DNA of 64,000 nucleotides, from NCBI GenBank assembly GCA_958295785.1, contig OY282377.1, forward strand, positions 3,970,896-4,034,895. Direction: 5' to 3'. Each line of letters opens with the position of its first letter. The first letter of the stretch is position 1. Below the pieces are notes generated by a model. It was not told where the DNA came from and did no database searches. It saw only the letters and a program-made list of their open reading frames with translations. This document shows positions 1 to 64,000 of this stretch, one piece after another. The stretch comes from an uncultured Latescibacterota bacterium (GTDB lineage Bacteria; Latescibacterota; UBA2968). The translations under genes were made by a program, and so were the position numbers.

Positions 1-71
1 AGGCGTTCCTCTCCCTCGGGTGTTCCCTCCTCTGTTTCAGACGCTTGCTTTCTTTATGTGAGGGCTTCTTA
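1..71 (-). repeat. MITE-A, partial copy at window edge
   Basis: This matches one end of the 112-bp repeat seen whole at 5764-5875, 21021-21132 and 27629-27740. The outer end, GAGGGCTTC at 60-68, faces right, and the rest lies beyond the window. It replaces the left end of the neighbouring MITE-B copy, so it inserted into or recombined with that element. Confidence 0.75.
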
Positions 72-492
72 ATGATTCCCTTGACGTTACCTAGGCATTC
101 AGAAAAGCCATGGCAAAAAGGCCATCCCAAAAGACCCTCCGATAAAACCATCGCGCACAGCGCGCAAGGCCGTCTCGCAACCCACCTCCCTCTTGCAACC
201 CACCTCGCAGGCCAGCGCATGGTGTGCGACCCGCAAAGCGCTTTGCGCTGTGCAGAGCCCCCCTCGGCGCATGAGAGCGGCATTTTTTGCTTCCTTTTTT
301 TGCTGTTGAAAAAAAGGAGGTCGCCGCACGCCGTAGGCACAGGCGTAGCCAACGCATCGAAGGCAACCCACGAGGAGGCAGAACCCAACGCTTGAGACAA
401 GCACCGCATGATCTCTGAGGAGCGTCTGTTCCCCATTTCTCCTGCCTCCCTGATGGGAGGCAGGAGACGGACAAAGAAAAATCAAATGGGTA
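72..492 (+). repeat. MITE-B copy 1 (left end lost)
   Basis: The body matches the copies at 46006-46509 and 56941-57389 (GATTCCCTTGACGTTAC start, GCACAGCGCGCAAGGC core, a run beside TGCTGTTGAAAAAAAGG). The right terminal repeat is present (…AAATCAAATGGGTA, 479-492). The left one is missing where MITE-A begins. Short open frames here are not conserved between copies, so I call no gene. The internal inverted stretches could fold as RNA. Confidence 0.75.
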
Positions 493-627
493 TAAGACCC
501 CATCCATATAGCGAAACGCCCCATGCGTTTCCAGCGTGAAATCATATCATACAAAGCGCGCCCCAACTGCCATTCTGACTCACGCCAGCGCGCGAGATCG
601 GATCGCATTCGGAGAGGAGTCTATGTC

Positions 628-1050
628 ATGGCAAATCCCCTAACGAGCGTGAACGCAATCGAAACGGATCGCATGCCCCCTTTATTGCCCACGCTGGTAA
701 CCTCTGAAGGGGTAATCTACCCCTTAATGGCCGCGCCCTTGTTGTTGGAAGCCGAGCGTGCCGTAAAAGCCGCACAAGCGGCAATAGACGCCGGGCATAA
801 AGGGATCGCCATTTTGGGCGCCCTCAAAGAAAGCGATTCACAGGGGAGCGAAAAAGACCTCCGTCGCGAGTTCCTATACCCAGTGGGCACTGCGATCGAC
901 ATTGCGCGATCATCGCGCCCGCCCGCCGGCCAGATGCAGGGGCTCGTTCAGGGCATGGCGCGCCTCGCGCTGACGGACGTGTTGCAGTCGCATCCCTTGG
1001 GAACGATTTTTGTGTGGCCTGTTATACTCGGTATGGGAAATCTCCGTTAA
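628..1050 (+). pseudogene. lon: Lon protease N-terminal domain fragment
   Basis: The frame starts at ATG 628 behind GGAGAGGAG (611-619). Residues about 14-125 resemble the Lon substrate-binding domain: LPTLVTSEGVIYPLMAAPLL, then an 'AILGALKES' strand, then 'LYPVGTAIDIAR' and 'GLVQGMARLAL'. Full-length Lon is about 800 residues. Here homology stops near residue 128 and the frame ends with an unrelated tail at 1050. The AAA+ and Ser-Lys protease domains are absent, so this cannot be an active protease. It could be a free-standing LON-domain protein, but the unrelated tail and repeat-rich surroundings favour a truncated remnant. Confidence 0.7.
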
Positions 1051-1580
1051 AGCGTGTAGATCAAGGAGCGTCAAGTTTTGTGGGAAATAATCGTACTGAG
1101 GGTAAAGAATTGTTGTTGGGGTAAAGGATTGTGTTTGAGATGGGGTTGGTTGGGCGTTTTGGTGATGATGTCGAGCTTGTTTTCTTGTGCATTTCCTCGG
1201 CCATTGACGCCGGTCAAACCCGTCAAAGATAGGCCCTGTCTCAAAGATAGGCCCTGTCTCATCGAGAGATGCAAAAAGCAAAAATGTTATCTGTCTGTTG
1301 TTGAAAGTGAACGGCGATATATTTGTTTTTTTAGGTATCATGGTAGGTGTCAGATTCATTGCGTTTTGGATTTTCTGACGGGCATGATCGGGATTTTCTG
1401 ACGGGCATGATCGGGAGGTGCCTGTCAGAAAAAAATAAGCAGTAAAGTCTGTATAATTTCGATTTTTCGGTCGTTTTTTCACTAGTATATAGAAGGAAGC
1501 GACCCGGGGTGGAGATGTGCTGGTGATAAAAATTTGAAAATTTTGTGAAAAAGCGATAGTAGTCTATTGCCTTTTGTCGT
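1051..1580. other. Gap with two short tandem duplications
   Basis: I see no convincing gene here. There are two imperfect short tandem duplications: AAAGATAGGCCCTGTCTC twice at about 1226-1261, and TTTTCTGACGGGCATGATCG twice at about 1372-1413. The second is followed by TGCCTGTCAGAAAAA, which is complementary to part of the unit. Base composition is more AT-rich than the housekeeping regions. Confidence 0.5.
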
Positions 1581-1768
1581 ATGAGAAAATGGCGGTGCAT
1601 TGTGAGACAGACATTGGGTGTTGTTGAGGCGTCAGATGGAGGCGATAAGGACGAGCGGCGGGGGATGTTGGGAGGGATGCAGGGGATGATGAAGGGGTGG
1701 TTGTTGTCACGGGTTTTAGAATGGGTGGTGAAAGAAAAAAAGGGAAATGAGGATGGACGTATTAGAGA

Positions 1769-2860
1769 TAGGACTTACGCATGCTGAGTTAAAAAAGGGT
1801 GCAATTCCGTAAAATTTATCACTTTGAGGAGGTGTCAATGCGCCAACCGACGCGTTTGGATTACTGTCAGTATCTGCTTAGCAGTCCCCTCAACTATACG
1901 CTGACCCATTTCGCCGACCATAGCGAAGGGTTCAGTCATGATATGATCAACCGCTATCTCGCCGGTGATCGTATCCCGCCCCGCTTGGTGTGGGAACACG
2001 TCAAAGACCACATCGCGTTGACGCCCAAAGGCTATGTGATCTTTGATGACACGGTTTTAGACAAGCGACACGCACGCAAGATCGCGTTAGTGCGCCGTCA
2101 ATATAGCGGCAACGCCCAAGGCGTCATCAATGGCATCGGGGTGGTCACATGTGTCTATGTCAATCCGCAAGAGGATCGGTTCTGGCTGATTGACTATCGG
2201 ATTTATGATCCGCAAGGCGATGGCAAAACCAAATTGGATCATCTCAAGGACATGCTCTCTGGGTTGGTCTATCAGAAGGACCTTCCTTTTACCGGGGTCT
2301 TGATGGACAGTTGGTATGCGACCAAAACGGTCATGCTACACATAGAGCAGATGCAAAAAACCTATTATTGTCCCCTCAAGACGAACCGGCGCGTGGACGA
2401 TTCGGCAGGCACAATCCCCTACCAGCGCGTAGATAGCTTAACTTGGACTCAAGCGGAGCGCAAACAAGGCAAGTCCATTAAAATCAGAGGGTTTCCCAAA
2501 GACCACAAAGTGAAATTATTCCGGGTGGCGTCTGCTGCCAGACGCACGGCGTATGTCGTGACCAACGACCATGCTCAAAACGATTCTTCAGTGGTACAAC
2601 AGGTGTGTCACCAAAGATGGAAAATTGAGCAATTTCACCGCGAAGTCAAACAAGTGACCGGGCTTGAAAAGTGTCAATGCCGGTTGGCACGCATTGTACG
2701 AAATCATATTGGGTGTGCGATGTTAGTTTGGATAAGACTCGAGCAGGTGGCCTATCAAACAGGACAAACCATTTATCAAGTCAAATACCGAGGGCTGGCT
2801 GACTTCTTGAGACAACAACTCAAAGCACCTCATATTCCAATGGTGATTGCGTAAGTCCTA
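1769..2860 (+). mobile_element. Insertion sequence, copy 1 (IS701-like), intact
   Basis: This is a 1,092-bp element with 13-bp perfect terminal inverted repeats (TAGGACTTACGCA at 1769-1781, complement at 2848-2860). It is flanked by a 5-bp direct repeat AGAGA (1764-1768 and 2861-2865), the footprint of transposition. It carries one transposase gene. A nearly identical copy lies at 3769-4860. The protein and the end sequence resemble elements common in cyanobacteria that are annotated as IS701 family; the family name is from memory. Confidence 0.9.
1838..2854 (+). CDS. IS701-like DDE transposase
   Basis: This 338-residue transposase would catalyse movement of the surrounding IS. ATG 1838 was chosen because GAGGAGGT (1826-1833) sits five bases upstream. 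The DDE fold shows in 'VIFDDTVLDK' (first Asp, about residue 70), 'GVLMDSWYATK' (second Asp, about 155) and 'RWKIEQFHREVKQVTGLE' (Glu with the Y/H-R-x-x-K-type signature, about 267). The frame ends six bases before the right inverted repeat. The element looks competent, so it is the likely source of enzyme for the broken copy downstream. Confidence 0.88.
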   Translation: MRQPTRLDYCQYLLSSPLNYTLTHFADHSEGFSHDMINRYLAGDRIPPRLVWEHVKDHIALTPKGYVIFDDTVLDKRHARKIALVRRQYSGNAQGVINGIGVVTCVYVNPQEDRFWLIDYRIYDPQGDGKTKLDHLKDMLSGLVYQKDLPFTGVLMDSWYATKTVMLHIEQMQKTYYCPLKTNRRVDDSAGTIPYQRVDSLTWTQAERKQGKSIKIRGFPKDHKVKLFRVASAARRTAYVVTNDHAQNDSSVVQQVCHQRWKIEQFHREVKQVTGLEKCQCRLARIVRNHIGCAMLVWIRLEQVAYQTGQTIYQVKYRGLADFLRQQLKAPHIPMVIA

Positions 2861-3123
2861 AGAGAGTTGCTTTTACAGAGAAAAGTGCTTGTAGTGTGGG
2901 ATGGAAAGCAGATATTTGTAACAAAGAAAAATGGAGAGAAGAGGGAAAGTTTGTATTGGCGGAAGCGTTTGGTCAAGGGATTGATGGATTTAGGACATGA
3001 GAGGGATGATGCTTGGAAGATTTTGATATTGTGGGATAAGTTGACGGATGGGGGCGAGAAGTCTATTTATGATGTGATCTGATTATGGTTTATGGTGATT
3101 GGTGAATAGAAAGGAGATCTATA

Positions 3124-3342
3124 ATGGCGGATATGATAGCGGATTTGAAACATAAGGTTGGCAAGTCTATTAGTCGCTTGAGACAAATGAACCTCATAGG
3201 GTGCCGGCTTCTGTGGCGCGTTATGAGGGGGTTTTTCAGAATGTATTGAATGAGGTTCATGCTCCTGATATTGCTCATGATGTCTATGTTTTGCAGGGCG
3301 ATATCGTTGTGCCGAGTGGGACGGGACGGAAAATAAGGTCTG
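3124..3342 (+). pseudogene. Small frameshifted ORF
   Basis: ATG 3124 follows AAAGGAG (3112-3118), and the frame reads 'MADMIADLKHKVGKSISR' before running into an unrelated tail. In another frame the reading continues more naturally from about 3190 as 'NEPHRVPASVARYEGVFQNV' and 'DIAHDVYVLQGDIVVPSG'. One base change would join the two. I do not recognise the family. The second frame stays open to 3632, but composition changes after about 3340. It may be a sequencing indel, a decayed gene, or two overlapping small genes. Confidence 0.35.
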
Positions 3343-3589
3343 TTCCGACTCTTACAAGCGCCAAACCAAATCTGCCATCCCATTTTCTTCGTGCTTCAAA
3401 CAATCGCACCGCGCCCTGCGCCGACGAACCCGCATTCTGCATGTCAGGACGCGCGCATGCGTCTGTCCCTCGGAGAACCCGTTGTTGCCATCCCCGACTT
3501 TTTCGCCAAACCCTCAAACGCCCCAACAACCGCATCATTGACACACACCAAGCCAAGCACCGAGTGATCACGCAAATCGAGCAAAATAA

Positions 3590-3626
3590 CGCCCAGTCGC
3601 ACAATGACCGGGCGTTTTTATTTTTT
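3590..3626 (+). terminator. Intrinsic terminator
   Basis: The stem CGCCCAGTC / GACCGGGCG has a 7-base loop and is followed by TTTTTATTTTTT. It is oriented for plus-strand transcription, although no clear intact plus-strand gene precedes it. It probably belonged to a gene now lost from 3343-3589, where I see no convincing coding frame. Confidence 0.75.
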
Positions 3627-3768
3627 GGGTAGATAAAATTCAATGAATGGCAAATGCGGGAATTAGGTCAGCTAGCGACGGGCTCTTTTTGACTTTGAGC
3701 ACAAACGTCAGGCGTCAATAAGAGCACCCAAAAGAAAACGCCAAACACAACAGGCCATCTGTCATTCA

Positions 3769-4860
3769 TAGGACTTACGCATGCTGAGTTAAAAAAGGGT
3801 GCAATTCCGTAAAATTTATCACTTTGAGGAGGTGTCAATGGACCGACCGACGCGTTTGGATTACTGTCAGTATCTGCTTAGCAGTCCCCTCAACGATACC
3901 CTGACCCATTTCGCCGACCATAGCGAAGGGTTCAGTCATGATAGGATCAACCGCTATCTCGCCGGTGAGCGTATCCCACCCCGCTTGGTGTGGGAACACG
4001 TCAAAGACCACATCGCGTTGACGCCTGAAGGCGATGTGATCTTTGATGACACGGTTTTAGACAAGCGACACGCACGCAAGATCGCGTTAGTGCGCCGTCA
4101 ATATAGCGGCAACGCCCAAGGCGTCATCAACGGCATCGGGGTGGTCACATGTGTCTATGTCCATCCGCAACAGGATCGGTTCTGGCTGATTGACTATCGG
4201 ATTTATGACCCGCAAGGCGATGGCAAAACCAAATTGGATCCTCTCAAGGACATGCTCTCTGGGTTGGTCTATCAGAAGCGCCTTCCTTTTACCGGGGTCT
4301 TGATGGACAGTTGGTATGCGACTAAAACGGTCATGCTACACATAGAGCAGATGCAAAAAACCTATTCTTGTCCCCTCAAGACGAACCGGCGCGTGGACGA
4401 GTAGGCAGGCACAATCCCCTACCAGCGCGTAGATAGCTTAACTTGGACGAAAGCGCAACGCAAACAAGGCAAGTCAATTAAAATCAGAGGGTTCCCCAAA
4501 GACCACAAAGTGAAATTATTCCGGGGGGCGTCTGCTGCCAGACGCACGGCGTATGTCGTGACTAACGACCATGCTCAAAACGATTCTTCAGGGGTACAAC
4601 AGGTGTGTCACCAAAGATGGAAAATTGAGCAATTTCACCGCGAAGTCAAACAAGTGACCGGGCTTGAAAAGTGTCAATGTCGGTTGGCACGCATTGTACG
4701 AAATCATATGGGGTGTGCGATGTTAGTTTGGATAAGACTCGCGCAGGTGGCCTATCAAACAGGACAAACCATTTATCAAGTCAAATACCGGGGGCTGGCT
4801 GACTTCTTGAGACAACAACTCAAAGCACCTCATATTCCAATGGTGATTGCGTAAGTCCTA
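3769..4860 (+). mobile_element. Insertion sequence, copy 2 (IS701-like)
   Basis: This has the same length (1,092 bp) and ends as copy 1, and differs from it by scattered point changes. The 5-bp direct repeat ATTCA (3764-3768 and 4861-4865) shows it inserted independently of copy 1. Its transposase carries an in-frame stop, so it could move only with enzyme from another copy. Confidence 0.9.
3838..4854 (+). pseudogene. Transposase with premature TAG
   Basis: This is collinear with the intact transposase at 1838-2854. Codon 189 is TAG (4402-4404), where copy 1 has TCG, and the preceding codon also differs (GAG against GAT). The rest of the frame stays open to 4854, including the Glu-bearing C-terminal region. 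The single nonsense change removes the catalytic Glu from the translated part. There are no indels, so inactivation looks recent. Confidence 0.85.
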
Positions 4861-4874
4861 ATTCATAACCATTC

Positions 4875-5572
4875 CTATTTGTGATCCGATTGACCGGCCC
4901 CACTCAAATGCAATCCCACCAGGCGAGCAACCCGCACCACCAGATACGTCTGACCCCAAACGGCTTCCAACAGGGTCAGGTTTTGCGCCATCCAACTCAC
5001 CGGCGTTATCGCTCCGTACCCCAAAGGGGTCAGCCTGACAAATGAAAAATAAATCAACTCTGAAAACTCGCCCGACGTGTGAACCGGCAATGAAATCGCA
5101 GCGGGGTCGAGCAAGAGCAAGATGGGATAGAAAAACGCCCACAACAACCCGCTGAGAAATGAGACGGCAATTCCCCCTGAATGGTATCTGCCGCGATCAT
5201 CTTCTCAGAGAAAATCCGGTCCAAAAAAACCACGAGACATATCCCGTAAAACGAGGCATAAACACCGAGCAAGGCCAACGCAACCCCTTCAGATACGGCC
5301 TCTGAAACGGCCCTCAGATCCATCCACAACGAAAATCCAAACCCCAACAATCCGAGAACCACACACAACCCAAAGAGCACCTTGGCAAGGCCAAGCGGCC
5401 AGAGCACCACGGCCATAACCAACAAGAAAAGAAAGGGCACAAAGGACTGCGCTTCGCGCGCCAACAACGGCTTCACCACAAGAAGAAAAACCACTGACAG
5501 GCCGAGAAAGGGGGACCTGTCATCCGAAAAGCGAAATCTCGCCGCTCGTCCTTGCTCAGCTGATCGGTTCAC
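4875..5572 (-). pseudogene. Ion channel protein, frameshifted
   Basis: Read from GTG 5572, the protein has two or more hydrophobic stretches ('LGLSVVFLLVVKPLLA', 'FLFLLVMAVVLWPLGLAKVL', 'GLCVVLGLLGFGFSLW'). After the frame change come 'LLWAFFYPILLLLDP' and a potassium-channel-like pore, 'FSFVRLTPLGYGAITP', then 'VWGQTYLVVRVARLVGLHL'. The break lies in a G-run near 5170-5180; shifting by one there joins both frames. The filter has T-P-L-G-Y-G followed by A rather than the usual D. The upstream frame runs into MITE-A, so the start is uncertain. It may be a real pseudogene or a homopolymer error. Confidence 0.65.
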
Positions 5573-5763
5573 ACGCGTTCCCAAAGCGACATCAAAAAAA
5601 TGAACACGCAATATATTCCGCTTCCCGGGGCCCAAGTCGAGAAAGGGACCGCCAGTGTCGAACAAAATACAAAATTGGAAGCCCGCGCGCGCAAGGTGTT
5701 CGGGCAGGTCAAAAAAGCAGGGGCCCTCCCCCCCAAGGTGCCCCGAGAAGTGGGCACGGCCTT

Positions 5764-5875
5764 GAAGCCCTAACATAAAGAAAGCAAGCGTCTGAAACAG
5801 AGGAGTGAACACCCGCAGGTACGCCTCAAAGGCGGCCTCTCACAAATCCATGGCAACGCTTTCTGTTAGGGACTC
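5764..5875 (+). repeat. MITE-A, complete solo copy
   Basis: This 112-bp element starts GAAGCCCTAACATAAAG and ends GTTAGGGACTC, so its own ends are imperfect inverted repeats. It is the same unit that bounds the CRISPR region at both sides. No matching target duplication is visible here (left flank CTT, right flank TAA). It separates a truncated secreted-protein ORF on its right from the channel gene on its left. Confidence 0.8.
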
Positions 5876-5977
5876 TAAGGATTCTTTGTTCAACGGAAGA
5901 TCATTCGGACCGCATCCGCCATCCCGCAGAATGAAACCCGGCATAATCAACAGTACCACCAACGAATATACACGCAT
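5840..5977 (-). pseudogene. Secreted small protein truncated by MITE-A
   Basis: ATG 5977 follows a good AAGGAG site. The product begins 'MRVYSLVVLLIMPGFIL', a signal-peptide-like stretch, then 'RDGGCGPNDLPLNKES'. The frame then enters MITE-A at 5875 and stops at 5840 after 45 residues. The C-terminus is therefore encoded by the repeat. The lost part of the gene is not recognisable on the other side. It lies just downstream of the HEAT lipoprotein on the same strand and may once have been in that operon. Confidence 0.45.
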
Positions 5978-6084
5978 CTGTTACTCCTTTTTTAGCACGC
6001 GGGGAAGGCCAATTAGCCTTCCCCAATTTATGGTATCCCTTCAATTCTGGTTTCATTCCCTTTCCCTTGTGGCCTCTGCCCACA

Positions 6085-6561
6085 TCAAAAAAACTCTCCT
6101 CGCACGCGGCTTTCTTCAACATCTGCTTCACCGTCAAACTGCCTTAAATAACGCACTGCCCGCTCCATATCTTTTTTTACCCAAGCATCGGGTTCAGACG
6201 TCATCGCGCGTTCAAGTGCGGGAATGGCTTCGGGTTCTTCGAGTTGCATCAATGCCCAAGCGACAATTTGGCGCGCATCTCGATCTTGGTCTCCGAGCAT
6301 CAAAACGAGATCGCGCAATGCCTCCTTCGCCCGCAGCATTCCCAAGGCCCATGCGACCTTTGTTCGCACCTGTGGGACAGAGTCGCGCAAAGCAACGCGC
6401 AGATGGGGAATGGCCTCAGCAATTCGCTGCGCGCCAAAAAAGGATGCCGCATCCATGCGTTGCTCAATCGATCCAGACCGCAATTGATCGAAATAGTCGG
6501 CATACGGAGACCCGCATCCCAGAAAAAAAAGTATTGGCAGTATTTTTTTTATTCGATGCAT
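6085..6561 (-). CDS. HEAT-repeat lipoprotein
   Basis: This 158-residue protein has an N-terminal signal with a lipobox (ILFFLGC, Cys at about 16), so it is probably lipid-anchored in the envelope. The rest is made of HEAT-like helical pairs: '[20 protein letters not shown]', '[21 protein letters not shown]' and '[20 protein letters not shown]'. HEAT proteins are scaffolds, and no enzymatic motif is visible. The start at 6561 overlaps the end of hemL by 13 bases, which suggests translational coupling. A start at 6579 is also possible. The partner is unknown. Confidence 0.75.
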
Positions 6562-7838
6562 GCTTTTAATGCTTCGCAATTTGCCTTTACGGTCGCGTCA
6601 ATATCCGCGTCAGAATGTGCCATAGATACAAACGCGGCCTCGAACTGTGACGGTGCGAGATAAATACCTTGCTTGAGCATCTCTCGAAAATATCGGGCGA
6701 ATAGATCCTGATCGCACGCATTGGCAACATCAAATGAGGTCACGGGTGTTTCCGTGAAAAACAAGGTCATCATCGAACCCACTCGATTGGTCTGATATTG
6801 CAATCCCAGCGCGTTCAAATTTTCCCGAATGCCCATCTCCAACGCCCGCGCTTTTGCTTCCAATGCGTCATATACACCCGGCGCGCGCAATCTCCTCAAA
6901 GTCTCATATCCCGCTGTCATTGCCAGGGGATTGCCGGACAATGTGCCGGCTTGTGACACCATTTTGCCCAGCGGAGAAATATCCGACATGATTTCCCGCT
7001 TGCCCCCAAACGCGCCAACCGGCAACCCGCCGCCGATGATTTTCCCCAAAGTCGTCAAATCGGGCGTCACCCCATACAGGGCCTGCGCCCCGCCTGAACT
7101 GACGCGAAACCCGGTGATGACTTCGTCAAATATCAACACAATGCCCAATTCTGTGGTTAAATCTCGCAAGCCCTGTAAAAACCCCGGCGCAGGCGGAATC
7201 ACGCCCATGTTGCCCGCGATGGGTTCGACGATCACAGCGGCGATCTCATCCCTGTTTTCCGCAACGGCTTTTTGCACGGCTTCCAAGTCATTATAGGGCG
7301 CGGTGATCGAATCGGCTGCGGTTCCAGGTGTGACCCCAGGGCTGCTCGGCGCGCCCATCGTAAGCGCGGAAGACCCGGCGCGAATCAAAAAACTATCGGC
7401 GTGACCGTGCCAGCATCCCTCGAATTTGACAATTTTGTTTCGCCCCGTGTGTCCGCGCGCCAGTCGAATCGCCGACATCGTGGCTTCCGTGCCGGAATTG
7501 ACCATCCGCACCATTTCCACGCCTGGCACCATTTCGGCGACCAACTCGGCCATTTTGACTTCAATTTCAGTCGGCGCGCCAAAACTCGTTCCCGCTGCTG
7601 CCGCCGCATTGACCGCCGCAACGACTTCCGGATGGGCATGGCCCAAAATGAGCGGCCCCCAGGATCCCACAAAGTCGATATAAGACGCGCCATCCGCATC
7701 GGTAATTCGCGCCCCCTCACCGCGCACAATAAATAGGGGATCGCCACCTACGGGCCCAAATGCCCGCGCGGGGCTGTTCACACCGCCGGGAATGACTCGT
7801 CGCGCTGCGTCAAATAGTGCTTTTGAACGCGTACCCAA
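6549..7838 (-). CDS. hemL: Glutamate-1-semialdehyde 2,1-aminomutase
   Basis: This enzyme converts glutamate-1-semialdehyde to 5-aminolevulinate, the first committed step of tetrapyrrole synthesis by the C5 route, in the cytoplasm with PLP. The protein is 429 residues, the usual family length. Diagnostic parts are '[17 protein letters not shown]', '[17 protein letters not shown]', '[15 protein letters not shown]', '[11 protein letters not shown]' and the PLP-lysine region '[17 protein letters not shown]'. TTG 7838 was chosen over the longer frame because CGGAGGT lies just upstream and the family N-terminus begins here. It is followed by an overlapping lipoprotein gene. Confidence 0.95.
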
Positions 7839-8060
7839 ATTACACCTCCGAGAGAGAACGGGATAAAAGATGTAAAAAGCAATCTGCAATCAGCTTTCAG
7901 CCCTCCGCCCAAAGCGATGTATGGGCTGACCACTTGTTTTGCTGACTGCTGATAGCTAAGATACAAGAGTGGGCTTTTTAATAACTCCATACGCTTTATC
8001 CTGTCAAGTCAATTCCTTTCCCTTGCCAAACGCGACCACAATCCGTATATTGTCCACACG

Positions 8061-8134
8061 GCGGCAGTAGCTCAATTGGATAGAGCATCTGGCTTCGGAC
8101 CAGAGGGTTGGGGGTTCGAGTCCTCTCTGCCGCA
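8061..8134 (+). tRNA. tRNA-Arg (anticodon UCG)
   Basis: The cloverleaf is complete. The acceptor stem GCGGCAG pairs with CTGCCGC, the anticodon stem TCTGG pairs with CCAGA around loop CTTCGGA (anticodon TCG), and the T loop is GGTTCGAGTCC. The discriminator is A and no CCA is encoded. It reads CGA/CGG arginine codons. A T-run (8136-8141) and a strong hairpin terminator follow. Confidence 0.95.
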
Positions 8135-8142
8135 CTTTTTTG

Positions 8143-8179
8143 AGGCACTTGCGTCGGTTGCGTAAGTGCCTAAATTTTT
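8143..8179 (+). terminator. Terminator after tRNA-Arg
   Basis: An 11-bp stem, AGGCACTTGCG / CGTAAGTGCCT, with a 7-base loop is followed by AAATTTTT. It sits nine bases after the tRNA. Confidence 0.8.
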
Positions 8180-8210
8180 GCGATGCCAGAATATCCGTTT
8201 CCAACAGGTC

Positions 8211-8239
8211 TTGACAACATTGCGAGGTGTTGGTATAAT
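8211..8239 (+). promoter_or_regulatory. Perfect-consensus sigma-70 promoter
   Basis: TTGACA (8211-8216) and TATAAT (8234-8239) are separated by exactly 17 bases. The start of transcription would be near 8246. A Shine-Dalgarno-like AAGGAGGT follows at 8315-8322, but MITE-B begins at 8338 before any start codon. The promoter probably still reads through to the XRE gene at 8566. Confidence 0.8.
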
Positions 8240-8337
8240 AATACAACACATCTTTAGCTCTTTCCGCGCAGGAGCCAAAGGGAAAACGCTTGTAACATCA
8301 TCGTCATAACCAATAAGGAGGTGTATTTTCTCTCTAA

Positions 8338-8543
8338 TACCAATTTGATTTCAAGTTGTCCTTAGCCTGCATACCATTAGGTATTACGAAAAAGGCATGT
8401 CCATGCTGAGGCAACCGATAGGCTGACGAATCATCCCCTACCTGTGGGGTGAGCAAGGCAAGAGATGCTTCGACTACGCTCCTCTCAGCATGACGGGCGA
8501 AACCCTGAATGAAGATAGAGGCCAACAGCAAATCAATTTGGTA
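8338..8543 (+). repeat. MITE-B, short 206-bp copy
   Basis: The terminal inverted repeats are TACCAATTTGATTTCAAG…(8338-8361) and its imperfect complement ending …AAATCAATTTGGTA (8520-8543). The interior differs from the 450-500-bp copies, so only the ends are shared. It lies in the 5' untranslated region between the consensus promoter and the XRE gene. Confidence 0.8.
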
Positions 8544-8565
8544 TAATTCACAAAGGAGCCAAACT

Positions 8566-8940
8566 ATGGACAACCGTCACCAAACATTCGGTCAGCTTTT
8601 CAAAGCGAAGCGCGTTTCGCTCGGTATGGGCCTTCGCAAATTTTGCTTAATCAACGGCCTGGATCCCGGCAACGTGAGCAAGATTGAACGAGGCGTGTTG
8701 CAACCGCCCCAAAGAGAAGCGTTAAAGCGTTACCTTGGTTGCTTGGGCATTGAAGAAGGATCAGGCGAGTGGTTTAACTTTGCGGATCAAGCAGCCCTGG
8801 AAGCAGGCCAAATTCCACCGGATATTATGTCGAAAGAAAAAGCAATTAAACATTTGCCTGTCGTATTTCGAGCATTGAGGGGTGGCAAACCAACGAAAGA
8901 GGACTTTGAAAGGTTGGTCGAAATCATTCGGAGGAGTTAG
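8566..8940 (+). CDS. XRE-family DNA-binding regulator
   Basis: This 124-residue protein has an N-terminal helix-turn-helix ('FGQLFKAKRVSLGMGLRKFC', then 'LDPGNVSKIERG', about residues 8-50), the Cro/CI type. ATG 8566 follows AAAGGAG with good spacing. The next gene is an ImmA/IrrE-type peptidase two bases downstream. In such pairs the peptidase typically cleaves or pairs with the repressor in a stress- or toxin-antitoxin-like switch. Its regulator probably acts on this operon's own promoter at 8211. The partner is damaged, so the pair may be inactive. Confidence 0.8.
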   Translation: MDNRHQTFGQLFKAKRVSLGMGLRKFCLINGLDPGNVSKIERGVLQPPQREALKRYLGCLGIEEGSGEWFNFADQAALEAGQIPPDIMSKEKAIKHLPVVFRALRGGKPTKEDFERLVEIIRRS

Positions 8941-8942
8941 AA

Positions 8943-9541
8943 TTGATACCGAGAATATCGACCAGAGAGATTATTGGGATTGCAGAGCAAACGGCAAAAG
9001 ACTGTGGGTGCAACGACATTCCCATTGATGTTGATTTAATTTTGGACTTGAAAGGCATTTCGCTGATACCCGCCCCGGGAATAGGTGATGATGGATTTTG
9101 TAGCAGGAACTTTGATCGGATATATTACGACCCACTCCAACCGGAGGTGAGAACGAGGTTCACTGTTGCCCACGAATTGGGCAACAGTCTGTTGCACAAG
9201 GATTATCTGCAACAGAATTTCGACCTAAACTGGACAGATTTTTCAGGGTGGCTGAATTTTCTCGATCAGATTGATCCATTTGACGAGCGAGGAATGGAGA
9301 CACAAGCCAATATTTTCGCCTCTCATCTTTTGGTTCCAGAAATCCCGCTTGTGGATGTTTCCGCCAGAGAAATGCCAAAAATTAGGTCTGCTATTAAAAG
9401 GGCAGAAGCGATGGGACTTACAAAGGAGGATATTGAAGACAGGGCCCGGATATGCTTGCAAGAGCAATCGCCCAAGACTTCGAAGTGTCAGCCTCAGCGA
9501 TGTTCTATCGGTTAAAACACAGTGGCGTTCGGTTCGGGTGA
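8943..9541 (+). pseudogene. ImmA/IrrE metallopeptidase, damaged
   Basis: The start is TTG 8943, with GGAGGAG just upstream inside the XRE gene. The family fold is clear: 'RIYYDPLQPEVRTRFTVAHE', the metal motif region 'HELGNSLLH' and 'ETQANIFASHLLVP'. The usual HExxH zinc motif reads HELGN, so the second His is missing. The open frame stops at 9515. From about 9450 another frame encodes the expected C-terminus ('LARAIAQDFEVSASAMFYRL', ending 'KHSGVRFG' at 9541), so there is also a one-base frameshift. Two independent defects argue for decay, though the frameshift alone could be an assembly error. Confidence 0.75.
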
Positions 9542-9645
9542 CATGACAGATAAAAGCATCACTCGTTCGCCAAAATACTGGGACTGTAAAAGCTATCTCC
9601 ATCGGTAAATAGAGGTTTTACTTTTCGCTTTTCCCCATTGCATCC

Positions 9646-12405
9646 ATGAGCCATACCATTGCCATTCGAGGTGCGCGGCAGCACAACCTAAAAAATATCG
9701 ACTTGGACATTCCGCGCAATTGTCTGGTCGTGATCACCGGGCCTTCGGGGTCGGGCAAATCGTCGTTGGCCTTTGATACGATCTACGCCGAAGGGCAACG
9801 CCGTTATGTCGAATCCCTGTCTGCGTATGCGCGGCAATTTCTCGATCTGATGGACAAGCCCGATGCCGACAGCATCGAAGGTCTCTCGCCTGCCGTGGCA
9901 ATTCAACAGCGCGGCCTGCCGCGCACACCGCGTTCAACCGTAGGCACCCTGACGGAAATCTACGACTATTTGCGCCTCTTGTTTGCCCGAATCGGCACGC
10001 CGCATTGTCCAATATGCGGCCAGACCATTGTCCGAGAGACGGTCGCGCAAGTCGTGGATCGCGTGCTCGCGCTGCCCGAAGGCCAACGCCTTCAGGTTCT
10101 CGCGCCTCTGGTTCGCAATGCAAAAGGGGCTCACCTAAGCGTTTTTGATCAGTTGCGAAAAGCGGGCTATCTCAGAGTGCGCGTCGATGGTGCGGTTGTG
10201 TCTCTCGACAGCGACATCGCGCTGGACAAACGCGCAGCGCACAGCATCGATGCGGTTGTCGACCGCTTGGTCGCGCGCGGCAACATGGCCGGGCGCCTCG
10301 CGGATTCGCTCGAAACCGCGCTCGATCTGGCCGATGGTACAGCCACACTCGATATTGTTGACAAAGGGGAATGGACGTTTTCCACGCGCTTTGCCTGCAC
10401 CGAAGGCCACTTTGAAATCGAAGCACTGGAACCGCGTTTGTTCTCTTTCAACAGCCCTTATGGGGCCTGCCCGACCTGCGGTGGGCTTGGGACTGTTTTC
10501 AAAGTCGATCCCGACCTGGTCGTGCCCGATCCGTCAAAATCCATCCTCGAAGGTGCGATTGCGCCCTGGGGTGTCCCCAAAGGCAAACGCCATGCAGCGC
10601 AACTCCAACGCTTGGCCCAAGACCTGTCCTTTCATCTGTCAACGCCTTTTGCAAATTTTTCCAAATCCGTTCAAAGAGCCCTTCTCGCAGGCACGGGAAA
10701 ACAGGGCGATGGCGTCATTCCCGAACTCCAGCGGCAATACGAAGCAGCGGCTTCTGACGATGCGAAAAAAAAGATCGCGCCTTTTATGCGCGGTCAGAGC
10801 TGTCCCGATTGCAAGGGGGCGCGATTGCGCGCAGAGGCCCTGGCCATCACGCTCGCCGATTGTACCATTGCCGACGTTGCCCGCATGCCCATTGAAAAGA
10901 TCGGGCAATTTTTTCAAACGCTCGATTTGCAAAATAACGCCGCTGAGATCGCCGCGCCCCTGATGCGCGAAATCGAAAACCGCCTCGGCTTTCTCGCCGA
11001 TGTCGGCGTGGGGTATCTCGCGCTCAACCGCGGGGCAACAACGCTTTCGGGGGGTGAATTTCAGCGCATCCGTTTGGCGACTCAAATCGGCACGCGCCTG
11101 GTCGGCGTCCTGTACGTGCTCGACGAACCGAGCATTGGCCTGCATCCTCGGGACAACCGCAAACTCATCGACGCGTTCTGCAATTTGCGCGATTTGGGCA
11201 ATTCGGTCATTGTGGTTGAACACGACCGCGAAGCCATGGAAATGGCCGATTATCTCATCGACTTGGGGCCGGGCGCAGGCGAACGCGGCGGGCAAGTAAT
11301 CGCACGGGGTTCGCCCAAAACCGTGATGGCCGATGCAACTTCCCTCACGGGCCATTATCTCTCGGGGCGCAAAGCCATTCCCCCGCCCCCGGATGCGCGT
11401 CAATCGCGTGGGCATCTCTCAATTCGGGGTGCCCGCGGGCACAATTTGCAACGTGTTGATGTCGATATTCCATTGGGCGTCTTTTTGTGCGTCACCGGCG
11501 TATCGGGTTCGGGCAAGAGTTCGCTCATCGATCACACCCTGTATCCCGCGCTTGCCCGGCATTTTCACCGAGCGAATGCCGAGCCCTTGCCCTATCGGGC
11601 GATTGAGGGTATTGAACAGATCGACAAGGTCATTCGCATCAACCAATCGCCCATTGGGCGCACGCCGCGATCCAATGCCGCCACGTACACGGGCCTGTTC
11701 ACAACCATTCGAGACCTCTACGCGCAATTGCCCGAATCCCGCGTGCGCGGTTATGGCGCCGGGCGTTTCAGTTTCAACGTCAAAGGGGGGCGATGCGAAG
11801 CCTGTCAGGGCGATGGCGTGCGCCGCATCGAGATGCACTTTTTGCCCGATGTATTTGTCACTTGCGACACCTGCGCCGGCAGTCGCTACAACCGAGAGAC
11901 CCTCGAAGTCCGGTACAAGGGCAGTTCCATTGCCGATGTCCTAAATATGACGGTTAATCAGGCGCGATCCTTTTTTCGCAATATTCCATCTGCACAGCGA
12001 CACCTCAAATCACTGACCGATGTGGGGCTGGGCTATTTGCGCTTGGGGCAGGCGGCCACCTCATTGTCTGGCGGCGAGGCGCAGCGCGTGAAACTCGCAA
12101 CAGAACTGGCGCGAAGTGCCACGGGTAAGACGCTTTATTTGCTCGACGAACCCACCACGGGCTTGCACTTTGACGACATCCGCGTGCTCATCGAAGTGCT
12201 TGACCGCCTCGTTGACCGCGGCAATACCGTGCTCGTTATCGAGCACAATCTCGACGTGGTCAAACGCGCGGACTGGATCATCGACCTCGGCCCGGATGCG
12301 GGCGAAAACGGCGGCACCATCGTTGCCACGGGCACGCCCGAGGCGCTCACCCGCGTTGCCGCTTCCCACACGGGCCGCTTTCTCAAGAAAATTTTGACGT
12401 CGTAA
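9646..12405 (+). CDS. uvrA: Excinuclease ABC subunit A
   Basis: UvrA is the damage-recognition ATPase of nucleotide excision repair; a UvrA dimer loads UvrB onto lesions. The protein is 919 residues, slightly short of the usual 940-950. It has two ABC modules: P-loops GPSGSGKSS (about 31) and GVSGSGKSS (about 621), and signatures 'LSGGEFQRIRLATQIG' and 'LSGGEAQRVKLATELA', each followed by 'DEP'. Zinc-binding Cys pairs are visible at CPICG, 'CPTCGG', 'CPDCKGARL', 'CEACQGDG' and 'CDTCAGSRYN'. The ATG lacks a strong ribosome-binding site. A terminator follows at 12488. Confidence 0.96.
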   Translation: MSHTIAIRGARQHNLKNIDLDIPRNCLVVITGPSGSGKSSLAFDTIYAEGQRRYVESLSAYARQFLDLMDKPDADSIEGLSPAVAIQQRGLPRTPRSTVGTLTEIYDYLRLLFARIGTPHCPICGQTIVRETVAQVVDRVLALPEGQRLQVLAPLVRNAKGAHLSVFDQLRKAGYLRVRVDGAVVSLDSDIALDKRAAHSIDAVVDRLVARGNMAGRLADSLETALDLADGTATLDIVDKGEWTFSTRFACTEGHFEIEALEPRLFSFNSPYGACPTCGGLGTVFKVDPDLVVPDPSKSILEGAIAPWGVPKGKRHAAQLQRLAQDLSFHLSTPFANFSKSVQRALLAGTGKQGDGVIPELQRQYEAAASDDAKKKIAPFMRGQSCPDCKGARLRAEALAITLADCTIADVARMPIEKIGQFFQTLDLQNNAAEIAAPLMREIENRLGFLADVGVGYLALNRGATTLSGGEFQRIRLATQIGTRLVGVLYVLDEPSIGLHPRDNRKLIDAFCNLRDLGNSVIVVEHDREAMEMADYLIDLGPGAGERGGQVIARGSPKTVMADATSLTGHYLSGRKAIPPPPDARQSRGHLSIRGARGHNLQRVDVDIPLGVFLCVTGVSGSGKSSLIDHTLYPALARHFHRANAEPLPYRAIEGIEQIDKVIRINQSPIGRTPRSNAATYTGLFTTIRDLYAQLPESRVRGYGAGRFSFNVKGGRCEACQGDGVRRIEMHFLPDVFVTCDTCAGSRYNRETLEVRYKGSSIADVLNMTVNQARSFFRNIPSAQRHLKSLTDVGLGYLRLGQAATSLSGGEAQRVKLATELARSATGKTLYLLDEPTTGLHFDDIRVLIEVLDRLVDRGNTVLVIEHNLDVVKRADWIIDLGPDAGENGGTIVATGTPEALTRVAASHTGRFLKKILTS

Positions 12406-12487
12406 AAAAGGAGATGCTCAATACGAGCACCCCCACCAATCAATTCCCCTTCCGTGCGCTATGGTACAGTTTGATGCGTTTCAAGTC

Positions 12488-12526
12488 AAAAAAGTGCCCC
12501 GACAAACATCGTCGAGGCACTTTTTT
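12488..12526. terminator. Bidirectional terminator
   Basis: The hairpin GTGCCCCGAC / GTCGAGGCAC has an A-run before it and a T-run after it. It can end uvrA from the left and the viperin operon from the right. Confidence 0.85.
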
Positions 12527-12542
12527 GCGATGTATCAGGTGC

Positions 12543-13136
12543 TTAACACAATACGGATTTGTGCAAAGCCTCAAGCACCGCTTCAAGTACGGCATCGGGA
12601 TTGAGGTGACTGGTGTCGATCTCAATCGGGTCAAACATCCGGTACGTTCGAAGCACGTCCTTGCGTCGAGCAACATCCACTGCGAGGTTGGTTTCGCTCC
12701 TCATCTTTAACAGGCTCATCCCGCCCACGCATTCGCTTCAGGCGATTTTCCTCATCCACTGTAAGCAGAATGACCACATCCGGTTCTCGGAGTTCAGGTG
12801 GATAACGCCCCTGCCATTCCCGATTAATGTTCAAGTCATCATCCAGCGCGGCGAAGGCAACCGTGCTCGCCCAGTAGCGGTCCATCACGACGTGGCCGGT
12901 TTGCAATGCCACCTCGGCCAGTTCGCTAGCGATGAGATTTGCCGCACGGTAGTAAGCGCGACGTTGCACATGAGGGCGGCAGTCAAAGTGCGAACGGAGG
13001 TCTGCGACAACTCAGGTGCTTTGAGTCGCGGTGGACATGCGAGCAAAGTCGCATCGAGACACTCGGCCAGTTTGGGCACCAGAGTTGACTTGCCCGTTGC
13101 ATCGAGTCCTTCAATGACGATGAATTTACCAGTCAT
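12543..13136 (-). pseudogene. CMPK2/thymidylate-kinase-like, two frameshifts
   Basis: This is a nucleoside-monophosphate kinase of the thymidylate kinase fold. Three frames together give about 195 residues: P-loop 'GLDATGKSTLVPKL', 'TLLACPP', then (frame change near 13010) 'VQRRAYYRAANLIASELAEV', 'VVMDRYWASTVAFA', 'PDVVILLTVDEENRLKRM' and LID region 'RGRDEPV', then (frame change near 12700) 'ETNLAVDVARRKDVLRTYRM'. DRYWxST and the 'PDVVILLTV' block recall vertebrate CMPK2 more than ordinary bacterial Tmk (from memory). The ATG at 13136 overlaps the viperin stop by 11 bases. In the cell it would supply NTP substrate for viperin or process its product. The frameshifts may be sequencing errors, because all motifs survive. 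Confidence 0.75.
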
Positions 13137-14025
13137 ACTGCCCTCCTCTTTTGAGAAAACGTTCAAGGTCAACCTTTACATCCTTCAAAGCTTTCCCAAT
13201 TCCATCCTTCAAAATAGGGCTGCTGTAAGTATGGGCACCTTGCGCGTTATCAAAAAAGCGGCCCGCTGGGTCAATCATGACATAACTTTCCGTCATCATT
13301 TCATTGCTCTCTGGCACGACGATAATACCGTCATTTTCGACAATGCGATTGCGTTGGACGTACGCCTCGAATTGCGCTAGCGCGATCTCGAAATTGGCGA
13401 TATGCGCGTCGTTTTGCCCCTTGACGGGGAGGGCTTGGAGCAACTTCCATCGCTCCGGTTTTGCCGACTTGATGAAGCCGGTAAAATCCTCTTGCCACGT
13501 TTCTGAAGTTACAACCGTGTTGATTTTCAGACGAACCCCTCGTCGCTTTATGGTGCGGATGATGCCCAGATATTCTTCCTCAGTCATGGGGTTCTTTCCG
13601 CCACTGAGTGCGCGACCCAAGCGTTTCAGTTTTTCCGGATCGACGGTGTCAATACTCAGCGCGATCCAGTCCAGACTTTCGTTCAACTCGTCCAGCCATG
13701 AATTGGTGATTTTCGATCCATTCGTAACGATGGAGGTAACCATGCCGCGTTCCTTTGCGCGTTTGATCAAGTTCGGCAACCAAGAGCAAAGCGTGGGTTC
13801 ACCGCCGGCAAAATTGATCTTTTCAAAACCGGCTTGAGCAAGCCGATCCACAATCGAGAGACACTCTTTCTCCGGCAAGTGGCCTTTGGGCAGTTCCATG
13901 TCTCGCTTGACATCTTGAAATGTGGCAAAACAGAACTTGCAGCGCATGTTGCACGGCTCCCAGAGATGGTAGTTGACCGATGGAATTTTCTGCGACTGAT
14001 CTAGGGAATTGGTGGTCATTTTCAT
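13126..14025 (-). CDS. Prokaryotic viperin (radical SAM antiviral enzyme)
   Basis: Viperins convert nucleoside triphosphates into 3'-deoxy-3',4'-didehydro nucleotides that terminate viral RNA synthesis; bacterial members (pVips) defend against phage. The 299-residue protein has the radical SAM motif CNMRCKFC (Cys 25, 29, 32), 'GGEPTLC', 'LSIDTVDPEKLKRLGRA', 'KINTVV', 'ERWKLLQALPVKGQ' and the viperin-type C-terminus 'NEMMTESYVMIDPAGRFFDN'. 'NYHLWEPCNMRC' matches the viperin N-terminal signature. ATG 14025 follows AGAAAGGA. The stop overlaps the start of a CMPK2-like kinase gene. It could be the related MoaA branch, but the tail favours viperin. The nucleotide specificity cannot be read from sequence. 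Confidence 0.88.
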   Translation of the reverse strand: MKMTTNSLDQSQKIPSVNYHLWEPCNMRCKFCFATFQDVKRDMELPKGHLPEKECLSIVDRLAQAGFEKINFAGGEPTLCSWLPNLIKRAKERGMVTSIVTNGSKITNSWLDELNESLDWIALSIDTVDPEKLKRLGRALSGGKNPMTEEEYLGIIRTIKRRGVRLKINTVVTSETWQEDFTGFIKSAKPERWKLLQALPVKGQNDAHIANFEIALAQFEAYVQRNRIVENDGIIVVPESNEMMTESYVMIDPAGRFFDNAQGAHTYSSPILKDGIGKALKDVKVDLERFLKRGGQYDW

Positions 14026-14195
14026 GTTCCTTTCTCCTGTGACAAAGTGATTCAAAAATTGTCTTGAAAGGATGCGCCATAGCACGATCTCAAAGAGATC
14101 AAAAGTGTGACTATTGAGCCACGAAGCGCGGACGCACCAGTTGATAAATGAAATGTTGGCGGGAGGTGTTGTCTAATCAGCACCTACCGATCATT

Positions 14196-14351
14196 TCATT
14201 TTCGTCTCGGCGGGGCATTGGTTCGGCCACCACCGGATGGATTTCCGGTCTTGCTCGGCCAGTTGCCACTTCCACGGCTTTTGCTTTGACCGCCCCGTCG
14301 GGTAGCACTTCTACCGCCACTCCGATTACCACTGGATTTTGCCATTCTCAT
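14196..14351 (-). CDS. Small basic Gly/Ser/Arg-rich protein
   Basis: This short gene has a near-ideal ribosome-binding site (AAAGGAGGTG, seven to eight bases upstream of ATG 14351). The 51-residue product is 'MRMAKSSGNRSGGRSATRRG…GGRTNAPPRRK', strongly basic and low-complexity, and probably disordered. No family is recognised. It sits 44 bp after the 599-residue gene and 170 bp before viperin on the same strand, so it is probably co-transcribed. It may bind nucleic acid. Its composition alone could be chance, but the strong translation signal supports it. Confidence 0.55.
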   Translation of the reverse strand: MRMAKSSGNRSGGRSATRRGGQSKSRGSGNWPSKTGNPSGGGRTNAPPRRK

Positions 14352-14395
14352 CACTCACCTCCTTTCTCGTTGGTATCTATCGCCTCAGGGGGACA

Positions 14396-16195
14396 CTATT
14401 CTTCCCAATTGAGCCGATCATCTTTCTCGCGTGTGCGGTGCAACTCTGTTCTGCGCGTTCGCAACGCGCCCGCTTGATCTATCGGTTTTCCAAGCGTCAA
14501 CAGATGCGCTTGGCGAAGCCACCAAAAGGCTTCAAATAGCGGGCGCCGAGGCGATGCACCGCGTTCTAAATTCGGTTTTCTGCGGTTGAGATGCCGAATT
14601 TGTCTGTGCGCTCGTTTTGCAAATTCTCTGACCGTTTCATCGGGGTCGTTCTTGGAAAGCCAGAACAGGGTTCTGTGCGCTCGTCCGCCGGGATTGACGT
14701 GCAATGCGGTCACTGCCTGCACATAACACCGCCGCCACGGGCGACGCGGTTCAACAAATCCTTCATCTGTATTCTTTGACACGTTGCTTTTCAGCTTGGT
14801 GTCAATTTTTTTTGTTTTGAGCCGGTCAAGACAAAATTTGGCGAACTCCTCGCGCAATTTTTGCAAGTGCGGGTCTCGCTTCAATTCATCCCGAAGATTC
14901 TGCGGATACATGGCGATCCCGATCCACAAAGGAATTTGATTATACGGATGCGGAGGAACTTCTCGCCCAGTTTCAGGCCAAGGACGCAGATCAGATGCGA
15001 CGGCTGGCACGGTCATCTCAGTAAAAGCCAGCAATAAGGACTTCAGGCATTTCCACGGGATCGAAAAAATACACAACACCTCAAAAGCCTTGTCGTAAAA
15101 ATCGGAAACGGGCGTTCCCTTCGAATCCTTACCCGTAAAATCCTCAGGCGTTTCGCGCAATATTTTTCGCAAAATCCCGATGTGCCGAGCGGCACTTTCA
15201 ACGAGCCGATTTCTGAGTTTATTGGAAAGATCAGCTTCCAACCCACCCATACTTTTGTCGTAAATCACCACGGATAACCGCCACCATGCTTTGAGCAGGG
15301 ATGAGGGTTGTGGATGCGACTCTGGCGCGTTCCCATTCAACAGTTCCAAAAACGGCATCAACTCATGTGCAACAACCCGCCATCCATCGCCCAAAGCATG
15401 CAAACGATCCTGACCCAACGCCGCCCCAATATTCACGGCATATCCAATGGCATTCAGGAGTCCGAGAACTTTAGCACCTAAAACATCATCGGAAAATTTG
15501 GAAAACGCTTGCAATAAGGTGTGCAGGCTGATTGTGTCGCAACGTTCAGCATCTGTGCGAAACCGCCAGATCAACCAAAATTCAAGTCCTTTTGGATCCC
15601 TAAAATCATTGCTGGACCAGCCTTGTCGCCGAATCGGGTCTAACAAGTCCAAATCCACGACCTGCGCCAAAGGCACGCCATTGGGAAAGAGAAATGGCAT
15701 CAGATCAAAGAATCGGAAAACAGACGAGTCCCGCAGGTCAGTGAGTTTGTGCCAACCCATACTTTTTGCACAAAACTTCGCATGCGTTTGGAACGCGCCA
15801 ACCCACGAGGGAATATGCCAAGCGTCACCTGATTTTACGAGCCTATCATGGGGCCGAACCACCTCGCTGTAGATCGGTCCAAACCCAAGCAGGAATCCGA
15901 ACAGAAGCACCAAGCGGATTTGCCTGTCTTCCTCGGTTTGATCAGGTTCGCCTAATTTTTCCACAACGCCGGGCAGGACGTGCTCAAAAGAAGCCGTAAA
16001 CGCATCTTTGAATACAGCGTCCCCGTTGGGATCGCCAAAACAGTCTGGACGTTCAAAAACGCGCACCAGCCATGCTTGGTCATCGCGGGAGAAACCCGCG
16101 TCCTGAAGACACTGCACAATAAGGGAAATTTCTTCGGAAGAAGAATCGCGTAACGGAAAAACAAGACCGGAACGGCCATCTTTGGCTTCGCTCAT
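14396..16195 (-). CDS. Unknown 599-residue protein upstream of viperin
   Basis: I do not recognise a family. ATG 16195 follows AAAGGAG, which rejects the 52 extra N-terminal residues of the longer frame. The protein looks soluble and mostly helical, with Trp- and Leu-rich stretches. Near residues 500-555, 'DETVREFAKRAHRQIRHLNR' resembles a HEAT-like helical pair. The C-terminus is Arg-rich. No nuclease, ATPase or TIR motif is visible. Its position as the first gene of the viperin-kinase operon makes it a candidate sensor or accessory factor. That role is inferred from location only. Confidence 0.7.
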   Translation of the reverse strand: MSEAKDGRSGLVFPLRDSSSEEISLIVQCLQDAGFSRDDQAWLVRVFERPDCFGDPNGDAVFKDAFTASFEHVLPGVVEKLGEPDQTEEDRQIRLVLLFGFLLGFGPIYSEVVRPHDRLVKSGDAWHIPSWVGAFQTHAKFCAKSMGWHKLTDLRDSSVFRFFDLMPFLFPNGVPLAQVVDLDLLDPIRRQGWSSNDFRDPKGLEFWLIWRFRTDAERCDTISLHTLLQAFSKFSDDVLGAKVLGLLNAIGYAVNIGAALGQDRLHALGDGWRVVAHELMPFLELLNGNAPESHPQPSSLLKAWWRLSVVIYDKSMGGLEADLSNKLRNRLVESAARHIGILRKILRETPEDFTGKDSKGTPVSDFYDKAFEVLCIFSIPWKCLKSLLLAFTEMTVPAVASDLRPWPETGREVPPHPYNQIPLWIGIAMYPQNLRDELKRDPHLQKLREEFAKFCLDRLKTKKIDTKLKSNVSKNTDEGFVEPRRPWRRCYVQAVTALHVNPGGRAHRTLFWLSKNDPDETVREFAKRAHRQIRHLNRRKPNLERGASPRRPLFEAFWWLRQAHLLTLGKPIDQAGALRTRRTELHRTREKDDRLNWEE

Positions 16196-16454
16196 TCCTA
16201 CTCCTTTGTTAAGCGATACCCTTATCCTTGTGAGGCAATCGGTCAGGATTTGCGGATTATCGAATAAAACCAAAAAATCCATGCATCCTGTTGCAGATTG
16301 TCGAACCCGCAGGATTCCCGACTGAGAATGTCGGGACCGGAAGAGATGCAAAAGGCATCAAAGCAACGAGGTTCTGTGTTCTGCTCTAAAAATTATCTGA
16401 TTTCGGGAAATATGTCAATCCCTTATTTTCAATTTTTTTTGCGTTCAGGACAGC

Positions 16455-16730
16455 CTATTCCCAATACGCCAGCCACTTAAATCCCGTTGGAACGCATTTG
16501 AAGATCTCTTCATCGGTTTGCCGAAGCTCAGCCTTGAAATATGCACAGAAAAACATGAGATAAGGTTCGTAAAGGGTAATGGTGTTGTTAAGCCATGTAT
16601 TTTTCTGAATGGTCTCAATATATTTCTCTTTTACATCAACGGCATTTTTCCAGAGCTCTAACTTCTGTTTGGCAAAGTCATAGTCGGCGCACGTCTTAAG
16701 TTCTACATTAAACTCAAGATTGTCCACCAA
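16455..16730 (-). CDS. Hypothetical protein, possibly 5'-truncated
   Basis: The frame gives 91 residues from GTG 16730: 'VELKTCADYDFAKQKLELWK', then 'EKYIETIQKNTWLNN' and 'LYEPYLMFFCAYFKAE', ending 'CVPTGFKWLAYWE'. Composition looks like a real helical protein. There is no clear ribosome-binding site, and immediately upstream lies repeat-like DNA, so this may be the 3' part of a longer gene. No family is recognised. Confidence 0.4.
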   Translation of the reverse strand: MVDNLEFNVELKTCADYDFAKQKLELWKNAVDVKEKYIETIQKNTWLNNTITLYEPYLMFFCAYFKAELRQTDEEIFKCVPTGFKWLAYWE

Positions 16731-17008
16731 TCCGCGTCATTTGTCTGGATCGCGGATTGTCGCGGATTACGCAGATTGCGCGGATTACCTCCCACCCCTT
16801 CCACCTCCGCTATGTCTTTTCCATCTGCTGCGTCCTTAGCCTATCTTTGGTCAGGCACAGTGTTCAAGGGTTTTCGCGTCATTTCGCGCTTTTCGTAGTT
16901 CTTCTTATTGTCGCGGATTAAGGGATTGCGCGGATTAAATCGCTTCGCATAAGCGCGGCGAATTTGACGGATTTCATTCACAAGTCCTCTACCCCTAACC
17001 TGCACGCT
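16731..17008. repeat. Degenerate GCGGATTA-type repeats
   Basis: The gap is built from variants of the word GCGGATTA and of TTCGCGCTTTTCGTAGTTC. The same words recur at 34395-34470 and 36700-37150, and inside the methyltransferase gene near 31925-32018. I see no gene. Confidence 0.6.
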
Positions 17009-18139
17009 CTATCTATCGATCTCGGGCACGACAATGTCGATGCTACCCAGAATGGCCACGGCATCGGCGAGCAGGGTGCCGGGCATGACCGCGGGCATGG
17101 TGGAGATGTGAGAAAATGACGGGGTTCGCAATTTGAGGCGAAAGGGAATGTCGCTGCCGTCGCTGGCGATGTACATGCCAAAACTGCCGCGCGGGGATTC
17201 CACGCAAAAATAACAGTCGCCTTCGGGCGGGCGAATGCGTCTGGGCACGCGGGCCGCGACAAAGGGCCCGTCGGGCATCGCGCTTGTGGCTTGCTCGACA
17301 ATGCGAATGCTTTGGCGCAATTCCTCCATGCGAACGAGCGTGCGGGCAAAGCAATCGCCCTCTGTTTGGGTGGGCACGTCAAAGTCAAAGCGGTCGTAAA
17401 TGCCATAAGGTTCGGCTTTACGCACGTCATGGGCTACGCCCATCGCGCGCAGGCACGGGCCGGTGATCGCGTATTTTTGAACGAGGTCGGGCGCGAAAAC
17501 GCCCACGCCAATGGTGCGTTCTCGAAAGATGACATTGCCGATGACCAGCTTTTCGAATTCTTTTATCCGATCCCGAAAATAGGTGCAAAAGTTGGCGACC
17601 TGTTCGAGAAAAACATCATCCACATCGAGGCTCACGCCCCCAAATCGCGCGTAGCAATACGTGAGGCGCGACCCCGTGATGCGGTCGAGGATATCGAGGA
17701 TTTTCTCCCGGTCGTCAAAGGCGTAGAGAAACGGGGTGAACGCGCCCAAGTCCATCAGGAACGTGCCCAGCCAAAGCAAGTGGCTCGAAATGCGGTTGAG
17801 TTCATTGCATATTATTCGGATGTACTCGGCGCGTTCAGGCACGTCAATGCCCATCGCGCGCTCAATCGCTTGGCAATAGCCCACATTGTAGATCATGCCG
17901 CCGAGGTAATCCACGCGGCTCGGGTTGGGCAAAAACTGGAGGTAGTCGCGGTTTTCCGCCATTTTCTCGTGCGCCCGATGCCCGTATCCGATAACCGGCT
18001 CTGCGGAAATCACCCGCTCGCCATCCAAGTGCAATTTGATCCGCATGACGCCGTGCGTGGAGGGGTGTTGCGGCCCCATGTTGAGATAATACGTATCTCG
18101 ATTTTGCGGGTCTTGCGCGACCTCAAATCGGCTGTCCAT
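17009..18139 (-). CDS. nuoD: NADH dehydrogenase subunit D
   Basis: NuoD is the 49-kDa subunit of complex I, in the membrane-proximal arm that forms the quinone site with NuoB. The roughly 376-residue product has 'GPQHPSTHGVMRIKLHLDGE', 'GYGHRAHEKMAENRDYLQFL', 'NELNRISSHLLWLGTFLMDL' and the conserved end 'SIDIVVPEIDR'. ATG 18139 lies eight bases after the nuoC stop; GTG 18151, overlapping nuoC by four bases, is an alternative. It is the last nuo gene here, and nuoE-N are not adjacent. Confidence 0.95.
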   Translation of the reverse strand: MDSRFEVAQDPQNRDTYYLNMGPQHPSTHGVMRIKLHLDGERVISAEPVIGYGHRAHEKMAENRDYLQFLPNPSRVDYLGGMIYNVGYCQAIERAMGIDVPERAEYIRIICNELNRISSHLLWLGTFLMDLGAFTPFLYAFDDREKILDILDRITGSRLTYCYARFGGVSLDVDDVFLEQVANFCTYFRDRIKEFEKLVIGNVIFRERTIGVGVFAPDLVQKYAITGPCLRAMGVAHDVRKAEPYGIYDRFDFDVPTQTEGDCFARTLVRMEELRQSIRIVEQATSAMPDGPFVAARVPRRIRPPEGDCYFCVESPRGSFGMYIASDGSDIPFRLKLRTPSFSHISTMPAVMPGTLLADAVAILGSIDIVVPEIDR

Positions 18140-18147
18140 GACGCGCC

Positions 18148-18591
18148 TCACTCGCTGCGATAGGGACTGGGGGGATCGACAAAATTTTTGAGCAGGGGAT
18201 GGCCCACATAATCTTCTTCCATCAAAATGCGTTTCAAGTCCGGATGCCCGTCAAACACAACGCCGTACATGTCGAAAATTTCGCGCTCATACCAGTCCGC
18301 CGCCGGAAAAATCGCGGCAATACTCGGCGCGGTTGCGTCGGGTGATAGGTCGGCAGAGATCACATGCCGTTGGGGCGCGCCGTATCGGTTGAATTGATAG
18401 ATCAGGCGAAACACCCGGTCAGTCTCCCGGCGATCTTGGCAGGTGAGCATTTCGAGGTGAAAGCCCTCGGCGAGGAAAACCCCGGCGATCTGCGGGAGAT
18501 TACAGGGCAAAGCCGCGCCTTGCAGGTGATACCCGCGTTCGGGGTAGGGAGCAGCATCGCGTATGAACGAAGAGAGTTTGTCGGCGATCAT
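18148..18591 (-). CDS. nuoC: NADH dehydrogenase subunit C
   Basis: NuoC is the 30-kDa peripheral-arm subunit. The 147-residue product contains '[20 protein letters not shown]', the signature '[20 protein letters not shown]' and '[19 protein letters not shown]'. It starts with ATG overlapping the nuoB stop by four bases and is followed closely by nuoD as a separate gene, not the nuoCD fusion found in some bacteria. Confidence 0.93.
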
Positions 18592-19121
18592 CTGTTGAAT
18601 TTCTTTCCGGCTTTGATTTTTTCTTCCAGCTTAAACAGCGCGGCAAACAGGGCTTCCGGGCGCGGCGGGCAGCCCGGCACATACACATCCACCGGCACAA
18701 TTTTGTCCGCGCCTTCGACAATGGCGTATTGCCCGGGATACTTAAACGGGCCGCCGTCAATGGTGCAACCGCCCATGGCAATCGCCCATTTGGGCGCGGG
18801 CATCTGATCCCACAGGGTTTTAATCGCAGGGGCCATTTTGCGCGAGATCGTGCCCGCGAGGATCATCACATCGGCTTGCCGCGCACTCGGGCGAAAAACA
18901 CCCGCGCCAATGCGGTCGAGGTCAAACCGCGACGCGCCTGCGGCCATCATTTCAATGGCGCAACACGCCAGGCCAAAGGTGAGCGGCCACAGGGATCGCG
19001 ACCGCGCGTGATTGAGCAAGTTTTCCAGCATGTCCATGTGGACCAACGGGCCGATCTGCTCGCGCAATTCTTCAATATTTTTTGGATCGCCCGCCACGAG
19101 AGGGAGGTCTTTTTGTTTCAC
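18588..19121 (-). CDS. nuoB: NADH dehydrogenase subunit B
   Basis: NuoB carries iron-sulfur cluster N2, the last electron donor to quinone. The 177-residue product has the four ligand cysteines: the CC pair in '[13 protein letters not shown]', the Cys in '[14 protein letters not shown]' and the Cys in '[11 protein letters not shown]'. GTG 19121 was chosen because GGAGA precedes it and it begins just after the nuoA stop at 19124. The longer open frame has no conserved N-terminus. Confidence 0.94.
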
Positions 19122-19123
19122 GA

Positions 19124-19495
19124 TCAATTTCTCCAGTGCAAAACGCCTTTGCGCCACGCATAGACAATGGCGAGAAAAAGAATGCCGACAAAAATTGTCA
19201 ATTCGACGAAGTCGCGCCAAATATAGGTTCCCGTGTCGTAGATCACGGCGATGGGCAGAATGTAGAGCACATCGACTTCAAAGGCAACAAAGATGAGCGC
19301 GAACAGATAATAGGCAATATCAAAGCGCACCCACGCGCTGCCGATGGTGTCCACGCCGCATTCGTACGTATCCCGAGTCTTGCGCCCGCGTGCGCGAGGC
19401 GAAATGATCAGCGGCAACACCACCGGAATCGCGCCGAGCACAATGCCCGCGACCAACAACGCGCCGAGAAAGCCGTATTGAGAAAACCAATCCAT
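19124..19495 (-). CDS. nuoA: NADH dehydrogenase subunit A
   Basis: NuoA is a small three-helix membrane subunit of complex I. The product is about 124 residues with '[20 protein letters not shown]' and '[16 protein letters not shown]', both diagnostic. GGAGATATG precedes the start. It is the first gene of the nuoABCD block, but only 16 bp separate it from a membrane protein gene upstream, so it has no obvious promoter of its own. Confidence 0.94.
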
Positions 19496-19511
19496 CATAT
19501 CTCCTTTTGCG

Positions 19512-19955
19512 TCACGCGCATTGCCAAACCAGTGCGATTATGATGATCAACATAAAATAAAAAAACCAAATCGCAAATGAGCCTAAGGTCCATGCGAACT
19601 GCCGGCCAATGCGGTTGTCCGGGCGTAACACATAGAGATCGGACAACCCAACTTCGCCCTTGTGGAGTTTGCAGACAAATGCGTCGTACATGTCGCGGAA
19701 ATCCCGTTCCAGTGCCAAGTAGTAGGTGTCGAGAATCAAAAACAGCAACGCCGGGATGAATGCAAGTAGCACGTAATTGGCTGTCTCCGTTCGGGCCACC
19801 AACACCAGCATTGCCGCCACTAGCGTGATGCACCAAGTCTTGCAAGACGCGCTGTTGCCCGCCATTCGCTGGATGCCCGCCTGCACGATAGACAAGTGTG
19901 TTCTGACGGCATCGGAATCTGCGCCGTATTTCTCGGTTTGCGATTGCTCTGCCAT
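19512..19955 (-). CDS. Three-helix membrane protein paired with TIR gene
   Basis: The 147-residue product starts at ATG 19955 behind GAGGAGG. A soluble N-terminus of about 35 residues precedes a helical hairpin ('CITLVAAMLVLVA', 'YVLLAFIPALLFLILDTYYL'). A loop containing 'RDFRDMYDAFVCKL' and a last helix ('FAIWFFYFMLIIIIALVW') follow. It comes after a TIR-domain gene on the same strand with an 86-bp gap. Small membrane proteins next to TIR enzymes are plausible pore-type effectors in Thoeris-like or related systems. I cannot name the family, so the role is inferred from the pairing. Confidence 0.7.
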   Translation of the reverse strand: MAEQSQTEKYGADSDAVRTHLSIVQAGIQRMAGNSASCKTWCITLVAAMLVLVARTETANYVLLAFIPALLFLILDTYYLALERDFRDMYDAFVCKLHKGEVGLSDLYVLRPDNRIGRQFAWTLGSFAIWFFYFMLIIIIALVWQCA

Positions 19956-20041
19956 TGTTCCTCCTCGTGTTTTGAATCATGCGGTTAAACGCATAGGAAT
20001 CCCTGCTTTACGCCATTTCACTACGGATACTGATTGCGAAT

Positions 20042-20536
20042 CTATATCGCTTCCTCAACCCAATCCGCGATATTATTAGTAATATAACTGTACACATCCT
20101 TGCTACACATATATGGCGGATTGTATATCGGCACGGCGGACGACATAGAAATCCGCAATCCATTGAATGCGGGGACTGTGAAGTTGTCGAACGGGTTCCG
20201 TCCCTGTCCTGATGGGCGTCTGTCTTTATCCAAAAGTTGGTGGATGTAAATTCCGAGCAACCCCTTGCCGTCATGCCATGATTTTTCTATTTCATATTTT
20301 ATCCAGTCTCGACCAGCCGTATGGCTTCCAATCAGAACAACCGTGCATGACCTTGTGTGCATCTGATCGTCAATCCATTTTTTGATCGCAACTTCACTGC
20401 CCTTTGTTTCTTCCCAATCGTTGTCGCTGATGGGTTCATTGCCATCGAGAGTACCGGCATTCCGGATCTGAGCAGCACGCCAAACATCCTGTTCATAGTG
20501 AAAACAAAAAAAGACCCGGCGTTTCACAGATTTCAC
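20042..20536 (-). CDS. TIR-like (DUF1863, ThsB-type) protein
   Basis: TIR enzymes of this type sense infection and make NAD-derived signals in Thoeris defence. The 164-residue product shows the DUF1863 pattern: 'RRVFFCFHYEQDVWRAAQIR' at the N-terminus, 'DNDWEE', 'IKKWIDDQMHTRSCTVVLIG' and 'WIKYEIEKSWHDGKGLLGIY'; the Glu in 'YEIEKSW' is at the catalytic position. GTG 20536 follows AGGAGG. The neighbour downstream is a three-helix membrane protein rather than the SLOG-domain ThsA. It may form a variant Thoeris-like system. The DUF1863 assignment is strong; the system assignment is inferred. Confidence 0.8.
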   Translation of the reverse strand: MKSVKRRVFFCFHYEQDVWRAAQIRNAGTLDGNEPISDNDWEETKGSEVAIKKWIDDQMHTRSCTVVLIGSHTAGRDWIKYEIEKSWHDGKGLLGIYIHQLLDKDRRPSGQGRNPFDNFTVPAFNGLRISMSSAVPIYNPPYMCSKDVYSYITNNIADWVEEAI

Positions 20537-20615
20537 AATAGCCTCCTGTATGAATTGAGTATCGAAACCGTCTCATAAATTACAGCGTTCAAAAAATAAA
20601 TCAAGCGGATACACA

Positions 20616-21020
20616 TTACAATTCGCTGCGATCTGTTTCACGTTGCCATTGCCGAAATACATTAACGAGATGATCGACAAATCGCCGGAAGGCTCGGTCT
20701 GCCCGCTTGGCGCGGTCAATGTCCATGTGTTGTACGATGTCTTCTGCGAACTCAATGCCGCCAAAACTGGGCATGATGCCCGCGGCGTGAATGGCCGCAA
20801 TCAAACGTTGTTTGTAGAGATCGCGGTCACACTTTTGATCCGGCGCATCGCAACCCCTGCCAACTGCGGCTTTGAATGCGGCACTATCGAGCAATAGCCA
20901 GCGTTCGATGTGTGGGTCGGGAATGGCGAGGATCATAGGCGCAGGCGCGTTGGGCTGACCAATTTCTCTGACGCGCTCATTCAGTCCCCTACAATTGGCG
21001 TCTGTGGCAACGATGATTAA
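20616..21020 (-). pseudogene. DUF4276 gene, 3' half (codons 65-198)
   Basis: This is the C-terminal part of the gene whose start lies at 27741-27935. It opens with 'LIIVATDANCRGLNERVREI', an Asp-bearing strand typical of Toprim-like folds, then 'MILAIPDPHIERWLLLDS' and 'GRGCDAPDQKCDRDLYK'. The frame joins the other half exactly once the insert 21021-27743 is removed. By itself it has no start signal. The intact protein would be a nuclease-like partner of the AAA ATPase at 27928-29226. Confidence 0.85.
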
Positions 21021-21132
21021 GAAGCCCTAACATAAAGAAATCAAGCGTCTGAAACAGATGAGTGAACACCCGCAGGAACGCCTCAAAGTCGGCCTCTCAC
21101 AAATCCATGGCAACGCTTTTTGTTAGGGACTC
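21021..21132 (+). repeat. MITE-A, left boundary of CRISPR element
   Basis: This 112-bp copy has its outer end (GAAGCCC) facing left into the DUF4276 gene. Its inner end is GTTAGGGACTC. It is very similar to the inverted copy at 27629-27740 and to the solo copy at 5764-5875. Confidence 0.85.
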
Positions 21133-21167
21133 TTATGCTAACATTCTCCAGTTAATGAACATGATGA

Positions 21168-24100
21168 GTTTCAATACCCTAGTAGGCGGGTAGTACTTCC
21201 AAATGGCTTGAAAATGAGTCGCCTTGGGGGTCTCGACCATGTGTTTCAATACCCCAGTAGGCGGGTAGTACTTCCAAATGCTGGTATTTGTCAGTGTATT
21301 CTTCTTGCGTGTTTGTCAAAAGTTTCAATACCCCAGTAGAAGGGGCATCCTTCCAGATGCAAGAAAGGGTTTGTGTCGCTTAGACACAAACCCTTTTTGT
21401 TTTTAATATCCCAGTAGGCGGGTAGTACTTCCAAATATACCACCGTCACGCTTACGGCTACGGCCAACTTGCCCTTGTGTTTCAATACCCCAGTAGGCGG
21501 GTAGTACTTCCAAATGCACACGATGACGAAGCCGACGATGAATCAAGTTGAGGTTTCAATACCCCAGTAGGCGGGTAGTACTTCCAAATAAAAGAAGTCC
21601 GAAACGCCGAAGTCCGAAACATAACCCCAGTTTCAATACCCCAGTAGGCGGGTAGTACTTCCAAATGTAAGTCATGAATCGTCTGCGCGGGGATGGCGTC
21701 AGAAAGTTTCAATACCCCAGTAGGCGGGTAGTACTTCCAAATTCACCTCACTCCGGAGGAGTTTTTGAGGCAACGAGCGGGACTGGTTTCAATACCCCAG
21801 TAGGCGGGTAGTACTTCCAAATTCAGTTATTCTGAACTGATCAACCGAATTTTATGTGTTTCAATACCCCAGTAGGCGGGTAGTACTTCCAAATCAAAGA
21901 CGATCCACGAAACATTCTCCGCGCGATTGACTTGTTTCAATACCCCAGTAGGCGGGTAGTACTTCCAAATCTGATTACACCAGAGAATTGGTACGAGCAT
22001 GAGAGGTTAGTTTCAATACCCCAGTAGGCGGGTAGTACTTCCAAATAAGGCGTGGGGGCAAATCGTACCATATCGCATTCAAAGTTTAGGTTTCAATACC
22101 CCAGTAGGCGGGTAGTACTTCCAAATCTATCGGTGAACTTTCCGAAATAGCCGCCGTCCAAAGAGTTTCAATACCCCAGTAGGCGGGTAGTACTTCCAAA
22201 TAAAACAGAAAGCCCTGCTGAAAAAGTTGACGCTGAGTAGGTTTCAATACCCCAGTAGGCGGGTAGTACTTCCAAATAAACGGCAACTATCAAATTGGCT
22301 ATCACGCAACATTATAGTTTCAATACCCCAGTAGGCGGGTAGTACTTCCAAATGAAAGGCACGTATAAGTGCCGATTTGTTTCAAGTCCTGAAGTTTCAA
22401 TACCCCAGTAGGCGGGTAGTACTTCCAAATACATTGAATTTGGTGTTGAAGCCGTGACAAATATGGTTAAGTTTCAATACCCCAGTAGGCGGGTAGTACT
22501 TCCAAATTATCAAATACGCCGCGATTATTCGAGGCGGATTGATTGAGTTTCAATACCCCAGTAGGCGGGTAGTACTTCCAAATGAAGACCTTGTATTTTA
22601 ATCCCCGAGAAAAGTCAGACGAAGTTTCAATACCCCAGTAGGCGGGTAGTACTTCCAAATGAAACGAAATGACACTTAGAACGCACGATCTCGCCGAGAT
22701 GTTTCAATACCCCAGTAGGCGGGTAGTACTTCCAAATATCACAATCAAAGTTACTTCCCGTAAGGGAGAGGATGACGTTTCAATACCCCAGTAGGCGGGT
22801 AGTACTTCCAAATCAGGACGAAAGGATTGCCGGATCGAAAAGCAACAGGCTGGTTTCAATACCCCAGTAGGCGGGTAGTACTTCCAAATGTTGGCCGTCG
22901 GAACCTTCGCTCGGGGCTGGCGGGAGGAAGGTTTCAATACCCCAGTAGGCGGGTAGTACTTCCAAATGCCTGGTGTATGGATTCTTAAGGGGGTTATCTT
23001 GTTACGGTTTCAATACCCCAGTAGGCGGGTAGTACTTCCAAATTGGAAAAAATTCTCGCATCGTAAATCCGAAATGCCGGTCAGTTTCAATACCCCAGTA
23101 GGCGGGTAGTACTTCCAAATTCGATGGCGGGAAGTGGAGATTTGGATTCGCCACGGAAGGTTTCAATACCCCAGTAGGCGGGTAGTACTTCCAAATTCGA
23201 TGGCGGGAAGTGGAGATTTGGATTCGCCACGGAAGGTTTCAATACCCCAGTAGGCGGGTAGTACTTCCAAATTTTTTACGCAGGTCTTGCGCGTGCATGC
23301 GCGTAAGGGCGTTTCAATACCCCAGTAGGCGGGTAGTACTTCCAAATGTAAACTTGTCGAAAGTGAAAGAGCGAAAGCAGACGCCGCGTTTCAATACCCC
23401 AGTAGGCGGGTAGTACTTCCAAATTTCCCCAATGGCTTAATCCATCAGAATTACAGATAGCGGTTTCAATACCCCAGTAGGCGGGTAGTACTTCCAAATA
23501 TGAAGATTGTCCGATTAGTAAAAAAGAATCCAAATTGAGTGTTTCAATACCCCAGTAGGCGGGTAGTACTTCCAAATCGACGACCTCGACCAGATCAGCA
23601 GGGCATGCGGCCTCCAGTTTCAATACCCCAGTAGGCGGGTAGTACTTCCAAATGCGCTCGAGGCATTTTTCATCGAGTACCGCTTCACCAGCGTTTCAAT
23701 ACCCCAGTAGGCGGGTAGTACTTCCAAATGAACAACTTGACCGCGTTTCAAGGCGCGAGCGACACGAACAGTTTCAATACCCCAGTAGGCGGGTAGTACT
23801 TCCAAATCGAATGCAGAACAAGCCATTAGGGCAGCCCGAGGTGGAAGTTTCAATACCCCAGTAGGCGGGTAGTACTTCCAAATTCGCCCCTGCGTTTATC
23901 CCCCTTGCATCTGCCTGCGGAGAGTTTCAATACCCCAGTAGGCGGGTAGTACTTCCAAATCAACGCGGGCAGAGGCGCACGGAACTCGTTCACGATTTTC
24001 TTGAGTTTCAATACCCCAGTAGGCGGGTAGTACTTCCAAATTCGCCCCTGCGTTTATCCCCCTTGCATCTGCCTGCGGAGAGTTTCAATACCCCAGTAGG

Positions 24101-26652
24101 CGGGTAGTACTTCCAAATCAACGCGGGCAGAGGCGCACGGAACTCGTTCACGATTTTCTTGAGTTTCAATACCCCAGTAGGCGGGTAGTACTTCCAAATT
24201 CACGGAGAGATCAAGAAGTACTATGCCCAAACGCTTAAAGTTTCAATACCCCAGTAGGCGGGTAGTACTTCCAAATGCGGCTGGATTACCACGAGATCCA
24301 CCATGATGGTGATGGGGTTTCAATACCCCAGTAGGCGGGTAGTACTTCCAAATTTCGTGGCTTTCGAGTTCATTCAAAAAACCAACATGACGGGTTTCAA
24401 TACCCCAGTAGGCGGGTAGTACTTCCAAATGCCCCTTGGGTTAAAGCCCTTGAGGACGTCCGGCAAAGTGTTTCAATACCCCAGTAGGCGGGTAGTACTT
24501 CCAAATGGCTTGCGAGGCGTGTGTCGTTCGTGCGCATCTTGATATGTTTCAATACCCCAGTAGGCGGGTAGTACTTCCAAATGGAATCGTTCGGCAATGC
24601 CGACGCTGTGAGCCAATATTGGGTTTCAATACCCCAGTAGGCGGGTAGTACTTCCAAATCCACTAAGGAGGGGTTGTGTTTTCTCATGGATCACAAAGTT
24701 TCAATACCCCAGTAGGCGGGTAGTACTTCCAAATCCATGACCTTGCGGGCAAGTTTTTTGCGCTGACTGAGCAGAGTTTCAATACCCCAGTAGGCGGGTA
24801 GTACTTCCAAATGGATTGGAGCGTGGTAATGAATGCGCTATATGATGCGAGAACAAGTTTCAATACCCCAGTAGGCGGGTAGTACTTCCAAATGGAAAGA
24901 ACTGGAATTGAAGACCCTGGCATCACGCCGATCAAGTTTCAATACCCCAGTAGGCGGGTAGTACTTCCAAATATACACACGCCGAGCTCATCTTCGCACG
25001 AAACAATGAGTGTTTCAATACCCCAGTAGGCGGGTAGTACTTCCAAATGATTTAATGGAGGTTAATACAATGACCTATCCTAAGGTTGGTTTCAATACCC
25101 CAGTAGGCGGGTAGTACTTCCAAATGTGAAAATCCGTGTAAGGAAAATTTACCCCATGCTGATTCGTTTCAATACCCCAGTAGGCGGGTAGTACTTCCAA
25201 ATAACCCACAAAAGGAGTAGCAAAATGAAACTTCGAGAAACGTTTCAATACCCCAGTAGGCGGGTAGTACTTCCAAATGCAAGCAATTCAGGAGCAATAC
25301 ACCCGAAAAGTCTCGTTTCAATACCCCAGTAGGCGGGTAGTACTTCCAAATCAGTGGGCAAGATATATCATGCTTGACCGCGCCCTAAACGTTTCGTTTC
25401 AATACCCCAGTAGGCGGGTAGTACTTCCAAATAAGTTTCATCCATAGGAGTAGCAAATGTCGAATATCAGGTTTCAATACCCCAGTAGGCGGGTAGTACT
25501 TCCAAATTATTACAAACGTAAGTCTCCGTCCTGCCCTATTCTGTCGTTTCAATACCCCAGTAGGCGGGTAGTACTTCCAAATTCGGTTTATTCATGGCTA
25601 CGCTCGTGAAGTGACTATTTATGTTTCAATACCCCAGTAGGCGGGTAGTACTTCCAAATACACACCCGAGGAAAAAGAGAAATTCCAAACATTTGTGAGT
25701 TTCAATACCCCAGTAGGCGGGTAGTACTTCCAAATCCGACGAGAGAGATCTCTGACCGATCCCGAGTACAGGGAAGTTTCAATACCCCAGTAGGCGGGTA
25801 GTACTTCCAAATGATACACGGACCCAGCACGCAACACGTTTCCCTACGATAAGTTTCAATACCCCAGTAGGCGGGTAGTACTTCCAAATCAATACGAGGC
25901 ATGCAACAGTTCCGCCGCATTATGCCGGTTTCAATACCCCAGTAGGCGGGTAGTACTTCCAAATAATGAACGTGATTGCCCAGAGGGCGCTCACCACGCA
26001 ACAAGGTTTCAATACCCCAGTAGGCGGGTAGTACTTCCAAATGAGAATTTGGACAATTTCTATGTGGTCTATTGCACTAATAAGTTTCAATACCCCAGTA
26101 GGCGGGTAGTACTTCCAAATGGGTATCGCATTGAAGGATTTATGCCCAACGACAAGAAGGTTTCAATACCCCAGTAGGCGGGTAGTACTTCCAAATTCAA
26201 TGTCCGATTTCGTGCGATGGGGGATTCTCCCCAAGTTTCAATACCCCAGTAGGCGGGTAGTACTTCCAAATAAGGCGTTGGAAGCGGAGCGAAAGGGGTT
26301 GCGCGAGAAGTTTCAATACCCCAGTAGGCGGGTAGTACTTCCAAATCTTCGGCTATAAAGTAGCAAGCGAACCAATACTATACAAAGTTTCAATACCCCA
26401 GTAGGCGGGTAGTACTTCCAAATCCTTCAAGGGGGATAGATGAATATCAATGTTGAGATACAAGTTTCAATACCCCAGTAGGCGGGTAGTACTTCCAAAT
26501 ATACCCCCGAGGAAAAAGAGAAGTTTCAAACATTCATAAGTTTCAATACCCCAGTAGGCGGGTAGTACTTCCAAAGTCGATGGCGGCAAGTGGATTTTTA
26601 GGGGTTTCGTCTCGGGTTTCAATACCCCAGTAGGCGGGTAGTACTTCCAAAG
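21168..26652 (-). CRISPR. CRISPR array, 72 repeats and 71 spacers
   Basis: The repeat is 37 bp, read on the minus strand as ATTTGGAAGTACTACC…TGGGGTATTGAAAC, with spacers of about 35-44 bp. Two clues set the minus orientation: the repeat ends in ATTGAAAC, the usual crRNA 5' handle, and the degenerate repeats (21168, 21322, 21400) cluster at the low-coordinate, leader-distal end. The two highest-coordinate repeats differ at one terminal base (CCAAAG for CCAAAT on the plus strand). One spacer is duplicated in tandem (23121 and 23197), and a two-unit block is duplicated (23884-24041 repeated at 24042-24199). No complete cas gene is in the window, so processing must be in trans. No AT-rich leader is evident beyond 26652. 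Confidence 0.98.
21364..21408 (+). terminator. Terminator hairpin in place of a spacer
   Basis: Between degenerate repeats 3 and 4 lies a perfect 14-bp stem, AAAGGGTTTGTGTC / GACACAAACCCTTT, with a 5-base loop. TTGTTTTT follows on the plus strand. It would stop plus-strand transcripts entering the array from the leader-distal side. The U-tract is weak in the minus (crRNA) direction. Confidence 0.7.
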
Positions 26653-26666
26653 CCCTCCTTTCTAAC

Positions 26667-26870
26667 TTATTGGGCCGCAGTTCGTATGAGGCCCTTGTGC
26701 GACTCAGGCCACTTTGACAGGCAGATGCCCCTCAAAATCGCGCTGACGACTAAAATGGTGTTCGGATAATTGCTTTCGAGACAGGCCGTTACAAATTTGC
26801 GACCCAGAATTGGATCAGGTAACGCGCCTAATGTTCGATAGCTTAAATCAATATAACCCCATTGCGTCAT
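26667..26870 (-). CDS. Short hypothetical ORF next to the array
   Basis: The frame gives 67 residues from ATG 26870: 'LSYRTLGALPDPILGRKFVT', then 'SNYPNTILVVSAILRGICLS'. It ends 14 bp from the leader-proximal repeat, where a leader would be expected. No family is recognised, and it may be a fragment of a larger gene. An A-run with a weak AGG lies upstream. Confidence 0.3.
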   Translation of the reverse strand: MTQWGYIDLSYRTLGALPDPILGRKFVTACLESNYPNTILVVSAILRGICLSKWPESHKGLIRTAAQ

Positions 26871-26931
26871 TATGACAACCTTTTTTTTTCTGGGTCGCAG
26901 ACGGACTTCTATCGCGTCGGCACTTGCCCAA

Positions 26932-27280
26932 TCAACCCGGTTGACTGCCCAATGCCAAACTTTCAGTTACTGATGTGAATTGCAGTCTCGGAAATACCGC
27001 TTCTGCGGCTTTCTGCTCCCAGTCCTGAAATGCCTGATCCATAAACTGACGGACATAATCCCGTGCTGTTCCACATCCTTCTTGAGAGACCGGCCCAAAG
27101 CCATGTGCGAGAATAGACTGATTTCTCAGCCCCAGCACTTTTTTCACAGCACTTTTTTGAGGTCGCCCTTCCCGTCATACTCATTTGTGAACACCCCCCC
27201 CCCAAGTCATCGACCAAATGCTTCAACAACGCATAGCTTTCATACAGCGGCAGTTCAATTTTGCCGGACCGGACGACCAC
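26932..27280 (-). pseudogene. HEPN (TIGR02710/Csm6-like) CRISPR protein remnant
   Basis: Two frames give the C-terminal region of a CRISPR-associated protein: 'SGKIELPLYESYALLKHLVD', then after indels 'LKKVLGLRNQSILAHGFGPV' and 'YVRQFMDQAFQDWEQKAAEA'. RNQSILAH fits the HEPN RNase motif R-x(4-6)-H. In type III systems such proteins are CARF-HEPN RNases switched on by cyclic oligoadenylate. The CARF half is absent. Frame breaks coincide with a 10-C run at 27194-27203 and a short duplication near 27140. It follows the cas1 fragment directly on the same strand. The family call rests on the HEPN block only. Confidence 0.6.
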
Positions 27281-27298
27281 TGACCACTGACTTTTCTC

Positions 27299-27580
27299 TC
27301 AGCGCACCAAAAAAGTTCGGTAGTGGCCTTCCTCGCCCAAGATCACCCGGGCCAATCGGCGCACTTGGTATTCGAGGCAACGCCGGTAGATCGTCCCTTC
27401 CACGCGCACGGCACTCACTGGGTAGATCACGCGGTCTTCAAGGCGTCGCTGGTATGCTGCGATTAACTGTTTGCGGCTGTCGCCTTGTAAAAATACCCCG
27501 CCATCTCGCGCTTCAAAATCCTCGCGTTGCACCCGATGGTGGTTGACCAGATCCAGAACGAGGGTATCCCCGCAATTTCA
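27299..27580 (-). pseudogene. cas1: cas1 C-terminal fragment
   Basis: Cas1 is the integrase of CRISPR adaptation. This frame encodes its last 90 or so residues: 'GDTLVLDLVNHHRVQREDFE', 'GGVFLQGDSRKQLIAAYQRR', then 'YRRCLEYQVRRLARVILGEE' and 'HYRTFLVR'. The N-terminal beta domain and the catalytic Glu and His are missing. The fragment is cut off exactly where a CRISPR repeat begins (27584), so array recombination may have replaced the 5' part. It cannot integrate spacers. Confidence 0.8.
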
Positions 27581-27583
27581 ACA

Positions 27584-27620
27584 GTTTCAATACCCCAGTA
27601 GGCGGGTAGTACTTCCAAAT
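27584..27620 (-). CRISPR. Orphan CRISPR repeat
   Basis: A single canonical 37-bp repeat, identical to the array consensus, lies between the cas1 fragment and the right MITE-A, more than 900 bp from the array. It marks a deletion or recombination boundary. Confidence 0.95.
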
Positions 27621-27628
27621 TGCACTTA

Positions 27629-27740
27629 GAAGCCTTAACAAAAAGCGTTGCCATGGATTTGTGAGAGGCCGACTTTGAGGCGTTCCTGCGGGTGTTCACG
27701 CATCTGTTTCAGACGCTTGATTTCTTTATGTTAGGGCTTC
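27629..27740 (-). repeat. MITE-A, right boundary of CRISPR element
   Basis: This is the inverted partner of 21021-21132. The inner end is GAAGCCTTAAC, the outer end GTTAGGGCTTC abuts the 5' half of the DUF4276 gene, and it is also 112 bp. Confidence 0.85.
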
Positions 27741-27935
27741 TAAGTCTGGCAACGGCCCCCCTTGTCCGCGCAGCAAATAGTCGCGGAGTTCCCGAACGAC
27801 CCGTCCGTGGCCCCTTACTGCACTTCGCCAGTTGAACCGCACATCGATACTGTATTCATCCGCAAGGCGTTGCACCAATGCGCCAATAACTTCTTGATGG
27901 GCGGAGTCTTCGACGAACAGCGCGATCTCACGCAT
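27741..27935 (-). pseudogene. DUF4276 gene, 5' half (codons 1-65)
   Basis: ATG 27935 overlaps the stop of the AAA ATPase gene (ATGCGTGA). The product begins 'MREIALFVEDSAHQEVIGAL', an acidic FVED strand as in Toprim-like enzymes, and runs to 'GGPLPDL' before the insert. Continuation lies at 20616-21017. The promoter and translation signals are intact, but only a truncated protein with a repeat-encoded tail could be made. ATPase plus Toprim-like nuclease pairs recall OLD and PARIS defence systems. Confidence 0.85.
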
Positions 27936-29226
27936 CGAAATCTCCTCTCAAAATGCGTTCGGAAACGGGCAGCCTTTCCGCTCGGTCGTCAAGTGCATAT
28001 TCAATATCGTTGCTGCGCGCCAGCGGCCCCCATGTGGTAAAGGGGTCGATATGCGTTTGGCGGTCAACGCGCCGCACCGCGAACAGGGAATCGCCGGACA
28101 GCAGATCGGGAAGAATCGGCGAATGCGTAGTGACAATGTACTGGGTCGGGCCAAGGCGCGAGCGCGTCTTCAGCAATTCCGCGATCAACCGAATCCGCCG
28201 CGGGTGAACGCCGTTCTCCGGCTCCTCAAAGCCCACCAGCGAGGGCACCTCATCGGCACCGGTCAATGCCAAAAGCCCCAGCATTCGCAACGTGCCTTCA
28301 GACAACACCCGCGCGGGAATGGCGACCCCACCTTCGTTCAGACGCAACTCGACCTCGCCGAGTTCGCTCACATCCACCTCAATCCCCTCCACATTGGGCA
28401 TCAAGGTGTGCAATGCCCTTTCAACGGCCTTGAACTGCCTGGGCTTGAGCACCTGAAGCGTATTGAGAAAAGCCGCGAGTTCCTCGCCCATCAGCCCCAT
28501 GTGGCGCACTTCCTTGACCGGATTGACCGCGCGCATGCGCTCGCGTGGCTCGAAGTAGAAGAACAGCCAATGCTCCAATTCGCGCCGCGCCGCGACCAGG
28601 TGCGGATAGTGCGGCGGATAATGCGGCATGGAAAGAATCGTATGGTCGAGATAGCGGTCGTAGTACGTGGGGTGCGCCTGTCCCTCCAGCCGCAAGCGGA
28701 TATGGTCGCCGTGCCGTTCGATAAAGGGCCTGCGTTTGCCCGTGGGTTCTCCCGCAGCGTTCAGCGCCGCCAGATATTCATCCGCGATGCACATAATCCC
28801 GGATCGGGGTTGCATCTCGACCTCCACTCGGTAGCGCAAGTTGCGTTCGCGGACAGGGGCGGGCCTGTTGTCTGTCTCTGTGCTGCTCGGACGCCGCATT
28901 TCCCGTATCTGCCGATTGACGGCCTCGACGACCCCATCCGACAGGTCCAAATCGGCCTCAAGAGAAAAGATCAACCGCTCTTGCTGAACCATCCCCTTAA
29001 GCCCTTTTTCCCCAATCGCGAAGGATTCGAGCGGCTTGCCCCGATACGGCGGATCAAAGGCTTCCTTCAGCGTGCGACTCGTCGCCAGTTTCGACAAAAG
29101 TTGGAGCGCGTCGAGGAAATTGCTCTTGCCGGCCGCATTTGGCCCGAATAGCAGGGTGAGAGGCGAAAGTTGCACCTCGACATTGGACAGGGATTTGTAG
29201 CCCTTGATGTGAACGCGCTTCAGCAT
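27928..29226 (-). CDS. AAA_21-type ATPase (OLD-like)
   Basis: This 432-residue ABC-like ATPase of the RecF/OLD type has Walker A 'GPNAAGKSN' (Lys 34), an acidic Walker B-like 'LVGFEEPENGVHP' (about 335) and the His switch 'VTTHSPI' (about 370). The signature-like 'VLSEGTLRML' precedes Walker B. It would be a cytoplasmic sensor-motor controlling the partner nuclease. Its stop overlaps the DUF4276 start, and its own start overlaps the GIY-YIG stop, so the three are translationally coupled. With the DUF4276 gene split, the pair is presumably disabled. Confidence 0.85.
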   Translation of the reverse strand: MLKRVHIKGYKSLSNVEVQLSPLTLLFGPNAAGKSNFLDALQLLSKLATSRTLKEAFDPPYRGKPLESFAIGEKGLKGMVQQERLIFSLEADLDLSDGVVEAVNRQIREMRRPSSTETDNRPAPVRERNLRYRVEVEMQPRSGIMCIADEYLAALNAAGEPTGKRRPFIERHGDHIRLRLEGQAHPTYYDRYLDHTILSMPHYPPHYPHLVAARRELEHWLFFYFEPRERMRAVNPVKEVRHMGLMGEELAAFLNTLQVLKPRQFKAVERALHTLMPNVEGIEVDVSELGEVELRLNEGGVAIPARVLSEGTLRMLGLLALTGADEVPSLVGFEEPENGVHPRRIRLIAELLKTRSRLGPTQYIVTTHSPILPDLLSGDSLFAVRRVDRQTHIDPFTTWGPLARSNDIEYALDDRAERLPVSERILRGDFDA

Positions 29227-29600
29227 CTCGCGTCTCCTTTCATCTTATTCCGATTCGTCTCGGGTTGCCAGTCGCGGATGATGGCTGTTTCCAAGGCGTC
29301 GGTTTCCTCGGCATTGGCCGTGAAGGCGACTGAAAATTGCACCATGTCGCGGAAGGTGCGGAGGACGCGCCGCAGGCTCGGGTTCGGCTCGTTCTGGAGG
29401 TGGTCGAGCAGGCGGCGACGGATGCAGGTTTCCGACTTGCCCACATAGATGCAGTCGTACCCGTCTATCACTGCCGATGGCAACCACAGCGCGTACACGC
29501 CGCAGCGGTTCTCCGGCAGTGTCTGCACGTTTTCGCGGCAGTAGGGGTGGTGCTGTTGCCGCAAGCGATATTTGAGGGCGAAGGGGGTCGTTTGGGACAT
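29220..29600 (-). CDS. GIY-YIG nuclease-domain protein
   Basis: The product is 126 residues starting 'MSQTTPFALKYRL'. The GIY-YIG core is visible as 'CGVYALWLPS' (GVY), then 'YDCIYVGKSETCIRRRLLDH', with the YVG and the catalytic-type Arg, and a later acidic helix containing 'TDALETAIIRDW'. Such small domains cut or nick DNA. The longer frame is rejected because its first 28 residues fall in low-complexity gap DNA. It lies between the methyltransferase and the AAA ATPase, overlapping the latter by seven bases. Its target is unknown. Confidence 0.8.
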   Translation of the reverse strand: MSQTTPFALKYRLRQQHHPYCRENVQTLPENRCGVYALWLPSAVIDGYDCIYVGKSETCIRRRLLDHLQNEPNPSLRRVLRTFRDMVQFSVAFTANAEETDALETAIIRDWQPETNRNKMKGDARC

Positions 29601-29702
29601 TTTATAGGGGGGAGTGGCTACTGCGAAAGGCATGAGACTGAGAAAGACGTGAGACTGAGAAAGGCACGGGCGGGGACTGGTCACTGACCACCGGCCACTG
29701 CA

Positions 29703-32609
29703 TCACAACAGCGTCCCCTGTTCTTCAATCTGCATCCGCTCGACAATATCCTGCCACTCTGCGACCAGATGGTTGAAGAGGACCGCGTTTTGGGACTCGC
29801 CCTTGCGGTCGTGGTGTTCGTAGAGGATGCGCGCCAACCGCTCGACGGACTCGGCGTTGCCGTCCATGGCCCGCGCCACTCGCGCCGCGCCGGGAATGCC
29901 GCCGCCGTCCTCGCGCTTGGTGTCCAAGTGATACGCCATGCGGAAGCAACCCTCCCACGCGGTCATTTTGAGCAGGGGAGGGGGCAACGGGCGGTCGGGG
30001 CCGTATTCATCGACCGGTAGCAGGCGCACTCGCCCGCCCCCGGCGGTGAGCAGATGGCGTATAGACAGGGCGTCGATGGACACGTTTTTGGCTTGGGCGA
30101 GCACCTCGGCGTCGCCGTATCGGCCTTCGCCATAGCCATTCTGCCGCAACCAGTCCATGCAAAAGCGGCTCTCGGCGTCCAAGTTGCCCTGTTCCCGCTG
30201 GTGGTATTCGGCGATGACGCGGTTGATCTCGGCCAGTGCCTCGCGCACCGGCACAGGCTCGCCGCCGATAGTCTCCACGCTGCTGTATTGGGAGTAGATT
30301 TTCATGCCCGGCCCAATGGCCGCCTGCGCCAAATCGACCGGGGCGATGTGGCCCTTCCGTGTGAGGTGGTCGAGATCGGCGGGCAAATCGCGCTCTAAGG
30401 CGTCCAAGAACTGGCGGCGCGTCACCATGACCGCGTCCTCGGCACGCGGGCGGCAGACCAAGACGACGGACGAGGCCAGCGCATTGGTTCCGAGCGAAAC
30501 TGAACGATTGCCCAACTCCGTTCGCATCGGCCAAGTGCCGATGATCTGAAATCCGGCGTTCACCAATGCGGACAGCATCGTGTCCCAACCTGTGGAGGTT
30601 CTGCCGCCGCGTGCCATCTCCTGTTGTTTGTAGGCGTAGAAGATGGACGACGGAAATTCCGGGCTACAACGCTTCCGTATCAGCCGCAAGGTTTTGTTCA
30701 ACAAATCCTCGAATCGCTCGCGGGGATTATCGAACCGGAACCGAGAGGCAATCATCTCCTCTGCTTTGGGTACCAGAATGCCGGCAAACAGTTCAGGATA
30801 GATGCCGCGCAACAATGGGCGCAACCATACATAGAAGAAGTCGGAGAGATCGGCGTAACCAATGTTGTCGTAATAAGGCGGATCAGTAACGATTACGGGC
30901 CCACTGTCGGCGTAGATGGTGGTTGAGGCGTCGGCTTGATGTGTTTCACCGGCGTTTGCATCAACAGGCAGACGCTCGACAGCATTTGAGATTCGTTCAA
31001 CGTGAGCAAGCCAATTCCCTATTGAATTGCAGAAGGGATTCGTTTCGGCAAAATCCCAAACCATCGGGATTGCTTGGCGTGCGAAAATGTTTCTGATTGC
31101 TTCAAGCGACACATGCAACGTCGCAAAACTGGAACAATAGTCCGCATTTTTACCAACCGCCAACGCAAGATAGGTGCGAATAGAATTGACGTATCCCTCA
31201 TCCGCTCCGTCCCTTTTTATGACCTCTCCAACATCCCCTAACAGATCGCTAAACGTGGTCAGCACGGTCAATTGTCGCTTTGTGAAAAGTTGATGCCAGT
31301 GTGTCAACCCATAAGCCTGCACCCTGAAACCCAAGGCTTGCTTTGGTAGATTGCCGACAGGCCGCCATTTAGGTTCGGCTTTCTGCGCCGCCTCGACATG
31401 ACCTTCTGTTGGCGACGCGAACAGCCGCTTGCGATTCCCCTCGGCGACGATGGCAGTCATCACCTCGCCCATCCGCCCTGCCTGCGCCTGCTCGCGCACA
31501 TAAGTCAACTTCACGCCGGCGTTACACGCGATACAGGTCGCGCCGTTGCGGTCCACGGTGCCGCCCTTGGGCACACCGCCGCTGTGGTTCTGCACCGCAA
31601 ACGAAACGCTTGCGCCCTCGACGACCGGCCGTATCCAGTGCTCATTGCCCTTTTTCTTCGACACCTGAAACGTCCTCATCAACGGCATTGCCGCGCCGCA
31701 GGCCGGATTCGGACAGGGCACTGTCCGCGCCCACAGCCACGCGATCACAGTGGCCTCGCCGCCATCCCTCAGTCGCACCTTGGGATAGAAATGCCCGACG
31801 CGCCTATAAGCCTCCTCGCGCATCCAACGCCCGTAATAGCGAATGTCGTCGGCCAAGCCCGCCGCACCGCGCCAGTGGCCGGTGGCTGTTGGCTTGTCCT
31901 CGCCCCCCTGCATTCCAACCTTTCCCTGCCCACTGCCCACCGAAGCCGCGTTTTTTTTTCGCGCCTTTTCGCGTCTTTCGCAGTTTGTTTTCACCGACCG
32001 TTGCCCCCTGACCACTGGATCCACATCTGGATTGATCGGCGGCCGATTGCGGAACTTGGGCGGCAGTTCGATCAACGCCTTGGTGATGAGCACGGCGACC
32101 GGGTTGAGATCCGTCCCCACTGCCTTTAGCCCCAGCCGTTGCGCCTCCAACGGAATGGACCCGCCGCCAGAGAAAGGGTCGTAAATGGGCAACGCCCTGT
32201 CGGCCAAATAGCGCAACACATCCGCCGACGCAGTGGGGGCCGTCTCGCCCCCGCGAGCGCGGGCCACCGAGCGGGCGATCTCGTATCGCGCCTGCCGCAA
32301 CAGCACCTGCACATCGGTCTTGCGCTCGTCCGTGCTCTCCCACTTGACCAACTCGCGGATGATCCCGTGCAGCCGCTCACGCTCGGCCCGCTGCGCCTCC
32401 TCTGTGGGAAACTCCTCCACACACGCCGCTGGGTCATCCACCATACTGGCAAAAATGACCGCCCGGCACGCCGCCAATGGCCGCCGCGCCCACCACAGAT
32501 GCAACGTGGAGGGATGGCCGTGCCGAATCGATTTCTCGCGGGCCGACTCGGCGTTGATCTCCGCTAAGGGCAGATCGACCTCGATGAGCTTCTTGCGGTA
32601 TATTTTCAT
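29703..32609 (-). CDS. DUF1156 DNA methyltransferase (anti-phage type)
   Basis: This 968-residue amino-methyltransferase has the DUF1156 N-terminus 'LIEVDLPLAEINAESAREKS' and 'HLWWARRPLAACRA', SAM motif 'IYDPFSGGGSIPLEAQRLG' (about 142-160) and the catalytic motif DPPYYDN (about 573). Zinc-like Cys pairs occur near 280 and 350. Such proteins are found with DUF499 ATPases in phage-defence clusters, and a DUF499 gene lies at 37163-40501. Residues about 198-229 are encoded by DNA resembling an intergenic repeat, an in-frame insertion. It could methylate self DNA or act in restriction. Confidence 0.88.
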   Translation of the reverse strand: MKIYRKKLIEVDLPLAEINAESAREKSIRHGHPSTLHLWWARRPLAACRAVIFASMVDDPAACVEEFPTEEAQRAERERLHGIIRELVKWESTDERKTDVQVLLRQARYEIARSVARARGGETAPTASADVLRYLADRALPIYDPFSGGGSIPLEAQRLGLKAVGTDLNPVAVLITKALIELPPKFRNRPPINPDVDPVVRGQRSVKTNCERREKARKKNAASVGSGQGKVGMQGGEDKPTATGHWRGAAGLADDIRYYGRWMREEAYRRVGHFYPKVRLRDGGEATVIAWLWARTVPCPNPACGAAMPLMRTFQVSKKKGNEHWIRPVVEGASVSFAVQNHSGGVPKGGTVDRNGATCIACNAGVKLTYVREQAQAGRMGEVMTAIVAEGNRKRLFASPTEGHVEAAQKAEPKWRPVGNLPKQALGFRVQAYGLTHWHQLFTKRQLTVLTTFSDLLGDVGEVIKRDGADEGYVNSIRTYLALAVGKNADYCSSFATLHVSLEAIRNIFARQAIPMVWDFAETNPFCNSIGNWLAHVERISNAVERLPVDANAGETHQADASTTIYADSGPVIVTDPPYYDNIGYADLSDFFYVWLRPLLRGIYPELFAGILVPKAEEMIASRFRFDNPRERFEDLLNKTLRLIRKRCSPEFPSSIFYAYKQQEMARGGRTSTGWDTMLSALVNAGFQIIGTWPMRTELGNRSVSLGTNALASSVVLVCRPRAEDAVMVTRRQFLDALERDLPADLDHLTRKGHIAPVDLAQAAIGPGMKIYSQYSSVETIGGEPVPVREALAEINRVIAEYHQREQGNLDAESRFCMDWLRQNGYGEGRYGDAEVLAQAKNVSIDALSIRHLLTAGGGRVRLLPVDEYGPDRPLPPPLLKMTAWEGCFRMAYHLDTKREDGGGIPGAARVARAMDGNAESVERLARILYEHHDRKGESQNAVLFNHLVAEWQDIVERMQIEEQGTLL
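31925..32018. repeat. Dispersed repeat inserted inside the methyltransferase gene
   Basis: The plus strand reads a CCACTGCCCAC edge, a T-run, CGCGCCTTTTCGCGTCTTTC, CAGTTTG and GACCACTGG. The same words make up gaps at 16860-16910 and 34395-34470, and TGACCACTG also occurs at 27278-27292 and, in variant form, near 29680. Here the repeat is in frame and adds about 30 lysine/arginine- and glycine-rich residues. Confidence 0.6.
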
Positions 32610-32639
32610 TGTTGCTCCTCACAGTACAACAAACTAATC

Positions 32640-32830
32640 AACAGAACGGCGTAGGGGTTGGGAGCGGGCGGACCGCTGACTTCTTGGAATCTGGGGGGGG
32701 GCGAGGACTACGGGTGATGGAGGACGAGCGGACTGACCGCTGACTTCTTGGAATCTGGGTGCGAGGACAGGCACGGGGGCCTGTCCCTACGGGTGATGGA
32801 GGACGGGCGGGCGGACCGCTGATGGTACTG
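32640..32830. repeat. Imperfect tandem repeat, about 2.5 units
   Basis: The unit begins ACCGCTGACTTCTTGGAATC (32672, 32735 and a truncated start at 32815) and includes ACGGGTGATGGAGGACG. One unit has gained the palindrome-like GACAGGCACGGGGGCCTGTC. There is no gene here. Confidence 0.65.
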
Positions 32831-32975
32831 CGCGCAGGCTCTATTTTTTGGGAGAAAGTGCCCATAGTGGATGTGCAAATTGGGGAGCGTCTCTAGGGCT
32901 TCCAAGTATGTTTTCTGTCGCACTCGTCGCTCCGAGTCTTTTGTCGTTTTCTTCAACGTTCCCATCTGAAACGAA

Positions 32976-33749
32976 TTAAGAGGCCAAGCTGATGTACCTG
33001 TCAATATCGGGAACAGATTTTTCCCGAAAGTCGTTCAGTGCCGGATACTGGGTATCGGCATTCTTGGTCAGGTAGGCCCGTTCCTTTCTTCCCAACGCTT
33101 CGAAATCCTCATAAACCACAAGGCTGAAGAACGGCAACTCATCTTTCTCAAACTCCAACAGAGCAATGGCGACATTTTTTGCCTTGTCGTTGCCCGGCAC
33201 TCCGAAAACATAAAAGTCAACATTTTTGTATTTTAGAAACCAATCTACACTGATGGGATATTCAGAGAGAGGAGAATAGTCCGCACGGGGATTAAACCGC
33301 TTGAGTTCGGTCGTGACGTATTCCTCCAAATCGTCGTAAAACGCACTGCGGATAATCTCTCTGCTCCAATAGCGCATATTGCACACTTTTTGCACGCAAC
33401 CCGCAAATTGCAATATACTCTCATAGAGTCTGTCCACAGGCGTATCCAGATAAAGATGGCCCTGATCGTTATGAACGCCGTTGTTGATGAGAATACTGTC
33501 AAAAATTCTCTGCCGGGTGTCGGTATTCACCTCGTAAGTGTAGGACAAGCGCATCAGCGTCATTCCAAAATCGCATAAGCGAATACAACCCGCGTGCTCG
33601 GCGCTATCCTGCAAATAGATGTCCACCATATCTCCATCCTCGTGGAGTATGGGAGCGATCAACTGGTAATGCCCCGGGCGGCGCTCGTAGAAATCAAAGC
33701 CCGCCGCTATCGTACCGCTCAATGAGGCCCTAATGCGATTGATGTCCAT
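32976..33749 (-). CDS. DUF1828-domain protein
   Basis: This 257-residue protein matches the DUF1828 pattern as I remember it: 'PILHEDGDMVDIYLQDS', 'IRLCDFGMTLMRLSYTYEV' and 'RQRIFDSILINNGVHNDQGH', followed by a C-terminal region with 'VDFYVFGVPGNDKAKNVAIA' (nuclease-fold-like beta strands, DUF1829-type). The function is not established. AGGGAG lies upstream of ATG 33749. The neighbours are defence genes, and the next gene upstream on the same strand (33901-34236) is probably its operon partner, so a toxin-antitoxin or defence role is possible. Confidence 0.65.
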   Translation of the reverse strand: MDINRIRASLSGTIAAGFDFYERRPGHYQLIAPILHEDGDMVDIYLQDSAEHAGCIRLCDFGMTLMRLSYTYEVNTDTRQRIFDSILINNGVHNDQGHLYLDTPVDRLYESILQFAGCVQKVCNMRYWSREIIRSAFYDDLEEYVTTELKRFNPRADYSPLSEYPISVDWFLKYKNVDFYVFGVPGNDKAKNVAIALLEFEKDELPFFSLVVYEDFEALGRKERAYLTKNADTQYPALNDFREKSVPDIDRYISLAS

Positions 33750-33900
33750 TAGAAAAGGCTCCCTTACAGTAATTCGGGGAAATACCCCCCGTAATTGGTC
33801 GCGCCAATATCGCCAAAGAAAACCACAAGCGCGTCTTCAAATGTGCTATATCGGCTCGTGATTTTTCTATCTCGCTCTTGGGGTTGCGTATTTCCAGACG

Positions 33901-34236
33901 CTATTTCTGTTGCGGTGATGCGGTGAATGTGTGGCTGGGCATAATGCCCATCGGGGGCCGGCTGTATCCGCCGTGCGGTCCATTGTAGCGAACAAGCGTG
34001 ATGGTTCCCAACTTTGGGTCGTTGGTTTGATAACGCAACCCGATAGAAAAATTTTCTATGAACATGATGTTTTGGCGCGTAAAGACCGTGAACTTTTCGG
34101 CGCTGGACGGCATGGTTTCCAATGCCAAATCACAACGCTTGTGGAGATTTTCTTCTTTATATCCTCTAACGGGTTCCTTCTTTACGATCACTTTGGGACA
34201 AGCTATCAAATCCCTAATTTGCCGATCAGTCAGCAT
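33901..34236 (-). CDS. Hypothetical 111-residue protein
   Basis: ATG 34236 follows AAAGGAG at good spacing, which rejects the longer start. The protein begins 'MLTDRQIRDLIACPKVIVKK', with 'KFTVFTRQNIMFIENFSIGL' and 'TLVRYNGPHGGYSRPPMG', a small beta-rich domain. I do not recognise a named function. It precedes the DUF1828 gene on the same strand by about 150 bp, suggesting a two-gene unit. Confidence 0.65.
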   Translation of the reverse strand: MLTDRQIRDLIACPKVIVKKEPVRGYKEENLHKRCDLALETMPSSAEKFTVFTRQNIMFIENFSIGLRYQTNDPKLGTITLVRYNGPHGGYSRPPMGIMPSHTFTASPQQK

Positions 34237-34328
34237 AGCATCTCCTTTAGCCACAGGTCGACGAGCTTTGACATACACTCTCTACCTGTGTATTATTTTC
34301 TTTCCCCCAGTGATAGTATCGCTGGCCC

Positions 34329-34370
34329 GACGCTCCTCAGTTCTCAAATTGAGGGGCGTCTCTTTTTTTT
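34329..34370 (+). terminator. Hairpin with T-run
   Basis: The 11-bp stem GACGCTCCTCA / TGAGGGGCGTC (one G-T pair) is followed by TCTTTTTTTT. It is oriented to stop plus-strand transcription into the minus-strand genes. 34371-34489 holds the dispersed GTGAACTGCTGGTGAGG-type palindrome and no gene. Confidence 0.6.
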
Positions 34371-34489
34371 GAGCCGTCCTCCCGCCTCTCCGATTTCCAC
34401 GCCTTTTCGCGTCGTGAACTGCTGGTGAGGCGTCGCAGTTGTACCCCGCTCCGCGTCTTTCGTAGTTCCCTTGTCCGGCTGTAGCGTGT

Positions 34490-34966
34490 TTAGCCACGCA
34501 ACGCTTGGGTCAATGGCGATCCGCACCGCATTAGGTGAATCAGTTCTGGCTTTCCTCGAAAACGAACCTTGTTTTTACGCAATTTGTCCACTTCAGCGCG
34601 GTGAAGTCCACCATCGTGAACTGCGATAGGGCGAAACCTGACTCGAATCTTCTGTGGCAATAAATTATCCGCTATATTGGCCCCACCCTGCAATTGGCGT
34701 TGAAACTCGTTGGCCCCTTTCTTACTTGCGGTCAATTCTATTGGCGCGACCCACGGCCCGTCATTGTCATCTTTGCCGCCAACGAACAAATAATTACAAT
34801 GAGCTTGGTTGATATTCACCGGCGAAGCCGGGTGTTCCAGACTGATCAGCACATTTGGCTCCGGTACATCCTTCAGTGATAGCGAGCAACCACCATCGCG
34901 GCATTTTGTATCATGGCATCCTGGGTCTGTTTTTCTTCGAACTGTTTCCACCACTGTCGTTGGCAT
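34490..34966 (-). CDS. Partner of AAA ATPase, unknown
   Basis: This 158-residue protein starts with ATG overlapping the ATPase stop by one base (TAATG), so the two are coupled. The N-terminus has a Cys/His cluster ('CHDTKCRDGGC') and a strand-rich middle ('VLISLEHPASPVNINQAHCN', 'YLFVGGKDDNDGPWVAPIEL'). A basic C-terminus ('LRKNKVRFRGKPELIHLMRC') follows. The 'VAPIELTASKKG' stretch recalls restriction-like nucleases in which E-x-K lies on a beta strand, but I cannot confirm it. It is probably the effector of a two-gene defence system. Confidence 0.6.
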   Translation of the reverse strand: MPTTVVETVRRKTDPGCHDTKCRDGGCSLSLKDVPEPNVLISLEHPASPVNINQAHCNYLFVGGKDDNDGPWVAPIELTASKKGANEFQRQLQGGANIADNLLPQKIRVRFRPIAVHDGGLHRAEVDKLRKNKVRFRGKPELIHLMRCGSPLTQALRG

Positions 34967-36531
34967 TATCCCTCCTCAGTCCGGCTAAAAATATTTGCCC
35001 AGCGGTTATAGAGCGATTCCGTGACCAACCCGAAACCGGACTGGAAGCCACCAAACTCCGCGTCAAGCGGTATTTCCTTTACGACCGATCCTTTGGGTCG
35101 CTGCTTAGGCTCGAACAGCCACGCACCCACTTCGTCGCGGCGGAGTGCAAAGTCCGCGCCCGCGATGTCTCTCCTCTGTGCTTTCGGAAGTTCCGATAAT
35201 AAAACCAGATTCGCCAATTCTTCCAGCACCCACTCGCTGTGCGTGGTGAGCATCACGCGGACGCCAGAGCGCACAACCGCCGCGAGTTGGCGGATAAATT
35301 CGACCTGCATTTCCGGGTGCAAGTGAGACTCGGGTTCCTCGATAATCAGCACATCGCCCGCCTGAACCACATGGCGCAAGTACAACACGACCGGCGCCAA
35401 CTCCGACACCATGGACGACGCATTCATCAAGGGTATGTCTTTCTTACATCCTTCCGGTTGATAAGAAAAAATTGGATAGCCTGTCTCTGAGTCCTCTTTG
35501 CGGATTTTCCCCTTGAGGATTTGTTTCTCAAGCCTTCCGGCGAGATTCCCGTCACGGACGCGCTGTCTTCTGCCCGACAAATCTCCAAGCCCAACGAGTT
35601 GCTCGAGAAAATCGGCGAGAACGCCCGAAAGTGCTGGCAACGGCGTGTCGCGCATAAGTCCCCCACGCGGCGCGTGTTGAATCAAAGAAGCCACGACGAC
35701 GCGGTGCGCGTGCATAACCCCAGTGCGGTCAGCGGGAAGATAATGGGCTGCGCGAGCCAATGGGCCAATAGTGGAGAAAACAACCAATTTGGAAATTTGG
35801 TCTATGATCATTGCCGCAATCTCTCTTTTTTCTTCCTCGTCTTCTAATTCGGCATATCGCGTCTGTGAAGCAAAGATACCAAATGGAAAAACCGGAAACC
35901 TCTGATCACTAATTCTCGGTTGATCAATATGCAACGGATGCTCTTTGGAAGTCGAAACCACCAATTCAGATTGCTTACCTTTCAGTGCCAATTCATACTC
36001 GAAAGGCTTGAAGGAATCGGAATCCTCCGCGATATGTTGCAGAACAATCCTCGCATCATGGTTCTTGCCATGGCGAATGAGTTGGCGCGTATCTTCGACA
36101 CCGAAGCTCCGCCCGACTTCCTCCGCGATGATTTTGTTGAAGTCTTCCATCTGCTTAATGGTAAGATGGACCCATGACGCGACAAAGTCCGGCAGTTGAA
36201 CCCGCGAATTATCTGACGGATTTTTTGCTACTGTGTCTATCCACGCAATCAATTTTCTAACATCCTCATCGGAGATATCCTGTTCCTTTGCCCATCTACC
36301 TCGATAGAACAAGGGGTAGTCTCTTGGCGTAAGCCCAAAATGCCGACCACTGAAATAACCGAAATAACTGCTGAAAAACCTGTGCAGCGCGTAAATCAGG
36401 ATCGCCAAGTAGGATTTGCCGGTGTTGCTCGGCCCGACGAAGACCGTCAGCGGGCGCAAGTCGATTTCCGCCTCGGCGATGGGGCCAAAATTTGAGACCC
36501 TCAGCGCGAGGGGCTTTGTGTCAGTCGCCAT
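34966..36531 (-). CDS. AAA ATPase (OLD/RecF-like)
   Basis: The 521-residue ATPase has Walker A 'GPSNTGKSY' (Lys 39), Walker B 'VLIIEEPESHLHPEMQ' (about 398) and the His switch 'MLTTHSEWVLEEL'. The long helical insert between them is typical of defence ATPases of the AAA_15/AAA_21 type. The start is ATG 36531. The gene downstream overlaps by one base. With its small partner it resembles other two-gene ATPase-effector defence modules; no known system name fits with certainty. Confidence 0.82.
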   Translation of the reverse strand: MATDTKPLALRVSNFGPIAEAEIDLRPLTVFVGPSNTGKSYLAILIYALHRFFSSYFGYFSGRHFGLTPRDYPLFYRGRWAKEQDISDEDVRKLIAWIDTVAKNPSDNSRVQLPDFVASWVHLTIKQMEDFNKIIAEEVGRSFGVEDTRQLIRHGKNHDARIVLQHIAEDSDSFKPFEYELALKGKQSELVVSTSKEHPLHIDQPRISDQRFPVFPFGIFASQTRYAELEDEEEKREIAAMIIDQISKLVVFSTIGPLARAAHYLPADRTGVMHAHRVVVASLIQHAPRGGLMRDTPLPALSGVLADFLEQLVGLGDLSGRRQRVRDGNLAGRLEKQILKGKIRKEDSETGYPIFSYQPEGCKKDIPLMNASSMVSELAPVVLYLRHVVQAGDVLIIEEPESHLHPEMQVEFIRQLAAVVRSGVRVMLTTHSEWVLEELANLVLLSELPKAQRRDIAGADFALRRDEVGAWLFEPKQRPKGSVVKEIPLDAEFGGFQSGFGLVTESLYNRWANIFSRTEEG

Positions 36532-37162
36532 GTTGAATCATCCTGTGTGTCGCGAGTTATGTCGCAAGTTCAGTTGACATTTTTTAGGTGGTACATCCGC
36601 TTATTGGTCGCGGCTTCGAGAACCCTCTGAGCGCGCTCAATGAGGCCGGCCGCGATCCGATTGGTGATCGCGAATATGGGTTTGAAGGCACTGTTCATTT
36701 CGCGTTCCTTTTTTTCCGCCGTGAACTGCTAGTGAGGCGTCGCAGTTGTACCCCGCTTCGCGTCTTCTGCGTTCTTCTGCGTTTGCTTTTCGCCTTTCAT
36801 CCGCGCAATCCGCGCAATCCGCGCAATCCGCGATCCGTCTTTGTATCTTGCCTTTTCGGGCGAGCACGGGGGCATCGCCCCTACGTTTTTATTTTCGCAT
36901 CTTGCCTTTGCCTTTCATCCGTGTAATCCGCGTAATCTGCTTAATCCGCGATCCGCCTTGTATTTTGCCTTTTCGGGCGAGCACGGGGGCCGCGCCCCTA
37001 CGTTTCTATCCTCGCATCTTTCTTATGCTTTCATCTGCTTCCATCTACGTTCATCTACGTTCATCTACGTTCATCTGGGTTTGCCTTTGCCTTTCATCCG
37101 TGTAATCCGCGTCATCCGTTTAATCCGCGATCCGCCTTTCGCAGTTCTTTTGAGACTTCCGC
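36532..37162. repeat. Repeat-filled gap, three degenerate units
   Basis: About 120-bp units recur: CTTTCATCCGYGYAATCCGC…, CGATCCGCCTT, CTTTTCGGGCGAGCACGGGG, GCCCCTACG, and TTTTCGCATCTT. Inside are short arrays of GCAATCCGC (36800-36830) and TACGTTCATC (37040-37075). A GTGAACTGCTAGTGAGG palindrome sits at about 36720. Short open frames here are repeat artefacts. Confidence 0.75.
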
Positions 37163-40100
37163 TCACGCCAAGCCTCCATCCTGTGTCTCCATGTCGATAG
37201 CCAAATTGAGCTGAACGCTGTTCTCGCGGACCGCACGAGCCGTGCTTTCGGAAAAGCCATCGGCCTTGTGTGCGCGGATGGTAATTTCGACCGTTATATC
37301 GCCGCCATCGTCGCGCAGATTGCGGATGATCTCCTCGCGCAGCAAATTGACATCGTCCAGGGAAATTTCGCCCTGCATGGTCTTGGTGACAGCAACGCGC
37401 TTGGGGCCGCGCGGCGCGGGTGGAGACGGTGTTTCATCGCCATGTGGTTGTTGAGGGGTGTACGCGCTGTCAGTTGGAGGCTGTATCGCTTCCGGCGGCA
37501 TTTCTTCCTCTACGAGTTGGGCCATATCGGGATTGACCAAAAGCCCTGCATCGCCCTCGGCCACCCCCGCTGAAAAGTCGGGCATGTCGCCGCCAAAGCG
37601 CAGGCCGCGGTAGTCATCGTTTTGACAGCCCTCGGCATATCCAAAGTCGCGGTTCGGCACGCCGCGGTTGATGCAATCCATCAAAACCGTCTTGTTTCGC
37701 AGGCGGTGCATATACACCTGACTCGTCATCAATTCCCACAAGGTATCGATGGCGATGTGATAGCGATACGCCTCGTTGGTCCACACGTATCGCGCCAGCA
37801 TACTCGCCAGCGACATCGGGGATATGCCCTCGACGAGGGCCTCCTGCGCGATGAACTTTGCAAACGCGCTATCGACAATCGCGCCCGTGTCCTCGGTCTG
37901 GAACGTAGAAAACCCATAGTCGGCTCGTTGCGGATCCGCCTGCGTTGGCGCCATGGCCCAGCGATAGGCCCTGACGAGCGCGGCCTCCATTTCACTTTTA
38001 GCTTGTTCCAAACTGCTCCTCGCTTGGCGCAAGCGGTCGCCCGCGAGATTGGCGATGCGGCGGTCGCCGTGGACAATGGAATCCCAGGCCAGGTACGTCC
38101 GCGTATGGGTTTTGAGCGTGCGGAGTTCGTCGTTTTTCGCCGCCAAAAAGAGCAAGGTGTTGCGGTGGACGCGCGGGCCATCGCCGCGGTTTTCGAGGAT
38201 GTCCAATGCCGCCTGCGTGCCCTCGTCCGCCTCTGCCGAGCGGCTGGGCAAGGACTGGTTCGGACGCAAAATGACGAGGCGCGTCGAGTCGTTGTCCGGC
38301 ACCGCGGCGGAGTTCGCCGGGCATAAGACGACATCGGCGCGGCGTCCAACGGCTTCGCGCAATTCCGCGACGATGCGCTCTTCAATGTCGCGGTTGCTCA
38401 GTTGCGCGGCGCGGTCCGTGGCGACTTTGTTCAGATTTTCCTCGGCGTGAAAATAATAGCGTCCGTCGTCGGTGTACAGATAATACAGATCGCCCACCAT
38501 CCGTTGCAGCGCGTCGTTGTACGCGGAAATGCCGTCTCCCGGTTGCACGGCCCCCAAGTGGATCTGGCGGAGATCGATGCCCTTTACCGCGCCGCTCGGG
38601 GCACTGCCCAAAAAGATCGCACGCGCCAACCGACGGGCCGCGCCGCCGACCTCGGCAAAGCGTTGCACGGTGGCGTCAATCCTATCCGCTTGGGAATGGT
38701 CGCTATCCACTTCGGACAAAACCGCCTGCCATTGCCCCGGCAACAGGCGTTCAAACTCATTGCCCAACGAATCGTCCCTCAACGGCAAGGTGGCGGGCAT
38801 AATCAAGGGGCCGGCGTCGTTTTGGCGGTACAAATAGCTGATGCAATTTGCCATCATCCGCAACACCCCGCGCGTGCGCTGAAACTGCGGTATGGACGAC
38901 CAGTCCGCGTAGAGCCGCTCGAAAATTTCCGGGTGGATGGGGTAGCAGTCCTTCAGCCGTTGCAAATACCGGGCTTCGCTGACGCCGGATGGATATTCGC
39001 CGCGGCTCTGTCCGTACATGCGGGAAAAGGCTTCGCAGGTGCGATCCCTTTCGCCCGCATTCTCGAGCGCGCCGAACAGCCGGCGGCGCACCACGGCAAA
39101 TGCCTCGCTGACTTCCAACGGCTCCCAAACCGCTTCAATGCGCCCGAAAATGTGCTCCAATCGCGCGAGTGCTTTTTGCCCGGCCTCGCCGCCCAATTCC
39201 ATATCGCTTTCGGGCAGGGTAATCACCAGCACCGCCTCGTCCGCGCGGCTGACCGACTGGCTGAGGGCCTGCAAGAAGGTATAGATGCTGCCCTCGCGGT
39301 CACTCGGCACATTGCGGACATAAGCCACCAATTCGTCCATCAAAATGAGGGATGGCCCGACCGTGCTGAACAGATCGTCGAGCTGCGCGCCGCCCGGCGC
39401 AGTGCCTTCGCGTGCGGCCTGCCCGATCATCTCGTAAGCGTCCTGTCCGCCTAGTTGATACGCCATCTCGCCCCACAGCGCGTTGCGCGGGTCGCCGCCC
39501 GGCGTGGTTCGCGTATCCGTGGGCGCGAGGTGCGTGCCGTCCAAAACCGCGACCGCAATCTGGGGGATGTCATGAGAAGTCAATCCCGCTTCCCCAATGA
39601 GGGCGCCGATCTCCTCGTTGCTTTGCGAAGAGTCGTTGAGCAAGGCGTCCGCGCTGTTGACCAAGTGGTACAGGGCGATGAGGCTGTGGGTTTTGCCCCC
39701 GCCGAATCCGGTCTTGGTCTGAATCACGGGATCGCCGCCATTGCCGCTGAGTCGCTTCAGCGCGTTCACGAGCAAGGTGCGAATGCCGGGGGTGATGTAC
39801 GTCTGCCGGAAGAAGTTGACCGGGTTGCCATACTCGGTGGCTAGGGCGCGACCGTCATGCACGCGCTGGAGATCCGCGGCGAACTCGGCCTCTTGAAACG
39901 TGCCCAACGCCACATCCGAACTCGGCGGCATCACGTCGCGCCAGGGCCTGAGATTGATGGATGAGCGGGCCTTGCGGGTCGTTCTGGCATTCACGGGTGC
40001 GGATGGCACGGCCCCATCGCGTTGGTCGGATTCACTGACGAGCCGATCCCGGATGCCTTCCACTTCGCGCTTCGCGTCAGATGCGTTGGTGCGTCCGAGC

Positions 40101-40501
40101 ACGACGGCGATGTCGTACAGGCGGACCTTCGCGTATTCCACATCCATATCTTGCCGCCCCGAATGCACTGCTTTGTTGCGTACTTCTGTGATTATCCACA
40201 ACAGATTCTGAACCGTTTTGTCATCCCCAAACGCACGGCTGAAGACCTCGCGCCAGTTCCTGCTGACCAGATTGGGAAAGTCGTTGATGTCAATCGCGTC
40301 CTCGACGCTGTCGTTCCGCTGCAAGTTATGGCGGAACTGCCCGGCCTGCCGGTCAGGCAGCGTTTCGCTTATCGCGTCTTCGACCCCCTTGCCCTTAACT
40401 CGCTTCAAGCAACGGACGATAAACGGCCGCATGGCATCGCGGTAAATATCCAGCGCGTTTAAAAGCGCGTCTCGGTTTGGTCGTCGGTCGGTCTTTGTCA
40501 T
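37163..40501 (-). CDS. DUF499 ATPase with N-terminal HEPN-like domain
   Basis: The 1,112-residue protein pairs functionally with DUF1156 methyltransferases in anti-phage clusters. The N-terminal ~130 residues resemble the Swt1-type HEPN domain, with 'EVRNKAVHSG' (Arg 108, His 113) matching the HEPN RNase motif. The ATPase follows: P-loop 'TGFGGGKTHS' (Lys 270), 'VGPSLILMDELVAYV' (Walker B, about 389) and 'VLVITLPESD'. The C-terminal region is partly acidic with a proline-rich linker. The start is ATG 40501. It is the most upstream gene of the island on this strand. Its mechanism is not known in detail. Confidence 0.85.
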   Translation of the reverse strand: MTKTDRRPNRDALLNALDIYRDAMRPFIVRCLKRVKGKGVEDAISETLPDRQAGQFRHNLQRNDSVEDAIDINDFPNLVSRNWREVFSRAFGDDKTVQNLLWIITEVRNKAVHSGRQDMDVEYAKVRLYDIAVVLGRTNASDAKREVEGIRDRLVSESDQRDGAVPSAPVNARTTRKARSSINLRPWRDVMPPSSDVALGTFQEAEFAADLQRVHDGRALATEYGNPVNFFRQTYITPGIRTLLVNALKRLSGNGGDPVIQTKTGFGGGKTHSLIALYHLVNSADALLNDSSQSNEEIGALIGEAGLTSHDIPQIAVAVLDGTHLAPTDTRTTPGGDPRNALWGEMAYQLGGQDAYEMIGQAAREGTAPGGAQLDDLFSTVGPSLILMDELVAYVRNVPSDREGSIYTFLQALSQSVSRADEAVLVITLPESDMELGGEAGQKALARLEHIFGRIEAVWEPLEVSEAFAVVRRRLFGALENAGERDRTCEAFSRMYGQSRGEYPSGVSEARYLQRLKDCYPIHPEIFERLYADWSSIPQFQRTRGVLRMMANCISYLYRQNDAGPLIMPATLPLRDDSLGNEFERLLPGQWQAVLSEVDSDHSQADRIDATVQRFAEVGGAARRLARAIFLGSAPSGAVKGIDLRQIHLGAVQPGDGISAYNDALQRMVGDLYYLYTDDGRYYFHAEENLNKVATDRAAQLSNRDIEERIVAELREAVGRRADVVLCPANSAAVPDNDSTRLVILRPNQSLPSRSAEADEGTQAALDILENRGDGPRVHRNTLLFLAAKNDELRTLKTHTRTYLAWDSIVHGDRRIANLAGDRLRQARSSLEQAKSEMEAALVRAYRWAMAPTQADPQRADYGFSTFQTEDTGAIVDSAFAKFIAQEALVEGISPMSLASMLARYVWTNEAYRYHIAIDTLWELMTSQVYMHRLRNKTVLMDCINRGVPNRDFGYAEGCQNDDYRGLRFGGDMPDFSAGVAEGDAGLLVNPDMAQLVEEEMPPEAIQPPTDSAYTPQQPHGDETPSPPAPRGPKRVAVTKTMQGEISLDDVNLLREEIIRNLRDDGGDITVEITIRAHKADGFSESTARAVRENSVQLNLAIDMETQDGGLA

Positions 40502-40608
40502 TGCGGTCTCCTAACGGATGTTATTTACAGGCGTTGTTTGTTCAATAGCATGGTAAGGGCTTTCTCGCGGGTTTGCAAGTTGGCAACCGGCGTTTCGCTG
40601 ACAACTGG

Positions 40609-41355
40609 CTACCGATCCCCATCCAACCCATGCCGCGCGACAAAGCGATCAATCTGGCGAAAAATGCGATGGACAGTCGCCACATCGCGGTGTTCCATGT
40701 CAATGCGATTGAAAATTCGGCGGATGGAGCGGATAAAGGTCTGCGGGCGGTGGCGCGATACAAAGCCGAGTTTGTCCAGCGCGGATTGCATGTGCTCGTA
40801 CATGGATTCGAGTTCGCGGCGATTCGCCAAATCCGAAGAGGAGGGTTTGTAGGGCGTTTCGCAATGGGCCGCGCGGAAGAGTTCGTACCCGTAGATCAGG
40901 GTGGCTTGAGACAGGTTGAGAGACGGATAGCGCACCGCCGACGGGATGCGGGAAATCATCTGGCACAACTGAATTTCGTCATTGGTCAACCCGTTTTCTT
41001 CTCGACCAAAAACGAGCGCGCCCGTGTGATTTGCGGGCAGGGACAAGAGTTTGTCCACCGCAACAGAGGGCGGGTGTACGATGTCAAATTCGCGGCGTTT
41101 GCGATGGGATGTCCCCACGGCGAGCGACACGTCTTCGAGCGCGGCGGACAGCGAGGAGACAACGGTCGCACCGTAGAGAATATCGCCCGACCCGTGCGCC
41201 ATTGCGCGGGCAGCACCGCTGGTATGGTCGGGCGGGTTGACGAGATACAGGCGCGACAGACCCGTATTTTTCATCGCCCGAGCCACCGCGCCGATGTTGC
41301 CGGGTTCTTTGGGTTCAACCAAGACGATGCGGATGTGATCGAGGGAATCGGACAT
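40609..41355 (-). CDS. trmJ: TrmJ-like tRNA 2'-O-methyltransferase
   Basis: This SPOUT-class methyltransferase modifies ribose at position 32 of tRNA using SAM. The 248-residue product has the knot motifs: 'VEPKEPGNIGAVARAMKNTG' at the N-terminus, 'ALVFGREENGLTNDEIQLC' and 'PSLNLSQATLIYGYELFR'. Its N-terminal motif and length fit TrmJ rather than TrmH. It is followed on the minus strand by the defence island after about 110 bp and preceded by the bioF-like gene by 26 bp, so the two may be co-transcribed. Confidence 0.9.
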   Translation of the reverse strand: MSDSLDHIRIVLVEPKEPGNIGAVARAMKNTGLSRLYLVNPPDHTSGAARAMAHGSGDILYGATVVSSLSAALEDVSLAVGTSHRKRREFDIVHPPSVAVDKLLSLPANHTGALVFGREENGLTNDEIQLCQMISRIPSAVRYPSLNLSQATLIYGYELFRAAHCETPYKPSSSDLANRRELESMYEHMQSALDKLGFVSRHRPQTFIRSIRRIFNRIDMEHRDVATVHRIFRQIDRFVARHGLDGDR

Positions 41356-41381
41356 GACAAGGTACTCTCTAACTCAAAAAA

Positions 41382-42548
41382 TCAAAAAAACGCCCGGCGC
41401 ACCGCGGCCATGGCATCGAATAATCGCGCCATATCCTCATCGGTGTGCGTTGCCATCACCGAAAGGCGCAAGCGGCTTTGGCCCTCGGGCACGGTGGGCG
41501 GGCGTATGCCGTAGAGATAGATACCGCGATGGTAGAGATCATCGGATATCGCAACGGTTCGTTGGGCGTCGCCAACGCGCACGGGCACGATCTGCGTTTG
41601 GGATTGCGCGAGGTCAAACCCCATCGCCCGAAGACGCTCGCAGATGATTTTTGTATTGCGCCAAAGGCGTTGGCGCAAACCGGCATCGCGCTGAACGAGG
41701 TCGAGCGCGGCAGTGGTGGATGCACATGCGTCGGGAGGCATCGCGGTCGTGTAAATATAAGCCGCCGAACGGTTGCGAATCAGGGCGATGAGATCCGCGC
41801 TGCCACAGATAAAACCGCCCGACGCGCCCAAGGCTTTGCTGCCCGAGGTCATGTGAATGTCAATCGCATGGGGCGACAGGCCAAAGTATTCGAATGTGCC
41901 GCGGCCCCGAGGCCCGAGCGCGCCGGTCGCGTGGGCATCATCCACCATCAAAATGGCCTCGTATTGTTCGGCGAGGGAAACGAGTTCGGGCAGGGGGGCG
42001 ATGTCGCCGTCCATCGAGAAGACGCCGTCGGTGACAATGAGGCGACGGCGATAGGAGGCCGCGGTTTTGAGCAGGGATTCGAGATGGGCGATATCGCAAT
42101 GGCGATAGACCGCGATTTGCGCGCGGGACAAGCGGCAGCCGTCGATGATGCTGCGGTGGTTTAATTGGTCGCTGAAGATGATGTCGCCGCGGTTGATCAG
42201 CGCGGGAATAACCCCTAGGTTGGCCGCGTACCCCGTGGGAAATACGATCGCGGCCTCTGTGCCCAAGAACCGGGCCATGCGGCTTTCGAGTTCGGCGTGC
42301 GGGGGCATATAGCCCGAAATCAACGCGGATGCGGCGGTGCTGCTGCCATAGATGTTGAGGGCTTCGACTGCCGCGCGTTTGAGGGCCGGATGGGTGGCAA
42401 GACCCAAATAGTTGTTGGAGCAAAAGAGGACGAGTCCCCGCCCATCAATGCGAATGCGAGGCTCTTGGCAGGTTTCCACGCAGCGCACGGCGCGATAGCG
42501 ATTTTGCCTTTGCAATGCGCGGAGTTCTGAACGAAGGTCGGGCAACAT
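41382..42548 (-). CDS. bioF: BioF/KBL-type PLP acyltransferase
   Basis: This alpha-oxoamine synthase condenses an amino acid with an acyl-CoA; the closest match is 8-amino-7-oxononanoate synthase of biotin synthesis. The 388-residue product has 'FCSNNYLGLATHPALKRAAV', 'GSSTAASALISGYMPPHAEL', 'VDDAHATGALGPRGRGTFEY' and the PLP-lysine region 'TSGSKALGASGGF'. No other bio gene is adjacent, so 2-amino-3-ketobutyrate ligase or a lipid-type homologue is possible. ATG 42548 was chosen from the family N-terminus. Confidence 0.8.
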   Translation of the reverse strand: MLPDLRSELRALQRQNRYRAVRCVETCQEPRIRIDGRGLVLFCSNNYLGLATHPALKRAAVEALNIYGSSTAASALISGYMPPHAELESRMARFLGTEAAIVFPTGYAANLGVIPALINRGDIIFSDQLNHRSIIDGCRLSRAQIAVYRHCDIAHLESLLKTAASYRRRLIVTDGVFSMDGDIAPLPELVSLAEQYEAILMVDDAHATGALGPRGRGTFEYFGLSPHAIDIHMTSGSKALGASGGFICGSADLIALIRNRSAAYIYTTAMPPDACASTTAALDLVQRDAGLRQRLWRNTKIICERLRAMGFDLAQSQTQIVPVRVGDAQRTVAISDDLYHRGIYLYGIRPPTVPEGQSRLRLSVMATHTDEDMARLFDAMAAVRRAFF

Positions 42549-42716
42549 GGGGATACACCATTTGTATTGAACGGCAATTGACAGAAATTTGATGCTCATT
42601 TATATTCCACAATCTTTGTGCTTTTCGCAACATGGATTTTTGTTTTTCCAGTACGCGACAAAACGCACATCGGCACATCGGCGAATTGAAGGACGGGATT
42701 ACTTGCTGCGCTGCGT

Positions 42717-42752
42717 CTATTCGTCTATTCGTCTATTCGTCTATTCGTTCAA
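42717..42752 (+). repeat. Four 8-bp repeats upstream of lnt-tatC
   Basis: GTCTATTC repeats four times, directly before the ribosome-binding site AAAGAGGAAAA and ATG 42762. Slippage could change spacing in the 5' untranslated region. Confidence 0.7.
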
Positions 42753-42761
42753 AGAGGAAAA

Positions 42762-45059
42762 ATGTCGGACGCAATAAAACAGGACAAGATCTCGGGTTGG
42801 AAATTATCGCTTGGTTATCCCGCGCTATCGGGCTTGCTGATGGCCGCGGCATTCCCTCCTTTGCCACTCGGTTTTCTGGCGTGCATCAGCTTGTTGCCCC
42901 TCATTCCCGTTGCCGAAAATCTGCGCGGTCGGTTGGCGTTTGGCGCGGGATTTTTGCAGGGCGCGGTCTTTTACGGCGCGACCGTTTACTGGATCGCGTG
43001 GATTACCCCCCCAGGTATGGCGGGGGCGATTTTCTACATGGCGCTTTTCAGGGGGCTGTTCGTCTATTTGTGGTCGGTTGCCTGGGCGCGCTTTGGCGGG
43101 TTGGGTTTGTGGCTGACGCCCTTTTTGTGGGTGGGATTTGAATATTTCAATACCCTGGGCGATATGGGGTTTCCGTGGATGCTGCTCGGGCATTCCCAGG
43201 TGGATTATTTGCCGCTGATTCAGGTTGCAGAAGCCACCGGGGTGTACGGCGTGTCATTTTGGGTGGTGGTGGTCAATCTCATCGCCCGCGAGATCGCCAA
43301 AAGCGCGCGGCGCGGTCTGTGGGTTGGCGCGCTGATTTTGACATTTGCCGCGCCCTTGGGATTTGGTTTGTGGCGCGTGGCAGACCCCCTTGCCAAAGGC
43401 GATCTCAAAGTCGCCATTGTCCAGCAAAATGTCTCGCCCGTTGAAAAATCCTACTGGGGGTTCGATCACAATTTCGACAAATTGAAACCCCTGACCATCC
43501 AAGCGGCAAAAACAGGGGCGCGACTGGTCATCTGGTCAGAGGCCGCCGTGCCCGCGTATTTGAAAAGCGGGCGGCCATTGCACAACGCTTACCAAGCGCG
43601 GGTGCAGGCATTGGTCGATTCGCTGGGCATTTATTTGTACACGGGCGCCAATCGCTACGAAGCCGCAACGCGAGATCGGTATTACAATTCCTCTTTTTTG
43701 TTCAAACCGGGCGGAGGCGATTTGCCGCATTACGACAAGGTGAAAGTCGTGCCCTTTGGAGAACGCACGCCATTTCCCCAACTGCTCGGGTTTTTGCGCG
43801 ATATTCAATGGCGCGGCGGCGGGTACATCAGCGGCGATTTTGAGAGCGGAACCGCGCGAACTGTTTTTGAGATACCGGGCGGAAAATTTTCCGGCATGAT
43901 CTGTTTTGATTCGGTGTTCCCATGGCTGGCACGCGAAATGGTGCTTCAAGGCGCCGAGTTTTTGGTGGTGATTACCAACGACGGTTGGTACAAGCGCACG
44001 TCTGCGCCGTATCAACACGCCGAGATCGCGACCTTCAGAGCGATTGAAAACCGGCGTTGGGTGGTGCGCTGCGCCAATACCGGGGTGTCGCTATTCGTCG
44101 ATCCCCACGGGCGGCAATGGCAAAATACCGAGTTGTTTCACGACGCGGTTTTAGAAGGCATCATCGCGCCGCGCAAGGATCAGACGCTTTACGCGCGGTT
44201 TGGCGATTTGTTCGCGCAAGGATGCGGGCTGATCGCGCTGATGGGGTTGGCTATCGCGTTCATTCGTCGGCTCGAGAAAGCAACCGAGGAACGGACGCCG
44301 CCCGAAGGCACGGTACCGGCACTCGCGCCTGACCGAGAACTGCCCGATGAAGGCAAACCCATGCCCTTTCTCGATCACTTGGAAGAATTGCGGTGGCGCA
44401 TTCTCAAGGGGTTGAGCGCGGTTATTGTGGGCGCGGTTTTGTGCGGGATTTTTGTCAATGACATTTTGGCCGCGCTGATCCACCCGGCCCGAACAGAGGA
44501 AAACGCGCTCGTGTTGCAAACCCTCAAACCCATGGGCATGTTTATGGTCAAACTGGAGATCGTGCTGGTGGGCGGCGCGATTCTGGCTCTGCCCTTTCTG
44601 ATTTACCAGATCTGGATATTCGTCGCGCCCGGTCTGTTTGCCGGCGAGCGGCGGTTCATCACCTTTGTGATCGCGTCCTCCACCGTTTGTTTTGTCTTGG
44701 GCGCGATTTTGGCCTACTGGCTGGTCATCCCGCTGGCCATGGCGTTTTTTGTCGGCATGACCGTTGATACGGGTGTGGCTCCCCAGTTTGATATCGGCAT
44801 GTACATCGGTTTTGTGCTGCGTCTCCTCGTGGTTTTTGGCTTGGTATTTGAGTTGCCCGTGGTGACGTTTTTTTTGGCGAAAATGGGCATTGCCACAAAG
44901 GAACGCATGCGAAAGGGACGGCGCTATGCCATTTTGGTCGGGTTTGTCCTCGCCGCCATTTTGACCCCTCCGGATCCCCTGTCTCAAATTTTGATGGCCC
45001 TGCCGCTCGTCGTTTTATACGAAATCAGCATCTGGATCGCGCGCTTTGTGAATGAATAG
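42762..45059 (+). CDS. Lnt-TatC fusion protein
   Basis: One 765-residue frame joins two normally separate membrane proteins. Residues 1-520 are apolipoprotein N-acyltransferase, which adds the third acyl chain to lipoproteins: N-terminal membrane helices, then a nitrilase-fold domain with Glu 260 ('WSEAAVP'), Lys 326 ('YDKVKVVPFGE') and Cys 381 ('MICFDSVFP'). Residues 534-765 are TatC, the twin-arginine signal receptor: 'MPFLDHLEELRWRI', several helices, 'VFELPVVTFFLAKMG' and 'AAILTPPDPLSQILMALP'. The linker at about 515-533 is charged. An internal ATG at 44361 could also give free TatC. No tatA is nearby. Confidence 0.92.
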   Translation: MSDAIKQDKISGWKLSLGYPALSGLLMAAAFPPLPLGFLACISLLPLIPVAENLRGRLAFGAGFLQGAVFYGATVYWIAWITPPGMAGAIFYMALFRGLFVYLWSVAWARFGGLGLWLTPFLWVGFEYFNTLGDMGFPWMLLGHSQVDYLPLIQVAEATGVYGVSFWVVVVNLIAREIAKSARRGLWVGALILTFAAPLGFGLWRVADPLAKGDLKVAIVQQNVSPVEKSYWGFDHNFDKLKPLTIQAAKTGARLVIWSEAAVPAYLKSGRPLHNAYQARVQALVDSLGIYLYTGANRYEAATRDRYYNSSFLFKPGGGDLPHYDKVKVVPFGERTPFPQLLGFLRDIQWRGGGYISGDFESGTARTVFEIPGGKFSGMICFDSVFPWLAREMVLQGAEFLVVITNDGWYKRTSAPYQHAEIATFRAIENRRWVVRCANTGVSLFVDPHGRQWQNTELFHDAVLEGIIAPRKDQTLYARFGDLFAQGCGLIALMGLAIAFIRRLEKATEERTPPEGTVPALAPDRELPDEGKPMPFLDHLEELRWRILKGLSAVIVGAVLCGIFVNDILAALIHPARTEENALVLQTLKPMGMFMVKLEIVLVGGAILALPFLIYQIWIFVAPGLFAGERRFITFVIASSTVCFVLGAILAYWLVIPLAMAFFVGMTVDTGVAPQFDIGMYIGFVLRLLVVFGLVFELPVVTFFLAKMGIATKERMRKGRRYAILVGFVLAAILTPPDPLSQILMALPLVVLYEISIWIARFVNE

Positions 45060-45166
45060 ATGAGAAGCCGTGGGCAGTCCCTGCCCATCTCCCCAAATCA
45101 GCCGAAGGCGTTGAAGGCGACAACCGATAATGCGCGACCAATAGCTCCCCGGAAAGGAATTGACCA

Positions 45167-45940
45167 GTGAAAATTTGTTTGTTGGCAAGTGGCAGTGGTG
45201 GCAATTCAATCTATGTTCAAAACGGGTCTTCGGGCGTGCTGATAGACGCGGGTTTGACGGGCAAGAAGATCGAAGAACGCTTGCATAGCAGAAATATCAA
45301 CCCCGCACGGGTGCAGGCCATTGTCGTCAGCCACGAGCACGCCGATCACATCAAGGGCGTGGGCGTGTTGGCGCGGCGGTATGGGATGCCGGTTTGGATG
45401 ACCCAAGGCACGTTGAACGCATCGAAACAGACCTTTCGCGGCACGGAACAAATTCGGGTACTTGAAAATGACGAATCTTTTTCAATTGGCGACCTGTCCT
45501 TTCAGGCGTTCCAACTGCCCCACGACGCCGCGGATCCCGTGAATTTTTCCGTGACAGATGGCCGCGCCGAAGTGGCCGTTGCAACCGATATGGGCACGGT
45601 GACGCAATTGGTGTATCAGCGCATGCGAAGTGCCGATTTGGTAATTATTGAAACCAATTACGACCGCGACCTGCTCATGAATGGCCCCTATCCCTGGGAT
45701 TTGAAAATGCGGATCAGCGGCACGCACGGTCATTTGTCAAACCACGGCGCAGCCGAGGCCCTGTGCAACTTGGCCGCGGAGGGATTGCAACGCGCGGTTT
45801 TGGCGCATTTGAGCGAGAAAAACAACCGTCCGAATTTGGCGCGCAAAACGTGCATCCATCAGTTGCGCGGTCATGGGATTCGGGATTTTTCTCTCTGCGT
45901 CGCCGAACAAGATCGACCGAGTGAGGTGTTTGAGGTGTAA
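45167..45940 (+). CDS. MBL-fold hydrolase, YycJ/WalJ-like
   Basis: The 257-residue product has the metallo-beta-lactamase motif 'SHEHADHIKG' and the family-typical N-terminus 'LLASGSGGNSIYV', with 'LIIETNYDRDLL' and 'THGHLSN' further on. YycJ-type members are exonuclease-like and linked to cell-wall stress or DNA repair; the substrate is uncertain. GTG 45167 follows GGAAAGG. It may be co-transcribed with lnt-tatC, 107 bp upstream. Confidence 0.85.
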   Translation: MKICLLASGSGGNSIYVQNGSSGVLIDAGLTGKKIEERLHSRNINPARVQAIVVSHEHADHIKGVGVLARRYGMPVWMTQGTLNASKQTFRGTEQIRVLENDESFSIGDLSFQAFQLPHDAADPVNFSVTDGRAEVAVATDMGTVTQLVYQRMRSADLVIIETNYDRDLLMNGPYPWDLKMRISGTHGHLSNHGAAEALCNLAAEGLQRAVLAHLSEKNNRPNLARKTCIHQLRGHGIRDFSLCVAEQDRPSEVFEV

Positions 45941-46005
45941 TGGAGAGTGCCCGACCCATGTGCGGGAGTGCGCTGAATCAGTGCAAGTGGCCTTCTTACT
46001 TCTTA

Positions 46006-46509
46006 TACCAATTTGATTTTCTGTTGACCTGATGCGATATGCTACCTGCAAATGATTCCCTTGACGTTACGCAGTCATTCAGAGAAGCCATTGCAAAAAG
46101 GCCATCCCAAAAGACCATCAGATAAAGCCATCACGCACAGCGCGCAAGGCCATCTCGCAACCAACCTCCCTCTTGCAACCCACCTTGCAGGCCAACGCAT
46201 GTTGTACGACCCGCAAAGCGCTTTGCGCTGTGCAAGCCCCTCGGCGCATGAGAGCGGCATTTTTGAACTGCTAAGGCAGTTGTACCCCGCTCGCCTACTT
46301 TTTTTGCTGTTGAAAAAAAGGATGAAAACGCGAATAATTTGAGCGTTTGACGCCGCACGCCGTAGGCACAGGCGTAGCCAACGCATCAAAGGCAACCAAC
46401 AATGCTGTAGGATCAAACGCTTGAGACCAACAAGCCTGTGCTGATGCGTCAGGTCAGTCAGCGACAAATAATGCCATCCCCAATCGGACAACTTGAAAGC
46501 AAATTGGTA
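46006..46509 (+). repeat. MITE-B copy, 504 bp
   Basis: The terminal inverted repeats are TACCAATTTGATTTTCTG…(46006) and …CTTGAAAGCAAATTGGTA (ending 46509), about 24 bp and imperfect. The interior contains the palindrome-like GAACTGCTAAGGCAGTTGTA, also found at about 34420 and 36730, nested as a second repeat. No conserved protein is encoded. Confidence 0.85.
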
Positions 46510-46593
46510 TTACTGACTACTAACCGCTATTCGGGCGAGCACGGGGGCATCGCCTCTACGTTTTTATTTTCGCATCTTACCTTTGGAGGGATT

Positions 46594-47571
46594 GTGAACA
46601 TTTGGGCTGATGTAGGGATTCTCATTTTGTGCTTTGCCGTGTTGGCAAGGTGTGCAAACTGGTTTGTCGATGGCGCAGTGGGTCTCGCCGACTATTTCAA
46701 CGTGCCCAAAATGCTGATCGGCATTGTGCTGATGAGCTTGGCGACGACTTCGCCGGAATTGGCGGTTTCCGTGATGTCTGCCTTAGAGGGCAAACCCGAA
46801 ATCGCGCTGGGCAATGCGGTGGGGTCCGTGATCGTCGACGATGGGGTGGCGCTGGGCCTGGGGGTGCTGGTCGCGCCCGCTGCCATTGCCATCAATCCCT
46901 ATTTGTTGAAGACGACGGGTGTCTTTTTGATTCTCGTGGATGTGGCCGCTTATGCAATGGCTTTTGACGGTACATTGGGGCGATTGGAAGGCGGCGTGCT
47001 GGTCGCGCTTTTTGTGGCCTATACCGCGTTTGCCTACGCGACCCGAAAAAATTCGCAAGACGCGGAAAGTTTTGAAGAACTGGCGGAGATCGAGGAATCG
47101 ATTGCCGGCAAAAGTCTGGGTCGGTTGATGTTTTGGTTCTGCTTAGGGCTGATCGGCGTGCTGGTGACGAGCCATTTTATCGTAAATTCCGCATCGGCTA
47201 TCGCCTCGTTTTTGAAAATCGGCGATGCGGTGATCGCGCTGACTGTCGTCGCCATTGGCACATCCCTGCCCGAAATTGCAACGGCTGTAACCTCTGCACG
47301 CAAGGGGCACGGCGAGTTGATGGTGGGCAATATTTTGGGCGCGGATATTTTGAATATTTGCTGGATTGCAGGCGCGTCTGCCTTGGTGAATCCCCTGATT
47401 GTGCAACCGCGGGTGATTCACTTTTCTTTTCCCGCGATGTTGATCATTGTCGTCGCCATGCTGGCGATGATGCGTACGCGGCATCGGCTGTCTCGCGGCG
47501 AAGGGATTTTTCTGCTGGTGCTCTACGCAATTTACCTCGGCCTCACCGCGCACTTGTTTTTCTTGCAATAA
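46594..47571 (+). CDS. Ca2+/cation antiporter (CaCA family)
   Basis: This inner-membrane exchanger has two inverted repeats of about five helices. The two alpha motifs are visible: 'SLATTSPELAVSVMSALEGK', followed by 'GNAVGSVIVDD', and 'AIGTSLPEIATAVTSARKGH', followed by 'GNILGADILN'. The product is 325 residues, similar to E. coli YrbG. GTG 46594 follows GGAGGG; the upstream extension of the frame is repeat DNA. An acidic loop lies around residue 155 ('EELAEIEES'). Confidence 0.88.
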   Translation: MNIWADVGILILCFAVLARCANWFVDGAVGLADYFNVPKMLIGIVLMSLATTSPELAVSVMSALEGKPEIALGNAVGSVIVDDGVALGLGVLVAPAAIAINPYLLKTTGVFLILVDVAAYAMAFDGTLGRLEGGVLVALFVAYTAFAYATRKNSQDAESFEELAEIEESIAGKSLGRLMFWFCLGLIGVLVTSHFIVNSASAIASFLKIGDAVIALTVVAIGTSLPEIATAVTSARKGHGELMVGNILGADILNICWIAGASALVNPLIVQPRVIHFSFPAMLIIVVAMLAMMRTRHRLSRGEGIFLLVLYAIYLGLTAHLFFLQ

Positions 47572-47711
47572 CTCACAGACGCATAGTTTGACAAACGGTC
47601 TGTTACAAAAAATCGAATCTTTCCATTGGGTTTGAAATGCCCATTCTAAACTGTCGGCAGTCTGGCAGCGGTGCTGGCGGCGCGCGTGACGCGGTCGTCC
47701 GGGGAGGATAA

Positions 47712-49100
47712 ATGACGGTGGATCTGCACTTTGCAACAGTGGCTGAATTGGGCGCGCGTTATCGAACCGGCGACGTGTCGCCGGTCGAGGTGGTCGATGC
47801 GCTGCTCAATCGCATTGACCAGCGCGACGAGACCAAGGCGTTTATTGCGCTGACAGCAGAACGCGCCCGCGCCGAGGCCCAAGCGGCGGAGACGCTGTTG
47901 CGCGCCGGGGCGGATTTGGGGCCTTTGCACGGCATCCCCATCGCGCTGAAAGATCTGTTTCACACCGCGGGCATTCGCACGACCTCGGGCGCGAAAGCGT
48001 GGGATCAATTTGTGCCCGATACTTCGGCAACCGCGGCAAAGCGACTCTCGCGGGCCGGCGCCGTGTTGATCGGCAAAACCAATATGGTGGAACTCGCGTT
48101 TGGGCCCTATGGCTTGAATCCCCACTTCGGAACGCCGCGCAATCCCTGGGGGGAAGACCGCGTGCCGGGCGGGTCGAGCAGTGGGTCGGGCGTGGCCGTG
48201 GCCGCGGGGTTGGTGCCTGTGGCACTGGGCACGGATACGGGGGGATCGATTCGCATCCCAGCGTCGTCTTGCGGTGTTGTGGGCCTCAAACCCACATTGG
48301 AGCGGGTCAGCCGTGCGGGGGCAACGCCGCTTTCGTGGACACTGGACAGCATCGGGCCATTGGCGCGGAGCGTGGAAGACGCCGCGCTGGTGTTTGAAGC
48401 CATCGCAGGGCCTGATCCCGCTGATCCGGTGACCTTAAAGCAACCTGCGGTAGATGTGATGCGCGGATTAAAGCGCGGTGTGACGGGGTTGCGAATCGGT
48501 TTTGTGCGCGACCCGTTTTGCGACGGGGCAGATGCCGAGGTCATCGCGGCGGTGGAAAGCGCAGCAGGGGTTTTGCGCGACTTGGGGGGCGATGTGATCG
48601 ACCTGCCATTTCTCGAAGCGCGTGCGGCGTTGGACGAAGAACGCGAAGGCCGCGGCAGTTCGATGATCATGTCTGTGGAGGGATATGCGTGCCATCGAGC
48701 GTTGATCGCGCGGCATGGCGAGATGATGGATCCGCGCATTCGAGCGCGACTCGAACTGGGCGCCTCGTTTTCCGCGCCCGATTATGCGATGGCTTTGCAA
48801 CGCCGCGAGCAGTTGCGAATCTCTGCCCGCGAGACCCTGCGCGATGTGGATGCGGCGATTTGCCCCACGATGCCAACGGTTGCCCCGCGCATCGCAGATG
48901 TCGATGTCGCCCCCGTGCGGCTGACCACCCGACTCGTGAATTTTTTGGGCTTGTGCGCGATCTCGGTGCCCTGTGGCTGGTCTGATGAAAATTTGCCCAT
49001 CGGGTTGCAGATCATCGGCAAGCCCTATGACGAAGCCCGCATTTTGCGCGTGGCACATGCCTATCAGCAAGCGGTTGGTATGCCCCGCTATCCCAAATGA
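47712..49100 (+). CDS. Amidase (GatA-like signature family)
   Basis: Amidase-signature hydrolases cut amide bonds with a Ser-cisSer-Lys triad. The 462-residue product has Lys 80 ('IPIALKD'), the Gly/Ser-rich loop 'VPGGSSSGSGVAVAAG' and 'LGTDTGGSIRIPASSCGVVG' with the nucleophile region. No gatB or gatC is adjacent, so a stand-alone amidase is more likely than the tRNA amidotransferase subunit. The substrate is unknown. A terminator follows. Confidence 0.9.
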   Translation: MTVDLHFATVAELGARYRTGDVSPVEVVDALLNRIDQRDETKAFIALTAERARAEAQAAETLLRAGADLGPLHGIPIALKDLFHTAGIRTTSGAKAWDQFVPDTSATAAKRLSRAGAVLIGKTNMVELAFGPYGLNPHFGTPRNPWGEDRVPGGSSSGSGVAVAAGLVPVALGTDTGGSIRIPASSCGVVGLKPTLERVSRAGATPLSWTLDSIGPLARSVEDAALVFEAIAGPDPADPVTLKQPAVDVMRGLKRGVTGLRIGFVRDPFCDGADAEVIAAVESAAGVLRDLGGDVIDLPFLEARAALDEEREGRGSSMIMSVEGYACHRALIARHGEMMDPRIRARLELGASFSAPDYAMALQRREQLRISARETLRDVDAAICPTMPTVAPRIADVDVAPVRLTTRLVNFLGLCAISVPCGWSDENLPIGLQIIGKPYDEARILRVAHAYQQAVGMPRYPK

Positions 49101-49161
49101 GAATCGGGAAGGACCCGCGGTCAGCGATCAGCGGAAGGCTCCTGTCCATCCGCCAAAACAC

Positions 49162-49201
49162 AAGCCCCGGCGATTTTTGGATCGTCGGGGCTTCTTGTTA
49201 T
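49162..49201. terminator. Terminator between convergent genes
   Basis: The stem AAGCCCCGGCGAT / ATCGTCGGGGCTT (one G-T pair) is followed by CTTGTT. It separates the amidase from the minus-strand ABC transporter. 49202-49299 holds another GGGCACAGGGGCCGCGCCCC-type palindrome. Confidence 0.8.
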
Positions 49202-49299
49202 TCTCTCGCCATTCTCGCATCGGGCGGGCACAGGGGCCGCGCCCCTGCGATTCGTTCCTCGCTGTGGTACAGGAGTACTGCGAAAGGCGTGCCTACAAT

Positions 49300-50268
49300 T
49301 CACCTCTCGCCTTTCGGCATAAACGCCGTAGTGAAGATCAGGTTGAGATCGACTTTTTGATCGATCAGGCCCAAGCTGTGGAGAATGTCCTGCGTTTGTT
49401 GCCACTTGGCCTTTGTTTGCGCCCCGAGGCCGAATTGCCGCGTGTCGGCACTCTGCAACAGGGGAATCAGATATTTGAAATTGGCGCGGTTGAATTCCTC
49501 GTCGCTTTCGGGACGCGCGGCCATATACGCGGCGACCGCATCGTCGGGATGATCGACAGCGTGTTGCCAGCCGCGGAGGCTCGCCCGCAAAAAGCGTTTG
49601 ACCAGATCGGGATTTTCTTCGAGAAAGGCCGCGTTGGCAATGATGTTGGTGCTGTATATCTCAATGCCGTAGTCCGAAAGGGCGAGGCGATTGACCGCAT
49701 GGCCTTGAAGTTCGACGGTCACGGGTTGATCTTCGGTATATCCGAGCATCGCATCCACTTGACCCGCCAAGAGCGGCGCGGGACTGGCCTCGCTCATGCC
49801 CATCAGTTGGATGTCGTCTTCGGAAATATTTTGCCGGCGCAAAAAGGCTTGAAATTCGCGGTGCTTTGTGCCGCCGATATTGACCCCAATGCGTTTGCCG
49901 ATCAAGTCCGCGGGGGTTGTAATATCTTTTTCTGTGAGCGAATAAACGACAACCGGGGTTTGCTGATTGATCACGGCCAGCGATACAATGGGAATCGTGC
50001 GCGCACGCGCCATCACCGTTGCCGCGCCACTCGCCACGCCGAGTTTGTACGTGCCATTGCCAACCACGCGGGCCGCAGTGGGCGCGCCGCTGCCGTCGAG
50101 AATTTCGACTTCGAGGCCCTCTTGTTCGTAAAACCCCTTTTGCTGCGCGACAAAAAAGCCCGCGTGTTCCATCTGCGCCTTCCAATCGAGAATGAACGGC
50201 ACAGGCGTCTCGTCTGTCCCGGCGCAGGACAGGGCGATGAACCCGAGGGCAAAAGCGATCCATTTCAT
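49300..50268 (-). CDS. ABC substrate-binding lipoprotein (NMT1/THI5-like)
   Basis: This is a 322-residue binding protein with lipobox 'FIALSCAG' (Cys 15), anchored in the envelope. The NMT1/THI5 pattern is visible: 'FILDWKAQMEHAGFFVAQQK', 'GFYEQEGLEVEIL', 'TPADLIGKRIGVNIGGTKHR' and 'QVDAMLGYTEDQPV'. Relatives bind pyrimidines (thiamine precursors), nitrate or sulfonates. The permease gene lies 12 bp upstream on the same strand. No ATP-binding subunit is nearby. Confidence 0.88.
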   Translation of the reverse strand: MKWIAFALGFIALSCAGTDETPVPFILDWKAQMEHAGFFVAQQKGFYEQEGLEVEILDGSGAPTAARVVGNGTYKLGVASGAATVMARARTIPIVSLAVINQQTPVVVYSLTEKDITTPADLIGKRIGVNIGGTKHREFQAFLRRQNISEDDIQLMGMSEASPAPLLAGQVDAMLGYTEDQPVTVELQGHAVNRLALSDYGIEIYSTNIIANAAFLEENPDLVKRFLRASLRGWQHAVDHPDDAVAAYMAARPESDEEFNRANFKYLIPLLQSADTRQFGLGAQTKAKWQQTQDILHSLGLIDQKVDLNLIFTTAFMPKGER

Positions 50269-50280
50269 GGCGATCTCCTA

Positions 50281-51063
50281 TTAACGACCCATCGTTTCAA
50301 CAGCGCCGCCCCATCGGCGCAAGGCGGTTTTCTCGAGGCCATCCACGAGCAAAAACAGGCCCGTGCCCATACAGCCCAAGGCGAGCAGCGCGGCGAACAT
50401 CAGGTCCGTGGCGAGTTCTGAATTGGCGAGGCGAATGAGGTGGCCCAACCCCGCGCTGGCGCCGACAAATTCGCCCACCACCGCGCCGATAACGCTGAGC
50501 GTGATGCACATCTTGAGGGCCGCAAAAAGATAGGGAACGGCATTGGGCAGGCGAATCTTAAAAAATATCTGGCGTTGGCTGGCCGAAAGCGACCGCATCA
50601 AGTCGAGGATGGGTTTATCGACAGACAAGAGGCCGCGGGTGGTGTTGATCACAACCGGAAAAAAGGAAATGAGTCCCGCAATAATCACCTTGGGCAACAG
50701 GCCAAATCCAAACCAGATCACAAAAACCGGGGCGAGTGCCTCTTTGGGAAAGGTCTGCGTGGAGATGACCAGCGGATAGAGCATCCGCTCGATCAGGCGG
50801 GAGCGGGCCATGGCTATCGCGCAGAACAGTCCGGACGACGCCCCGAAAAAAAAACCGCCCAGGGCTTCGGTCAACGTCACCGCGCCATGCGAGAGCAGAA
50901 GGCGATGCGAGGATGCGAATTTGGAGAGGATTTGCGAGGGGGGAGGCAAGATGAATGCGGCGATGTCGAGGGTTCGCACGACAACTTCCCACACGCCGAG
51001 CAACAAGGCGATAAACAGCCCTGACAGGGCGTATTCGCGGAGGAAAAAACGGATCAGTTTCAC
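50281..51063 (-). CDS. ABC transporter permease (ThiX/SsuC-like)
   Basis: The 260-residue product has about six helices and the BPD_transp_1 coupling loop 'EFVGASAGLGHLI' (EAA-type), preceded by 'RSLSASQRQIFFKIRLPNAV'. It moves the ligand delivered by the adjacent binding protein. Its start overlaps the stop of the small lectin-like gene by four bases, so all three genes form one operon. The ATPase must be encoded elsewhere. Confidence 0.88.
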   Translation of the reverse strand: MKLIRFFLREYALSGLFIALLLGVWEVVVRTLDIAAFILPPPSQILSKFASSHRLLLSHGAVTLTEALGGFFFGASSGLFCAIAMARSRLIERMLYPLVISTQTFPKEALAPVFVIWFGFGLLPKVIIAGLISFFPVVINTTRGLLSVDKPILDLMRSLSASQRQIFFKIRLPNAVPYLFAALKMCITLSVIGAVVGEFVGASAGLGHLIRLANSELATDLMFAALLALGCMGTGLFLLVDGLEKTALRRWGGAVETMGR

Positions 51064-51434
51064 AGGTCGAACAAGATGATTTGCGCGTGGACAGAGCCGG
51101 CCTGACCGTGGTATTCGGGATTTTCGTTCATCGCGAGAAACAGCGGGCCTTCGTAGGGCGAATAAAAGTCGAAGTAGTTGCCCACCGAAAGGATCGGGCT
51201 GCCGGCGATGTGCCCGACCAGCGCGCCGACATTGGTGCCGGGCAAAAGATATCGCTCGTCCGCGGGACGGCCTTCAATGCCATCGGGACCGCACCAGACT
51301 ATCGTCAGCGGGCGCATCTCTGGCGACCAGAGGCCCTCCGCGCTGATGATCACGCGCTGGTCTTTTTGGATCTGGAGATACATTTCTTGCCACACGGCGT
51401 TTGGACGGATGGTTTTGGCGATGGTAAATGCCAC
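51060..51434 (-). CDS. LecA-like beta-sandwich protein
   Basis: This 124-residue protein without a signal peptide reads like the galactose-lectin (PA-IL/LecA) type fold: 'QRVIISAEGLWSPEM', 'NVGALVGHIAGSPILSVGNY', 'GPLFLAMNENPEYHGQAGSV' and end 'HAQIILFDL'. The 'GALVGHIAG' and 'LFLAMNE' blocks with a Ca2+-type Asn/Asp turn fit. It is the first gene of the ABC operon and may bind a sugar ligand. The family call is moderate. Confidence 0.6.
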   Translation of the reverse strand: MAFTIAKTIRPNAVWQEMYLQIQKDQRVIISAEGLWSPEMRPLTIVWCGPDGIEGRPADERYLLPGTNVGALVGHIAGSPILSVGNYFDFYSPYEGPLFLAMNENPEYHGQAGSVHAQIILFDL

Positions 51435-51463
51435 GGTTGCTCCTCGGTTTGGGGTGTTAAAAA

Positions 51464-52657
51464 CTATCTCAATTTTTCGCCTTTTTCGCGTTTCGCTACA
51501 ATAGAAAAATAGAAGGCGTGGAGGCGATTGGGAAATTTGTAGCCCCCGCGCACATCGGCGTCTGTCTCGATGGCGCCCAAATTTAGCATGCGTCTGAGAA
51601 AATTGTCCATCACTTTTCCCTCTTCGTTTGTCAGACGCGCCGCGAGTTCCGATCTCCGAAAACGCATTTGGGGTTTGTCCGCCATTTTTCGGAAAATTGA
51701 TCGATACCTCTCACTGCGAATCGCGCTGAAAATTTGCGGTTCCAACAATTTGCGACCAATGACCTCGGCCGCGTTGAAGATGCCTTGGGAAATTTCCCGC
51801 GCATCGATTTCCAAGTTTTTGGCTGTCCGCCAAACCGCATCGCCGATCTCGTGCGCCAAAACCGGCGATCCACCCGTGAACTGAACGAGGGTATTGAGTT
51901 CCGCCGTTTCTATTTTTGCCTGCGCGGATTGGAACGCACGTTGGTAAAACTCTGCGGCTTCTTCGTCTGACCACGGGGCGATGTCGATCAGTTCAAAAAC
52001 CCGACCGAGAGAGGGTTGTTTCTCCACCAGTTCTCGGCGCCGCTCCTCGAGCCCAACGACGAGCAGGCAAAGCGGCATTTCTCGGTCAGATGTGGCAATC
52101 TCATCGACGGTGCTTTTGAGCCAGTTGGCAAATTCTTCGGAGGCCGCAAGCCCGTTGATATCATCCAAAACCAAAAAGAGCGCGTCCTTTTGACCCTTGA
52201 GTTTGTCCAAGAAATTTCTCAGGGACGGAACAAAATTTCGGGTCAGTATGGATAAATCACGCTCCTTGAGATCCAACTCGAGTGAAACGCCTAACAACCC
52301 CACTTTGCGGACGTGATCGCCAAAGAACTCGCTGACTTGCTGGTGCCACGGCTTGTCCACGCTCTCTTTGAGCAGGCGATCAAATGTTTTCCGCACCATC
52401 TCGTTCAAGGCTTGGACACCGCCGAGAAAAACGTGGCAACCGGCGGTATTGCACTCGCGGTCCGAAAGGCGGCGCACGAAATAGGCGAGAGAACTCTTGC
52501 CGATGCCGCGCTCCCCGCTGATGAATCCGATTTTGAATCTGCCCTGCGCGCTCGCTTTTGCCATGCTACGCACGCATTGGATTTCTTTGATGCGACCGAC
52601 AAAGAACTCAGTCGGCACCGGCTGTCCCGGTCTGAATGGGCTCAATTCTGGGTTCAC
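51464..52657 (-). CDS. STAND/AAA_16-like ATPase
   Basis: The product is 397 residues from GTG 52657, chosen because the sequence becomes family-like here ('NPELSPFRPGQPVPTEFFVG', then 'ISGERGIGKSSLA' with Walker A). Walker B is 'FLVLDDINGLAASEE'. Later blocks include 'LVVGLEERRRELVEKQPSLG' (sensor-like) and a C-terminal winged-helix-like region ('RRSELAARLTNEEGKVMDNF'). It overlaps the upstream membrane-anchored gene by 50 bases. Such ATPase plus membrane partner pairs may be signalling or defence modules; the function is unknown. Confidence 0.7.
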   Translation of the reverse strand: MNPELSPFRPGQPVPTEFFVGRIKEIQCVRSMAKASAQGRFKIGFISGERGIGKSSLAYFVRRLSDRECNTAGCHVFLGGVQALNEMVRKTFDRLLKESVDKPWHQQVSEFFGDHVRKVGLLGVSLELDLKERDLSILTRNFVPSLRNFLDKLKGQKDALFLVLDDINGLAASEEFANWLKSTVDEIATSDREMPLCLLVVGLEERRRELVEKQPSLGRVFELIDIAPWSDEEAAEFYQRAFQSAQAKIETAELNTLVQFTGGSPVLAHEIGDAVWRTAKNLEIDAREISQGIFNAAEVIGRKLLEPQIFSAIRSERYRSIFRKMADKPQMRFRRSELAARLTNEEGKVMDNFLRRMLNLGAIETDADVRGGYKFPNRLHAFYFSIVAKREKGEKLR

Positions 52658-53240
52658 GGCGTTTATCCTCTGGCGTTTTGTTCTTCGATGCCTGGGCGCG
52701 TTCTTTGCGGGGTTCTTCGCGTTGTTCTGTATGTGGTTCTTCGCGCAATGTGTACGAGTTGTCTGGTTTGTGTTGTTTGGCAACGACAGTCATAATTTTT
52801 TTCGCGCCTTCGCGGTCGAGTTCCGGGGATCTTTGGTGGAATTTGTCGAGTGCTTGATCGACAATTTCGTCCCAACTGGCACCTTCTGCGTTTTCCTTGA
52901 CTGAAAAGAGGACATTGTCCGCGAGGCGCACGAGGCTTTCATCGTCTATTTTTGGCGTGTTGCCGATCAAATCCAAGGCGGGGTCTGGCAGCAACTTGCG
53001 GCCGAGGGCGCGCAAAAGGCTTCGGACAGAGGTGACCATAGAAAACAGATGGGCTTCGACGATTTCGATATCTCTGCTATCGGTCTGGGCCTCCGCGACT
53101 TTTTCGCGCACATGCCGGGTCATCACATAGAGAATTTCGGCCATGTGCAACGCCGACCGCCGCATGAGAAACTGGCAAACGTTGAGAATGAACAGCACAA
53201 CAACGATCAGGCCGAGACCCAACTCGAGATAGGACATCAT
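52608..53240 (-). CDS. Membrane-anchored helical protein
   Basis: The roughly 210-residue product has one N-terminal helix ('LGLGLIVVVLFILNVCQFLM') and a cytoplasmic helical domain ('VEAHLFSMVTSVRSLLRALG'). The tail is highly charged and probably disordered ('REEPHTEQREEPRKERAQA'). The start ATG 53240 follows GGGAG. It overlaps and precedes the ATPase gene, so it may recruit the ATPase to the membrane. No family is recognised. Confidence 0.65.
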   Translation of the reverse strand: MMSYLELGLGLIVVVLFILNVCQFLMRRSALHMAEILYVMTRHVREKVAEAQTDSRDIEIVEAHLFSMVTSVRSLLRALGRKLLPDPALDLIGNTPKIDDESLVRLADNVLFSVKENAEGASWDEIVDQALDKFHQRSPELDREGAKKIMTVVAKQHKPDNSYTLREEPHTEQREEPRKERAQASKNKTPEDKRREPRIEPIQTGTAGAD

Positions 53241-53332
53241 GGGGAACACTCCCTGGCAAGTGTGGTGGATAGAACGAAAGTTATGTCATTTTAAGATTTC
53301 TGCCAGAGATTGTCAAGGCTTGTGAGCGGGCG

Positions 53333-56300
53333 TCAATGCGCGCGTGCGACTGCTGTGACGCGCTTGGCAAAGTGGGAGAGGTCATCCATGAGCGAATAGA
53401 CCGTGGGCAGGAGGACGAGGGTCAAAACCGTGGAAATGGACAGCCCGGAAATCACCACCAGCCCAATTGGCCCCCAGCGTCTCGAGGTGCCTTCGGCATT
53501 GCCAAAGAGCATGGGGAGGACCAGGGGCAACAGGCCGATGATCGTGGTCGTGGCGGTCATCATAATGGGGCGCAAGCGATCCTGTCCACCGCGAATGATG
53601 GCATCGCGGCGCGCGAGCCCCTGTTTGCGGTAGCGGTTGATGTGATCGACCAAGACGATCCCGTTGTTGACCACAATGCCAAACAGCACCAAAAGCCCGT
53701 ATTTGGCATTGCTGTCCATGGCGATTTTGAAGGTGTAGAGGCCGAGCGCCACGCCGATGAAGGCGAAGAAAATGCAGAACATAATGGTGAGCGGGTGGAC
53801 GTAGGATTCAAAGAGCGAGGCCATGATGATGTAAATGAGAATCAGCGCGAAGATCAGGGTCTCGTAGTCCTGCGCCTGTTCTGCATTCATCGACCTGAAG
53901 CGGCGGTCCATTTCGTAGGAATAGCCCTTGGGCAGGGGAACGCCCTCCATGCGGGCTTTCATGATTTGCCCCACGCGAAACACCGTTTGCTGGTCTGTGT
54001 TGGCGAAAACCGTCACGGTTGACATGCGGTCTTCGCGCCGAATCGTGTTGCGGCCCGTTGTGAGGTCGAAATTCGCCAAGCTCGAGAACGTGACCATCCC
54101 GCCATTGTCGCTTTCAAATTCCGTTGTTTTGAGTTGCTCGAGCGTGGCGCGGTCTTCTTCGCGCAAGAGCACGGTGATGTCGATCTCCCCATCCGGGGTT
54201 TTGAAGTTCGACCCGCCGCGCGACCCCAAGGCCGAAGCGATGGTGGTGGCGATAGCGCGTGGGGAAAGCCCATATCGCTGTGCGCGCTCCCGGTTGACGC
54301 TCACGCGAATTTCTTCCGTGCCGCTTTCGAGGCTGGTCTGGATTTCGTGAACCCCGGGCATGCCCTGCATGCCGGTCTCGATGTCTTCGGCCAAAATCGC
54401 CAAAATTTCTTGGCTGCGGCCCTTGAGTTGCACGCCCGCGCCCACCGCAGAACTGCCGCGCCCACCGCCGGATTTGAAGCGCACGCCGGGAATGTCTTTG
54501 GGCAACAGGGCCATCGCCCTGCGCTGAACCTCATCGGTGGTCAACTTGCCCTCGTCTGCCGGCGTGAGATAGAGGGTCAAGCGCGTGCCGCGCCGCCCGC
54601 TGTATCGGCTGCCAATGGCTTCGATATCGAGTTCGTCTTTGCGCGCGATCAAAATATCTTCCGCGATCCTAAAAATTTCGCGCGCTTTATCCACATCGTA
54701 GTTGCGGGGCATCTCCACCGTGAGGCGCACCGCGCGCGAAGGTTGGTACCGGAAGGGCTGTTGCTCCACTTTGCCGTAGATGTGATTGCCCACAAACAGA
54801 AGCACGCACGCGGCAGAGAGCGTGGCCCAGCGGTAGTGCAAAGTGGCCGAGACCCACTTTGCGTACAGGGCTTTGGGGCCAAGGGCGCGGTATCGCACCA
54901 CGAGAAAGGCGATCAGCGCGACGATGCCGGGAAAACCGACTTTGGCAAATGCCGGCAAGGCGCGGATGGTGTTCTCAAAATTCGCCCACATGCCCGCAAA
55001 GTCAACTTTGCCAAAATCCGTGTAATACGCAAAAACAGCCACCCCGAGCGCGCCTGCGAGGCAGACGATGCTTTTGAGCACGCGGTCAACCGTGCGCCCG
55101 CCTGCGTTGAAGGCGCGCGACGCAGCCAATGGGATGAGCGAGAGCGCGATGCAGAACGAGGCAATGACGGAGATGACGACCGTCACGGCAAAGTCGCGCA
55201 TAAAAAACGAGGTGCGCGAATCCGTCACAAAAATGACCGGGACAAAGACGCAGATGGTCGTCAGCGACGCGGCGAGCACGGGCAGGCCGATTTCATCGCT
55301 GCCTTCAAGCGCGGCCCGCGTGGCGTCTTGGCCTTCGTCAAATCGCTTGCGAAAGATATTTTCGAGGGCCACGACAGCGGGATCGACCAGCATGCCAATG
55401 GCGACCATCAACCCCATCATGGAAATCAGATTGAGGGTGATGTTTGACCCGAATTGGCGCATGAGATACATGATCAAAAACACGGTGAGCACGCTGAGGG
55501 GGATGGCCGATCCAATGATGAGCGTGCTGCGGAAGTTGCGGAGAAAAATAAAAATGGCGAAGACGGCCAACAGGCCCCCTAAAATCGCAGACTGGCTGAG
55601 GCTGGCGATGCTGTTTGTCACGTCGATGGAGCGGTCGCGCACCAAGTGCATTCGGAGCTTGTCTTTGCCGACTTCCGCGTGGATGAGGCCGAGTTCTCCG
55701 CGCACGAGTTTGCAGACATCGACCATGTTGGCGGTCGAGGATTTCTGGATTTCAAGGGTCAGCGCGGGGCGCCCGTCAAGGCGTTCAAAACTGCGGGATT
55801 CGGGATAGTCGTACGTGACGTGGGCAATGTCGCCCAAGGTGAGGTTGGGGCGAATGGGCAGGTCTCGAATTTGATCGATGGTTTCAAACTCGCCCATGCT
55901 TCGCACCGCGAGGCGTTTGCCGCCTTCGGTGACATAGCCCGCCGAGATATTGATGTTGTTGCTGTTCAAAGCGCGATTGATGGTGCGAAAGTCGAGTTTG
56001 TACGCTGTTAGAGCTTTTTGATCGACTTCCACGAGCAGGTCTTTTTCTCGCAACCCCTGAAGTTCGACATTGGCGACTCCTTCGAGACGCTGCACCCTGG
56101 GCAGGATTATCTGGTTGAACACATTGACGAGTTCCCGTTCGTTTTCCCCGAGCCATGTGAGGGAGTATTCGAGGATGGGAAAGTCTTCGGTGTCGAAACT
56201 GCGAATGTCGATGCGGTCCACATCCTCGGGCAAGTCCGCGCGCACTTGATCCAAGCGGTCGCGGATGTGGACGCCGACGAGGTCCATATCGGCATCCATC

Positions 56301-56587
56301 GCAAATTCCATCCCGATGCGCGCGCTGGAGCCGCTCGACGAGGAACTGATGCCTTCGATACCCGACAGCGTGCCGAGGATTTCCTCGATGGGCCGCGTGA
56401 TGAACCGCTCGATTTCTTCGGGCGAAGACGAGGGATAGTTGACGGACACAAAGATGCGCGGAAATGTCAGACTGGGCAGGTATTCAAGTGGCAACCTGAA
56501 CAGGGAAATAAATCCCATGACCACAATACTGAGCGCGATCATGACGGTGCTGATGGGTTTGTGAATGGCAAATTCGCTGAGTTTCAT
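53333..56587 (-). CDS. RND efflux transporter (AcrB/HAE1-like)
   Basis: This 1,084-residue proton-driven pump of the inner membrane has two six-helix bundles and large periplasmic loops. Motifs are 'KPISTVMIALSIVVMGFISL' (TM1), 'PSSSPEEIERFITRPIEEIL', 'LMVAIGMLVDPAVVALENIF' (TM4) and 'LFGIVVNNGIVLVDHINRYR' (TM10). TM4 has one Asp followed by Pro (VDPAVV) where AcrB has two Asps, as in several HME/HAE relatives. No membrane-fusion or outer-membrane gene is adjacent. The start is ATG 56587. Confidence 0.92.
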   Translation of the reverse strand: MKLSEFAIHKPISTVMIALSIVVMGFISLFRLPLEYLPSLTFPRIFVSVNYPSSSPEEIERFITRPIEEILGTLSGIEGISSSSSGSSARIGMEFAMDADMDLVGVHIRDRLDQVRADLPEDVDRIDIRSFDTEDFPILEYSLTWLGENERELVNVFNQIILPRVQRLEGVANVELQGLREKDLLVEVDQKALTAYKLDFRTINRALNSNNINISAGYVTEGGKRLAVRSMGEFETIDQIRDLPIRPNLTLGDIAHVTYDYPESRSFERLDGRPALTLEIQKSSTANMVDVCKLVRGELGLIHAEVGKDKLRMHLVRDRSIDVTNSIASLSQSAILGGLLAVFAIFIFLRNFRSTLIIGSAIPLSVLTVFLIMYLMRQFGSNITLNLISMMGLMVAIGMLVDPAVVALENIFRKRFDEGQDATRAALEGSDEIGLPVLAASLTTICVFVPVIFVTDSRTSFFMRDFAVTVVISVIASFCIALSLIPLAASRAFNAGGRTVDRVLKSIVCLAGALGVAVFAYYTDFGKVDFAGMWANFENTIRALPAFAKVGFPGIVALIAFLVVRYRALGPKALYAKWVSATLHYRWATLSAACVLLFVGNHIYGKVEQQPFRYQPSRAVRLTVEMPRNYDVDKAREIFRIAEDILIARKDELDIEAIGSRYSGRRGTRLTLYLTPADEGKLTTDEVQRRAMALLPKDIPGVRFKSGGGRGSSAVGAGVQLKGRSQEILAILAEDIETGMQGMPGVHEIQTSLESGTEEIRVSVNRERAQRYGLSPRAIATTIASALGSRGGSNFKTPDGEIDITVLLREEDRATLEQLKTTEFESDNGGMVTFSSLANFDLTTGRNTIRREDRMSTVTVFANTDQQTVFRVGQIMKARMEGVPLPKGYSYEMDRRFRSMNAEQAQDYETLIFALILIYIIMASLFESYVHPLTIMFCIFFAFIGVALGLYTFKIAMDSNAKYGLLVLFGIVVNNGIVLVDHINRYRKQGLARRDAIIRGGQDRLRPIMMTATTTIIGLLPLVLPMLFGNAEGTSRRWGPIGLVVISGLSISTVLTLVLLPTVYSLMDDLSHFAKRVTAVARAH

Positions 56588-56940
56588 GGCATCCTCCTCG
56601 TTGTTTGAAATCGAAATTTTGACGATAATTGAGATGCGATTGTTCCCAGTCTGCGGCGCCCGGCGATCAGTCCCCCATCCGCCGCAGGGACAGGCCCCGT
56701 GCCTGTCCTCGTACCCCGCAACGGGGATGGGCGAGAGCTGATTTCCAACGCCCTACCCATCGCCTTTCATCTGCGTTCTTATGCGGATGCTTTTTTTTTA
56801 CCTAAAGCGGCTTTTTCGCGTACATTTGAGGCAGTCGGGTTGGACGAAGCGAAAACCAGCAGCTCTCAACATCAAAGACGCGGCAAGCCCTGCCGAGTCT
56901 CTAAATGGACGGGAAGACTTCGTAAGACGCGGTGCAGTAA
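56588..56940. other. Gap upstream of RND gene
   Basis: There is no convincing gene. It contains CAGGGACAGGCCCCGTGCCT, a palindrome similar to the one at about 32768-32788, and an AT-rich patch at 56780-56820. Confidence 0.4.
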
Positions 56941-57389
56941 TACCAAATTGAATAGCTGTTGTCCTCATGTGATGCGCTATGTTGCCAGCAAGCGATCCCC
57001 TTGACCTTACGCAGTCATTCAGAGAAGCCATTGCAAAAATGCCATCCCAAAAGACCGTCAGATAAAGCCATCACGCACAGCGCGCAAGGCCGTCTCGCAA
57101 CCCATATCATCTTGCAACTTCCTTCGCAGGCCAGCGCATGGCGTGCTGTTACAAAAGCGATTTGCGCTGTGCAGAGCACCCCTCGGCGTATGAGAGCGGC
57201 ATTTTTTGCCTCCTTTTTTTTGCTGTTGAAAAAAAGTCGGTCGCCGCACGCCGTAGGCACAGGCGTAGCCAACGCATCGAAGGCAACCCACATGGAGGCA
57301 GAACCAAACGCTTTACGTCAGTCTGTTCCCCATTCCTCATTTCTCCCTGATGGGAGGCTGGATGCGGACAACTTGAAAGCAAATGGGTA
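56941..57389 (+). repeat. MITE-B copy, 449 bp
   Basis: The ends are TACCAAATTGAATAGCTGTT… and …CTTGAAAGCAAATGGGTA, imperfect inverted repeats. The body is shared with copies at 72-492 and 46006-46509. TAA precedes the left end and TAA follows the right end, a possible TA-type target. Confidence 0.85.
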
Positions 57390-57521
57390 TAAGACCACGC
57401 AAGGTCATTGAAACATCAATCAATTCGCCGCGACTATCGTTGGCATTCGCTCGATGCGATTTTATACGATAGGATGCGATACTATACGATTTGAAGGAGC
57501 GGTCAATGCAAAGGAGGCACC

Positions 57522-59843
57522 ATGGATCTTTCCAAATTTCAGGACGACACCATCCGCGCCGAATGGCTCCTCGCGGAAAGCGAACAGGGGGAACAGGTGG
57601 ACATCCCCATGCAAATCGGGGCCTGGGGTCGCGCCAACGAAATCCGCGCTGACATTTTCCTCTCCGACAGCGCAGATGGGCAAATCTACTGCACGCTCGC
57701 GTCGGGGCATCGAACCGAAGGCATGAGCGAAGACGACGGGTATCACTTCAACGCCATCGTCTCTTTGCGCGGCGGCAATATCTGGGAGGGCTGGCGGGAA
57801 TTTCGCTTCCCGGCCGAATGCTTTTACACCAAGGGCATCCCCTCGGGGTGGCAACAGATGGTTTCTGGCACGATCCGCCTCCCGTCGGGCTCTCGCATCC
57901 GCAACATCCGCCTGATAGAACGCCAAATCGCGCACGGGCCTCGCCTGACCGATAGCGCGCTCATCGCGGCCCTCAACCTGAATCACCCCGGCCTAAAAGC
58001 AGCGGCAAAGGCCGAGACGCCCCGCGACCAACTCGCAGCCATTGCAACCCATTTCCGGAACAGCGCCTTCAACCGGCGGCACATCGTCCCGGACCCGCCG
58101 CACAAAGCCGACATGGCAGAGGCAGACCGCATCCTCGCCGGGCACATCATGGGCCACCACTGGCCCGAAGGGGTGGATTGGGACGCCAATCCCTACGGGT
58201 ACATCGAATGGTCTATTCGCATCCACGGCTTTCCCTACTTCACGCCGCTCGAACGCGCGTGGGAAGAAACCCGGGATCCGAAATACGCAAAAGCCATTGA
58301 AAACATCTTGCGCGATTGGATGCACAAAACCCCCATTCCCTACGGCGTGCGCGCAGGCGGCCTGGCATGGGGGCATTCTTTGATCGTGAGCCAACGGGCA
58401 TTTTGCACGCTCGTCGATGCCTTCACCGTGCTTTGCGACTGTGAGGAAACCGAAGACCGCACCATCCTCGACCTGCTCAAATCCATCTGTGAACACGCGA
58501 TTTACCTCCTCAAATTTGAATCCTTCCCGCCCTCCAACAAAACCATTTCCGAAGGCCGATCCATCCTCGCAACCGCCTGTTCTTTCCCAGAACTGCGAGA
58601 AGCCCAAGCGTGGTACGATGCGGGCAGCGCGCGCCTCTTAGACGACATGAACATCCAAGTCATGCCAGACGGCGCCTCTTACGAACTCACCCCCGGCTAC
58701 CAAGTGTCTATCGCCGCGTGGTTCTTGGACGCCCTGAAAGTCGCCCGAAAATTTGGTCGATCCCTGCATCCCAAAGTGGAAACCGGCATCCGGAAAATGT
58801 ACGATTGGTGCGTCTCCATCAACCGCCCGGATTTCTCCCACCCCTCGGTCTCTGACGCCGGGAGTTTGGATGGCAAATACGCCAGTGCGCTCGCCGAACC
58901 CGGCCGAGTGCTGGCCAACCGCGCCGCCTTGTGGATCGGCACCGAGGGCACAGAAGGGCATCCTCCTGCCCACACGTCTATCGCCTATCCGGACTCGGGC
59001 TATTTCATCATGCGGAGCGGGTGGGACAAAGACGCCCAATTCTGCCTGTTTGAAGGCGGGCCTTATGGCCGCTTCCACCAGCACGAAGACATGCTCTCGT
59101 TCGACCTCTACGCCCGCGGCCTGCCCTTTATTGTCGATCCCGGCATCGCGTCCTACTTCCCAAATGCCTGGACATCGTATTACCGCACCACCGAAGCGCA
59201 CAATACCGTGCTCGTGGATGGTTGCGGGCAAAACCGCCGCGAGCAAACCATCGCCGAATGGGTCGCATCTGCCCGCGACAAAACCATCTGGCGTTCTGAT
59301 GACCGCGCCGATGTCGCCATCGCCACTTATGACGCCGGTTATGCCGGGCTGGACGCAGGCGTTTCCCACCGCCGCGTGGTCATGTTCGTCAAACCCAATT
59401 ACTTTCTCATCTTCGACGAACTCACCGGCGACGGGCAACACACCTACGAGGCACTCTTCCACTTCATGCCCTACCGCATCCTGATCGACCCCGATACCCA
59501 TGCCGTCCGCACCGGGCGCATGACCCCGCCCAATCTCGAAATCCTCCCCCTCGTCGCCATGACGCCCCGGCTGATATGCGGTCAAAACGATCCCGTGCAG
59601 GGCTGGCTCGCTATCGGCGGTCAAGACGTCCCCGCGCCAGTCGCCATTTACAAAAAACACGCGCCCCTGCCTTTCCGAACCGGCTATGCCCTCATCCCCT
59701 TCACAGACGGCGCCACCGCTGGCGCGACATCCGAGGTCATCCAACGCGGCGACACTTGGAACGTGCATATCACCCATTTAGACCGCAGTGTGGATCGCAT
59801 TCAAATGGACTGGTCCGATCCACAAGGCCCGGTGCTCGTTTAG
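57522..59843 (+). CDS. Heparinase II/III-like polysaccharide lyase
   Basis: This 773-residue protein begins at ATG 57522 behind AAAGGAGG. An N-terminal beta region is followed by an alpha-toroid domain (about 190-440) with 'YGYIEWSIRIHGFPYFTPLE' and 'NKTISEGRSILATACSFPEL'. The heparinase II/III C-terminal beta-sandwich has 'PYGRFHQHEDMLSFDLYARG', 'PFIVDPGIASYF' and 'EAHNTVLVDG', containing the catalytic-type His and Tyr. Such enzymes cleave acidic polysaccharides (heparin, alginate, ulvan). No clear signal peptide is visible, which is unusual. A 3' remnant of a paralogue lies at 62134. Confidence 0.85.
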   Translation: MDLSKFQDDTIRAEWLLAESEQGEQVDIPMQIGAWGRANEIRADIFLSDSADGQIYCTLASGHRTEGMSEDDGYHFNAIVSLRGGNIWEGWREFRFPAECFYTKGIPSGWQQMVSGTIRLPSGSRIRNIRLIERQIAHGPRLTDSALIAALNLNHPGLKAAAKAETPRDQLAAIATHFRNSAFNRRHIVPDPPHKADMAEADRILAGHIMGHHWPEGVDWDANPYGYIEWSIRIHGFPYFTPLERAWEETRDPKYAKAIENILRDWMHKTPIPYGVRAGGLAWGHSLIVSQRAFCTLVDAFTVLCDCEETEDRTILDLLKSICEHAIYLLKFESFPPSNKTISEGRSILATACSFPELREAQAWYDAGSARLLDDMNIQVMPDGASYELTPGYQVSIAAWFLDALKVARKFGRSLHPKVETGIRKMYDWCVSINRPDFSHPSVSDAGSLDGKYASALAEPGRVLANRAALWIGTEGTEGHPPAHTSIAYPDSGYFIMRSGWDKDAQFCLFEGGPYGRFHQHEDMLSFDLYARGLPFIVDPGIASYFPNAWTSYYRTTEAHNTVLVDGCGQNRREQTIAEWVASARDKTIWRSDDRADVAIATYDAGYAGLDAGVSHRRVVMFVKPNYFLIFDELTGDGQHTYEALFHFMPYRILIDPDTHAVRTGRMTPPNLEILPLVAMTPRLICGQNDPVQGWLAIGGQDVPAPVAIYKKHAPLPFRTGYALIPFTDGATAGATSEVIQRGDTWNVHITHLDRSVDRIQMDWSDPQGPVLV

Positions 59844-59952
59844 CTCCTATTTCGGCACAAACAGACAAGAGCGCGAGGGGCTCAACTCTTAAATTTGCCA
59901 AAAAAAACGCCCTGAACAAAGGAGTTTTCGTTTGCGTATATCACAAGTGCTT

Positions 59953-60786
59953 TCAGAGAATCGGATCGAAAAATCTGAGCACACCTGCATAAGGGGCGTC
60001 ATCGGTCAGCATATTCTGAATCGCGTTTTCGACAGCAGTACGTGTCGCTGCGGTAATACGGGTATCTCTCAACACCAACTTGAAAGTTCGGAACACTTTG
60101 AATACGGCGTAGCACTGTTCTTGTAATTCAATTCGATTGAGTCCCAAGTCTCGCTCGGCAGCTTTTACAAAATTTTGCGCGTCCGGCACTCCTATTAAGG
60201 CCACCCGTTTCACGCGCCGCAGCGCGTCGTCGGCATTCCACGCGAACCATCGCGCAGGATCATCCATATATGGATTGACGATGAATGGTCGTTCTGTTCG
60301 GTGAGCCGCTTCAAACGCGGCGACGTGTGCGGAATTTAGCGCGTCTGGAGAGAGGCGGGATTTGTGCGACTCCAAAAACGCATCTGTTGAATTGCGCTTT
60401 ACAATGACGGGTGATCGAAGAGGGCTATTCTTTACGGGAAACTGGGCAACTTTGTACTTTTGGTTACAGATCTGGCACGAGGCGAGGTAATTGTCGTAGC
60501 AATAGGCCAGCCACCAATACTTACTCTTTGGCCGATAATGCTCGACATCGCCATAGGCGACAACTGCGGTTGGTGTTTCGCAGTCAGCGCATTTGCCGCG
60601 GGACTCTTTCAAGAGTTGGGGTTTGGCCTTTTTCCAGCGAGAAGGTGAGAACTTTTGTTTCGTGCCGCTGTTCTGCAAACCCTCGCGGCGATCCGTCATG
60701 AGTTCCAGATTGAACTTCTCGCGTTTTGCTTTCTGAAAATTTTTATGAACCGGCGGGACTGTTCGAACTCGGGTAAGCGGGATCAT
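59953..60786 (-). CDS. ptuB: HNH nuclease (PtuB-like, Septu)
   Basis: The 277-residue effector of a Septu-type system has HNH motif 'CADCETPTAVVAYGDVEHYR', continuing 'PKSKYWWLAYCYDNYLASCQ', then 'CNQKYK'. This is the C-x2-C…EHYRPK…C-x2-C pattern of TIGR02646/PtuB proteins. The basic N-terminus leads in. ATG 60786 overlaps the ATPase stop (ATGA). It would be released by its ATPase partner to cut nucleic acid on infection. Confidence 0.85.
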   Translation of the reverse strand: MIPLTRVRTVPPVHKNFQKAKREKFNLELMTDRREGLQNSGTKQKFSPSRWKKAKPQLLKESRGKCADCETPTAVVAYGDVEHYRPKSKYWWLAYCYDNYLASCQICNQKYKVAQFPVKNSPLRSPVIVKRNSTDAFLESHKSRLSPDALNSAHVAAFEAAHRTERPFIVNPYMDDPARWFAWNADDALRRVKRVALIGVPDAQNFVKAAERDLGLNRIELQEQCYAVFKVFRTFKLVLRDTRITAATRTAVENAIQNMLTDDAPYAGVLRFFDPIL

Positions 60787-62057
60787 GATCTGCACGCCTC
60801 AAGTTCTTTTTCAATGGTCTTTAGAAGATCGAGATGATCTTGAGATATTGCCATGTTGGAGCGCGTGGTTTTCGGCATTGCGGACAACTCTTCTTTTCGT
60901 TTTTCCATTTCCTTTTGTTCGGCGGCCGTGCGTTGCTCGGCATAGCACAGCTTTTCGTAGCGCGCCTTCTTTTGTTCCAGCAACGCCGATTCGTCCGAGG
61001 TCAGCCCAAACACGTCTGACATCACCAATTGATGCAACAGCATCGCCATGGGCACACCGGTAAACTGATGCAATTTGAGTGACCTGCCGCGCCTTTCGAT
61101 ATAGTGCAGTTCGTTTTTATTCGCCTGCTGGGCAGTAATGGGTGAATGGGTCGTTGCCACGACTTGAAAATTGGGCAACTTTCTACGCAAAAATGCCAGC
61201 AGATCCCGTTGCCAACGAGGATGCAAATGCAGATCTACTTCATCGATCAGCAACAAGCCGCGCGTCTTCAATGGGGTTTCATAGTCGCCAAAGGCTTCGG
61301 TAATCCGGTACAGCAGATCGCCCGTCCAAGCAGCCACATTCTGAAAGCCATCGCTCAGTTGACTCATTGGAACCGAGCCAAGCGGCGTTTGAAAAATAAG
61401 CTGTCCTTTTTTTTTGTCGATCTTTGAGAACTTCACGCCTCGCAGAAAATCGGACATCACTTTGCCGATGATATCCATCGCGCCTCGGTTTTCCATATAG
61501 TCCATGTCCATCGCCCATGACTCAATCGGGATCAGCACCTCATCGGGATTGAACAGCGTCGATATGCTTCGAGCGCGTACATGGCGATAGTTAGAACTTT
61601 TGTCACGACGTCCTCGGTTGACATTTAATCTACGAGACGCGCCATACGCCAATACGAAATAGTTGCGATTCGCGTGCTCTAGTGCTTCGTCCAGTTCTGT
61701 TAGCGTTTTCTTGGCGCGATCCAACACTTTGGTGACGGTATCTTTCTTTTCAATGCGAAGCAATACTTGCTGTTCTTCGCCCTTTTCTGTCCTGAAAATG
61801 GCATCTATTTGACAGAATTTTTTGCCAACCTGAATCCAACTTTCGGGTTCACCTAATAATTCGGCAAGAGCGTCTCGCCCCGCAGTCGCCAAACCGATAG
61901 CCTTCAGGAGATTGCTCTTGCCAGTGCCATTGTCACCAAGTAGGATCGTCGTCTTGCGAATGTTCTCCTTTTTATTTTTCGAATCGTCGTCCACAAACGA
62001 CAATTCATGGTTTGAAAAACATCGAAAGTTCTTTAACCTAATTGACTTGAGAAACAT
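60783..62057 (-). CDS. ptuA: AAA ATPase (PtuA-like, Septu)
   Basis: The 424-residue ATPase has Walker A 'GDNGTGKSNLLKA' (Lys 47), signature-like 'SQLSDGFQN', Walker B 'GLLLIDEVDLHLHPRWQ' and the His switch 'VATTHSPI'. A C-terminal charged helix ('YEKLCYAEQRTAAEQ') follows. Together with the overlapping HNH gene this is the Septu PtuAB layout. The start is ATG 62057. The operon sits between a lyase gene and a fragment of its paralogue, and seems to be an insertion. Confidence 0.85.
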   Translation of the reverse strand: MFLKSIRLKNFRCFSNHELSFVDDDSKNKKENIRKTTILLGDNGTGKSNLLKAIGLATAGRDALAELLGEPESWIQVGKKFCQIDAIFRTEKGEEQQVLLRIEKKDTVTKVLDRAKKTLTELDEALEHANRNYFVLAYGASRRLNVNRGRRDKSSNYRHVRARSISTLFNPDEVLIPIESWAMDMDYMENRGAMDIIGKVMSDFLRGVKFSKIDKKKGQLIFQTPLGSVPMSQLSDGFQNVAAWTGDLLYRITEAFGDYETPLKTRGLLLIDEVDLHLHPRWQRDLLAFLRRKLPNFQVVATTHSPITAQQANKNELHYIERRGRSLKLHQFTGVPMAMLLHQLVMSDVFGLTSDESALLEQKKARYEKLCYAEQRTAAEQKEMEKRKEELSAMPKTTRSNMAISQDHLDLLKTIEKELEACRS

Positions 62058-62133
62058 TTAACACCCCTTTCAGTAGGCAACGAAAATCTGTATGGCAACT
62101 GCCAATATAACTTTGCAAAGCAATCACTGTCAA

Positions 62134-62244
62134 ATGAGTTATCTCCATCCAGATGGCAGTGTGGATCGCATCACAATGGATTGGTCCGATCCACCGAGAG
62201 GATGCTTGGCAAGGGTCGCGGGCTTTTGTTCGATGAAGCCTTAA
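62134..62244 (+). pseudogene. 3' remnant of a heparinase-like paralogue
   Basis: The frame reads 'LHPDGSVDRITMDWSDP', very like the last residues of the lyase at 57522-59843 ('LDRSVDRIQMDWSDPQGP'). It then ends at 62244 after unrelated residues. Only about 20 codons are homologous, so this is a leftover 3' end. The rest of 62058-62412 shows no gene. Confidence 0.6.
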
Positions 62245-62412
62245 AATGTTGACTAAATGAATTTCATTGTTTAGATTACCCGTCAATGTACGCCGCATCT
62301 CACCGCTTTGCCCGTATGACCGTGCGGGCAACACAACAGATAGAAACACTTGACGCTCAATTTTTAGAGCAAAGTGTCGTCTGTTCAACTGGCATATCGA
62401 AAGGAGTTTGCC

Positions 62413-64000
62413 ATGCCACACAGGTATCGTTTGAAGTCTCTTGCGCTCGGCTTCGCGCTCGCGATGAGCGGGAGTGCCATCGCGCAGGAGGGGCAATCTG
62501 CCGCAAGCGCGGATACCACCGCGACCGAGTTTCCGGATATCCTCGAAGAGGTGATCGTGCTCGAGGAATTGGTGGTCATCGGGTCGCGCGCCCAACCGCG
62601 TTCTGTCACCGAGTCCGCCGTGCCCATCGACGTGGTTGCCGGCGAAGAAGTCGCCAAACAGGCCGATACGGATTTGCAAAATCTGATCAGAAATATCGTG
62701 CCCTCCTACAATGTCAGCACGCAACCGATCAGCGATGCGTCGACCGTGGTTCGCCCGGTCAATCTGCGGGGCTTGGCGCCCGACCACGCGATGGTGCTCA
62801 TCAATGGCAAACGCCGCCACCGCGCCGCCGTGATCCACTGGTTGGGCAATGGCGTTGCCGATGGCGCGCAAGGCCCTGACATCTCCGCGATTCCGTCTAT
62901 CGCCCTCAAGCGCGTGGAAGTCCTGCGCGATGGCGCGTCTGCCCAATACGGCTCTGACGCCATTGCCGGCGTGCTGAATTTCCAGTTGAAAGACAGTTAC
63001 AGAGGCGGTTCGGTTGAAATCAAACCCGGTATTTTCCAACAGGGCGATGGCCGCACTTATGCCGTCGCGGGCAATATCGGCCTGGGCAGCGAAAGGGCTT
63101 GGACCAACCTCAGCGTGGAATACGGAAATGCAGACGATACGGACCGTTCCGCGCAGCGCGCCGATGCCGCGCGTTTGATTAGGGAGGGCAATAGTGCCGT
63201 GGCCAATCCCGCGCAAGTTTGGGGGCAGCCCTTCGTCCGAAACGACCTGAAAATTTTTGCCAACTACGGCTTGTCCATCAATGACAACATCGAGTTCTAT
63301 GGGCATGGCAACTATGCGAGCAAAGAAGTGGAAGGCGGTTTCTTTTACCGCAATCCCAATACGCGGGGTGGCGTGTACAAAGGCCCGGTGCTCATGTTTG
63401 ACGGCACCGACTATCACACGCTCGCCGAAGCCGAAGAACTGGGGATTGTCGATGGCGTGAACGGCACGCGCACCGCGACATTGCTCGTGGGCAACATGAG
63501 CGGTGGCGATGTTCCCGTGGTGCCCATCGTCTGCGAGGTGCCCGACCAAAATGCCCTGCAACAAGTGCTCAATGACGCCAATTTGTTCACGTTCCGCGAA
63601 CTTTTCCCCGGCGGTTTTACGCCCCGATTTGGCGCGAATACGACAGACTACGCCATTCTGGGTGGCCTCAAGGGCACGGCATCGTCGCTGCTGTCGTGGG
63701 ATTTCAGCGCGTCTCTGGGACGCCACGAAGCCGATTTCTTCATTTTCAACACCGTGAACGCCTCTTTGGGGGCCAACACGCCCACGACATTTGATCCCGG
63801 TGCCTACATCCAAACCGATACCAATTTCAACTTCGACGTGACCTATCCGTTCAGCGATCAGTTCTTTTTCGCTGCCGGAGCGGAATATCGCATTGAAAAT
63901 TTTGAAATTGTGCTCGGACAAGCCGAGTCTTTTCAAATAGGCCCTCTGGCGGGGCAAGGGTTTAGCGCGGCTTCCAATGGGTTCCCGGGGTTCAGCAATA
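62413..64000 (+). CDS. TonB-dependent receptor (3' end outside window)
   Basis: This outer-membrane receptor imports large ligands using TonB energy. ATG 62413 follows AAAGGAG. A signal peptide ('SLALGFALAMSGSAIAQ', cleavage after AIA) leads to the TonB-box-like 'EEVIVLEELVVIGSR'. The plug domain follows: 'ESAVPIDVVAGEEVAKQA', 'LRGLAPDHAMVLINGKRRHR', 'VEVLRDGASAQYGSDAIAGV'. The barrel begins ('GGSVEIKPGIFQQG') and the frame is still open at the window end. It may work with the polysaccharide lyase upstream. The ligand is unknown. Confidence 0.93.
   Translation, partial: MPHRYRLKSLALGFALAMSGSAIAQEGQSAASADTTATEFPDILEEVIVLEELVVIGSRAQPRSVTESAVPIDVVAGEEVAKQADTDLQNLIRNIVPSYNVSTQPISDASTVVRPVNLRGLAPDHAMVLINGKRRHRAAVIHWLGNGVADGAQGPDISAIPSIALKRVEVLRDGASAQYGSDAIAGVLNFQLKDSYRGGSVEIKPGIFQQGDGRTYAVAGNIGLGSERAWTNLSVEYGNADDTDRSAQRADAARLIREGNSAVANPAQVWGQPFVRNDLKIFANYGLSINDNIEFYGHGNYASKEVEGGFFYRNPNTRGGVYKGPVLMFDGTDYHTLAEAEELGIVDGVNGTRTATLLVGNMSGGDVPVVPIVCEVPDQNALQQVLNDANLFTFRELFPGGFTPRFGANTTDYAILGGLKGTASSLLSWDFSASLGRHEADFFIFNTVNASLGANTPTTFDPGAYIQTDTNFNFDVTYPFSDQFFFAAGAEYRIENFEIVLGQAESFQIGPLAGQGFSAASNGFPGFSN

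Follow-up and report, generated by a model that had tools for sequence, protein, structure and literature searches.

A CRISPR array of 72 repeats sits inside a DUF4276 (HEC-01B-like) gene of an uncultured Latescibacterota bacterium. The 6,720-bp insert that carries it, breaking the gene at codon 64/65, is probably a composite non-autonomous transposon, in which two inverted MITE-A copies enclose a decayed type III-A locus and which was moved by the transposase of IS-A. The insert lies in a 64,000-nt stretch of DNA (the window; C1:3970896–4034895) of a single-contig genome of 5,660,449 bases that is 99.3% complete. Positions given without the prefix C1 are those of the window, and the relatives compared (G008, G004, and others) are Candidatus Latescibacterota MAGs.

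Results

The two halves of the DUF4276 gene lie on the minus strand in the same frame, as the original prediction had read them and as translation and alignment to the G008 homolog confirmed. The N-terminal half (27744–27935; 64 codons, ending in GGPLPD) aligns to residues 1–64 of this homolog. The C-terminal half (20616–21020; 134 codons), which also aligns to it, consists of 20616–21017 plus a Leu codon derived from the target site duplication, begins with LIIVATDANCRG..., and matches Pfam DUF4276 (PF14103) slightly under the cut-off. The proposed deletion of 21021–27743 was exact: it takes out the 6,720-bp insert and one TAA, and joins 64 and 134 codons into 198 codons in one frame. The AAA ATPase partner gene (HEC-01A-like; Pfam AAA_21) is intact at 27928–29226 on the minus strand.

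The uninterrupted gene, which the original prediction had suggested seeking in related genomes, is present in the congener G008 as one ORF directly after the AAA gene, with its N and C parts adjacent and with 69% amino acid identity to the window gene (75% for the AAA genes). Comparison with this gene places the break precisely at ...PDL/I(V)VATDANC. Among AAA homologs from other bacteria, 69 of 80 have DUF4276 in one piece beside the AAA gene. In G004, no CRISPR array was found at the syntenic chromosomal place, recognized by its flanking genes; the AAA gene there (81%) precedes a DUF4276 remnant with an internal deletion. Together, the single ORF in G008, the array-free place in G004, and the unbroken homologous loci indicate that the DUF4276 gene was formerly whole and was interrupted in this lineage. 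The internal deletion in G004 is large (stretch L081, 9031–9300), so the genus has lost the candidate defense partner more than once.

PADLOC assigned the window AAA protein to HEC-01A (E 2e-53) and the intact G008 DUF4276 protein to HEC-01B (E 1e-7), so that the host gene pair has the predicted HEC-01 arrangement of HEC-01A followed by HEC-01B. Its neighbors were assigned to HmaB (E 1e-290) and HmaC (E 2e-245). Based on these assignments, the insertion appears to have hit a candidate antiphage pair within a Hma-type defense locus. This locus extends around the HEC-01-like pair over 27928–40501, with HmaB at 29706–32609 and HmaC at 37166–40501, and also encodes a PDC-M24B-like protein and a second AAA ATPase.

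The ends of the insert are, as had been noted, inverted 112-bp MITE-A copies bordered by TAA direct repeats (21018–21020 and 27741–27743), the latter recognized as target site duplication from the sequence and from aligned MITE-A copies. The inverted repeats at the ends extend over 119 nt with 95% complementarity, and the two MITE-A copies are 98% identical over the aligned 108 bp, forming the paired miniature ends expected of a composite. Read from left to right, the left copy (21021–21132, plus strand) is followed by a 35-nt stretch with an inner TTA flank (21133–21135) and then by the array (21168–26652), hereafter W, which has 72 repeats of 37 bp and 71 spacers and whose direction on the minus strand was deduced from repeat orientation and leader side. 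The leader (26653–26932, minus strand) was nearly identical to those of two further arrays of this genome, A and B, in a three-way alignment. Next comes a frameshifted C-terminal fragment of csx1 (26933–27271, minus strand), recognized by alignment to the intact operon at locus A and by translation of its csx1. It is fused directly at 27271 to cas1-side homology, of which 27271–27568 is 95% identical to C1:29421–29719 (BLAST) and in which 27299–27577 is a 92-codon C-terminal cas1 fragment on the minus strand (Pfam PF01867; PADLOC Cas1; BLAST). A lone, perfect repeat (27584–27620, plus strand) lies 5 bp ahead of the second inner TTA (27626–27628), the interval and flank reading TGCAC-TTA, and the right MITE-A copy (27629–27740, minus strand) closes the insert.

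Of the components of a type III-A locus (cas10, csm2–5, and an array), the insert holds the array, and the full set is found at locus A. Its content marks the insert as a decayed type III-A locus, which looks like a locus-A-type operon with the whole stretch from the cas1 end to the csx1 end deleted. The claim that the array lacks an intact cas locus holds locally, but the insert retains 92-aa cas1 and C-terminal csx1 fragments, and an intact operon is present elsewhere in the genome. No tns or tniQ genes with a CRISPR effector were found in the insert, whose only long open frames are the array and the cas remnants; a Tn7-like CAST was thus ruled out. A casposon, with a Cas1-solo integrase and terminal inverted repeats, was also rejected, given that only a 92-aa cas1 fragment is present and the ends belong to IS-A.

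Locus A (C1:26596–48709) comprises PrimPol, cas1, cas10, csm2, csm3, csm4, csm5, csx1, leader, array, and cas2, and its array has 60 repeats of the W type. Array B (C1:1445816–1448997; 42 repeats) has only a leader and a csx1 end alongside. Besides the lone repeat, W has 68 distinct spacers among its 71. Its repeats are mostly perfect, its trailer repeats are degenerate, and the repeat read on the minus strand has the 3′ end ATTGAAAC. The leader on the right, the degenerate repeats on the left, and the repeat orientation suggest that W is transcribed on the minus strand. The three arrays have no spacer in common despite their near-identical leaders, which rules out that W is a simple recent whole-array copy of A or B. 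The two leader-proximal W repeats have a private T-to-G change, indicating some extension of W after its separation from A and B. The W-type repeat was not found in 10 congeners, the insert had no match in phage and plasmid records, and W spacers gave short, weak matches (16–26 nt) to the sampled part of their own genome. Tandem duplications of one spacer and of one two-spacer block occur within W (23084–24199), and array B has a two-spacer duplication similar to that in W.

MITE-A is 112 bp long; its terminal repeats (GAAGCCCTAACA / TGTTAGGGACTC) are imperfect, and the duplication that it makes is TWA (3 bp). In the census of MITE-A and IS-A, which covered 1.77 of the 5.66 Mb of the genome, 51 full copies of MITE-A were counted (~29 per Mb), a density at which two copies near an array are not remarkable alone. 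A search of 59 other genomes gave no match to MITE-A. IS-A (925 bp) shares the ends of MITE-A and encodes a transposase with PF13340 and PF01609 (IS5-family); it is present in well over 40 copies, many of them split across two frames. Given this full-length relative with a transposase, MITE-A is by its sequence a derivative of IS-A. Solo MITE-A copies have matching 3-bp TWA duplications of their own in 20 of 26 cases, so that the TAA at the insert is the normal duplication of MITE-A.

Other pairs of these ends carry cargo in this genome. An element consisting of two MITE-A copies around a 1.3-kb ORF occurs in nine copies (C1:370255, 463502, 486644, 3798778, 3950387, 4169337, 5085306, 5090530, and 5168620) that are ~95% identical and lie in eight distinct flanking contexts, two of them sharing flanks. 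Outer duplications match in 9/9, and the members' own duplications mismatch in 8/9. Two more copies of the 1.3-kb ORF, bringing the total to 11, have IS-A at one end and MITE-A at the other, with matching outer flanks (TTA/TTA). The ORF has weak similarity to Rpn family nucleases (TIGR01784, under cut-off) and a low-complexity GIEQ repeat. Furthermore, an inverted IS-A/MITE-A composite of ~4.5 kb with a TAA duplication lies within the last spacer of array A (C1:42593–47136). When this composite and one TAA are taken out, a spacer of 41 nt results, and the seemingly lone repeat at C1:47143 proves to be the terminal repeat of array A. A second copy of this composite, 96–98% identical, extends from window position −48 to 5875 (C1:3970847–3976770); its outer flanks differ from those of the first copy and are again TAA/TAA. 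Two copies of a 1.1-kb IS interrupt this second copy.

The matching outer duplications in all 11 ORF elements and in both inverted composites indicate that MITE-A/IS-A end pairs in either direct or inverted orientation can mobilize DNA in this genome. The CRISPR unit shares this signature, with outer TAA/TAA, inner TTA/TTA, and mismatched own duplications of both MITEs, which supports its movement as a MITE composite. Given that two duplication types are common, an outer match alone has a ~50% chance of occurring, and the weight of the composite reading comes from this match combined with the exact gene break and the behavior of the other end pairs.

Discussion

We consider it likely that the insert moved as a composite. 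Its outer borders (TAA/TAA) have the duplication size normal for MITE-A, and its target is uninterrupted in relatives (the G008 gene; 69/80 homologous loci). The IS-A transposase would have worked in trans on the outermost end of each MITE, and a single transposition event would have placed the entire 6.7-kb block in the DUF4276 gene, disrupting that gene and duplicating TAA. Array W, which keeps its leader, is probably still transcribable, and the intact type III-A operon at C1:26.6–49 kb, which includes cas1 and cas2, could serve it in trans. Some observations count against this explanation. The leader/cas1 block of the CRISPR unit is single-copy, so its mobility rests on one site; no donor site was found for the unit; and G004 has lost most of its DUF4276, marking the gene as dispensable and damage-prone. 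The original prediction that the array moved as a transposable unit with MITE ends, or was built inside one, is supported by the G008 gene, the outer duplication, and the other end pairs. That an array of 72 repeats moved was overstated, given that the evidence also fits a short seed that moved and grew later.

Such growth in place, in which a leader with a few repeats moved and was extended by Cas1-Cas2 supplied in trans from locus A, is compatible with the composite and is possible, if somewhat doubtful. It would account for the absence of common spacers among A, B, and W despite near-identical leaders and for the private T-to-G change as a mark of extension after separation, and cas1 and cas2 are present at locus A. 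However, both halves of the DUF4276 gene are free of stop codons, which argues for an insertion that is young for 71 acquisitions, and degenerate trailer repeats like those of W are typical of an old array end. An unlikely explanation is that a small circle bearing the array, the leader, and the csx1 and cas1 fragments, and having a single MITE within a spacer, integrated into the chromosome at a MITE that DUF4276 already contained, by recombination or as a cointegrate at the MITE ends. With a TTA duplication in the spacer and a TAA duplication in DUF4276, this route would yield the outer TAA/TAA and the inner TTA/TTA together and would account for the lone repeat, and the composite in array A shows that such elements insert into spacers. 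Moreover, the inner flanks (lone repeat-TGCAC-TTA and TTA-TGCTAACATTCTCCAGTTAATGAACATGATGA-repeat 1) give 40 nt when put together, the length of a spacer in W, where spacer lengths peak at 39–40 nt. A circle that has a single MITE within a spacer explains this 40-nt join better than a linear composite does, while a join of this length may not be rare by chance if both MITEs lie within spacer-length distance of repeats (estimate 1–20%). On the other hand, Campbell-type or cointegrate integration would leave the MITEs in direct orientation, and they are inverted; exchange would need to be limited to the imperfect terminal repeat of ~17 bp; and plasmid and phage records yielded no match to the insert. 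The joined 40-nt sequence and the repeat had no exact match among viral contigs.

The abundance of MITE-A would also allow two copies to have inserted independently beside the array, with another rearrangement bringing the array to the gene. Each MITE should then match its own duplication, as most solo copies do; the mismatch at both rules out independent flanking insertions, and the exact break of the gene at the outer duplication leaves the combined route very improbable. A plain inversion or adjacent replicative transposition of a nearby MITE was rejected on paper, given that it would leave one gene half in the flipped segment. MITE-A and the CRISPR repeats are repetitive sequences of the kind that an assembly might join falsely, but the genome is a single, nearly complete contig, the array is unique by its spacers, the order and strand of both gene halves agree with the intact homolog, and ordinary long reads would span a 6.7-kb insert. 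We regard an artifact as scarcely credible.

Composite transposition of the array thus remains our preferred reading, and it has partial counterparts among known systems. MITE composites are known with antibiotic resistance or integron cargo, such as the 439-bp MITEs around integrons in Acinetobacter (PMC3934969) and the TIME-COMPs (PMC4133298; PMC13367494). They resemble the insert in having two non-autonomous miniature copies around unrelated cargo in an open reading frame, a short direct repeat, and a transposase acting in trans. They differ in that the cargo here is a CRISPR array with its leader and the ends are of the IS5 family, and the MITEs here are inverted, whereas those described with PER-1 have the same direction (PMC3934969). 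CRISPR arrays are also carried by Tn7-like elements, which have machinery dedicated to this (PMC8649781; PMC8616872). The insert is like these CRISPR-associated transposons and defense-cargo elements in that a transposon bears the array, but it has no Tns/TniQ, Cascade, or Cas12k, and the array does not guide transposition as far as its sequence shows.

Insertions into cas genes are likewise known as a form of IS and MITE activity at CRISPR-Cas loci (PMC10359306). In those cases, the element enters and disables the CRISPR-Cas locus, whereas here the array is the cargo; array A of the same genome, with a composite inside a spacer, is the reverse case. Similar to the orphan or isolated arrays described previously (PMC8616872), W has no adjacent intact cas genes and shares its repeat with a cas-linked array, but unlike for those arrays, the route to orphan status is visible in the sequence. 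In the literature searched, which was mostly outside subscription journals, we found no MITE composite described with a CRISPR array as its cargo; such cargo appears to be new, with its novelty not proven by this search.

Orphan CRISPR arrays occur commonly, and their sequence rarely reveals how they ended up at a distance from their cas genes. At this site, the junctions, the target duplication, the uninterrupted homolog, and the transposon family are all present together. They suggest a concrete and testable route, the relocation of an array together with its leader by simple IS-derived ends, after which an operon elsewhere in the genome can serve the array. The event would also be a collision of immunity modules, in which an array landed in a candidate antiphage gene within a Hma defense locus. 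It is tempting, if rather speculative, to extend this to leader-array blocks as routine transposon cargo in this genome, copied or moved by IS-A/MITE-A ends and supplied with spacers by Cas1-Cas2 in trans. If true, one operon would serve several independent memories, and array B would represent a second case, in truncated form.

An IS-A copy lies beside the leader side of array B (C1:1443764–1444688), and its mismatched flanks (TAA/TTA) are as expected of one end of a former composite; no partner end was found within the stretch examined around array B. The two copies of the 1.1-kb IS that lie around array B were rejected as ends of a composite carrying it, given that single copies of that IS usually have their own short duplication. 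A further, divergent cas1 is present in two matched pieces at C1:4095803–4096435, ~97 kb beyond array W.
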